From Clostridia bacterium (GTDB lineage: Bacteria; Bacillota; Clostridia; Christensenellales; SZUA-584), in assembly GCA_018648645.1 (NCBI GenBank), contig JABGQS010000023.1:1-37211 (forward strand): a stretch of 37,211 nucleotides of DNA, written 5' to 3'. Numbering within the stretch: the first letter of the stretch is position 1; each line of letters starts with the position of its first letter. Of the stretch, positions 1 through 37,211 are shown piece by piece. Position numbers and translations under genes: made by a program. Below the pieces are notes generated by a model. The model had not been told where the DNA came from, did no database searches, and was given only the letters and a program-made list of their open reading frames with translations.

Positions 1-1328
1 GCGCACCCCAGCGTCCCAAGCTCCTTCGCCGCAGAAACTTCAATCGGCAATTGCAGCACATCCGCAAATATCTGCACCCACACCTTAGATTCCGTAGCAC
101 CGCCGGATATCCGCACCGCCGACGGTTTGTCTCTAAACTCCAACAGCTTCTCAATGTGCATCATGTGCGAGAACACAACACCTTCATATATCGCTCTTAT
201 CATATGCACTGTCTTTTGCGACCCGTCAATACCCATAAAACACGCCTTAGCGTCCGGGTTCACATTGGTGCCGAACAGGAACGGCAGGAATATTACGCTG
301 CACTCGTCTGCGCTCAAGCTATTGACCGCATTGTTGCAATAATCATACACGTTTCCTTTTATCTTAATCAGCTCGTTATCATGCAGAAAGTTGCTTATAA
401 ACCACTCAAGATTTCCTGCCGATGTCATGCTTCCTTCCGTCGTCAGATAATATCCATCCATGCAGAAAAACGATGTCATAAACAAATCTTCAGAGTAAAC
501 AGGTACTTTTGAGATAAAGCTGTTGATGCTCCACGTCCCCGCGATAACCGATATCTTTTCCTCGCTTGTCACGCCGACTGCCAAAGCGCACGCCGCGCAG
601 TCAAACAACCCGCCGACCACGTTCGTGCCTTCTACCAATCCGGTTTCCTCTGCCGTTTTTTTAGTAACTTGTCCGCATATATCCACAGACAATTTTAACG
701 GCGGCAGTAAATGCTTATACTCGCCGATACCAAACTCGTTTAGTATTGTATCATCGTACTCTTTGGTTTGCAAATCCATCGCGTTTATTGCCGACATATC
801 GGTAATCTCACCAAAAGCCTGCCCCGTCAAACAATACCGAATATAGTCTTTGCACGCAAGCGCCCACCGCGTCTTCTCCAAAACCTGCGGCTCGTTCTCT
901 TTAAACCACGCAATAATCGCTACCGGCTGCCCCGCCCAAAGTATCTGCTTCGTTTTGGGTATTATGCGGCTTTGCACGCCTTTGCCAATCCACCCGCGCA
1001 CTATATCTGCCGCCCGCGTGTCCGTCGATATTATCCCCGGCGCCGTCGGCTTTCCGTTCTCGTCAATCATATAAACGCCGTTGCCGTGTCCGCACGCAGC
1101 AACGCCGACAATATCGTGCGGGTCCACGCCCGATTTGCTTATCACGTTTTTGATAACCTTTACGTTCTTCTGCCAAAGCGTTTCGCTGTCCCGCTCAACA
1201 ATCCCGCCTTTTTTCACCGTCGGGTTAAACAGCGTATTGCTGACCGCGACCTCGCCTCCGCTCGTGTCATATATCGCAGCTTTCACTTTGCTTCCGCCGT
1301 TGTCCAGCCCAAGATAGTATTTTGCCAT
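1..1328 (-). CDS. FGGY-family carbohydrate kinase (C-terminus cut by window edge)
   Basis: An uninterrupted reading frame starts at the ATG at 1328 and runs off the left edge, giving 442 visible residues of a family usually about 490-520 long. The start is supported by a GGAGGA ribosome binding site just upstream. The N-terminal phosphate loop reads YLGLDNGGSKVKAAIYD, followed by GVAACGHG, the GGLFDCAACA segment carrying the likely catalytic Asp, and a late ISGGATESKVW block. All are hallmarks of FGGY kinases, which phosphorylate sugars or polyols with ATP. The closest subfamily by eye is the xylulokinase/L-xylulose kinase group, but the substrate cannot be read from sequence. It is the last visible gene of an aldolase-UroD-kinase-UroD-kinase series, 36 bases after the preceding UroD gene, and is a diverged paralogue of the kinase at 2402-3949. 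Confidence 0.9.
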   Translation of the reverse strand, partial: MAKYYLGLDNGGSKVKAAIYDTSGGEVAVSNTLFNPTVKKGGIVERDSETLWQKNVKVIKNVISKSGVDPHDIVGVAACGHGNGVYMIDENGKPTAPGIISTDTRAADIVRGWIGKGVQSRIIPKTKQILWAGQPVAIIAWFKENEPQVLEKTRWALACKDYIRYCLTGQAFGEITDMSAINAMDLQTKEYDDTILNEFGIGEYKHLLPPLKLSVDICGQVTKKTAEETGLVEGTNVVGGLFDCAACALAVGVTSEEKISVIAGTWSINSFISKVPVYSEDLFMTSFFCMDGYYLTTEGSMTSAGNLEWFISNFLHDNELIKIKGNVYDYCNNAVNSLSADECSVIFLPFLFGTNVNPDAKACFMGIDGSQKTVHMIRAIYEGVVFSHMMHIEKLLEFRDKPSAVRISGGATESKVWVQIFADVLQLPIEVSAAKELGTLGC

Positions 1329-1364
1329 TCGCTGTTTCCTCCGAAATATAGATTTACCGATGCG

Positions 1365-2387
1365 CTATATCTTCCTTGCTTCGTCAAACAGCGCAAAAAT
1401 ATTCTCCGGCGGCATGTTGCCCTGTATGCTGTGATCCGGTCCGCATATATACCCGCCGTCCGTGCCAAACACGCTTATCCGCTCACGCACTTCTTTTCTT
1501 ACGTCTTCAGGTGTCCCAAAGCTCAGCGTCTGCTGACAGTTTATCGCGCCAAAGAAAGTTACGTGTTTTCCAAACTCGTTCTTTAGCTTTTCGGGTTCGT
1601 TGCCCTCCAAATGCGCTTGCACGGTCTCCCAAACATCTATACCAATGTCAACCAGATCAGGTCTCACCGGCTCAAAGGAACCGCAGCTATGAAACCACAC
1701 CTTCAAATCAAACGACTTAATCAGCTTAAACAGTTTCTTGTACACCGGCTTCAAAAACCTCCTCCAAAGTTCGGGAGAAATCATCATGCCCCGCTGCGTA
1801 GAAAAATCGTCACCCAGCCAAAAGAAATCCGCATAGTCCGCGCTGTCGTTCATCGCCCTTGTCATAACCGCAGTCAAATAATCGGTTATCCGCTCGAGCG
1901 CTGCTTCAATCACTTCCGGCGAAGTATAAAACATCACCAGCGCCTCTTCCATGCCAAACAAATCCATCAGCGTATTAAACGGCGGCAAAAACCCAAGCGA
2001 CAATATTCTGCTGTAGCGCGGATCAATCCCCAGCGTCCTTTGCTTCAACAGCGAATAATCCACATCGCTAGGGTCAGGCCAGTTGTAGTTCTCGACGTCG
2101 GCGATGCTGCTCGCACTTTGCAGCGGATAGCCGCCGCGCTCGCCGCTGTATCCGGCTTCCCAAGCGTCATCGCTGCCCCAAACCGTTTTACCGTCCTGCT
2201 TTGGCAGCACACCGCTGTAATCGGTTTTGCGCAAATCGCATCCGAGATACGTCCTCAGCTCATCTGCTGTTTTCACGCCAAACGCCTTTTCCCAAACCTC
2301 AAAATCGTCTACACGTCCAAGGAACAATGGACACCTGTCCGGCGCTTCGTGCGCTACCGTCTCGTTTACCCTCTCTCTGCTGGTCAT
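1365..2387 (-). CDS. UroD-family protein with MtaA-like zinc motif (putative corrinoid methyltransferase)
   Basis: A 340-residue member of the uroporphyrinogen decarboxylase (UroD) superfamily. The ATG at 2387 is chosen because GAGGAG lies 4 bases upstream; an in-frame TTG 12 bases earlier overlaps that site and is unlikely. The RQAGR motif of true HemE is missing from the N-terminus (HEAPDRCPLF), so a haem role is unlikely. The C-terminal half has FHSCG (His233, Cys235), a Cys at 284 and YICGPDH (Cys315). This resembles the His-x-Cys...Cys zinc site of the methylcobamide:thiol methyltransferases MtaA/MtbA. Methyl transfer is therefore plausible, but no corrinoid protein or MtaB-type partner is adjacent. 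It sits between two FGGY kinases, 14 bases after the upstream one, so its substrate may be linked to sugar catabolism. Confidence 0.85.
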   Translation of the reverse strand: MTSRERVNETVAHEAPDRCPLFLGRVDDFEVWEKAFGVKTADELRTYLGCDLRKTDYSGVLPKQDGKTVWGSDDAWEAGYSGERGGYPLQSASSIADVENYNWPDPSDVDYSLLKQRTLGIDPRYSRILSLGFLPPFNTLMDLFGMEEALVMFYTSPEVIEAALERITDYLTAVMTRAMNDSADYADFFWLGDDFSTQRGMMISPELWRRFLKPVYKKLFKLIKSFDLKVWFHSCGSFEPVRPDLVDIGIDVWETVQAHLEGNEPEKLKNEFGKHVTFFGAINCQQTLSFGTPEDVRKEVRERISVFGTDGGYICGPDHSIQGNMPPENIFALFDEARKI

Positions 2388-2401
2388 AGTACTCCTCAAA
2401 T

Positions 2402-3949
2402 CTATTTAAATTTTTTAAATATCTTGTGATTTACGCCACTAAGCGCCAAGTACATATCCTTAAACACATCGTTGTAGAACTCGCTGTATTTATCCGCCAG
2501 CTTTACGTCCGGCTCATATAGTTTGCCAGGTTTCCTCACAGCTTTAATCGCCTGTGCCTCATCGCTATAAACCCCTGTGCCAATACCCGCAAGCATCGCT
2601 GCCCCCAGCGGCGTCGCTTCATAAACATCGGGCACTTCAATAACTTTATTGCACACATCCGCTTTGTTCTGCATCCAAAACTTATTCTTTGTCGCTCCGC
2701 CAACCGCCAATATCTTGCTCGGCGAAATATTAAGCGCGCCTTCAAGCGCCTCCACCATCTGTCTAAACTGATAGTCAAGCCCTTCAATTGTCGCCCTAAT
2801 CATATCGGCTTTAGTAACCGTATTGCTAAGCCCGATATACGCACCCAACGAGCTTGGGTCAAGCGTGGGCGTTCCCGCTCCGCTAAAATGCGGCAAAAAG
2901 AAACATCCATTGGCACCTGCACCAGACTGCCTTGCCTTGTTCATCAGCGACTGCCAAACATTAATCCCCTGCTGCTCCTGTATTTGCAGCTCTTCAAACG
3001 ACAGATTATCCTTAAACCACTCGGTCATGTCTCCGCTCACGGTAGAAGCCACAAAACAATACTTGTCCTTTGCAACATGGTTCTCAACATAATATCCGTT
3101 CTCAAATATCTTCTTATCGTGTGAGCACACCGGGGAAGATTGCAATATCATCTCCCACGTACCCGTCACGTCCATTACAACATCGTCATCCACCGCGCCC
3201 GTTGCCAGCGCAGCACAAATATAATCGTGACCGCCCAGCACCACTTTGGTGCTGCCGCTCAGTCCCGTTTGCTCCTGCGCAGCTTTGGTCACGCCGCCAA
3301 GCACGCTCCCGCTCTGCTTGATCTCGGGGAAAATCCTCCTCGGCACGCCGGACTTTTCAATCAGCTCGTCCGACCAATCCCCTTTTCTCTGATCCAGCAC
3401 AGACGTTGTCCACGCCATAGAGTAGTCGGTCGCCTTAACACCGCTCAATTTAAAATTAATGAAGTCTTCAATCAACAGCCACTTGTCAGTTTTTTCGATT
3501 ATCTCAGGGTGGTTTTGCTGCATCCACATCATTCTGTATATGCTGTGAATCGCCATATACTGACCACCGGAAATGTCAAATATCTTCGCTTGCCCAACCC
3601 GCTTGCTAAACGCGTCTGCAACCTCGTTTGTGCGCGGACAGTGCCACGAAATCATCGGATATAAGCTCTGCCCGTCAGCGCTTATCGGCAGCCCGTCCAT
3701 GCCAAACCCCGTCACGGCAACGCCAACAACGCTCGCTTTATCCGCGATTTTCTCCATCGCCTCATTAACGGCTTCGCACACAGCCTGCCATATTTTTTGC
3801 GGTTCCCAAACAGACCAAGTCTTGTGATCGCTATCAATAAACGACAGCTCGCTCGGTTTGCTCCCCTCAGATATCATTTGTCCCGTTTCATTGTACACAA
3901 CCGCTTTAATGCTGGTTGACCCAATATCGATACCCATTAAATATGCCAT
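2402..3949 (-). CDS. FGGY-family carbohydrate kinase (xylulokinase-like)
   Basis: A complete 515-residue kinase, the normal length for the FGGY family. The N-terminal ATP-phosphate loop is MGIDIGSTSIKAVVYN (residues 5-20), the sugar-binding region has VTGFGMDGLP (80-88), the catalytic Asp is probably Asp242 in GGHDYICAA, and the adenosine-binding block is LAVGGATKNKFWMQNKAD. These fit ATP-dependent phosphorylation of a ketose or polyol. The start has an AAGGCGG ribosome binding site. It follows a UroD-family gene by 33 bases and precedes another by 14, so it is surely in the same operon. The substrate could be xylulose or another pentulose or polyol; the family annotation alone does not decide this. 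The kinase at 1-1328 is a distant paralogue with a slightly different loop (DNGGSK against DIGSTS), suggesting two substrates. Confidence 0.93.
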   Translation of the reverse strand: MAYLMGIDIGSTSIKAVVYNETGQMISEGSKPSELSFIDSDHKTWSVWEPQKIWQAVCEAVNEAMEKIADKASVVGVAVTGFGMDGLPISADGQSLYPMISWHCPRTNEVADAFSKRVGQAKIFDISGGQYMAIHSIYRMMWMQQNHPEIIEKTDKWLLIEDFINFKLSGVKATDYSMAWTTSVLDQRKGDWSDELIEKSGVPRRIFPEIKQSGSVLGGVTKAAQEQTGLSGSTKVVLGGHDYICAALATGAVDDDVVMDVTGTWEMILQSSPVCSHDKKIFENGYYVENHVAKDKYCFVASTVSGDMTEWFKDNLSFEELQIQEQQGINVWQSLMNKARQSGAGANGCFFLPHFSGAGTPTLDPSSLGAYIGLSNTVTKADMIRATIEGLDYQFRQMVEALEGALNISPSKILAVGGATKNKFWMQNKADVCNKVIEVPDVYEATPLGAAMLAGIGTGVYSDEAQAIKAVRKPGKLYEPDVKLADKYSEFYNDVFKDMYLALSGVNHKIFKKFK

Positions 3950-3982
3950 TTTGCCGCCTTCTATCTGAACGTTATTTTAAAG

Positions 3983-5008
3983 TTATATTTCTATCGGATA
4001 GCTCCCAAACTTCTTCCATGTTTCCAGCATCGCCGCATAGTTCTCCGGGTTCACCGAAGCGTGTATAGTGTTGCTCGACGATAATATATATCCGCCGCCA
4101 AGTGCCGCTGTTTTGATGCAGTTTTTCGTTTCGTCTATCGTTTCCTGCTCGCTGCCGTAAACAAGCGTGTTCGCACAGTCCACGTTTCCTTTGATGCACA
4201 CCCGCTCGCCGTACGTCTGCTTGATGTGGCTTAGGCTCATCCCCGCAATCGGGTCAATCGGGTCAATGCAGTCTATACCGCTGTCCATGATAATGTCGAT
4301 AATCGGCATGATGTTGCCGTCCGTGTGCTTGATAACGAGCAACCCCATCTGCTTATACGCGCCAATAACGCGGTTAAGCGGCCCCGCAAAATACTCTTCA
4401 AACATCGCGGGCGAAATCATCGGTCCGCTGTTATACGCATAGTCATCACCGGTATATACCACCTTCACGCCGCGCTTCACGGCTTGCCTTGCCAGCTCTA
4501 TGTTTATATCCACTGTCATGTTCACGATATCGACCACAAGCTGTGGGTCATCCATAATCATCATTATAAAATCGTCAAACGGCATCATCCTTGACGGAAT
4601 CGACCACACGTCATTAAGATGCAATATCACCGCTCTTTTTCCGCCATAAGTTTGCAGCGTCTGCTCAAGCGAAGTGAATCTTCCTTCCGCTTTTGGGTCG
4701 GGCGGAGTGAACGCGCTAAAGTCAGCCCTGCTTTTGATTGGTCCATCAACAGGAAACGTATGCGCTTCTCCCGTGTTCTTGCTGACAATCCCCCACTCGT
4801 TGCGGGTAAAACCGCCGTCAAGTATCTCCGATTTATAGTCCACATCCACGCAAATCGCGTCAAGGTCAAATCTGTCAGAAAACTGCGCATAGTTTTCACC
4901 AGGCGACAATGCGTCAATCACCTTTTGGTCAATCGACCACTCAAAGCTGGGCACCCTGTCCACCGGTTCTCTCTTAAGCGCTTTAATCAATCTTTCCTCA
5001 GAGTTCAT
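3983..5008 (-). CDS. UroD-family protein lacking the Cys zinc ligands
   Basis: A 341-residue UroD-superfamily protein, first gene after a 183-base gap with hairpins. The N-terminus has the family entry REPVDRVP (13-20) but not the HemE substrate motif. In place of the HxC zinc motif of methyltransferase-type members it has IKHTDGN (His228, Asp230), and the C-terminal Cys is replaced by a Ser/His segment (LSSSNTIHASV). It therefore belongs to the large uncharacterised HTDGN group rather than the MtaA group. Whether it is an enzyme of methyl transfer, decarboxylation or something else cannot be told. The start codon at 5008 has an AAGGAGGA site upstream. It pairs with the kinase at 2402-3949; the same UroD-kinase order recurs immediately downstream, which suggests duplication of a two-gene module. 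Confidence 0.85.
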   Translation of the reverse strand: MNSEERLIKALKREPVDRVPSFEWSIDQKVIDALSPGENYAQFSDRFDLDAICVDVDYKSEILDGGFTRNEWGIVSKNTGEAHTFPVDGPIKSRADFSAFTPPDPKAEGRFTSLEQTLQTYGGKRAVILHLNDVWSIPSRMMPFDDFIMMIMDDPQLVVDIVNMTVDINIELARQAVKRGVKVVYTGDDYAYNSGPMISPAMFEEYFAGPLNRVIGAYKQMGLLVIKHTDGNIMPIIDIIMDSGIDCIDPIDPIAGMSLSHIKQTYGERVCIKGNVDCANTLVYGSEQETIDETKNCIKTAALGGGYILSSSNTIHASVNPENYAAMLETWKKFGSYPIEI

Positions 5009-5087
5009 TGTTCCTCCTTAAATTGTATATAAGCTATTTGAAATTATATCATTATTTTTATGCTGCTGCACTCCTCATTTGCATTCT

Positions 5088-5186
5088 TGAATAAAAAAAC
5101 AGCATCTGCGCCGAATTTCGCCATATTTCATGAGATCTTCGGCGCAAAGGCCAAGGAAGAGGAGAAGGAAAAGAATATTCCTTGGT
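5088..5186 (-). terminator. Two hairpins and a T-tract after the aldolase gene
   Basis: Just past the aldolase stop codon, the minus strand holds a hairpin with arms CCAAGGAA/TTCCTTGG (5178-5185 and 5151-5158), then a second with arms TGCGCCGAA/TTCGGCGCA (5138-5146 and 5107-5115), then GATGCTG and seven Ts (5093-5099). The 7-base spacer between the second stem and the T-tract is longer than ideal, and both loops are about 20 bases, so termination may be partial. It could separate expression of the aldolase from the UroD-kinase genes, or act as a processing site. Confidence 0.5.
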
Positions 5187-5191
5187 ATTAG

Positions 5192-5833
5192 CTATTTACT
5201 TTGACCAACGTCTTTAAAAATTTCCGCTGCATTATCAGACTGCTCTGCCGTCAGCACATCCGGTTCCTTGCACGCTTTCGCAAGCAGATACGCTTTTGCG
5301 GATTCTTCCATATAGATGGCGGCATACATCGCTTCTTTAAGGTTTCCGCCAACTGTCACAACGCCGTGGTGCTTTAGTATTATCGCGCGTTTTCCGTTTA
5401 TATGCTTTACCGTTTCGATGCCCATGTTCAGACTCGCGGGCGAGCTATACGGCGCTACATTCACTTCGCCAAGCGTCACGTTGCTAAGCGTCGTCGTCAC
5501 AGCGGGCAGCTTGTCGCTGATAAGCCCTACCGCCGTCGCGTTCGTTTGATGTGTATGAATAATTGCGTTTACTTCGGGCATGTTTTTATATATGTACAAC
5601 AGCGCAATGGTGTCCACAGAAGGTTTTAAGTCGCCTTCCTTTATGTTACCCTCGCTGTCCATAAGCAATACGTCACTTTCTCTCATCGTCTCATAGTATG
5701 TTCCCGATGGTGTAACCAATATATCGCCGTCCGGCAATCGCATGCTCACGTTGCCTCCCGCCAAGGCTATCAAACCATATTCCCTAATTTTCAAAGCTGT
5801 TTCTATGACGGCTTTCTTCTGTGTCTCGTACAT
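5192..5833 (-). CDS. Class II aldolase/epimerase family protein (FucA/AraD-like)
   Basis: A 213-residue protein of the class II aldolase/adducin family, close to the 215 residues of L-fuculose-1-phosphate aldolase. The ATG at 5833 is preferred over an in-frame start 34 codons upstream because it follows a GGGGGT site and because the upstream codons overlap a strong promoter. Metal ligands are visible as IIHTHQT (His93, His95) and LKHHGVV (His155/156). At the position of the FucA catalytic Glu73 it has Asp74 within KPSVDT, as AraD-type ribulose-phosphate 4-epimerases do, yet it lacks the extra length of AraD. It may cleave or epimerise the phosphorylated sugar made by one of the two downstream FGGY kinases, but the substrate is unknown. 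It is transcribed from its own promoter at 5865-5893. Confidence 0.9.
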   Translation of the reverse strand: MYETQKKAVIETALKIREYGLIALAGGNVSMRLPDGDILVTPSGTYYETMRESDVLLMDSEGNIKEGDLKPSVDTIALLYIYKNMPEVNAIIHTHQTNATAVGLISDKLPAVTTTLSNVTLGEVNVAPYSSPASLNMGIETVKHINGKRAIILKHHGVVTVGGNLKEAMYAAIYMEESAKAYLLAKACKEPDVLTAEQSDNAAEIFKDVGQSK

Positions 5834-5864
5834 TAAAATGCTACCCCCAACGTTTGATGTGTTC

Positions 5865-5893
5865 ATCTTAACATATGTTATATCATATGTCAA
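5865..5893 (-). promoter_or_regulatory. Sigma-70/sigma-A type promoter of the aldolase gene
   Basis: On the minus strand TTGACA (5888-5893) is separated by exactly 17 bases from TAAGAT (5865-5870). A perfect -35 box with an acceptable -10 box places the transcription start near 5858, about 25 bases before the aldolase ATG. This also argues against the longer upstream start of that gene. Confidence 0.75.
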
Positions 5894-5911
5894 ACATATT
5901 CTTTGACATAT
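5869..5911. promoter_or_regulatory. Palindromic operator candidates over the aldolase promoter
   Basis: A perfect 12-base palindrome, TAACATATGTTA, lies at 5869-5880 across the -10 region. A perfect 10-base inverted repeat, ATATGTCAAA (5885-5894) and TTTGACATAT (5902-5911) with a 7-base spacer, covers the -35 box. Such placement is typical of repressor sites for local sugar regulators. No regulator gene is visible in the window. Confidence 0.6.
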
Positions 5912-6166
5912 TTCAGTAACTATTGAGCGGCACACTCCTCCTTGTTTTATTAGGCTGCCTTCGCGGCATTCCGCCGATATATTTCGTGCTCAGCGACTGG
6001 CACAAACGCGCTGCAATTCCACCCCGCGCGCACATCGCCCACCTCTACGCGTGCTTTGCCACAGCGATATCCGCATATAAAAAAGATACCGAAACTCTCA
6101 TTCCAATACCTTCAATAAAACTATTTGCGCCAGAGGCTGCTTATTGTCGTACGCACCTTATCGGCG

Positions 6167-6457
6167 CTAATGCTGCTGCGCTTTTTTTGCCTTTTCCTCC
6201 GCCGCCTGCAACTCCTTGGCCTTCTCAATCTCCATCAACTCTTCAAACATCTCATCACCGACGCATTCTCTCGCGGCCTTGCACCACTTTATGCACGACG
6301 TAATATCGTTATACGCGAGAAACCCGCAATTTTCACACTCCCTCGACAAGTCGGTAGAAAACATCTCCACCTCAGTGCCGCAGTCAGGGCATACCTTTAC
6401 TTTCAATGTCGGCGTTCCGCTTAAATTCGCCGCTCCCGGACAATTTTTCTTTTCCAT
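6167..6457 (-). CDS. Small zinc-ribbon protein, function unknown
   Basis: A 96-residue protein with two CxxC knuckles, VCPDCG (residues 23-28) and ECENCG (40-45), the classical layout of a rubredoxin/zinc-ribbon fold. A further Cys-rich helix follows (ITSCIKWCKAARECVG), then a highly charged Glu/Lys/Ala C-terminus that should be helical or coiled. The ATG at 6457 has an AGGAGC site upstream and its own -10 box at 6496-6501. I do not recognise a specific family or function; a regulatory or metal-storage role would be guesswork. It lies 89 bases downstream of metA in the same direction, but the promoter suggests separate expression. Confidence 0.75.
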   Translation of the reverse strand: MEKKNCPGAANLSGTPTLKVKVCPDCGTEVEMFSTDLSRECENCGFLAYNDITSCIKWCKAARECVGDEMFEELMEIEKAKELQAAEEKAKKAQQH

Positions 6458-6495
6458 TTGTCTGCTCCTGTTCTAGCTTTTTTCTAGCATCGACC

Positions 6496-6501
6496 ATTAT
6501 A
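6496..6501 (-). promoter_or_regulatory. -10 box of a candidate promoter for the zinc-ribbon gene
   Basis: The minus strand has a perfect TATAAT at 6496-6501, in the gap between metA and the zinc-ribbon gene. The only -35-like hexamer, TTGGAG, is 19 bases away and weak. A short inverted repeat (AATGAG/CTCATT) lies between the two. The distance to the start codon is about 38 bases. Confidence 0.5.
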
Positions 6502-6546
6502 CAATGAGTGCTGCTCATTTCTCCAATACGCTATGCTTTTATTCTC

Positions 6547-7464
6547 CTACAATATCTTGCCAAGATCATACGGAGTCTCTTGATATACGTAATAATTCAG
6601 CCAGTTCGCAAACAACAAGTTCGCATGGCTTTTCCATGTTACTATCGGCGGCTTGCTCGGGTCATCGTCGGTAAAATAGTTCTTCGGAACATCAATCTTC
6701 AGTCCCTTTTCTATATCTCTTTCATACTCTTTCTTCAAAGTATCAAAGTCATACTCGGGATGCCCGGTCACAAACACTTGCCGCCCGTCGTTGCTTGCCA
6801 CAATATACACCCCCGAATCGGGTGATGCCGAGATGTTTTTCAGCTCGGGCACTTTCTCAATGTCCTGCTTCAAGTTCGCGGTATATCGCGAATGCGGAAC
6901 ATTAAACTTGTCATCAAATCCGCGCAGCAGCTTCACGTTGCTTTGGTTTTTAGTGTGTGTAAACACCCCAAACATTTTTGCATGCATCTCAATCTTTGGT
7001 ATTCCATAATGATGATACAGCCCCGCCTGCGCTCCCCAGCAAATATGCATGGTAGAATAAACGTTGTGCAGGCTCCAGTCCATTATCTTTTTCAGCTCGT
7101 CCCAATACTCAACATCTTCAAATTCCATATGCTCAACCGGCGCTCCCGTGATAATAAGCCCGTCAAACTTCTCATCGCGTATGTCCGCAAACGTTTTATA
7201 AAACGACTCCAGATGCTCGCTCGAAGTGTTTCTCGAATTATACGTTGCGGTTTTCAGCAGCACAACTTCCACCTGTATAGATGTATTTCCAAGCAGCCGA
7301 AAAAGCTGCGTCTCGGTGCTTATCTTGTCCGGCATAAGGTTAAGCACAGCAATACGAATCGGGCGTATATCCTGATGATATGCCCGCTCGTCATTCATAA
7401 CAAATATATTCTCGTTGCTCAGCACCTCAAACGCCGGGAGTATTTGCGGAATCTTTATCGGCAT
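6547..7464 (-). CDS. metA: Homoserine O-acyltransferase MetA, predicted acetyl-CoA specific
   Basis: A 305-residue protein of the MetA family, full length. It activates homoserine with an acyl-CoA in the first committed step of methionine synthesis. The catalytic Cys142 sits in ICWGAQAG, and His235 and Glu237 sit in TGHPEYD, exactly at the numbering of the family. Residue 111, in GAPVEHMEF, is Glu. Studied MetA proteins with Glu111 use acetyl-CoA and those with Gly111 use succinyl-CoA, so O-acetylhomoserine is the predicted product. The gene has a strong promoter at 7589-7617 and a leader of about 118 bases. With the two methionine synthase-type genes at 22397-24388 it suggests de novo methionine synthesis. 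Confidence 0.97.
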
Positions 7465-7588
7465 TGTGCCTTCCTTTCGTTTCTCTCTCTTATGTCATTC
7501 GTGACTAACCCATTTGCAGCACCGCAGATATATTCCAATAACCTGCGACTTTTTTCTAATCACTACTATTCCTATAGGCTTTGTAATG

Positions 7589-7617
7589 ATAATATATCTT
7601 ATACGCATTTCTGTCAA
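7589..7617 (-). promoter_or_regulatory. Promoter of metA
   Basis: On the minus strand TTGACA (7612-7617) lies 17 bases from TATTAT (7589-7594), a perfect -35 box and a five-of-six -10 box. Transcription should begin near 7582, leaving a leader of about 118 bases before the metA start codon. Confidence 0.8.
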
Positions 7618-7770
7618 CATCTTTTTACCCATTTTACCGCATATCAAGCTAAAAAAACGCTGTCATTTTCATTGAGGACAAAATTGTCACCTTGCCCGCA
7701 ATATTTTTATAGCCGCAAAACGCCGCCGGGTTTATATTGTAAAAGTATCACAGAGTAGCTTGGCTTTCTG

Positions 7771-7779
7771 TGTTATACT
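7771..7779 (+). promoter_or_regulatory. Extended -10 promoter of the CobW-like gene
   Basis: TG-T-TATACT at 7771-7779 forms an extended -10 element about 33 bases before the CobW-like ATG. No good -35 box is present at the standard distance. An inverted repeat CACAGA/TCTGTG (12-base spacer) lies directly upstream of and partly over it and might bind a regulator. Confidence 0.5.
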
Positions 7780-7811
7780 AAAATTACAACAACTTTGACA
7801 GGAGCACATAT

Positions 7812-8849
7812 ATGAGCAAACCAATTATCGTAGATTTAGTTTCAGGCTTTCTCGGAGCGGGCAAAACCACTCTGATCAGCAAATACGCCGCCTTTCGCAT
7901 CAAACAGGGAGAACGCGTCGCCATCATAGAGAACGAGTTCGGCGAAATGGGCATCGACGGCGAGCTTCTTAAGGACGCGGGTCTTTCCGTTACCGAAATC
8001 GTAAACGGCTGCATTTGCTGCACCATGAAAGACGACCTTACAACCACGCTCGAGCTCATGTGCAATGATAACCCACCCGACAGAGTCATCATCGAGCCGA
8101 CGGGCATATTCATCATCGACGGCATCACCGAAATCCTCGACTCTCCCCGCATCCGCGACACCCACAAACTGCGCGGTGTCGTCACGGTCATCGACGCTCT
8201 CGGCTTCACTGCCCAGCAGCACCGATACACCATGTTTTTCAAGCGCCAAATCCTTTTCGCCAACAAGCTCATCATGAGCAAAACGGTCGACATGGAAACA
8301 CCGCAAATCCTCGACACCATCGAGGCGCTGCGCGAAATCACCGGCGATGTAGACATCGAAGCCAAGGACTGGGACACACTCACCACGCGCGACTGGAACA
8401 ATCTCTTCGCGCCCAAACCAACCGTCTGCACGCTCGACCACGAGCACGACGAATCCTGCGGGCATGACCATGGCCACGACCGCGAGCACGAGCATGACGA
8501 CGACACCTGCACGCTAGACCACGAACACGACGAATCCTGCGGACACAACCACAACCATGATCATGGTGAATCGTCACACGGCGGGTTTGCAGGTATCACT
8601 GTACCCGGCATCCGCGCAATGTCACAGCAAGAACTGGACGACATCCTAAAGCGTATAGCATCAGAAGAGTTCGGCGACATTCCACGCGCAAAAGGCTTCG
8701 TGCCAAATGCAAACGGCGGATACTGGCAGTTGGATGTAGTCGGCGAACAAATCAAAATTAAAAAAGCCGCAGAAGGCGAGCGCGAAGCGCGCGTCAGCTT
8801 CATCGGCATCGGTATGGATAAAAGCAGCTTAGCCAAGCTGTTTGCTTAG
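7812..8849 (+). CDS. CobW/COG0523-family metal GTPase with duplicated His-rich loop
   Basis: A 345-residue G3E GTPase of the CobW/Nha3/Zn-chaperone family. Walker A is GFLGAGKTT (12-20); the family metal-binding CxCC motif is GCICC (66-70); IIEPTG (94-99) and VTVIDA (124-129) follow. The base-recognition loop is unusual (SKTVD where KxD is expected). Between the GTPase domain and the C-terminal domain (about 265-345) is a His/Asp/Cys-rich loop (206-256) built from two near-identical units beginning CTLDHEHDESCGH. These proteins hand Zn, Co or Ni to target proteins using GTP. Its position, convergent with and next to a cobalt transporter and corrinoid enzymes, favours cobalt, but zinc cannot be excluded. 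A GGAG site precedes the ATG. It is the only plus-strand gene in the window. Confidence 0.92.
   Translation: MSKPIIVDLVSGFLGAGKTTLISKYAAFRIKQGERVAIIENEFGEMGIDGELLKDAGLSVTEIVNGCICCTMKDDLTTTLELMCNDNPPDRVIIEPTGIFIIDGITEILDSPRIRDTHKLRGVVTVIDALGFTAQQHRYTMFFKRQILFANKLIMSKTVDMETPQILDTIEALREITGDVDIEAKDWDTLTTRDWNNLFAPKPTVCTLDHEHDESCGHDHGHDREHEHDDDTCTLDHEHDESCGHNHNHDHGESSHGGFAGITVPGIRAMSQQELDDILKRIASEEFGDIPRAKGFVPNANGGYWQLDVVGEQIKIKKAAEGEREARVSFIGIGMDKSSLAKLFA
8427..8561 (+). repeat. Tandem in-gene repeat coding for His-rich metal loop
   Basis: Two 54-base units at 8427-8480 and 8508-8561, 81 bases apart, encode CTLDHEHDESCGHDHGHD and CTLDHEHDESCGHNHNHD. The first 13 residues are identical, and the DNA differs mainly at third positions. 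The 27-base stretch between them is also His/Asp-rich. This looks like a recent internal duplication that enlarged a metal-binding loop. Confidence 0.85.
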
Positions 8850-8862
8850 CACCTAAACGATA

Positions 8863-8886
8863 CAAAAAAAGCTGCCAAGTGCAGCT
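8863..8886 (-). terminator. Intrinsic terminator of the acs-cbi operon
   Basis: On the minus strand AGCTGC-ACTTG-GCAGCT (8870-8886) is followed directly by a run of Ts (8864-8869). The six-base perfect stem, five-base loop and U-tract make a textbook rho-independent terminator. The stem overlaps the stop codon of the last gene of the operon. On the plus strand there is no T-tract, so it should not stop transcription of the CobW-like gene. Confidence 0.85.
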
Positions 8887-9520
8887 ATTCGCATACCTCA
8901 AAACTCTTAAACCTTATCACATTATCAAATTGCTCGCGGCTTAAAACCGCCAGCGTATCAATCAGCTTAAAGTCGTTCTCATACTCGTTTATATCAGGAT
9001 CGGGACAATGAATCCTGTTCAAAAACGCAATCTTCCACTTCCCATACTCAGGCATCAAATCGCTCAGAGGTTGCGACCTGCTCTCGCTCCCAACCAAAAT
9101 CTTTTCGGTCGGCTCATCGCTCTCCCGCGTGCTGGTGTCCACAACGATATGCACGCCTTCGGTCACCAAACTCTTTCGCAAATCGCATTTTAACTCCACC
9201 AGCTTTTGCGCAAACGCCTCAAACGGCATATCTGCCGACACTACCAACACCAACGCCTTGTTGCCGTGCACCGCTCTCATCGTCGCCACATGCCGCATCA
9301 CTATTTTATGAAACTGCGGATCGCTTTTATAATGCGCATATAGCGCCTTGCCAAACGCTGACCAGTCAGCAACACTTCGAGCCTCTTCAAACTCAAAGTC
9401 AGATAGCTCAATCGCTTGCAGCACGCTGCCGACAAACCTCGAAGCGTCCGGTTTTAAAAGTATATAGCCTCTCAAAATTACGCTGCCCCCCTTTTCGCTG
9501 TTTATATATCTGCGTCGCAC
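8885..9520 (-). CDS. Uncharacterised protein at the end of the acs-cbi operon
   Basis: A soluble-looking protein of 211 residues from the GTG at 9520, or about 196 from a TTG at 9475 that follows a GGGGGG stretch; the start is uncertain. The GTG start overlaps the end of cbiO by 19 bases, which suggests coupling. I do not recognise the family. It is mixed alpha/beta by composition, without signal peptide or membrane segments. A central part (HVATMRAVHGNKALVLVVSA followed by an AFAQKLVELK helix) faintly recalls the catalytic subunit of molybdopterin synthase, but this is too weak to call. The C-terminus has NRIHCPDPD and ends in VCE. Being last in an operon with CODH/ACS and a cobalt transporter, it may serve metal or corrinoid handling; that is inference from position only. 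Confidence 0.7.
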   Translation of the reverse strand: MRRRYINSEKGGSVILRGYILLKPDASRFVGSVLQAIELSDFEFEEARSVADWSAFGKALYAHYKSDPQFHKIVMRHVATMRAVHGNKALVLVVSADMPFEAFAQKLVELKCDLRKSLVTEGVHIVVDTSTRESDEPTEKILVGSESRSQPLSDLMPEYGKWKIAFLNRIHCPDPDINEYENDFKLIDTLAVLSREQFDNVIRFKSFEVCE

Positions 9521-10257
9521 TTAGGACATCCTTGCATAGAGAGCGGCAGCTCAAGCCCGCACTCACCCAGCAGCTTCTCATCGCTCAAAATATCCTTCGC
9601 CGCTCCGTCCGCCGCCACAAGCCCATCTTTTAACACAATTATGCGCTCGCACGTATCATACACCATATCCAAGTCGTGGCTGGTGATAATCCGCGTGTGC
9701 TTAAACTCCTTAATCAGCTTGATAAACCTTCTGCGAGATTGCGGGTCAAGCGAGCTCGTCGGCTCATCCATCACCAATATATCCGGCTGCATCGAGAGCA
9801 CCGTCGCGATGCTTGCCGCCCGCTTTTCGCCTTCGGACAAGTGATACGGCGCTCTGTCACCAAGGTGCTCAATCCCCACCTGCTCCAGCGCATGCGCTAC
9901 TCGCTGTGCTACCTCGTCTTCGCCGATTCCGCTGTTTCTGGGTCCAAACGCCACGTCGTCATATACGCTCGTCATAAACAGTTGGTTGTTCGGATCCTGA
10001 AACACCATCCCAATTCTCTGCCTAATCGACGGTATCGTCTTTTTCGTCATTTTCACTTCGCCGATCACCACTTCGCCGCTCTGCGGTGTCAATATCCCCA
10101 TAAGCAGCAACAACAGCGTAGACTTGCCCGCACCATTCGCGCCGATAATACCGACCGACTCGCCGTGCAATATCCGAAACGAAATGTCGCTGACCGCTTC
10201 TTTGCCGCCCGGATAACTGTATTTCAAATTCTTCACTTCCGTAATGTGATGACTCAT
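9502..10257 (-). CDS. cbiO: Cobalt ECF transporter ATPase CbiO
   Basis: A 251-residue ABC ATPase that energises the CbiMQO cobalt importer on the cytoplasmic side of the membrane. Walker A is GANGAGKST (39-47), the Q-loop is VFQDPNNQLF, the signature is LSEGEKRAASIA (LSGGQ variant typical of this group), Walker B is ILVMDEPTSSLDP and the switch His is in ITSHDLD. The C-terminus ends with a CPKC pair (CPKCDADI). Its ATG shares one base with the cbiQ stop (TAATG), so translation is coupled. Nickel is a possible alternative substrate, but the corrinoid context favours cobalt. Confidence 0.93.
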   Translation of the reverse strand: MSHHITEVKNLKYSYPGGKEAVSDISFRILHGESVGIIGANGAGKSTLLLLLMGILTPQSGEVVIGEVKMTKKTIPSIRQRIGMVFQDPNNQLFMTSVYDDVAFGPRNSGIGEDEVAQRVAHALEQVGIEHLGDRAPYHLSEGEKRAASIATVLSMQPDILVMDEPTSSLDPQSRRRFIKLIKEFKHTRIITSHDLDMVYDTCERIIVLKDGLVAADGAAKDILSDEKLLGECGLELPLSMQGCPKCDADI

Positions 10258-11063
10258 TATAAAACCCCCGCAATCGCGTTGCCAAGCAGTGTCGGCAAAT
10301 CGAAAATTCGCGCCAGCACGAAAAACGCTATCCAGAAAATCAAGTACGCGATATCTTTAAACTTCATCCTTATATTTGCGCCCGGATGATAATTACCGTC
10401 AAACCCGCGCATCAACATGGCTGCGTATATGTTTTGCGAGCGCTCATACGTGCGCAGTATAATCTGCCCGATCAGCGGACCCCAAGCCGTTTTGTGAATG
10501 CCCTTTTTGCCAAACGAGCGCAGCTTATACGCCCGCACCGTCCGCGCAATCTCCTCGCCAATTACGCTGATATATCGGTACGTCAGCAAAATTTGCAGCA
10601 CAATCAACTTTGGAATTCGTATCAATCGCAGCGCGTACGCCAGCCTGTCAATGCCCATTGTAGACATCATCAGCAGTGCAGAGATTACAATCAATCCGTA
10701 TTTTAATACCAACGAAGCGAAATTGAACCACCCGCCGTAATACACACTGCTGCCAAAGTACACAATACTCCTATCGAATATAACAGCAAACAATCCGATG
10801 CCAAGTATCAGCGGCAGCACAATCAGCGCGCGCTTAAATATCGGTTTTACCGGCGTTTTCGATACCGCAAAAATAATCACGGGATATAGCACAAACGGCA
10901 AAACAGGCACAATTGCGTACCTGCCGAAAGACGATACAAGCCCGCTGTATGCGATTGTAACCAAAAACAGCATCAGCGGATGAATATGATGAACGGCGGA
11001 ATCCCCACGCGCCAAGTCGTCCATAAGCCGTAGCTCTCTAATCGAATTTTCTATACTTGCCAT
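10257..11063 (-). CDS. cbiQ: Cobalt ECF transporter transmembrane protein CbiQ
   Basis: A 268-residue membrane protein of the EcfT/CbiQ family. After an N-terminal amphipathic stretch it has hydrophobic segments around 30-75, 80-98, 115-137 and 242-262. The two Arg-containing coupling motifs that contact the ATPase are visible as ARTVRAYKLRSFG and YERSQNIYAAMLMRGF. It links the metal-binding component CbiM to CbiO. No clear Shine-Dalgarno precedes its ATG, so it may depend on translation from cbiM, which ends 33 bases upstream. Confidence 0.93.
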   Translation of the reverse strand: MASIENSIRELRLMDDLARGDSAVHHIHPLMLFLVTIAYSGLVSSFGRYAIVPVLPFVLYPVIIFAVSKTPVKPIFKRALIVLPLILGIGLFAVIFDRSIVYFGSSVYYGGWFNFASLVLKYGLIVISALLMMSTMGIDRLAYALRLIRIPKLIVLQILLTYRYISVIGEEIARTVRAYKLRSFGKKGIHKTAWGPLIGQIILRTYERSQNIYAAMLMRGFDGNYHPGANIRMKFKDIAYLIFWIAFFVLARIFDLPTLLGNAIAGVL

Positions 11064-11096
11064 AATCGTTACTTAACCAAACTTATCAATTTAACC

Positions 11097-12113
11097 CTAT
11101 TGCACCCCGGCTGCCTTTTTCCTCTTAAACAGCCATATTGCAAATCCAATCAACGCTGCAAACGCAAGCGTCAGCCCCGCGCCGACAATCCCGGCAATGC
11201 TCGTCTGTCCGTTCTCCGAAATCTGTGCGCCTGCGCCCTCGCGCAAAGCGTAATCGGGCAATATCGCCGTTTCCTGCTGTATCTTAATAAGCGCATCATC
11301 CGCCTGCTCTACAATCTCTACGCCCGAGTTTTCAGCCGCCCTCGCAACCGACCACTCAAGCCCGTCCGGGTTCGCCGATGCAAACCATGCGCCAACTCCG
11401 CCGATTAAAACGGTGCAAATCAACAGCCCCGCAACCAATTTTTTGTTGGATGTTTTCTGCTTTGGTAACCCTACCGCACCTTCCATAAGCTCGGGTTTCG
11501 CTTTATATATAAACACAAGCACCATCGCGGTCACAAGCCCTTCAATCGCCCCAATCGCCAAATGTATCGGCTGCATAAGCGCCGCAAAAACGCCAAACGA
11601 GAGTAGCGTTTTTCCGGAAATCACAGTCTCCAGCACCACGCTGAACGCCCCAAGCTGCAACGCCACCATAGATGCGATTACTGCGCCAACAACAATGCGA
11701 CGATTCGAATATCCTTTTTTCACAATTGGTTTAAAAATAAGCGGATACGCGACAAAACACGCAAAAAATCCTAGATTGAATATATTGGCTCCAAGCGCCA
11801 GCAGCCCCCCATCGGCAAAAAACAGCGCCTGAATACTGAGTATCGAGATCATCGTTAAAAAACCCGCATTTCTCCCAAGCAAAACCGCCAAAAGTATGCC
11901 GCCGACAATATGTCCGCTGCTGCCCGTTCCGGGTATCGCAAAGTTGACCATCTGCATCGCAAAAACCAGCGCGCCCATCACGCCCATCAACGGTATTTTG
12001 TCTTTATCAAGCTCAATGTTGATTTTCTTGCTCGCATACGCTGTCACCCCGGCAGTGGCGGCCCACATGGTTCCGCCGACAACCGGCGACAATAAAGCAT
12101 CTCCAACGTGCAT
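11097..12113 (-). CDS. cbiM: Cobalt ECF transporter substrate component CbiM fused to a PDGLE (CbiN-like) domain
   Basis: A 338-residue membrane protein. The N-terminal part (about 1-205) is CbiM/NikM: it begins MHVGDALLSP, where the amino terminus and His2 form the metal site together with His68 in GSSGHIVGG. The C-terminal part has one membrane segment (226-246), the PDGLE motif (249-253), an extracytoplasmic stretch and a last membrane segment (about 304-330), which matches the CbiN/NikN-like PDGLE domain normally made as a separate protein. The fusion combines metal capture and gating. A GGAGAG site precedes the ATG. It lies 33 bases after acsV and begins the cbiMQO block, so cobalt import is expressed with the corrinoid enzymes. 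Confidence 0.92.
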   Translation of the reverse strand: MHVGDALLSPVVGGTMWAATAGVTAYASKKINIELDKDKIPLMGVMGALVFAMQMVNFAIPGTGSSGHIVGGILLAVLLGRNAGFLTMISILSIQALFFADGGLLALGANIFNLGFFACFVAYPLIFKPIVKKGYSNRRIVVGAVIASMVALQLGAFSVVLETVISGKTLLSFGVFAALMQPIHLAIGAIEGLVTAMVLVFIYKAKPELMEGAVGLPKQKTSNKKLVAGLLICTVLIGGVGAWFASANPDGLEWSVARAAENSGVEIVEQADDALIKIQQETAILPDYALREGAGAQISENGQTSIAGIVGAGLTLAFAALIGFAIWLFKRKKAAGVQ

Positions 12114-12146
12114 AATTTCTCTCCAATCTCAGTTATAAAATATTTG

Positions 12147-14030
12147 CTATTTGAACAAATCCGAATCGGTGTGCGGTATAAACAACGCCGCCGTGTACTG
12201 ATCCATATACGCGTGCTCTACGCTGAGGTCAAGATACGTAATGTTTTGCTCAATCTGCTTTTGCTTTTCTATGTGCTTTTTGCTCACCAGCGTCATGTAC
12301 GCCCCGATAATCGACGAGTTGCCGATAAACGAGAACTTACTCGGCGCCAAGTTCGGCAACAGCCCAATCGCAGACGATTTGCTTATATCGATATATCTGC
12401 CAAATCCGCCCGCAATATAGATCTTTTCCAAATCCTCAAAGTCCATATCAATCTTTTGCAGCATTACCCTGCAAGCAGAATAAATCGCTGCCTTTGCGCG
12501 CACCAGGTTATCAATATCCGTCTCATTAATAAATATCGGCTTGCCGTCCTCCGTTTCTTCCCCCGGTGCTATAATGTACCGCGAGTTTCTGTTGTCCGGC
12601 TCAACCGCGACGCTCTTACGCTGTCTGTTCAGCTTTCCGCCCGCGTCCAGCCATCCCGTGTTAAACAATTCGGCAATCAATGCAATCATTCCGCTGCCAC
12701 AAATGCCAAGCGGCTTTATCTCGCCGATGACGCCATACTCGCAAACGCCCGTATCAGGGTCAACGCTCACACGCTCAATAGCGCCTTGCGACGCCCTCAT
12801 GCCGTGCTCAATACCGCCGCCTTCAAAAGCAGGCCCCGCGCTGCACGCACACCCGATAAGAAAATCCTCGTTGCCGAGTATCAGCTCGCCGTTTGTTCCG
12901 ATGTCGATGAACAAGCTAATCTGCTCGTTTTGGTTGCTAAGGCTCGTGCACAGCAGCCCCGATGTGATGTCTCCGCCCATATAGCTGCCGACGGACGGCG
13001 CCATGTAAACAGCCGTGTTCACGTTTATATTCAATCCAACGTCGCTCGCCTTATAAAACGGTATATCATAAACCGCAGGCGTGTACGGGTCCAGCCGTAT
13101 GTTTTCGGGGTCAATGCCCAGCAGCAAATGCATCATCGTTGTGTTTCCGGCTATCGAAGCGTTATAAATATCATTCGCGTTAATCGCGCTTCGCTCCGCC
13201 ATCTCATTTATCAGCTCGTTAATGGTTCCGAGCACCTTTTGTCTTAACTCTTCTCTTTGCGGCAATTTCTTTGCATAGTTAATGCGGCTGATGACGTCCA
13301 GCCCGCAGCTAATCTGCGCGTTATAATCCGTCTTCGCCGCCAATATATTGCCCTCCGGCATATAAATCAACCGCACAGCCACCGACGTAGTGCCGATGTC
13401 CACCGCCACGCCATAGCTGCCAAAAATGGTATCGCCCGCTTCAACATCGACGATTTTAACCACACCATTGTCAATATAATAGCTGACAGTCACTTTGCCG
13501 TCTTCCTCGCGCAACTCGTTTGGCATGGTCTGCAGCACATTGACGGGCAGCTCAAAATACTGCGCGTCAAGCGCACTCAGCACAGCCGTTTTCAATCTGT
13601 CATAGTCCGACAGTCCGTCGCCGACCTCAGCTTCACTGACCACAATTTCCTTCTTCTTGACCAGCGGTTCAATGTCCTCGTGCTTTGGCATCAACGCTCG
13701 GTCTATAAGCAGCATGTCCTCGCTCGCGTGAGAGAACTTGCCCTCCTCCTCGCCAAACTCAGAGAACACGTGCACAACAACATCCTCATCGCCCAGGTTC
13801 GATTTGCAGATCAATACATACCCTTCATCCACCAAATCCTGCGTCAGAATTCCGCTGTTGTCAAAATCCACTTTGCCCTGCTCAATTTTCACAAGACACT
13901 TACCACACGTTCCCTGACCGCCGCAAGGCGCGTCAACGGAAACATCGTGCTCTTTTGCGGATGCAAGCAATGGAGAGCCGCTAGGCATCTCCATTGTTAT
14001 TCCGCTCGGTTTAAAAGTTACTTTTGGCAT
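12147..14030 (-). CDS. acsV: Reductive activator of the corrinoid iron-sulfur protein (AcsV/RACo)
   Basis: A 627-residue protein with an N-terminal [2Fe-2S] ferredoxin domain (about 1-95) and a C-terminal ASKHA-type ATPase domain (DUF4445 family). The cluster ligands are Cys36, Cys42 and Cys45 in APCGGQGTCGKC plus Cys75 in LICKS. Nucleotide-fold motifs are VAVDIGTTSVAVRL, SIAGNTTMMHLLLG, FIDIGTNGELILG and YIAGGFGRYIDI. RACo proteins use ATP to drive one-electron reduction of inactive Co(II) in the corrinoid iron-sulfur protein back to Co(I). Its place directly after acsC supports that target, rather than a methylotrophic corrinoid protein as for RamA-like relatives. The spacing to acsC is 26 bases. 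Confidence 0.94.
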   Translation of the reverse strand: MPKVTFKPSGITMEMPSGSPLLASAKEHDVSVDAPCGGQGTCGKCLVKIEQGKVDFDNSGILTQDLVDEGYVLICKSNLGDEDVVVHVFSEFGEEEGKFSHASEDMLLIDRALMPKHEDIEPLVKKKEIVVSEAEVGDGLSDYDRLKTAVLSALDAQYFELPVNVLQTMPNELREEDGKVTVSYYIDNGVVKIVDVEAGDTIFGSYGVAVDIGTTSVAVRLIYMPEGNILAAKTDYNAQISCGLDVISRINYAKKLPQREELRQKVLGTINELINEMAERSAINANDIYNASIAGNTTMMHLLLGIDPENIRLDPYTPAVYDIPFYKASDVGLNINVNTAVYMAPSVGSYMGGDITSGLLCTSLSNQNEQISLFIDIGTNGELILGNEDFLIGCACSAGPAFEGGGIEHGMRASQGAIERVSVDPDTGVCEYGVIGEIKPLGICGSGMIALIAELFNTGWLDAGGKLNRQRKSVAVEPDNRNSRYIIAPGEETEDGKPIFINETDIDNLVRAKAAIYSACRVMLQKIDMDFEDLEKIYIAGGFGRYIDISKSSAIGLLPNLAPSKFSFIGNSSIIGAYMTLVSKKHIEKQKQIEQNITYLDLSVEHAYMDQYTAALFIPHTDSDLFK

Positions 14031-14056
14031 TTTTCTTTACCTTCTTCTTGTCATTG

Positions 14057-15385
14057 CTATCGGTTAAACGCCTTTATATAGCTCTCGATATCTGCCGCTT
14101 CCTGTGGAGCAACTGCAACTTTCCAGCCCGGCAGCGCTTCTTCAAGCTCGCCGCTTATCTGCGCTACATATCCCGGTATCGAAATTGTCCTTGTGTCTAC
14201 CATAGACTCTAAATCGGCTTCTTTGATAAACTTTGCTATGCTGGTGCCGGAGAACTTTCCTGCCGACCAAGCCGTCAATACACTAAAGCCTTCGCATTCG
14301 GGCACGACCAGCCAAGCACTGATTCCGCTGTTTTCAATCTCGCCCGATACGATAAAGTATGTGAGTGAGAAGTTCGTCGTAACAAAAACCATAGAGTTTC
14401 TGTCCGGCTCGCCAATTGGATAAATTTTTGGCTCCATTTGAATCGGCTTCTGCGGATCTGTATAGATGTTAAGACGCAGCGTCATCAAGTTCACAAGCTG
14501 CGCAGCATCAAACTTTGGTAGCACACATACTCCGCCAAACTTTTCAATTTCGTTGATAGCCATCACAGTGTCCGTTAGCTCATCGCCCGTGTCGACAAAC
14601 TTTAGCGTAGCGTACCCAAGCTCCTTAACGTTGTCTTTAATCGCCGCAATTCGCGCAATCGAGTTCAATTGGAACGTCGCTGCCAAAGAGTCTGCTTCAA
14701 ACTGCATCACCATGTTGTTAAACCCGTCCGCCTTCAGCTTCCGGGTTATCGCAGTAATTTCGTCCAGCTCGCCTGCTATCGATAATATCATCGAATGCTC
14801 TTTTGCACAAGCAAGCAGCTCGTCAACATTGTCCTTGTTTACTCCGGCAATAACGCTGTTTGTACCGCTCACCGCTGCTGCCGCTTCCTTAATCGCCTTG
14901 GTGTCATCAGACCTCAAAATCAAAGGCAGCTTCGTAATCTCAAACGCTTTTTTCGCAAGCGCCGCAAATTTCGCCGCGTCGCCGCTTTTCTGCGTAATAG
15001 CCACCGCGTTCAGTATCAATATCTCACCCACGCGCTCCAGCTGATAATCCTTGATTTTGTTCAGCGTTTCCTGCGCGTCGCCCGCATCGTCGTCAATGTT
15101 GATAGCAAGCATCGTATCGTTGATAAACGTCTTCTCGTGCCTGTACAGCACCGTCTCTCCGCCGATTTTTGTGTTGATGTCGCTGCCGAGTGTCAGCTGC
15201 TTCACAGGCGGCTCATTGTCCGCCCCCAGCACCGCAATCGCTTCCTCAGAAGCATACGGGCACTCAGAAAGCTCCGCCTTTTTTGCCGCCAACTTCATCG
15301 CAAACGCCAGGCAAGTATTCGCACCGCATTCCTTACAGTTCGTTTTAGGAAGCAGTTTTTGTATTTGTAATCCGTTTAAAGCCAT
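14057..15385 (-). CDS. acsC: Corrinoid iron-sulfur protein large subunit AcsC
   Basis: A 442-residue protein, the usual length of AcsC (about 445). The N-terminal [4Fe-4S] domain has Cys17, Cys20, Cys25 and Cys42 (NCKECGANTC...ECPY), followed by a TIM-barrel-like region and a C-terminal corrinoid-binding domain. With the AcsD subunit it carries the methyl group on cobalt to the A-cluster of acetyl-CoA synthase in the Wood-Ljungdahl pathway. The ATG follows a strong AGGAGG site. It is 20 bases after the acsB-acsD fusion gene, so the two subunits of the heterodimer are encoded next to each other even though one is fused to the synthase. Confidence 0.96.
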   Translation of the reverse strand: MALNGLQIQKLLPKTNCKECGANTCLAFAMKLAAKKAELSECPYASEEAIAVLGADNEPPVKQLTLGSDINTKIGGETVLYRHEKTFINDTMLAINIDDDAGDAQETLNKIKDYQLERVGEILILNAVAITQKSGDAAKFAALAKKAFEITKLPLILRSDDTKAIKEAAAAVSGTNSVIAGVNKDNVDELLACAKEHSMILSIAGELDEITAITRKLKADGFNNMVMQFEADSLAATFQLNSIARIAAIKDNVKELGYATLKFVDTGDELTDTVMAINEIEKFGGVCVLPKFDAAQLVNLMTLRLNIYTDPQKPIQMEPKIYPIGEPDRNSMVFVTTNFSLTYFIVSGEIENSGISAWLVVPECEGFSVLTAWSAGKFSGTSIAKFIKEADLESMVDTRTISIPGYVAQISGELEEALPGWKVAVAPQEAADIESYIKAFNR

Positions 15386-15405
15386 TTTTCAATTCCTCCT
15401 AAAAT

Positions 15406-18400
15406 TTATTTGCCCGCGCCGTCAAGCAGGTCGTTAATCGTCTTTTTGGTCGCCTTTACAGCTTCAGGGTGATACATAATCATGATGTCCGCACCCGCCT
15501 GCAATAGGCTGATCGCTGTCGTCATCTCCCAAGTAATCGCGCGCTTGTTCAGCTCACCCCACATCGGGAAATCCTCCTCAGGCGCCTTGTATTCTTTAAT
15601 CTTAATGCACTCCATACCCGGCGACACAATCATCGGCGCACAAAGCATCTTGTCGCCGTTAAGTCCCGTCAATCTAATACGCTCCATGACAGAGTACGAA
15701 TACTCAATGCCATATCCAATCGCGCCCGTCATCGGGTCCATGATAATCTTCTCTTTCTTAAAGTCCATGTTGGTCAACAGAATGTTTATCTGCTTGCCAA
15801 TGTTGACATCAATCGGAGACTGCGCTACCAGCGTATGTCCATACGCCATCGCTGCGCCTGCTATCGTTCTGTAGTTGTCCTGCTCTACCCAGTTAAACAG
15901 AAGGTTTTCGCCTTCGCAGCTCTGCGCAATCGCTTTAAACACTTCGTTGTTCTTGTCAAAGCTGTTGTGCCCGGTGATAATCAGCGGTACTTCTACAGCT
16001 TCAAGAACGGCTTTCACAGTTGCCACCGCGTCCTGCGGTGTTCTGTTTCCGCGCTCAGGATGCGTTCCGTCCAGCCTTACGCTAATCAAATCCGCGCCAT
16101 ACTTGTCAACGCACTCTTTCGCCATCGCTGCCGGGTTGTTAATCAAATCGCCGTAAACGTCTCTCAGCAATTTCGGATACTTCTCGCTGACCACATCATA
16201 CACTTCCATCGCCACGAGCGGCTTGTTCGGCATTTTGCCTTCCCACAAATGGAACGGCATGCATGTCGCGCCGCCTACTTTATACGTGATTCCGCGTGTG
16301 CCGCCCTGCTCCTTGGTGTTACCAAGCTGCACTTCCCAAATCTCGTTTTCCGCTTTTTCTTTGCGTATCGCGACAGACTTAATCTCGCTGATTATCTGCG
16401 CCGCAGATTTGCCCGGTGCTTCTTGTATATCGGCTACAGGCGCCCCTGCTGCAACTCCTGCCGCAGGCATAATCGACGCACCGAGAAACTGCTGAGATAA
16501 CACATTGATAATGCTCTCCGCCACTTCCTTGGTCACGCTCGCTCTTACTTCCTGCGTAATCTCTGCACGAATCGCTTCCACATCAGCCGCTGTTGCAACA
16601 GCTGCGGTTTCCACGACTTCTACTTCAACTTCCTCAGCTTCTTCTACAGCTACCTCTGCCGTAGCTGTGCTTTCCTGCTCAACGTAGTCGCTCATATCGT
16701 CCATCTCAAGCGCAGGATGCTTAACTTCCTCCATGCGCGCTCTCACTTCATCCGCTGTTGTTGCGTTCGTTTCGTCGCTTATCAAATCGAATAAATCAGG
16801 CGCTTCCGCTTCGTTGAACCTAAGCGTCAAGTCGCTCTTCAACATTTCCTTCAATTCCTTCGGCATCCATACCAGCCGCTTAAATCCGCCTTCTGATGCA
16901 AGGAACTTTCTCGATGTCAAGAACACTTTACCAACACCGATGAATCCCGGTGTCTGTGCTCCGCCGCCCACGCTTCCGGCAAGGCTGCTGAACGTCATGC
17001 CAATCGGTGTTTCGCCTTCAAACTCACGGTTGACAACCATAACGCCGTTGCACTCGGGCACGTACGCCACAATCGCTTCAAAGCAGCCGCAACTCGTCAT
17101 CGGTCTGTCCATGATAGAATACGCGCTAAACGCTTCTATTGCCTTATGGGTGTTTGTGTATACGTACTCGTTAACACCCTCCCAAACGCCCTTTTGTGGA
17201 TCCAAACATTCGCCTTTAATTACAGGCTGGTTAGGACCGGTTTCGTCGATTTCATACGCCGCTTTTCCGTCAAGCCAGTTATATGCACCGCAAAGCCCCA
17301 GTCTTTCCGGAGTAATTACGCAAACATGATCAGGTGCAAACGACTGACATAGCAGGCAAGAGTAGAACGTATCAACAGATTCATCCGTCATTGCTTCAAG
17401 ACGTCTGTTTCTCTCGTCATAAACTTTTAAAGCAACCTTTAATCTATCCTCTACTTCTTTTTCATCTGTAACTATAGTTATTTTAATTTTATCCACTATC
17501 GCAGGATAATCAGACAGCAATCTGGCGTGGATAATCTCTCCGTAATGCTTCAATCGAAGGCCCTTTGCAAACCCATCTTTAGAAACACGCGTCCAAACGA
17601 TATCGCGCTGCCCCATGTGCCATAATCCCTCTGCACCGTTCAGCAAATGATGTATTTGACGCTCTAGAATCGGCTCAAAGTCAGACTGCATCTTGCGCCC
17701 GGCAACCTCTACCCAAATAGCCAGCGGCAGTGCCGTGCCCTCTTCTACTTCGTCGATGTCTTTGCCGATCACGATAATCTCGCCGTCGTTTATGTCTTCG
17801 GGCTCAACGCTCGTAACAAACTCAAACGCCGTAGTCTTGTTTCCGCCAAACTCCACATGCGTCGCTTCTTTCCTGATTCTCTCGCCTTCAAACGCCGCGC
17901 CGTATGGCACAGGTACAGGTACGTCCACAATCTTGATTTTGCAACCGCGCACTTCAAGCGCCTTCTCGACCATTTGGTCGTGCGGCACGTTGCTGACAAC
18001 GTGCTCATATGTACACACGCCCGTCGGCAATATTTCCGGAATGTCCGTGTCCGCAATTACAGGGAAGCCGTAGTTAATCGCTCCCGCCGCCGCCGCATAT
18101 TTGTCCGGCGTAACTTCGCCAAGCGCCAACACAAATGCGAATATACGGTTCTTGTTATACTTGAGGTTTCCTTTAAAGTCGCCCGGTGCAACGCCGCCGA
18201 AAGAGAGCGCCGCTCTGTTCGCAAACCCAAGCGCATAAATCAAAGCAGAAACGTCAGCCCCGAAAGGAACAAGCCGCGTATCCCAGCCCAGCTGCACACC
18301 TTCTTCGGCCAGCTGCTCGGCAAACTGCTTGCCGTTTGTGCTGCCTCCCATAAACACGTACAAGTTCTTCTGCTGAAGCTCTTTAGCAATTTTAACCGCT

Positions 18401-18867
18401 GTCGCGTTGTCGGGTGCCGCGCCTGTAATGGCTGCAAAACCCGGCGCCGTGCCGTCAACAAACTCGATACCGCGCTCACGCATAATGACGTCGCTGGCCG
18501 CGCCAAGCCATATTCCGTCCACGGGGCTAGGGCCAATGATATACTTGCACGCTTCAATTACCTCGCATGCAAACAGCGCAGCAACACCCGCGTCCAATGT
18601 GTTTCCAAGGTAGGGAAGCCACACGTTGTCATCCGGTCGGTTCGGAAGCAGCTCCTTAGAATAATCTAATATCCCTTTTAGGTCAGCGAGCGTTTCCATT
18701 CTCTTTCCGGTAAACGAATATATTACCGGGAGCGAATACGTAGTGCTGGGAAACTCTACTTTAAAGTCCTCGCCTTTTTCCTTTATAGTCTCGGCCAGTT
18801 TGGTCTCTGCTTTAACCAGCCATTCTACCGCGCCGTCAATGGCGCTGGCACAAATTAATTTAGACAT
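15406..18867 (-). CDS. acsB-acsD: Fused acetyl-CoA synthase (AcsB) and corrinoid protein small subunit (AcsD)
   Basis: One continuous frame of 1153 residues holds two proteins that are normally separate. Residues 1-725 are a complete acetyl-CoA synthase: A-cluster ligands Cys504, Cys507, Cys516, Cys526 (FYSCLLCQSFAPDHVC..GLCG) and the nickel-site Cys593-Gly-Cys595 (TSCGCFEA), each exactly two residues below the numbering I recall for the Moorella enzyme. Residues 726-830 form a linker: a Glu/Val/Ala-rich stretch, a probable helix (761-795) and an Ala/Pro/Val segment. Residues 832-1153 are AcsD, with TKEQGGTRG, VRLDGTHPE, IIMDPMTGAIGYGIEYS and a complete C-terminus. The ATG at 18867 lies inside the end of cooS (8-base overlap) after AGGAGG; a longer frame from 18927 has no support. 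The product should make acetyl-CoA from CO, CoA and the corrinoid-bound methyl group. Confidence 0.95.
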   Translation of the reverse strand: MSKLICASAIDGAVEWLVKAETKLAETIKEKGEDFKVEFPSTTYSLPVIYSFTGKRMETLADLKGILDYSKELLPNRPDDNVWLPYLGNTLDAGVAALFACEVIEACKYIIGPSPVDGIWLGAASDVIMRERGIEFVDGTAPGFAAITGAAPDNATAVKIAKELQQKNLYVFMGGSTNGKQFAEQLAEEGVQLGWDTRLVPFGADVSALIYALGFANRAALSFGGVAPGDFKGNLKYNKNRIFAFVLALGEVTPDKYAAAAGAINYGFPVIADTDIPEILPTGVCTYEHVVSNVPHDQMVEKALEVRGCKIKIVDVPVPVPYGAAFEGERIRKEATHVEFGGNKTTAFEFVTSVEPEDINDGEIIVIGKDIDEVEEGTALPLAIWVEVAGRKMQSDFEPILERQIHHLLNGAEGLWHMGQRDIVWTRVSKDGFAKGLRLKHYGEIIHARLLSDYPAIVDKIKITIVTDEKEVEDRLKVALKVYDERNRRLEAMTDESVDTFYSCLLCQSFAPDHVCVITPERLGLCGAYNWLDGKAAYEIDETGPNQPVIKGECLDPQKGVWEGVNEYVYTNTHKAIEAFSAYSIMDRPMTSCGCFEAIVAYVPECNGVMVVNREFEGETPIGMTFSSLAGSVGGGAQTPGFIGVGKVFLTSRKFLASEGGFKRLVWMPKELKEMLKSDLTLRFNEAEAPDLFDLISDETNATTADEVRARMEEVKHPALEMDDMSDYVEQESTATAEVAVEEAEEVEVEVVETAAVATAADVEAIRAEITQEVRASVTKEVAESIINVLSQQFLGASIMPAAGVAAGAPVADIQEAPGKSAAQIISEIKSVAIRKEKAENEIWEVQLGNTKEQGGTRGITYKVGGATCMPFHLWEGKMPNKPLVAMEVYDVVSEKYPKLLRDVYGDLINNPAAMAKECVDKYGADLISVRLDGTHPERGNRTPQDAVATVKAVLEAVEVPLIITGHNSFDKNNEVFKAIAQSCEGENLLFNWVEQDNYRTIAGAAMAYGHTLVAQSPIDVNIGKQINILLTNMDFKKEKIIMDPMTGAIGYGIEYSYSVMERIRLTGLNGDKMLCAPMIVSPGMECIKIKEYKAPEEDFPMWGELNKRAITWEMTTAISLLQAGADIMIMYHPEAVKATKKTINDLLDGAGK
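16425..16692 (-). other. Linker region of the AcsB-AcsD fusion
   Basis: This is the stretch coding for residues 726-815 between the two enzyme domains. It encodes an acidic Glu/Val/Ala run (about 730-760), a heptad-like helix with regularly spaced Ile/Val/Leu (about 761-795) and a flexible PAAGVAAGAPVAD segment. The frame is open throughout, without a stop, a ribosome binding site or a start codon in a good context for separate AcsD synthesis. Base composition is like the flanks. Confidence 0.8.
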
Positions 18868-20815
18868 CCAATTCCCTCCTGTCCTGCATATCGTAAAGCT
18901 TTCTCTCCGCTTTCTTGTTGATGCCAAGCGCTTCTCTTGCTTCTCCGATAATGTTCATAATCAGTTCAACTGCTTTGAGTGGGTCTTCTTCCACATGGAA
19001 GCTTCCGCCAAACAGGTCTTTTGTATCTTCCATCAAGAACTTCTCAACATTCGGTGAACCGGAAGTATAGAACCCGTTACCGAGTACAACATCAACACCC
19101 GATGCCACGAAGTAACAACCGATTGCAATCGCTTTTTCGCTCATCCACTCCGGCGCAACGCCCACTGCCGGCAATCCGGCTAGGTCGTCTCCAAGTCCAC
19201 CTTCCGCCACAACCTCAGTTGCCGCTTCAAGTATTCTCGAGTTGTCAACACAGCTACCCATATGTAGTATCGGTGGGATACCAACCGTTTCGCAAACTTC
19301 GCGCAGTCCGTCACCCGCCTGCTCCACGCCGATTTCAGGCTGCATCATTCCCGCTTTACCCGAAGCAATTGCCGCACAGCCGGTCTTTAGCACAAGCACG
19401 TTGCGCTTGATGAGTTCCTTAGTCAATACATGCGTGTACTCTTCCAGTTTACAGTTTGGATTGCTGCAACCAACGATTCCGACAAGCCCATAAATTCGAT
19501 TTGCGATAATCGCGTCATTTAATGGTCTGAACGATCCTCTAAACGTGCCGCCCAACATATACTTAATCGCGTCCACGCTAAAGCCCGCGACCATTTGCGC
19601 CGACTGCTTTGGAATCTCTATTTTTGATTTGTCGCGCTTACCAAAATTGTCAATCGCTCGCTTAATCATTTCTTTTGCCGACTCAAGCGGCAAGTCTTCG
19701 TTAAACTCAATATGCGACGCGCCAACAGTCTTTGCGATCTCGGCAGTCGATATGATTTCTGTATGATAGCTTTCAGCCACTTTCGGCAAGCTCGGCATAC
19801 AACACTGCACATCGATAACCATCATCTCAACAGCGCCGGTGATAATCGCCAGCTCCTGCTGCAAAAAGTTACCCGCAACAGGCACGCCGTGCCGCATCAA
19901 TATCTCGTTCGCCGTACAGCAAAGTCCCGCGAGTGTGATTCCGTCTGCGCCTGCTTTCTTGGCATATGCTTTTATTTCCGGGGCTTGCACTGCAACTGCC
20001 AGCATCTCTGACAACGCAGGTTCGTGCCCGTGCACAATAATATTTACAGTTTCCTCTTTTAAAACGCCAAGGTTCGCTTCGGTCTTAATCGGCTTTGGAG
20101 CGCCAAACATGATGTCAGACACAATAGAAGCGCATCGGCTTCCGCCCCATCCGTCGCAAAGCGATGTTCTAAACGCGTGCATCAGCAAGCTCTTATAATC
20201 GTGGTCAACGCCCATCGTTGTTCTGTGCATCGCTTCAACCACCGTGCGGTCGATGCCGTGCGGCTTAAGATCGTGATTCTCCCAAACACCCTGCCTTTTC
20301 ACAGGTGCCAATGTCAGCGTCTTTAAATACTCTTCCTGATGCGAAAACTCTTGCAGCATCATGTTAGCCAGATCAAGCGCAACATCTTCTTTAGTGCGCC
20401 CCTCTTCTTCAATACCATAAAGATTAGCGTTATACCGCAGCGTCTTTTCATCTTTAATCGTATATCCGTTTCCTTCGCCCTGCGCCACCTTCTTTAACCG
20501 CAGCACCAAATGACGCCCATGGTCACTATGCGCAGCCGTTCCGCCGACAACTTCGCGCAAATAGTTTCTTGCAACAATCGTGTCCTCATCCGCTCCGCAA
20601 ACGCCGAGCGGCGACTTCTTTGTTATCCTGCAAGGTCCCATATGGCATATTTTGCAGCAAACGCCGCTCGTGCCAAACTTACAATGATGTTTTTGTGTCT
20701 CATACCGGTCAAAACACGTATCTACGGACTCTTCCGTTGCCTTTGCCAGCATTTCCTGAGAGGCTTGGTCTCCTACCTTCTTATAATCCTGAACTTCTGT
20801 ACTCACTGTGTTCAC
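18860..20815 (-). CDS. cooS: Carbon monoxide dehydrogenase catalytic subunit (CooS/AcsA)
   Basis: A 651-residue nickel CODH, typical length. Cys45 and Cys53 match the intersubunit D-cluster; Cys54, Cys57, Cys62 and Cys73 match the B-cluster (GVCCKICHMGPC...GVCG). The nickel C-cluster region shows MRHGVPVAG, DVQCCMPSLP, VGIVGCSNPNC, KTGCAAIASGKAGMM and HMGSCVDNSRI. It interconverts CO2 and CO and feeds CO through the tunnel to the ACS encoded by the next gene, whose start it overlaps by 8 bases. The start is a GTG at 20815; a second in-frame GTG three codons later has a slightly better (GGTG) site, so the exact N-terminus is uncertain. Neighbouring cooC genes point to nickel insertion. Confidence 0.96.
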   Translation of the reverse strand: MNTVSTEVQDYKKVGDQASQEMLAKATEESVDTCFDRYETQKHHCKFGTSGVCCKICHMGPCRITKKSPLGVCGADEDTIVARNYLREVVGGTAAHSDHGRHLVLRLKKVAQGEGNGYTIKDEKTLRYNANLYGIEEEGRTKEDVALDLANMMLQEFSHQEEYLKTLTLAPVKRQGVWENHDLKPHGIDRTVVEAMHRTTMGVDHDYKSLLMHAFRTSLCDGWGGSRCASIVSDIMFGAPKPIKTEANLGVLKEETVNIIVHGHEPALSEMLAVAVQAPEIKAYAKKAGADGITLAGLCCTANEILMRHGVPVAGNFLQQELAIITGAVEMMVIDVQCCMPSLPKVAESYHTEIISTAEIAKTVGASHIEFNEDLPLESAKEMIKRAIDNFGKRDKSKIEIPKQSAQMVAGFSVDAIKYMLGGTFRGSFRPLNDAIIANRIYGLVGIVGCSNPNCKLEEYTHVLTKELIKRNVLVLKTGCAAIASGKAGMMQPEIGVEQAGDGLREVCETVGIPPILHMGSCVDNSRILEAATEVVAEGGLGDDLAGLPAVGVAPEWMSEKAIAIGCYFVASGVDVVLGNGFYTSGSPNVEKFLMEDTKDLFGGSFHVEEDPLKAVELIMNIIGEAREALGINKKAERKLYDMQDRRELDV

Positions 20816-20837
20816 CCACTTATTTATTTTTTTAAAA

Positions 20838-21593
20838 CTATATATTACTTACTAAATTATTAATCTTCTTTATCACTGCGTTGTCGTCACCTAATGCTTC
20901 AAAACTTTCGCCTGTGTCCGCAAGGTTCGCCAGCTCAAGGTCGTCCGGCAATCCGATTACTTCGTCCGCGTGCGTATACTCTTTCACTTCCGCCGCTTTC
21001 TCGGGCAGCGTATCCGTGCGCATACGGTTCACCACAATCAGCAGCTTGTCGTACTTTATCTCCATCTCGTCGGCCAAAGTGTACAGACGCTTTAGTGTTT
21101 CAAGTCCCGAGTTGCTTTGGTCAGACACCAATATCAGCAAATTCACCTTCTGCACTATCCTGCGCGACAAGTTCTCAAGACCCGCTTCGTTGTCCAGCAC
21201 CACATAAGGATACTGGTCCGACAGCTTTCCGATTACCGACTTTAGCACGTTGTTTGCATAGCAATAGCATCCTGCGCCTTCCGGCCGCCCCATCGCTATC
21301 AAGTCGAACCCTTGCGATTCCACAAGACTCTCCTCAATTTTCATCTGCAAGAGGTCTTGCTTGCTTATCCCCGCGCCCATACCTTTGCTTGCTTCTACCT
21401 TCGCTTCTTCTCTTACTCGCCCAACCGTTTTTTCTACCTTTACGCCAAGCGCCGCGTCAAGACAGCTGTTCGGGTCTGCGTCGATGGCAAGCACAGGCTT
21501 TTTGCCCGCCACCACCATCTGTTTAATTATGAGACTGCTAACCGTTGTTTTACCAACTCCGCCTTTGCCTGTTACCGCTATCAAATAGCTCAT
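20838..21593 (-). CDS. cooC: CooC-type nickel-insertion ATPase (copy adjacent to cooS)
   Basis: A 251-residue P-loop ATPase of the MinD/CooC group. The deviant Walker A is GKGGVGKTT (9-17) and a CxC metal motif is GAGCYCYAN (Cys109, Cys111), close to Cys112/Cys114 of Rhodospirillum CooC. Such proteins dimerise, bind nickel at the CxC pairs and hydrolyse ATP to mature the C-cluster of CODH or the A-cluster of ACS. It lies 22 bases before cooS and overlaps the other cooC copy by 4 bases (ATGA). Which cluster each copy serves cannot be read from the sequence. Confidence 0.93.
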   Translation of the reverse strand: MSYLIAVTGKGGVGKTTVSSLIIKQMVVAGKKPVLAIDADPNSCLDAALGVKVEKTVGRVREEAKVEASKGMGAGISKQDLLQMKIEESLVESQGFDLIAMGRPEGAGCYCYANNVLKSVIGKLSDQYPYVVLDNEAGLENLSRRIVQKVNLLILVSDQSNSGLETLKRLYTLADEMEIKYDKLLIVVNRMRTDTLPEKAAEVKEYTHADEVIGLPDDLELANLADTGESFEALGDDNAVIKKINNLVSNI

Positions 21594-22372
21594 ATAATCT
21601 GTCCTTCTATTTTCTGAAACATGTCTTCAAATATCTCTTTTAGCTCGTCGTCCAAAACGTCCAGCACGCTGACGCCTTCTCTGTCCGCGTTTCTTATCGT
21701 TGCAGAATACGGTATAAACGCCACCAGCTCTATGCCTTGCGGCAGCTTGTCTTTTATGTACTGCTCGTCCTCATCGCTGCCCACTTTGTTGGCAACCGCC
21801 ACCAGCTTTTTGACGCCGATTTCGTTCGCCATGCGCTGCACAGTAAACGCGCAATCGATCGAGCGCTTTCCGGGTTCAACGACCACGACCATCACGTCCA
21901 CGCCTCTGCTCGTCGCGCGCCCAAGATGCTCGATGCCCGCTTCCATATCCATAATCAGCGTTTCGTCTTTAAACATAACGAGGTCGGTCACGAGCGATCT
22001 GATAAACGTGCTTTCAGGGCACGCACACCCGCCGCCGCCCGCTGTCACAGCGCCCAGCACCAGCAAGTCGATGTCGCCGTGCTTATACGAATACTTCTCC
22101 GCAACATCGCTCACTTCGGGGTTCAGCTTAAACACCTTGCCGTACGTATCCACCTTAGAGCCTGTTCTCTCTTCAATCAGCTCAATCTGCTTAGATATCG
22201 GCACAATCTTTTCTTGGTTCTCGCTGCTTATACCAAGAGCGGACGCCAGATTTGCATCCGGATCCGCGTCAAGTGCCAAAACTTTTCCGCCTTTTTTTGC
22301 TATGGTCAGCGCCAGGGCAGCCGCGATGGTAGATTTACCAACGCCGCCTTTGCCCGATACCGCAATCTTCAT
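21590..22372 (-). CDS. cooC: CooC-type nickel-insertion ATPase (second copy)
   Basis: A 260-residue paralogue of the preceding ATPase, with Walker A GKGGVGKST (7-15) and the CxC motif GGGGCACPE (Cys116, Cys118). The Gly-rich lead-in and the C-A-C pair differ from the C-Y-C of the other copy. Other matching motifs are LDADPDANLASALG and IMDMEAGIEHLGR. It presumably matures a nickel cluster; given two cluster types in the operon, division of labour (C-cluster against A-cluster, as proposed for CooC and AcsF) is likely but unproven. A GGAG site precedes the ATG. Its last 4 bases overlap the start of the second cooC. Confidence 0.92.
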   Translation of the reverse strand: MKIAVSGKGGVGKSTIAAALALTIAKKGGKVLALDADPDANLASALGISSENQEKIVPISKQIELIEERTGSKVDTYGKVFKLNPEVSDVAEKYSYKHGDIDLLVLGAVTAGGGGCACPESTFIRSLVTDLVMFKDETLIMDMEAGIEHLGRATSRGVDVMVVVVEPGKRSIDCAFTVQRMANEIGVKKLVAVANKVGSDEDEQYIKDKLPQGIELVAFIPYSATIRNADREGVSVLDVLDDELKEIFEDMFQKIEGQII

Positions 22373-22396
22373 GTCGCTCTCCTCAAGGTTTCTGCT

Positions 22397-23464
22397 CTAG
22401 AAACCGTACTTTTCTTTCATTCTTGCCGACAGCTTTCCTGTCAGCTCAAACACCTTTTCAGCGTCCTCGGGTGACATAGACCCTGTTCCGCAAGATGGTG
22501 TTATGAGTGCCTGCTCCATAATAAGCTGCTTGTCGATGCCCTGCGCAGCAAGCCCGTCCATCACGTTCTCAAGCTGCTCTTCCAGCGTTTCAACGCTCTG
22601 CTCACGGATAATTTCAGATGTAGGCACAACGCCCCACGCCAGCATTCCGCCGCGCTCAAGGTGCGCCTTGACAGAGTCCGCATACATCGCTATCGTGTGT
22701 CCATACTCAAACGCGTCAAAGTTAACAATGTCAACGCCCGCGTCAATCAATATGCTCCACTCCGTGTTTCCGCAGCAGTGGATTCCCGCAAGCGCGCCGT
22801 CCGCATGCACAGCGTCGATTACTTCTGCCAGCATAGCCACAACGTCCTCGCGTTTTACCGAAACGTATGTAGAGCTGCCAAACGCAGATAGTATCGGCTC
22901 ATCGATAAAGCAAATCACGTCATCGGCAAACGGTTTAAACCTTTGAATCTGCCAGCGGCACTTCATAGCCATCGCTTTTGTGATCAAATCTCTAAACTCG
23001 TCGTTATAATATATCGCTCTTTTATTCTCGTCCACAATCGTCAACGCAAAGCTGCATGGTCCTGTTGTCTGCACTTTCACGCACGGCAGCTTGCCAGCGT
23101 TTGCTTTCAGCACTTTTTCCATCGCGTAAAAGCCTTTGCTGAACTCTTCGGATATCGCCATAACCGAGCAGTCGCCCGTGCCGTCGTCCGGGTCCATAGC
23201 CACCATATAGTTTTCATAGAATGTCGCGAAATCATCAAAGTAGTCGCTCTCTGTGTCAAAGAACATTCTGCCCTTTTCATAATCGCGCACAACTGCCGGC
23301 AGCCCTTCGCTGTACTGCACTTCCATCTGCTCGTTCATGCCCAGCCTTGGGAGCTGGGGCCATATCGGGCAATCTTTAATAGTTGTCGTAGATACTTTCA
23401 CTGCATAGTCAGGATCGGTAAACGGCATACTTCCGATGGCCGTCCCTAAAAATTTTGGTTTCAT
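22397..23464 (-). CDS. Core-MetE-like methionine synthase
   Basis: A 355-residue protein equivalent to the C-terminal catalytic half of cobalamin-independent methionine synthase, without the N-terminal half. The zinc ligands of MetE are all in place with the right spacing: His229 and Cys231 (IHCCGN), Glu253 (DAFEYG, 22 residues on) and Cys325 (PSCGTG); IDEP (187-190) is also conserved. Short proteins of this kind from Wood-Ljungdahl anaerobes (described as core-MetE) take the methyl group from a corrinoid, including the corrinoid iron-sulfur protein, rather than from a folate. Its place in the acs operon supports that reaction. The ATG at 23464 is chosen because GGAGGAGA lies 7 bases before it; the ATG five codons earlier overlaps that site. 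A UroD-type methyltransferase is the alternative reading. Confidence 0.85.
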   Translation of the reverse strand: MKPKFLGTAIGSMPFTDPDYAVKVSTTTIKDCPIWPQLPRLGMNEQMEVQYSEGLPAVVRDYEKGRMFFDTESDYFDDFATFYENYMVAMDPDDGTGDCSVMAISEEFSKGFYAMEKVLKANAGKLPCVKVQTTGPCSFALTIVDENKRAIYYNDEFRDLITKAMAMKCRWQIQRFKPFADDVICFIDEPILSAFGSSTYVSVKREDVVAMLAEVIDAVHADGALAGIHCCGNTEWSILIDAGVDIVNFDAFEYGHTIAMYADSVKAHLERGGMLAWGVVPTSEIIREQSVETLEEQLENVMDGLAAQGIDKQLIMEQALITPSCGTGSMSPEDAEKVFELTGKLSARMKEKYGF

Positions 23465-23491
23465 AATGCTCTCCTCCATATATAAATTCGT

Positions 23492-24388
23492 TTATTTATT
23501 GTTGTGTTTTTCTACCACTTCTTTGATAGCGGCAATATGCGCAGGTGTTGTGCCGCAGCATCCGCCGAGGATATTCGCGCCCGCATCAATCATCTGCTCA
23601 ACAAACGCTGCCATCATCTCGGGTGTTTCGGGGAATACGTCAACGCCGTCTATGTTTTGCGGCAGTCCCGCATTCGCGTGCAGCAGTATCGGTGTGTCCG
23701 GCGCCGCTTCGCGCATCTGCGCAACGATAACGAGCATACGCTCCATACCGTTTCCGCAGTTTGTTCCGATAATGTCCGCGCCCGCTTCGAGAGCCGCTGT
23801 TGCAGCTTCTGCCGGCGCAACGCCCATCATGCTTCTGTAGTCGCCGCGTACAGTTTTTTCAAATGTAAACGTGCAGATAACTTCAAGGTCGGTGTTCTCT
23901 TTTGCCGCTTTCACAGCCAGCGTCGCTTCCTCGATATCGCTCATCGTTTCCACGCACACCGCGTCCGCGCCGCCGGCTTCAAGCGCGATTGCCTGCTCCT
24001 TAAACGCATCATACATTTCCTGCTCGGTCACTTCCTGTGTAATCAGCATTTTGCCTGTCGGTCCAATCGACGCGATAACCCAGTTGTCGTCGCCCGCCGC
24101 ATTCTTAGAACACCGCGCAGCCGCTTCGTTAATCTCGGCCACCCTGTCCGCCAAACCAAAATGCTCAAACTTAAAGCTCGTGCCGCCAAAGCTGTTCGCT
24201 TCAACCATGTCCGCGCCCGCATCGATATAGCTCTTTGCAATCGCGGTTACGTCGTCCGGGCGCTCCACGCACCAAAGCTCTGGGCACTCGCCCGGCTCCA
24301 GACCCTTCTTCTGCAAGAAAGTTCCCCATGCGCCGTCGCTAACCAAAATCTTTCCACTCTTTACAACATCAACAATTTTCTTTTGCAT
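23492..24388 (-). CDS. Homocysteine S-methyltransferase domain protein
   Basis: A 298-residue protein matching the homocysteine-binding barrel of MetH, betaine-homocysteine methyltransferase and MmuM. Zinc ligands are Cys211 (GTNCGNG) and Cys277-Cys278 (GGCCGTTPAHI), and the barrel starts VSDGAWGTFLQ. No cobalamin or folate domain is attached, so the methyl donor must come from another protein or a small molecule. Being the first gene of the CODH/ACS operon, 27 bases ahead of the core-MetE-like gene, it may accept methyl groups from a corrinoid protein; S-methylmethionine or betaine remain possible donors. The ATG at 24388 has an AGAGGT site; an ATG seven codons upstream has none. Confidence 0.88.
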   Translation of the reverse strand: MQKKIVDVVKSGKILVSDGAWGTFLQKKGLEPGECPELWCVERPDDVTAIAKSYIDAGADMVEANSFGGTSFKFEHFGLADRVAEINEAAARCSKNAAGDDNWVIASIGPTGKMLITQEVTEQEMYDAFKEQAIALEAGGADAVCVETMSDIEEATLAVKAAKENTDLEVICTFTFEKTVRGDYRSMMGVAPAEAATAALEAGADIIGTNCGNGMERMLVIVAQMREAAPDTPILLHANAGLPQNIDGVDVFPETPEMMAAFVEQMIDAGANILGGCCGTTPAHIAAIKEVVEKHNNK

Positions 24389-24922
24389 ACCTTGTAACCT
24401 CTTTCTCATTCATAATATTTATTCTTAATAGATTTTCTAAATTATAAACAACAGCTTGACAATAAATTCACATAAAGCCGCGCATATATACTCGGTTTTT
24501 CCGGATCCTACGGTGTATTAAAACAGTATTATTCGTATAATACGCCAATTTAATATACACCTGTCCATAGTGTCCGCTATAGTATATAACTTTTATAAAT
24601 TAAATACTAAAGAAATCTTGTCATTTTTATAAAAATCGTTGCCTTTTTTTATAAACCCCCGCATTCCTGCGCGCTCCCTCTATCAGACGCTCAGCTTTTT
24701 ATAATACCGCTGCTTTTATCCGCTTTTAATGCCGTTTTCTTACTGTTTTCGCGCGGTTTTCTCACCACCTAATAAGAAAATAATGCGGCACACATTTAAA
24801 AAACCGCATCCCGCATAGTATAACATCTTTTTTATAGTATATTCAAGCCGAAAGGGTCAAAATCAGCTTCGCCGACCGCCAACAATCCTATCGATTGCGT
24901 AACTCTCTAGCTCTGCACCGCC
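24389..24922 (-). promoter_or_regulatory. Long AT-rich leader/promoter region upstream of the CODH/ACS operon
   Basis: This 534-base gap has no credible gene. It is much richer in A and T than the coding DNA. A perfect TATAAT on the minus strand (24441-24446) lies about 53 bases before the first gene but lacks a good -35 box. Near the upstream side, ATGCGG/CCGCAT arms (24804-24809 and 24783-24788) with a T-rich tail may be the terminator of the 4-hydroxybutyrate operon. A tandem motif, ACTATAGCGGACA then ACTATGGACA (minus strand, about 24562-24584), and a nested palindrome (listed separately) suggest regulator binding. I found no cobalamin or SAM riboswitch blocks. Confidence 0.5.
24513..24560. 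repeat. Nested inverted repeat upstream of the CODH/ACS operon
   Basis: An inner perfect inverted repeat, GTATTAT-TCGT-ATAATAC (24526-24543), is flanked by outer arms GTGTATTAAA (24513-24522) and TTTAATATACAC (24549-24560), which pair except for a two-base insertion. It is about 125 bases upstream of the first gene. It could be an operator for a dimeric or tetrameric regulator. Confidence 0.6.
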
Positions 24923-25840
24923 TCACTCAAACCACTGCGGCAGCGCTTGCCTCATCGCGCTCATGTAAGCGCTCACCTGCTCGTCGCTTATCGTTTGGTA
25001 CGGCGGATACAACCGCATCGGAAAAGCCGGCATAAAGCTCTTTATATACAGCTTGTCGTACGCCGCGTCAATCACAGGCGTTGTGCACGTGCTAAACAGC
25101 ACTTCCTGAGAAACCGCAACCTCTTTTTCCAGCCGCACAATCTCGTCGATATCCTTTTCAATGCCCGCGTTATACAGCGCCCACCCGCTTGGCAGATGAG
25201 TTATAATGCTCGAGAACAACATGCTGCACTCGCCGAACAAACACCCATAACCATAGCCGCGCTCGCTCAAAATAAACTGAATGGGCGTATCAGCCCTCAC
25301 AACGTTAATCACGTCCGCTAACGAGTCGTTCATAAACTTCACCGCGACAAGGTTTGGAATCTGCTGTGCCAACCGAATATAATCCTTTGCTTTCAGCATC
25401 TTTTTGCTCCGCCCGCCGTTGTTGTAATGCATAAATCTGCATTCAGGAAACGGGTCGCACACTTGATGGAAAAAAACATCGACTTCCTCGTCCGTAAGCT
25501 CGCCCCAAGACGGGAACGATATTTGAAAGTCGCGCACCCCAAGCTCACACGCCACGCGAATGCGATTGATCATTTCCGAAGTCGAAAGACTGATAACACC
25601 CGCGATCGGCGTAACGCCCGTGTCGCTAAGCTCCTCAACCTGCACGCGCGTTATCTGCTCAAACTGCTCTTCGTCCACGCTATACCCTTCGCCCGCTGTT
25701 CCAAATGTATAGATAAACTTCACACCGCTGTCCACCAAAATCTTCAGACACTCTCTAAACATACCTTCTTCCAGCTTAAACTCGTGCGTCCACGGCACCA
25801 AAACTGTGGCAAGTGCCATTCTCGGATAACGTTTTTTCAT
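24923..25840 (-). CDS. DapA/NanA-family (dihydrodipicolinate synthase-like) lyase
   Basis: A 305-residue protein of the class I pyruvate-aldolase superfamily. The Schiff-base Lys is Lys168 (LVAVKFMND), the catalytic Tyr is Tyr139 in HYNNGGRS, and the carboxylate loop is GTAGEGYS (47-54) where classical DapA has GTTGE. The Thr-to-Ala change and the divergent YNNGGR suggest that this is not the lysine-pathway enzyme but a relative acting on another keto-acid. The ATG at 25840 follows AAGGAGAG; a GTG two codons upstream is too close to it. It is the last gene of the 4-hydroxybutyrate operon, 33 bases after the crotonase, so the product or substrate may be connected with that pathway. No specific reaction can be assigned. 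Confidence 0.82.
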   Translation of the reverse strand: MKKRYPRMALATVLVPWTHEFKLEEGMFRECLKILVDSGVKFIYTFGTAGEGYSVDEEQFEQITRVQVEELSDTGVTPIAGVISLSTSEMINRIRVACELGVRDFQISFPSWGELTDEEVDVFFHQVCDPFPECRFMHYNNGGRSKKMLKAKDYIRLAQQIPNLVAVKFMNDSLADVINVVRADTPIQFILSERGYGYGCLFGECSMLFSSIITHLPSGWALYNAGIEKDIDEIVRLEKEVAVSQEVLFSTCTTPVIDAAYDKLYIKSFMPAFPMRLYPPYQTISDEQVSAYMSAMRQALPQWFE

Positions 25841-25873
25841 CTTCACACTCTCCTTATTCGCATATGTTTCGCC

Positions 25874-26653
25874 CTACCGATTCTCGAATTTTCCCGGCTT
25901 TCTTTTGTCCACAAACGCTTCCATCGCGTTGTTTTGATCCAAAGTATCAAAACACTTCGCAAACAGCTCCGTCTCAACCAGCACCGCTTTATCAATCGTA
26001 AGCCCCGCGCCTTCGTTAACCGCCCGCTTGCATTGCGCCACCGCGACCGGCGCCTGCTGCACAATTTTCGCAGCAAGTCCGCTCGCCACCTCCATAAGCT
26101 CACCACGCGCTGCAATCTCATCTATCAATCCAATCCTTATCGCTTCCCCCACCTTTATTTTCTCACCCGCAAACATCATCCTTTTTGCTGCCGACATGCC
26201 GACAGTTCGAGCCAACCGCTGCGTTCCGCCATATCCGGGCGTGATGCCAAGCCCCGTTTCGGGAAACCCAAACAGCGCGTTTTGCGACGCAATACGAATA
26301 TCGCACGCAAGCGCAAGCTCCAGCCCTCCGCCCAGCGCATACCCGTTTATCGCGGCAATCACCGGCATCCGCAGCGTTTCCAGTTTGCTCATCACCATGT
26401 TCCCTTGCGCGCCAAACTCCTTCGCCTTCTCTTGCGTCAGGTCCTTCATCTCGCCGACATCCGCACCCGCGACAAACGACTTGTCACCCGCGCCCGTCAC
26501 AATCACGCAATACACATCCTTATCGCTTTGCACCTCATCCAACAGCTCGTCAAGCTCACCCAGCATCGCGATATTCAGCGCATTTAGCGCCTCCTCTCGG
26601 CTTATCGCGATCGTCGCTATATTCTCAGTTTTCTCATATTTTATAAACTGCAT
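25874..26653 (-). CDS. crt: Enoyl-CoA hydratase/crotonase
   Basis: A 259-residue crotonase-fold enzyme of normal length. The two catalytic Glu residues are visible as Glu112 (ALGGGLELALACD) and Glu132 (GFPETGLGITPGYGG); the oxyanion-hole regions are FVAGADV and ALGGG. It should hydrate crotonyl-CoA to 3-hydroxybutyryl-CoA, the step that follows 4-hydroxybutyryl-CoA dehydratase. The ATG is preceded by GGAAGG. It lies 46 bases after the CoA-transferase gene in the same operon. Confidence 0.93.
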   Translation of the reverse strand: MQFIKYEKTENIATIAISREEALNALNIAMLGELDELLDEVQSDKDVYCVIVTGAGDKSFVAGADVGEMKDLTQEKAKEFGAQGNMVMSKLETLRMPVIAAINGYALGGGLELALACDIRIASQNALFGFPETGLGITPGYGGTQRLARTVGMSAAKRMMFAGEKIKVGEAIRIGLIDEIAARGELMEVASGLAAKIVQQAPVAVAQCKRAVNEGAGLTIDKAVLVETELFAKCFDTLDQNNAMEAFVDKRKPGKFENR

Positions 26654-26699
26654 CTGTCACCTTCCCCACTTTTTCCGTATTAATATCATCTGTTATTTA

Positions 26700-28004
26700 C
26701 TATACAAAACTTTCGCTAAACCGCTTTTCCCACTCCGTAATCAACATGGGTCTAAACTTCGGGTGTGCAATTTCAATCAAGCTTCTTGCACGCTGCCTTA
26801 ACGTCTTGCCTTTCAGCTGCGCCGCGCCATACTCCGTCACAATATAATTTACATCGTTGCGCGATGTCGTCACCGTCGCGCCCTCATCCAAAATCGGCAC
26901 AATTTTACTGAACCTTCCGCTGCCCGCTGTGGACGGTATCGCGATAATGCTTTTGCCGCCAACTGCCATGTTTGCGCCGCGCACAAAGTCCACCTGCCCG
27001 CCGACCGCGCTTATTTGCTTGCTCCCCACGCTTTCGCTTGCAACCTGCCCCATCAAATCCACTTGCACGCACGAGTTGACCGACACCATTTTGTGATTTT
27101 TCATAATCACGGTCGGGTCGTTCACATAATCCACCGGATACATTTCGATTGATTCGTTGCCGTCCACAAAGTCATACAGCTTGCGTGTCCCCATCAAAAA
27201 CGAAACCACCGTTTTGCCGTTGTGAATCGTTTTGGCTGCGTTGTTGACAACGCCGCTCTCTATCAGCTCCACAACCCCGTCCGACAGCATCTCAGAATGT
27301 ATACCGAGATTCCGCTTATCCTTCAAAAACAACAGCACCGCGTCAGGCAGCGATCCGATGCCAAGCTGCAATGTCGCTCCGTTTTCGATCAAATCCGCGC
27401 AGTTCTTGCCGATTTGCTTCTCCACGTCCGATATTTCCGGCGGAGTCAGCTCAATTAAAGGCTCTGATATCTGCACAAACCAATCTATCTCTGACACATG
27501 AACGCTCGAGCGCCCCATCGTTCTCGGCATGTTCTCGTTCACTTGCGCAATCACAACCTCCGCCTGCTCCACCGCCGCTTTAGTATAGTCCACCGACACC
27601 CCCAGGCTCACGTATCCATTTTCGTCGGGCGGCGTCACCTGCACCATCGCCGCGTCCACTTTAAACTCCTCGCTGCAAAGCAGCCCCGGCAGCTGCGAAA
27701 AGAAACACGGCGTAAAATCTGCCCGACCGTCGTTTACTGCATCTCTAGTGCACGCGCCCACAAAAAACGAATTATGCCTGAAGTGCCCCTTCATATGCGG
27801 TTTGCAATACTCGCCCTTGCCCATAGCCACCATGTGCACAATTTCGACATCTACAAACTGCTTATAGTTTTTCACCATCGCGTCAACAAGCGCCATCGGC
27901 TCACCGATGCAATGTCCAAACACAACACGGCTGTGCGGGCGTATATGTTTCAGCGCTTGCTCTGCGCTGACACACTTTGCGTTATACTCCGCCTTCCAAT
28001 CCAT
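26700..28004 (-). CDS. abfT: 4-Hydroxybutyrate CoA-transferase (acetyl-CoA hydrolase/transferase family)
   Basis: A 434-residue family I CoA-transferase, matching the length of the Clostridium aminobutyricum enzyme. The catalytic Glu is Glu238 in GIHSEMLSDG, the same position as reported for that enzyme. Other family motifs are QLGIGSLPDAV and YGAAQLKGKTLRQRA. It transfers CoA from acetyl-CoA or butyryl-CoA to 4-hydroxybutyrate. The location next to the dehydratase decides the substrate; by sequence alone a Cat2-type or general acetate transferase would be possible. The start is separated by one base from the stop of the 85-residue gene, with GGAGGG upstream. Confidence 0.92.
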   Translation of the reverse strand: MDWKAEYNAKCVSAEQALKHIRPHSRVVFGHCIGEPMALVDAMVKNYKQFVDVEIVHMVAMGKGEYCKPHMKGHFRHNSFFVGACTRDAVNDGRADFTPCFFSQLPGLLCSEEFKVDAAMVQVTPPDENGYVSLGVSVDYTKAAVEQAEVVIAQVNENMPRTMGRSSVHVSEIDWFVQISEPLIELTPPEISDVEKQIGKNCADLIENGATLQLGIGSLPDAVLLFLKDKRNLGIHSEMLSDGVVELIESGVVNNAAKTIHNGKTVVSFLMGTRKLYDFVDGNESIEMYPVDYVNDPTVIMKNHKMVSVNSCVQVDLMGQVASESVGSKQISAVGGQVDFVRGANMAVGGKSIIAIPSTAGSGRFSKIVPILDEGATVTTSRNDVNYIVTEYGAAQLKGKTLRQRARSLIEIAHPKFRPMLITEWEKRFSESFV

Positions 28005-28005
28005 C

Positions 28006-28263
28006 TTAGCCCTCCGTACTTTTCAGCATCGCTATCGCGCTCGTTGCGTCCGCTTCGCTGCCGATATAAACTACCTCGTGCCTCTCGCCTACCTTTGCGC
28101 ACGCTTTGCCGCAGCCAACAATCACGATCACTTTGTCAAACACCCCGCCATCCTTATACGGCTTAAACGTATGCCCGCTTGCTTCACTTTTTATCCGCTC
28201 AACAGCGCGCACCCTCTCATACTCCGCGTTGCACCCGCCGCAATATTTCACACCAACCGTCAT
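28006..28263 (-). CDS. Small Cys-motif protein coupled to 4-hydroxybutyryl-CoA dehydratase
   Basis: An 85-residue protein with KYCGGCNAEYERV near the start (Cys8, Cys11) and VGCGKACAKV (Cys51, Cys55). The beta-strand pattern (VIVIVG, EVVYIG) suggests a compact alpha/beta fold with a metal or Fe-S site made by the two Cys pairs. I do not recognise an assigned function. Its ATG overlaps the abfD stop by 4 bases (ATGA) and its stop is one base from abfT, so it is locked between the two enzymes and probably serves them, perhaps in cluster or cofactor assembly of the dehydratase. That role is inference from context. Confidence 0.8.
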   Translation of the reverse strand: MTVGVKYCGGCNAEYERVRAVERIKSEASGHTFKPYKDGGVFDKVIVIVGCGKACAKVGERHEVVYIGSEADATSAIAMLKSTEG

Positions 28264-29723
28264 TGCGTCAGCTCTATAATGCCCGCAATATTCTTGGCAA
28301 GCGCCTTTTTCATATCCATGTTGCTTTGCCGCGAAATCATAATCCTTTGCGCCTGCGGAGAGCCTGCACCGTGCATCGACTCTGTTCGATACCCAACCGC
28401 CGCCGTCCCCAGCGATATGTTTTCAATCAGCCGCAAAATGCGCTGCCTGTGCTCCACCGGCACGCCGTCAGCTCCCTTCAAATACTTCTCCAAATACTTA
28501 CCCAGCTTCTCATCCTTAAAATCTTTGTCCGACGGCATGGTCACCATCAGCCCGCCCGCAATGTCCTCGGCAAGCCGCGCTATCTCGTACGGAAACCGCG
28601 TCACATTCTGCTTGCATATGTTCGCCAGCAGCATATCGATAATATAATTTCCCGCCTTCGTTTTGCTACCCTCCGCGCTGCACGCAATGCCACAGCTATA
28701 CAGCGTCTCGTTCAAATGCACCATCTCAATCAGCTTGTCCTTGATATGGCTTGCCTTTGGCACACCGTTATACTCGGCCGCAAGCGCCGCCGCGCCGATA
28801 AGCACATCCCCAACGCCCACTTTACACCCGCCATAGCTGCTTCTGTGATAGCCCGCAAACCGCTCGACCAGCATGCCCGCAAACTCCGTTTCGCCGTTCA
28901 TGAATATTCGCTCATTTGGTACAAACACGTCGTCGAAAATCACCACAACCTCGTGCCCGCCAAACTTGCAGTTCCCAAGGTCCACATCCGCATTGTCTTC
29001 CATTTTTCGCGTATCGCAAGACTGCCGCCCGTATATCATCAATATTCCGTTCGCGTCGCTCGGCACAGCAAAGCTGACAGCGTAATCTTTGTCCTCTTCG
29101 CGCATCGCGATGGTCGGCATCACCAACACCTCGTGCGAGTTCACCATGCCCGTTTGGTGCATTTTCGCACCGCGCACAACAATACCGTCGTCCCTTCGCT
29201 CCACTATCCGCAAATACATATCGGGATCGATCTGCTTTGTCGGCGGAAGCGACCTGTCGCCCTTGGGGTCTGTCATCGCGCCGTCCACTGTATAGTCTTT
29301 TTGCTGTATATACCTCCAATACTTCGTAAACTTTTCGTGATAGTCCGTGCCGTGCTTCTCGTCCATTTCAAACGTGGTGTTAAACATGGCGTTCGCCGCG
29401 TCCATACCCACGCACCGTTGAAAACACGCGCCCGTCTTCTGCCCCAGCAGCCGCTGCATCTTTATCTTTTTTATCAAGTCTTCGCTGCTTTGGTGCAAAT
29501 AATTAAACCGGTTGATAGTCTCGCCGTTCAGCGTAGACTTCGCCAGCATCAAGTCCTGATGTTCCGCTTTCTCCGCCAGCGCATACGTCATCGCCAAAGA
29601 GTTCATGGACGGCACAATAATCGGGTGCTCTGTCGGCTTATCAACCAGCTCACCAAACATATACACCTTCATATTCAGCTTCTCTAAGCTCTCAATATAC
29701 TGCGCTCTTGTCATAACTCCCAT
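28260..29723 (-). CDS. abfD: 4-Hydroxybutyryl-CoA dehydratase/vinylacetyl-CoA isomerase
   Basis: A 487-residue protein, close to the 490 residues of the Clostridium aminobutyricum enzyme. The unusual [4Fe-4S] ligands are Cys100, Cys104 (ACFQRCVGMDA), His293 and Cys300 (GYHRSSYGGCKVG), each one residue beyond the numbering of that enzyme. FAD-site regions such as GRQSCDTRKME and the C-terminal YRTESMHGAGSPQAQR are conserved. It dehydrates 4-hydroxybutyryl-CoA to crotonyl-CoA by a radical mechanism and is oxygen-sensitive. The ATG at 29723 is preferred because GGGAG lies 8 bases before it; another ATG 15 bases upstream arises from a tandem repeat and lacks a good site. It is the first gene of the operon. 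Confidence 0.97.
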   Translation of the reverse strand: MGVMTRAQYIESLEKLNMKVYMFGELVDKPTEHPIIVPSMNSLAMTYALAEKAEHQDLMLAKSTLNGETINRFNYLHQSSEDLIKKIKMQRLLGQKTGACFQRCVGMDAANAMFNTTFEMDEKHGTDYHEKFTKYWRYIQQKDYTVDGAMTDPKGDRSLPPTKQIDPDMYLRIVERRDDGIVVRGAKMHQTGMVNSHEVLVMPTIAMREEDKDYAVSFAVPSDANGILMIYGRQSCDTRKMEDNADVDLGNCKFGGHEVVVIFDDVFVPNERIFMNGETEFAGMLVERFAGYHRSSYGGCKVGVGDVLIGAAALAAEYNGVPKASHIKDKLIEMVHLNETLYSCGIACSAEGSKTKAGNYIIDMLLANICKQNVTRFPYEIARLAEDIAGGLMVTMPSDKDFKDEKLGKYLEKYLKGADGVPVEHRQRILRLIENISLGTAAVGYRTESMHGAGSPQAQRIMISRQSNMDMKKALAKNIAGIIELTQ

Positions 29724-29746
29724 ATTTTTTTCTCCCATATTTTTTT
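29717..29746 (-). repeat. Two 15-base direct repeats spanning the abfD start
   Basis: The minus-strand unit AAAAAAATATGGGAG occurs twice head to tail (29732-29746, then 29717-29731). Each copy contains an ATG and a GGGAG. The GGGAG of the first copy is the ribosome binding site for the ATG in the second, and the repeat length keeps both ATGs in frame. Confidence 0.9.
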
Positions 29747-30067
29747 CTTACAAATTGGTTATCCATCAGATGCACTATAATTTTCAAAATCCGCCACAAC
29801 GCAATACAAAAAATATACGCTTGGCATTCATTCTACCCCATTGTCCGGCTGCGTACCTGTCTCCTTAATTTTAAACAATTTTGCTGGCTTTGTCGATATT
29901 TATTTGGTTTTATAAGTTTGATTTTTCAAAAAGAGATAATGCCGGCTCACAGCCAAACACTACGCGCCCACGTATCCATAAAAAAATACGCATGCTTCGG
30001 CACACAATTCAGCAATATACACCGTCCCACCGCTCGTATTGGTCTATACCACCGTCGTTTACGCGCT
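29724..30067 (-). promoter_or_regulatory. Region between cysNC and abfD, with weak promoter and terminator signals
   Basis: This 344-base AT-rich gap has no recognisable gene. Near abfD a possible promoter has TATAGT (29774-29779) and TTGCGT (29799-29804), but with a 19-base spacer. Nearer to cysNC a short hairpin GGCT-GTG-AGCC (minus strand) followed by a T-rich stretch may end the sulfate operon; it is weak. No riboswitch class is evident. Confidence 0.4.
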
Positions 30068-31897
30068 CTACCGCTCCAAATACTTTTTCAAAGCGTCCAT
30101 CACATACTGCACCGCCTGCTCCAGGCTCTTGCCCGTGGTGTCAATATCAACGTCCGGGTTTTCCGGCACCTCATACGGGCTGCTTATCCCCGTAAAGTTT
30201 GGTATTTCGCCCGCTCTCGCCTTTGCGTACAGTCCCTTCACGTCCCGCTTTTCGCACTCAGCCAGCGGCGTCGAAACATAAATCTGCACAAACGCATCGC
30301 CAACTATAGTTTTCGCGTTTTCCCTGTCCTTTTCATAAGGCGATATAAACGAAGCCAGCGTAATCAGCCCCGCGTCGTTCATCAAACGGCACACCTGCGC
30401 AATCCTTCTGATGTTCTCCACACGATCCTCTTCCTTAAACCCAAGGTTCATGTTAAGCCCGTGACGCACATTATCGCCGTCCAGCAGCATGGTGTGCTTG
30501 CCCATCAAATGCAGCCGTTTTTCCACTTCGTTCGCCAGCGTGCTCTTGCCGCTGCCCGACAGCCCGGTAAACCACAACGTCAACGGTGTTTGCGCCTTTT
30601 GCACCGAGCGCTCAGCGCGAGTGATGTCCGTTTTGTGCCAAACAACGTTGGTCGAGCGCCTAAGCGTATGCACAATCACGCCGCACGCACTGGTTGCGTT
30701 GCTCACCCTATCCATAAATATGAACCCACCAAGCGCCGCGTTGTTTGCAAACTTGTCCACCACAATTTTCTGCGAAAACGCGATATCCACCGACGCAATC
30801 TCGTTTTTAAACAGCTTGTCCGCCGGTTTATGCTGCCCCGTATTCACGTCAATTTTATACTTGATGTTCATCACCGTCGCGGGTATGCTCATTGTACCGC
30901 ACTTCACGATATAATTTCTGCCGCTCAGCAGCTCCTCACCATCCATCCATAGTATATCCGCCGTCACCATATCCGAAACTTCGGGCTGCTTTGCGCTCGT
31001 TATCACGCAACCTCTCGACACGTCAATTTCCCTGTCCAAGCAAATCGTAACCGGCTGCCCGGCCCGCGCCCTCTTCGCTTTGCTGTCCCCCACATATATC
31101 TGCGAAACCTTCGCCGTTTCATTGTTTGGCAAAACGAGTATCTCACCGCCAACCTTTACGCTGCCCGTCTCAATCTGCCCCGCAAACCCGCGAAACTGCG
31201 CGTTCGGCCTGCACACCCGCTGCACAGGCATTGTAAAGCCCTTGTTGACTACAGCCGTCTCGACATCTATATTTTCCAAATATTCCAGCAGCGAGTCGCC
31301 CCTGTACCACGCCGTGTTTTCCGACTGCTCTGTAATGTTGTCGCCCTTTGTTGCGCACACCGGTATCACCTTTATAGATGTCAGCTCAAACTGCGCACAA
31401 AGCGCCTTCACATCTCTTTTAATCTCGTCAAACCTGTGCGGGTCATAATCAATCAAATCCATCTTGTTCACCGCAATCACGAAATGCCGTATGCCCATCA
31501 TCGCGCATATCCGCGCGTGCCGCCGCGTTTGCAGCAAAACACCCTGCGACGCGTCCACCAATATCACCGCAAGGTCAGCAAACGAAGCGCCCACCGTCAT
31601 GTTGCGCGTATACTGCTCGTGCCCGGGGCAGTCCGCGACAACAAACGAGCGCACCGAAGACGTAAAATACCGATACGCCACATCGATAGTGATGCCCTGC
31701 TCCCGCTCCGCCATCAGCCCGTCAAGCAAAAGCGAATAATCAATTTCGCCTTGGGCGCTGCCGACTTTGCTGCCGAGTATAAGCGCCTTCTCCTGATCTG
31801 CAAATAGCAGCTTTGCGTCATACAGCATGTGCCCAATCAGCGTCGATTTCCCGTCATCCACAGAGCCGCAGGTTATAAACTTCAGCAAACTCTTCAT
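30068..31897 (-). CDS. cysNC: Bifunctional sulfate adenylyltransferase subunit 1/APS kinase (CysN-CysC fusion)
   Basis: A 609-residue fusion. Residues 1 to about 420 are the CysN GTPase of ATP sulfurylase: GSVDDGKST (11-19), DCPGHEQY (89-96) and NKMD (144-147), followed by EF-Tu-like beta domains. Residues from about 425 are APS kinase (CysC), with the P-loop GLSGSGKST (445-453), the DGDN substrate motif and the FISPY segment. With CysD it makes APS from ATP and sulfate, then phosphorylates it to PAPS. The ATG directly abuts the cysD stop codon (TAGATG). The fused form is known in other bacteria. No APS or PAPS reductase is in the window, so PAPS use is unresolved. Confidence 0.96.
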   Translation of the reverse strand: MKSLLKFITCGSVDDGKSTLIGHMLYDAKLLFADQEKALILGSKVGSAQGEIDYSLLLDGLMAEREQGITIDVAYRYFTSSVRSFVVADCPGHEQYTRNMTVGASFADLAVILVDASQGVLLQTRRHARICAMMGIRHFVIAVNKMDLIDYDPHRFDEIKRDVKALCAQFELTSIKVIPVCATKGDNITEQSENTAWYRGDSLLEYLENIDVETAVVNKGFTMPVQRVCRPNAQFRGFAGQIETGSVKVGGEILVLPNNETAKVSQIYVGDSKAKRARAGQPVTICLDREIDVSRGCVITSAKQPEVSDMVTADILWMDGEELLSGRNYIVKCGTMSIPATVMNIKYKIDVNTGQHKPADKLFKNEIASVDIAFSQKIVVDKFANNAALGGFIFMDRVSNATSACGVIVHTLRRSTNVVWHKTDITRAERSVQKAQTPLTLWFTGLSGSGKSTLANEVEKRLHLMGKHTMLLDGDNVRHGLNMNLGFKEEDRVENIRRIAQVCRLMNDAGLITLASFISPYEKDRENAKTIVGDAFVQIYVSTPLAECEKRDVKGLYAKARAGEIPNFTGISSPYEVPENPDVDIDTTGKSLEQAVQYVMDALKKYLER

Positions 31898-32797
31898 CTA
31901 GAAATACCCCTCTTTTTTACGCCGCTCCATGCTGCCCTCCGCCTCGTTGTCAATCACCCTGCTCGTGCGTTCAGACGACACCGCACCCAGCGTCTCGTCG
32001 ATAATCTCATCCAGCGTCGCTGCGTTTGATAGGAATCCGCCCGTCAGCGGATAGCACCCAAGCGTCCGAAAGCGTATGCTCGCCGTCTCAATTCTTTCGC
32101 CCTTTTGCAGCTTCAATCGCTCGTCGTCCACCAAAATGATGCTATTCTCGCGCCTCACAAATGGTCGCTCTTTCGCAAAATACAACGGCACAATTTCAAT
32201 TTTTTCGCGTTTTATATACTGCCAAATGTCCTTTTCCGTCCAGTTGGATATCGGAAACACCCGCATGCTTTCGCCTTTGTGCAGCCGAGTGTTATACAGT
32301 TTCCACATCTCCGGTCGCTGGTTTTTGGGGTCCCAAGCGTGCTCAGCGTTGCGGAACGAGAACACCCGCTCCTTCGCGCGCGACTTCTCTTCATCCCGCC
32401 GCCCGCCGCCAAACGCCGCAGTAAACCCGTGCTTATCCAATCCCTCTTTCAGCGCCTGCGTCTTCATAATGTCTGTATACGCCGCGCCGTTGTCAAACGG
32501 ATTGATGCCCTGCGCCACTCCCTGCTCGTTGGTATGCACAATCATTTCAATCCCAAGCTCTTTTGCGCGCCTGTCCCTAAACGCAATCATCTGCTTAAAC
32601 TTCCAGGTCGTATCGATATGCATAAACGGAAACGGCGGCTTTTGCGGATAAAACGCCTTTAGCGCCAAATGCAGCAACACAGAGCTGTCCTTGCCGACCG
32701 AATAAAGCATCACCGGCTTCTCACACTCTGCCGCCACCTCTCTGATAATATATATGGCTTCCGCCTCAAGCTGATCCAAATGTGTTAGTTCTTTCAT
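31898..32797 (-). CDS. cysD: Sulfate adenylyltransferase subunit 2 (CysD)
   Basis: A 299-residue PP-loop ATP pyrophosphatase, normal length for CysD (about 300). The PP-loop is SVGKDSS (33-39), and [20 protein letters not shown] and the C-terminal [21 protein letters not shown]-type end are diagnostic of the family. It is the catalytic subunit that adenylates sulfate, driven by the GTPase CysN. It sits between cysQ (35 bases upstream) and cysNC (adjacent), forming a three-gene sulfate activation unit. Confidence 0.97.
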
Positions 32798-32832
32798 ACG
32801 TTTCTCCTGCCCTTACAGCGCTCCTGTTTCAC

Positions 32833-33615
32833 CTATACCCAAATATTTTCCGCGCGATTCACCACGTAAAATCCTTTTTCGTTCAGCGTGTTTTTTCTGT
32901 TATACGTCATTTCGCTGCCGTCCATCTGAGCAAATATCCCGCCCGCCTGCTCCACAATCGCGTGCATCGCTGCCGTGTCCCACTCGCAAGTATACCCAAA
33001 CCGATAATAAACGTCCGCTTGGCCCTGCGCCACCATCGTCCCTTTAAGCGAGCTTCCGGCAGACACGGTTTCGCCAATCAGCTCCTTTTTCTCGTCGATC
33101 AGCTTCGCCAGCTGCTCGGACGCGTGCGACTTGCTTCCCACGAGAATCAAATTCTCCGTCTTGTCGGTAACGCTTATTCGCGAAACCTCACCGTTCTCCT
33201 GCCTAAACGCACCAACTCCCTGCGCCGCAAAAAACAGTACCCCGGTCACGGGCACATAAATCACTCCCAGCACCGGCTTGCCCCTATCGCTAATCGCGAT
33301 GTTCACGGTAAACTCGCCGTTTCGCTTTATAAACTCCTTCGTCCCATCCAGCGGATCGACAATCCAGCACAGCTCGTTTTTTAGGCGCGTCATGTCGTCC
33401 GTGCTCTCCTCCGACAGCATCGAAATCTGCGGGAACTCGCTTTTAAGCATATCGAGTATTATCGCGTTCGCCGCTTTGTCCGCTATTGTCAAAGGGCTGT
33501 TATCCGCCTTCATCTGCACGCTCTCGTCAAAGTCGGTCGCGTATATTTTCATAATTTGCTCGCCGGCTCTCACCGCCGCGTGCTTGGCCGTCTCCAAATG
33601 TCTATCTAAATTCAT
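32833..33615 (-). CDS. cysQ: 3'(2'),5'-Bisphosphate nucleotidase (CysQ)
   Basis: A 260-residue inositol monophosphatase-superfamily enzyme. Metal-binding residues are visible in SEESTDD (Glu69/70) and WIVDPLDGTKEF (Asp87, Asp90), and CEWDTAAMHAI supplies the last Asp. It hydrolyses PAP, the by-product of PAPS use, to AMP and so prevents inhibition of PAPS-consuming enzymes. It is the first gene after the promoter at 33715-33743. A general inositol phosphatase is the alternative, but the position next to cysD and cysNC favours CysQ. Confidence 0.94.
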   Translation of the reverse strand: MNLDRHLETAKHAAVRAGEQIMKIYATDFDESVQMKADNSPLTIADKAANAIILDMLKSEFPQISMLSEESTDDMTRLKNELCWIVDPLDGTKEFIKRNGEFTVNIAISDRGKPVLGVIYVPVTGVLFFAAQGVGAFRQENGEVSRISVTDKTENLILVGSKSHASEQLAKLIDEKKELIGETVSAGSSLKGTMVAQGQADVYYRFGYTCEWDTAAMHAIVEQAGGIFAQMDGSEMTYNRKNTLNEKGFYVVNRAENIWV

Positions 33616-33714
33616 TTATTATCCCTCTTGTTATATCACCCGGCTCATTCTCACCCACCGCAATAATCTTTGGATGTTTCAAGACATACTGCTTGGCGAG
33701 ATTTCCGCGCTTAG

Positions 33715-33743
33715 ATTATACACTAAAATTTCGCCCCGCACAA
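33715..33743 (-). promoter_or_regulatory. Promoter of the cysQ-cysD-cysNC operon
   Basis: A perfect TATAAT (33715-33720) lies 17 bases from TTGTGC (33738-33743) on the minus strand, giving a start near 33708 and a leader of about 90 bases. The -35 hexamer also forms one arm of an inverted repeat (GCACAA at 33738-33743, TTGTGC at 33765-33770, read on the plus strand), which might be a regulator site. Confidence 0.6.
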
Positions 33744-33801
33744 CAAAGTGGCAAAGCGAATCTCTTGTGCTGTTACTCGCGTATGTATTGGCAACCTATC
33801 T

Positions 33802-34593
33802 TTAGCGCTGCGCCGCTTTTAGCTGCCGGACAAACTGCGCCACATCTTCAATCATCACAATGGCATCCGTTTGCGCTTCCATCCTTTTGACAATCGCGCT
33901 CCCGACAATTACACCTTCGCCGTAGCCTTTTAGCTTGCTCACCTGCGCCGTGGTCGATATCCCAAACCCAAGCACCCGCGGCGTGTCCGTGTGCGCAGCT
34001 ACCTCGCTCATAAAACGATCAAAGTCGGTATCAAAATCGCTGCGAACTCCCGTCGTCCCGGTCGATGTCACGCAGTATATAAACCCGCTGCTGCCGGCCA
34101 CAATCTTTTCGATTCGCTCGCCCGAAACCGGCGTCACCAGCGGTATCATATCCACATCATGCCGCGCAAAAATCTCAGTATATCTCAGCCTCTCTTCATA
34201 CGGCAGGTCGGGAATCACCAAACCGTCAACACCGCACTTTTCGCAGCCCTGTAAAAACCGCTCTACCCCATATTGCAATACGCAATTAAAATACAACAGA
34301 AACGCGATCGGTACCTGTGTCACTTTCCTTAGTCGCTTCACCATATCCAATATGTCCGTCAGCGTGATATCGTTTTTCAGCGCACGTGCCGCCGCCGCTT
34401 GGTTAACCGGTCCGTCTGCCAACGGATCGGTATACGGTATTCCCAGCTCCACGATATCCGCGCCCGCTTTCTCCAGCTCCAATACAAGCTCGTACGTCGC
34501 ATCTATATCCGGATCCCCCGCAAAAAAGAACGGCACCAACGCTTTTTCCTTGCGCTCTTTCAACTCGGCAAATCTCCTGCCTATCCTAGTCAT
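33802..34593 (-). CDS. trpA: Tryptophan synthase alpha chain
   Basis: A 263-residue TIM-barrel protein of the normal TrpA length. The catalytic residues Glu49 (VELGIPY) and Asp60 (DPLADGP) fall exactly at the usual numbering, and the phosphate loop is GFGIST. It cleaves indole-3-glycerol phosphate to indole and glyceraldehyde-3-phosphate. The start overlaps the end of trpB by 8 bases, so translation is coupled. It is the last gene of the trp cluster here. Confidence 0.97.
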
Positions 34594-35779
34594 TGATACT
34601 CACCCCCATATGCTTTGCCACGCTGTACACGTCTTTGTCGCCTCTGCCCGACACATTGATTACGATTATATCGTTCTTCCTTGTCTTTGGTATCATCTTG
34701 CAAGCATACGCCACAGCATGCGCGCTTTCCAGCGCCGGCATAATCCCCTCCGTCTTACTCAAAAACTCAAACGCTTCCACCGCTTCGTCGTCCGTTACCG
34801 ACTCAAAGCGCACCCGTCCCGACTCAAACAAACTGGCGTGTTCGGGGCCAATCCCCGGATAATCAAGCCCCGCCGATATCGAATGCACGGGCAGTATCTG
34901 CCCAAACTCATCCTGCAAAAAATACGACTTCATACCGTGCAAAACTCCCGGGCTTCCTTTGCCTATAGCCGCCGCGTGATGCGGAGTGTCAGTGCCTTTA
35001 CCGCCCGCTTCCACGCCAATCATCTTCACGTTTTCCTCGCCAATAAACGGATAGAACAGCCCCATCGCGTTGCTTCCGCCGCCCACACACGCAATCAAAT
35101 AATCCGGCATTCGCGCTTCCTTTTCTGCTATTTGCCGCTTCGTCTCGATGCCGATTACGCTTTGAAAATCCCGCACCATTCGCGGATATGGACTCGGGCC
35201 CACCACCGATCCTATAACATAATAAGTATCTTCAAAGTTCGCCGCCCAATCGCGGATGGCTTCGCTGGTCGCGTCTTTCAGCGTCTTCGTACCCGTGTGC
35301 ACAGACACCACCTTCGCGCCCAACAGCTCCATACGAAACACATTCAACGCTTGCCGCTGCGTGTCCTGCTCGCCCATATACACCGTGCACGGCAAATCAA
35401 ACAGCGCCGCAATCGTCGCAGTCGCCACGCCGTGCTGTCCGGCTCCCGTCTCGGCAATAATGCGCGTTTTGCCCATACGCTGCGCAATCAACATCTGTCC
35501 AATCACGTTGTTCAGCTTGTGCGACCCCGTGTGGTTCAAATCCTCGCGCTTCAAGTACACCTTACCGCCGCCAAGCAGCTCCGTCATCCTCTTTGCAAAA
35601 TAAAGCGGCGTTTCGCGCCCCGCATACTCGCGCAGATAATACTCTTTCTGCTCCAAAAAGTCTTTCTCGTCCTTATATTTGTCGTACGTTTCCTCAAGCG
35701 CAGTCAAGCTTCCCATCAGCGTCTCGGGCACAAACATGCCGCCGTACTCTCCAAAATATCGCTCATTCTCGCTCATCAT
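34586..35779 (-). CDS. trpB: Tryptophan synthase beta chain
   Basis: A 397-residue PLP enzyme of TrpB1 type. The Schiff-base Lys is Lys88 in HTGSHKLNN, the PLP phosphate loop is GGGSNAMG and the substrate loop is ETGAGQHG. It joins indole and serine to form tryptophan. The annotated ATG overlaps the trpF stop (ATGA); the immediately following in-frame ATG has a better distance from GAGGAG, so the true start may be one codon later. Confidence 0.98.
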
Positions 35780-36378
35780 ATACTCCTCGCCCGCTCGATA
35801 AACTGTCGTATCTTATCCGCATCCTTGCGCCCGTCAGTCTCCACGCCACTGCTTACGTCCACCGCAAACGGCATAACTGTCCGAACCGCCTCTTGCACAT
35901 TATCCGGCGTCAATCCCCCCGCCAGCACAATTTTTGCGCGCTCCGCCGCTTTTGCTGCCAGCGCCCAGTCAAACGTTTCGCCAACTCCGCCGTAAGCCTT
36001 TTCGCTGTACGCATCCAACAAATACGCGTCCGCGGGGCTCTCGTCTATCAAGCTGAGCCCGCGCGCATCCTTCACCCTTATCGCACGCCAAACTAGCCCG
36101 TCTGCCACAATCTGCTCCGCATAGTTGTCCTGATATATCTGCAATATATCAAGCCCGCACTGCTGTTTCACGTGCGACATCACTTGCTGTTTCTCGTTCA
36201 CAAATACACCCACGCGCAAAATATCCTTATCCAGCGCAGCGCACAATTCGCACGCCAGCTCCACGTTCAACCGCCGTCTGCTCGGCGCAAATATAAACCC
36301 TGCATATTCGGGTTTGTACTCATTCACCGCTTCAATGTCCGCCATGCGCATCATGCCGCAAATCTTGACTCTAACCAT
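35776..36378 (-). CDS. trpF: Phosphoribosylanthranilate isomerase
   Basis: A 200-residue TIM-barrel enzyme. The general base Cys7 is in KICG, the general acid Asp is Asp122 (LLDAYS), and the phosphate loops are LAGGLTPDN and VDVSSGVE. It converts phosphoribosylanthranilate to CdRP. The segment that is usually QLHG reads QIYQ here, a mild deviation. It overlaps trpC by 8 bases and trpB by 4. Confidence 0.95.
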
Positions 36379-37177
36379 TCTTCTCCCCTGCCTGTTTCAG
36401 CTCTTTTAAACTTTTCTCTATATTATTCGACCTCATCAGCGACTCGCCGACCAGCACCGCGTCCGCACCGCTCAATACCGCCCTTCGTGCATCGCTGCCG
36501 CTCATAATTCCGCTTTCACTCACCGCGGCTACGCCCTCCGGTATCATTTTCATGAGGTCCTCTGTCACGCTCAACTGTACCTCAAACGTTTTAAGGTTTC
36601 GGTTGTTGATACCGATAATCTTTGCACCCGAATTAATCGCCTTTTTCATCTCAATCTCGTTGTGCACTTCCACCAACGCATCCATCCCAAGCGCATTCGC
36701 CGTTTTTCTGAATCGCTTTAGCTGATGCACATTCAAAATCGACGCAATCAGCAATATCGCATCTGCGCCAATCAGCCGCGATTCATACACCTGCCAAATG
36801 TCAAAGATGAAATCCTTGCGCAAAACAGGAATATGAACACTTTCACTCACCGTCTGCAAATACGCGTTGCTCCCGGCAAAGAAATCCGTCTCGGTCAGCA
36901 CAGATACTGCATCCGCACCATGTTTTTCATAACGCTTCGCAATCACCTGCGGGTCAAAATCCTCGCAAATCACGCCACGGCTCGGCGACGCTTTCTTAAC
37001 CTCGGCAATCACCGACAGCCCCGGCTTTTTAAGCGCATCCAAAAACCGCCCGTGCACATGCACACCGTCGCGCGCAATGCTCGCCATCAACTGCCTTAGC
37101 GGCATCTTCCTTTTTTGCAATCGCAGCCTTGCCTTCTTTGCCGCAACAATCACTTTTAATATCACTATCTTCTTCAT
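36371..37177 (-). CDS. trpC: Indole-3-glycerol phosphate synthase
   Basis: A 268-residue TIM-barrel enzyme with the catalytic segment IAEVKKASPSRG (Glu59, Lys61, Ser64), LRKDFIFD, LLIASIL, GINNRNL and VSESGI. It converts CdRP to indole-3-glycerol phosphate. The start at 37177 has only a weak purine-rich site; a GTG a few codons inside is a possible alternative. It follows the end of the preceding gene after one base. Confidence 0.96.
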   Translation of the reverse strand: MKKIVILKVIVAAKKARLRLQKRKMPLRQLMASIARDGVHVHGRFLDALKKPGLSVIAEVKKASPSRGVICEDFDPQVIAKRYEKHGADAVSVLTETDFFAGSNAYLQTVSESVHIPVLRKDFIFDIWQVYESRLIGADAILLIASILNVHQLKRFRKTANALGMDALVEVHNEIEMKKAINSGAKIIGINNRNLKTFEVQLSVTEDLMKMIPEGVAAVSESGIMSGSDARRAVLSGADAVLVGESLMRSNNIEKSLKELKQAGEKNG

Positions 37178-37178
37178 A

Positions 37179-37211
37179 TTATTCCATCCCGTTGGTGAGG
37201 GCGATCATCTC
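37179..37211 (-). CDS. trpD: C-terminal end of a preceding trp gene, probably trpD
   Basis: Ten in-frame codons (EMIALTNGME) and a TAA are visible before trpC. The short sequence cannot identify a family, but the position before trpC and the pattern of a Leu-Thr-Asn ending fit anthranilate phosphoribosyltransferase. This is inferred from gene order. Confidence 0.5.
   Translation of the reverse strand, partial: EMIALTNGME

Follow-up and report, generated by a model that had tools for sequence, protein, structure and literature searches.

In the CODH/ACS systems of Moorella, Carboxydothermus and Clostridium autoethanogenum, acetyl-CoA synthase (AcsB) and the small subunit of the corrinoid protein CoFeSP (AcsD) are separate proteins, whereas in the window analysed here, the whole stretch of 37,211 nucleotides from a Clostridia bacterium, they form one chain. 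The locus raises the question of whether such a chain is a working enzyme, where it came from, and what becomes of a methyl carrier tied to its own synthase. ACS, AcsD and their partners are known parts; judged from the sequence, the new element appears to be the covalent joining of AcsB to AcsD. The initial annotation knew of no description of such a fusion, and none was found in the open-access literature, CODH surveys included.

One open reading frame encodes complete AcsB and AcsD

The fusion gene (positions 15406..18867, minus strand) was defined by its open reading frame and by profile matches, and encodes 1153 amino acids. It reads 1153 codons without a stop from the ATG at 18867, and the span 18867..15406 counts the stop codon. 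This ATG falls within cooS, so that the two genes overlap by 8 bp, and was preferred over an upstream TTG, which would add 20 residues, because a strong Shine-Dalgarno sequence, GGAGGG, stands just 5' of it.

The ACS part (16693..18867, minus strand; residues 1-725) has the domains A1-A2-A3, as indicated by NF040764, PF18537, PF03598, PF19436 and Foldseek, whose matches were CODH/ACS structures. It scored 1032 bits against NF040764 (cut-off 800), with residues 10-725 aligned to profile positions 1-704 of 705. The A1 domain, putatively CODH-binding, was matched by PF18537 at residues 21-110 and aligns with the A1-domain chain of C. autoethanogenum (6yua_A). All six A-cluster cysteines, C504, C507, C516, C526, C593 and C595 (17083..17358, minus strand), are present in the sequence and were invariant in an alignment of 45 fused homologues. 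The AcsD part (15409..16374, minus strand; residues 832-1153) was identified by NF003376 (400.9 bits, cut-off 280, residues 832-1148) and by structure, its TIM-barrel fold matching 4djd_D with a target-normalised TM-score of 0.92. The Pfam families CODH_A_N, CdhC, ACS_CODH_B_C and CdhD all exceeded their own cut-offs in the fusion protein. The initial annotation, which had described one frame holding a complete AcsB with six cysteines, a linker of about 100 residues and a complete AcsD, was thus borne out by the reading frame, the profiles and a connector of ~106 residues, and the fixed 1:1 ratio of ACS to AcsD that it proposed follows from the fusion.

The genome to which the window belongs is a draft of 77 contigs (2.67 Mb, 95% complete) with a single ACS copy. 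A PF03599 search of this genome found no second AcsD, its matches being the fusion, AcsC and a frame of 364 aa limited to the family's C-terminal part, so that AcsD occurs here fused to AcsB and not as a separate polypeptide paired with AcsC. The fusion was likewise the sole AcsD in 44 of 45 fused genomes. Release of free AcsD from an internal translation start was rejected, as no Shine-Dalgarno-led start precedes AcsD in any of the 45 fusions (45/45). Taken together with the tethering and acetyl-CoA-cleavage readings set out below, the gene probably encodes a working single-chain ACS-AcsD in which both halves are complete.

The connector carries a conserved helix

The connector (16375..16692, minus strand; residues ~726-831) consists of a flexible Ala/Pro/Glu-rich stretch, a conserved helix and a flexible Ala/Pro-rich stretch. 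In the 45 sequences these were ~43 residues, a ~35-residue amphipathic helix (in the window 16480..16590, minus strand, about residues 760-796) and ~23 residues, respectively, and the helix ended in the consensus TxEIVxDIIxTLSxKFLG. The sequence outside the helix was poorly conserved, and connector length ranged from 58 to 186 residues among fusions (median ~118), the shortest lacking the helix. Close pairs gave dN/dS values of mostly 0.1-0.25 for the connector, compared with near 0-0.15 for its helix and 0.03-0.08 for ACS, indicating that the connector is translated and constrained, yet looser than the enzyme. The plain linker of the initial annotation therefore has to be replaced by one that holds a conserved, constrained helix.

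AlphaFold2 gave pLDDT values below 50 at residues 730-763 and 790-820, and modelled the helix at 760-794 with pLDDT ~50. The pTM of the fusion model was 0.40, too low for it to predict how ACS and AcsD lie relative to each other. No convincing homologue of the connector or its helix was found in Pfam or PDB: the best Pfam match, VASP tetramerisation, was below cut-off (E 0.019) and was rejected, and the best PDB match (E 0.02) was unconvincing. The helix probably serves in docking or self-association. It would be of help without being essential, because a few fusions do without it, and the range of connector lengths together with these helix-less members suggests that precise geometry is not required.

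The fusion is widespread and probably arose once

Approximately 85,000 species genomes were scanned for homologues, and the best 80 loci were taken. Single-frame fusions of practically full length were found in 70 of these 80 loci; the remaining 10 were cut by contig ends or had slightly short matches, one of them (L075) having a frame break inside AcsD. No complete locus among the best 80 showed a clean split of acsB and acsD. In 13 genomes the frames were longer (1553-1776 aa) and suggested a triple AcsB-AcsD-AcsC fusion, a reading that was discarded, since a stop codon separates AcsD from AcsC. The fusion hosts belong to at least 14 phyla by record title, and binning of metagenome-assembled genomes (MAGs) may misplace single contigs. 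They include Bacillota, Actinomycetota, Lentisphaerota, Verrucomicrobiota, Spirochaetota, Synergistota, Fibrobacterota, KSB1, Acidobacteriota and Aminicenantes, Planctomycetota, Thermodesulfobacteriota, Ignavibacteriota, Raymondbacteria, SAR324 and others, and many of the fused genomes are apparently insect-gut or sediment MAGs. One MAG bears the name Victivallis vadensis. No plasmid-borne fusion was found in PLSDB.

Within phyla, the proportion of fused genes among ACS-bearing genomes was 1/116 in the window's phylum (the window itself), 8/22 in Spirochaetota (including two contig-cut cases with ACS and AcsD in a shared frame), and 1/128, 3/8 and 1/5 in the phyla surveyed around a Syntrophaceae, a Lentisphaerae and an Acidobacteria genome, fractions that cannot serve as unbiased frequencies, a fused genome having been the centre of each survey. 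ACS was absent from all four genomes of the window organism's own family that were examined (4/4). Several uncultured Treponema MAGs carry AcsB and AcsD fused; for cultured termite treponemes, ACS and the two CoFeSP subunits are listed as separate genes (PMC3082573).

Fused ACS from most phyla showed ~74-81% identity to the window copy, compared with 51-58% for most unfused ACS. In a maximum-likelihood tree of 71 rows, a single branch (SH-aLRT 99) set the 39 fused ACS apart, with one state change, and a FastTree of 159 rows agreed. Because all fused ACS lie on one side of this branch and host phyla are mixed within the clade, the fusion probably arose once and then spread by horizontal transfer. 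The search for two-domain proteins and their mapping on a tree, proposed by the initial annotation, thus returned 70 single-frame fusions in the best 80 loci and one clade, and what had looked like a local novelty is a widespread variant, probably of single origin.

The unfused ACS that adjoins the fused clade in the 71-row tree comes from genome G1190, in which ACS (735 aa) and AcsD (333 aa) lie unfused ~4 kb apart, with neighbours matching the fused operon (core-MetE-like, CooC, CooS, AcsC and AcsV). In another unfused operon, that of G1107, acsB is directly followed by acsD. Descent of the connector from an older N-terminal extension of AcsD was ruled out, since neither G1190 partner has an extension, which indicates that the connector is new sequence derived from neither partner.

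The operon opens with two methyltransferases

In most loci with enough flank the operon order was conserved: homocysteine methyltransferase, core-MetE-like protein, two CooC, CooS, ACS-AcsD, AcsC and AcsV. All of the following genes of the window lie on the minus strand. The homocysteine S-methyltransferase family protein (23492..24409; PF02574, 236 bits) has conserved cysteines C218, C284 and C285. The core-MetE-like Zn methyltransferase (22397..23479) had no Pfam match and only a weak NF002119 match (E 5e-8), making its core-MetE assignment weak; its HxC...C Zn site (H234, C236 and C330) was conserved in 51 homologues. Two CooC-like maturation ATPases (21590..22372 and 20838..21593) were assigned by PF01656 and operon position, and the Ni-CODH catalytic subunit cooS/acsA (18860..20815) by TIGR01702 (649 bits).

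On the other side of the fusion, acsC (14057..15385) starts ~20 bp 3' of the fusion with its own AGGAGG, and encodes, as a separate protein, the large subunit of CoFeSP, which has a 4Fe-4S and a corrinoid domain (NF003195, 478.8 bits; PF04060, PF03599). The corrinoid is expected on this separate AcsC and not on the fused AcsD. It is followed by a corrinoid reductive activator, acsV or RACo-like (12147..14030; PF14574, PF17651, PF17650), whose product scored 670 bits against NF040756, below the cut-off of 800. The window locus adds cobalt uptake genes to the conserved operon: CbiM with a CbiN-like C-terminal part of a cobalt ECF transporter (11097..12113; PF01891, PF13190), CbiQ (10257..11063; PF02361, TIGR02454) and an ABC ATPase, probably that of the cobalt transporter, CbiO (9502..10257; PF00005 and position). 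Rfam gave no riboswitch match in the window.

The methyl source appears to differ from the usual one

The usual bacterial CODH/ACS set includes AcsE (PMC12827605). In contrast, the window genome has no complete AcsA-E set: at 95% completeness it gave no match to PF00809, the family of AcsE, MetH and FolP, and AcsE was likewise not found in most fused genomes checked. MetF (PF02219) and canonical MetE (PF01717) were not found in the window genome either, and MetF was also absent from G458, G461, G465 and G466. At this completeness, a gene may be missing from the assembly. The initial annotation had the carrier shuttling between methyltransferase, activator and synthase; with AcsE absent from the window genome this picture loses its methyltransferase, and the methyl partner is probably a different one.

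Among 12 other fused genomes examined for PF00809, an AcsE-like methyltransferase scored above the model cut-off in G460 and G494, G498 had a frame that combines MetF-like and AcsE-like parts, and in G478 there was a weak relative; the other matches in these genomes were FolP or MetH where classified, part of them having been scanned individually. MetF-AcsE fusions as a general theme were dismissed, as the frames of ~805-820 aa were ordinary MetH with G498 as the only exception.

For Dehalococcoides mccartyi it has been proposed that ACS cleaves acetyl-CoA and that the methyl group passes from CoFeSP to core-MetE (PMC7005905). The window genome shows the same type of gene content, lacking MetF, MetH and canonical MetE and having a core-MetE-like protein with the HxC...C Zn site. 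By this analogy, the window complex might mainly cleave acetyl-CoA, or handle another methyl source, and the methyl group would leave the tethered CoFeSP for homocysteine through the Zn methyltransferases of the operon. Our best guess is that acetyl-CoA cleavage supplies the methyl group of methionine in the window organism; the AcsE-like proteins of G460 and G494 indicate that such a methionine role is not general for the clade.

A proposed leashed methyl carrier and its alternatives

An AlphaFold3 model of the Carboxydothermus complex shows contacts of A3 with the AcsC corrinoid domain, of A2 with the AcsC N-domain and of A1 with AcsD, and its authors find it to agree with both an extended state from cryo-EM and the complex of C. 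autoethanogenum (PMC12289521). In that study, CoFeSP concentrations adequate for complex formation led to overcrowded micrographs, and methyl cobinamide was used in place of CoFeSP for cryo-EM (PMC12289521). In the fused proteins, free AcsC would bind the fused AcsD to form a complete CoFeSP, as suggested by the conserved, adjacent acsC and the lack of another AcsD. The statement of the initial annotation that every complex carries its own corrinoid protein would hold only on such pairing, AcsC itself being separate. The fusion links AcsD through ~106 residues to the end of A3, a mobile domain that forms the C-terminus of ACS. The geometry of the complex calls for a long, slack arm of this kind, which could let A3 move from the CODH tunnel to the docked corrinoid domain and back while CoFeSP stays leashed to its own synthase. 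A weak diffusional encounter would thereby become a local one; a simple polymer estimate made by hand puts the effective local concentration given by the arm in the order of millimolar. The most likely role of the connector is to keep the corrinoid carrier (AcsD with the separate AcsC) attached to the synthase, and tethering at the A-cluster is plausible and would agree with the published structural work on ACS and CoFeSP.

That the window is a draft assembly of 77 contigs invites the suspicion of a frameshift, misassembly or chimeric contig joining two genes, but this fusion recurs in 70 independent complete loci, assembled by many projects, which refutes an artefact for the class and makes it next to impossible. 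A long connector, disordered by prediction, would suit a precursor cut into ordinary AcsB and AcsD; this is quite improbable, as no protease-site pattern is apparent, the helix is the only conserved element and AcsD has no separate start. Alternatively, a real fusion could have become established a single time, for the sake of co-expression or a 1:1 dosage, and have been passed on since by inheritance and transfer of the operon, its tether having no kinetic role. The single origin, the roughly three-fold variation in connector length and the poor conservation outside the helix would fit, whereas retention of the fusion in deeply diverged members of many phyla, with complete loci never cleanly split, and the conserved and constrained helix speak against it, and we consider it unlikely.

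The direction of the reaction is a separate matter. The complex of the window may run reductive acetyl-CoA synthesis, its methyl groups being delivered by a different corrinoid methyltransferase system or by an AcsE encoded in the 5% of the genome that is not assembled. The genes for CODH, ACS, CoFeSP, activator and cobalt uptake are all complete, two URO-D family proteins (1365-5008) belong to a family that includes corrinoid methyltransferases, and AcsE-like proteins occur in G460 and G494; set against these are the absence of AcsE, MetF, MetH and MetE from a 95% complete assembly and the lack of MetF in G458, G461, G465 and G466, so that this reading is possible but less favoured. The explanation we prefer, and hold to be probable, is a working single chain with a leashed CoFeSP, whose complex in the window organism works mainly in acetyl-CoA cleavage, or with another source of methyl groups, and passes the methyl group to homocysteine. 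A fuller version, of a horizontally spread lineage in which a decarbonylase with leashed carrier, largely uncoupled from AcsE, feeds methionine and the helix builds a higher-order complex, is offered only tentatively and is rather doubtful.

Comparison with known systems

The fusion shares with the bacterial CODH/ACS and CoFeSP of Moorella, Carboxydothermus and C. autoethanogenum the A1-A2-A3 architecture, the A-cluster ligands and the AcsD fold, as well as the AcsC, activator and CODH partners. The archaeal ACDS complex of Methanosarcina (CdhC, CdhD, CdhE) likewise holds ACS and corrinoid protein in one large complex, but this is non-covalent, without an A1 domain and with CdhD separate, and no homology between the archaeal ACDS extension and the connector was detected. 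Flexible Ala/Pro-rich arms and a small helical binding element serve a mobile carrier in the E2 chains of 2-oxoacid dehydrogenases; these are an analogy only, being unrelated in sequence and carrying an acyl group on lipoate where here a methyl group is carried on cobalt. D. mccartyi resembles the window in having ACS and CoFeSP without AcsE and MetF, together with a Zn methyltransferase of core-MetE type; its AcsB and AcsCD dimer are separate, whereas in the window AcsB and AcsD are fused and the MetE-like gene lies in the same operon (PMC7005905).

Significance

Beyond the initial annotation, these results bring out a conserved operon that opens with two Zn homocysteine methyltransferases, and a window genome without AcsE, MetF, MetH and MetE. 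Fused genomes may be misread by gene surveys in which acsB and acsD are counted separately. What was probably one gene-fusion event across at least 14 phyla gives a clean marker for horizontal transfer of a very old carbon pathway. Because CoFeSP and the synthase are in contact only for short times, the passage of the methyl group from CoFeSP to the A-cluster is difficult to observe; a natural single-chain version would open this step to direct structural and kinetic tests, and would offer a template for engineered C1 fixation.

Genes beside the CODH/ACS operon

Adjoining the operon, window positions 25874-29738 encode an HpaB-fold protein, an acetyl-CoA hydrolase/transferase family protein and an enoyl-CoA hydratase, a gene set which recalls the 4-hydroxybutyrate or crotonyl-CoA pathway. 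Two URO-D family proteins are also encoded close to the operon, at 1365-2399 and 3983-5008. Corrinoid methyltransferases such as MtaA are among the members of this family, and the two proteins could possibly provide an alternative methyl entry.

Unusual frames in genomes carrying the AcsB-AcsD fusion

Only one fused genome, G483, a 9.6 Mb bin which may be mixed, carried a second, unfused CODH/ACS set in addition to its fusion (L187, contig C113), and this set includes a 458-aa frame containing AcsD. Another fused locus (L075:5983-9500) showed one frame break, located inside the AcsD part, which is either a sequencing error or real. In G498 (Planctomycetes GWF2_41_51), which also has the AcsB-AcsD fusion, a single frame of at least 784 aa (L213:1258-3609) combines a region resembling methylenetetrahydrofolate reductase, along with the C-terminal domain of that region, and a pterin-binding region similar to AcsE, and might represent a MetF-AcsE fusion.

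In the window genome, a 364-aa frame (L086, contig C2, 46169-46537) matched PF03599 only in the C-terminal, corrinoid-binding part, and similar frames of 343-469 aa were present in several fused genomes. HgcA-like proteins likewise match only this C-terminal part.

Possible selenocysteine-containing ACS paralogues in Desulfobacterota

Archaeal-type ACS paralogues of Desulfobacterota contain two in-frame TGA codons (L182 in G886, L183 in G772, L216 in G736 and L217 in G805). Decoding both as selenocysteine gives TSUGUFE where the A-cluster motif is TSCGCFE. The second TGA is followed, after about 25 bases, by a conserved hairpin, CCCTCAGGTTGATGGG, matching the position of a bacterial SECIS. The paralogue at G879:C35:4080-4769 has two TGA codons as well, and no TSUGUFE-type motif was found there with the search pattern used. 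A paper search found no mention of a selenocysteine-ligated A-cluster in acetyl-CoA synthase. The two TGA codons at the A-cluster motif, together with the SECIS-like hairpin, suggest that the Desulfobacterota paralogues are acetyl-CoA synthases with such an A-cluster.
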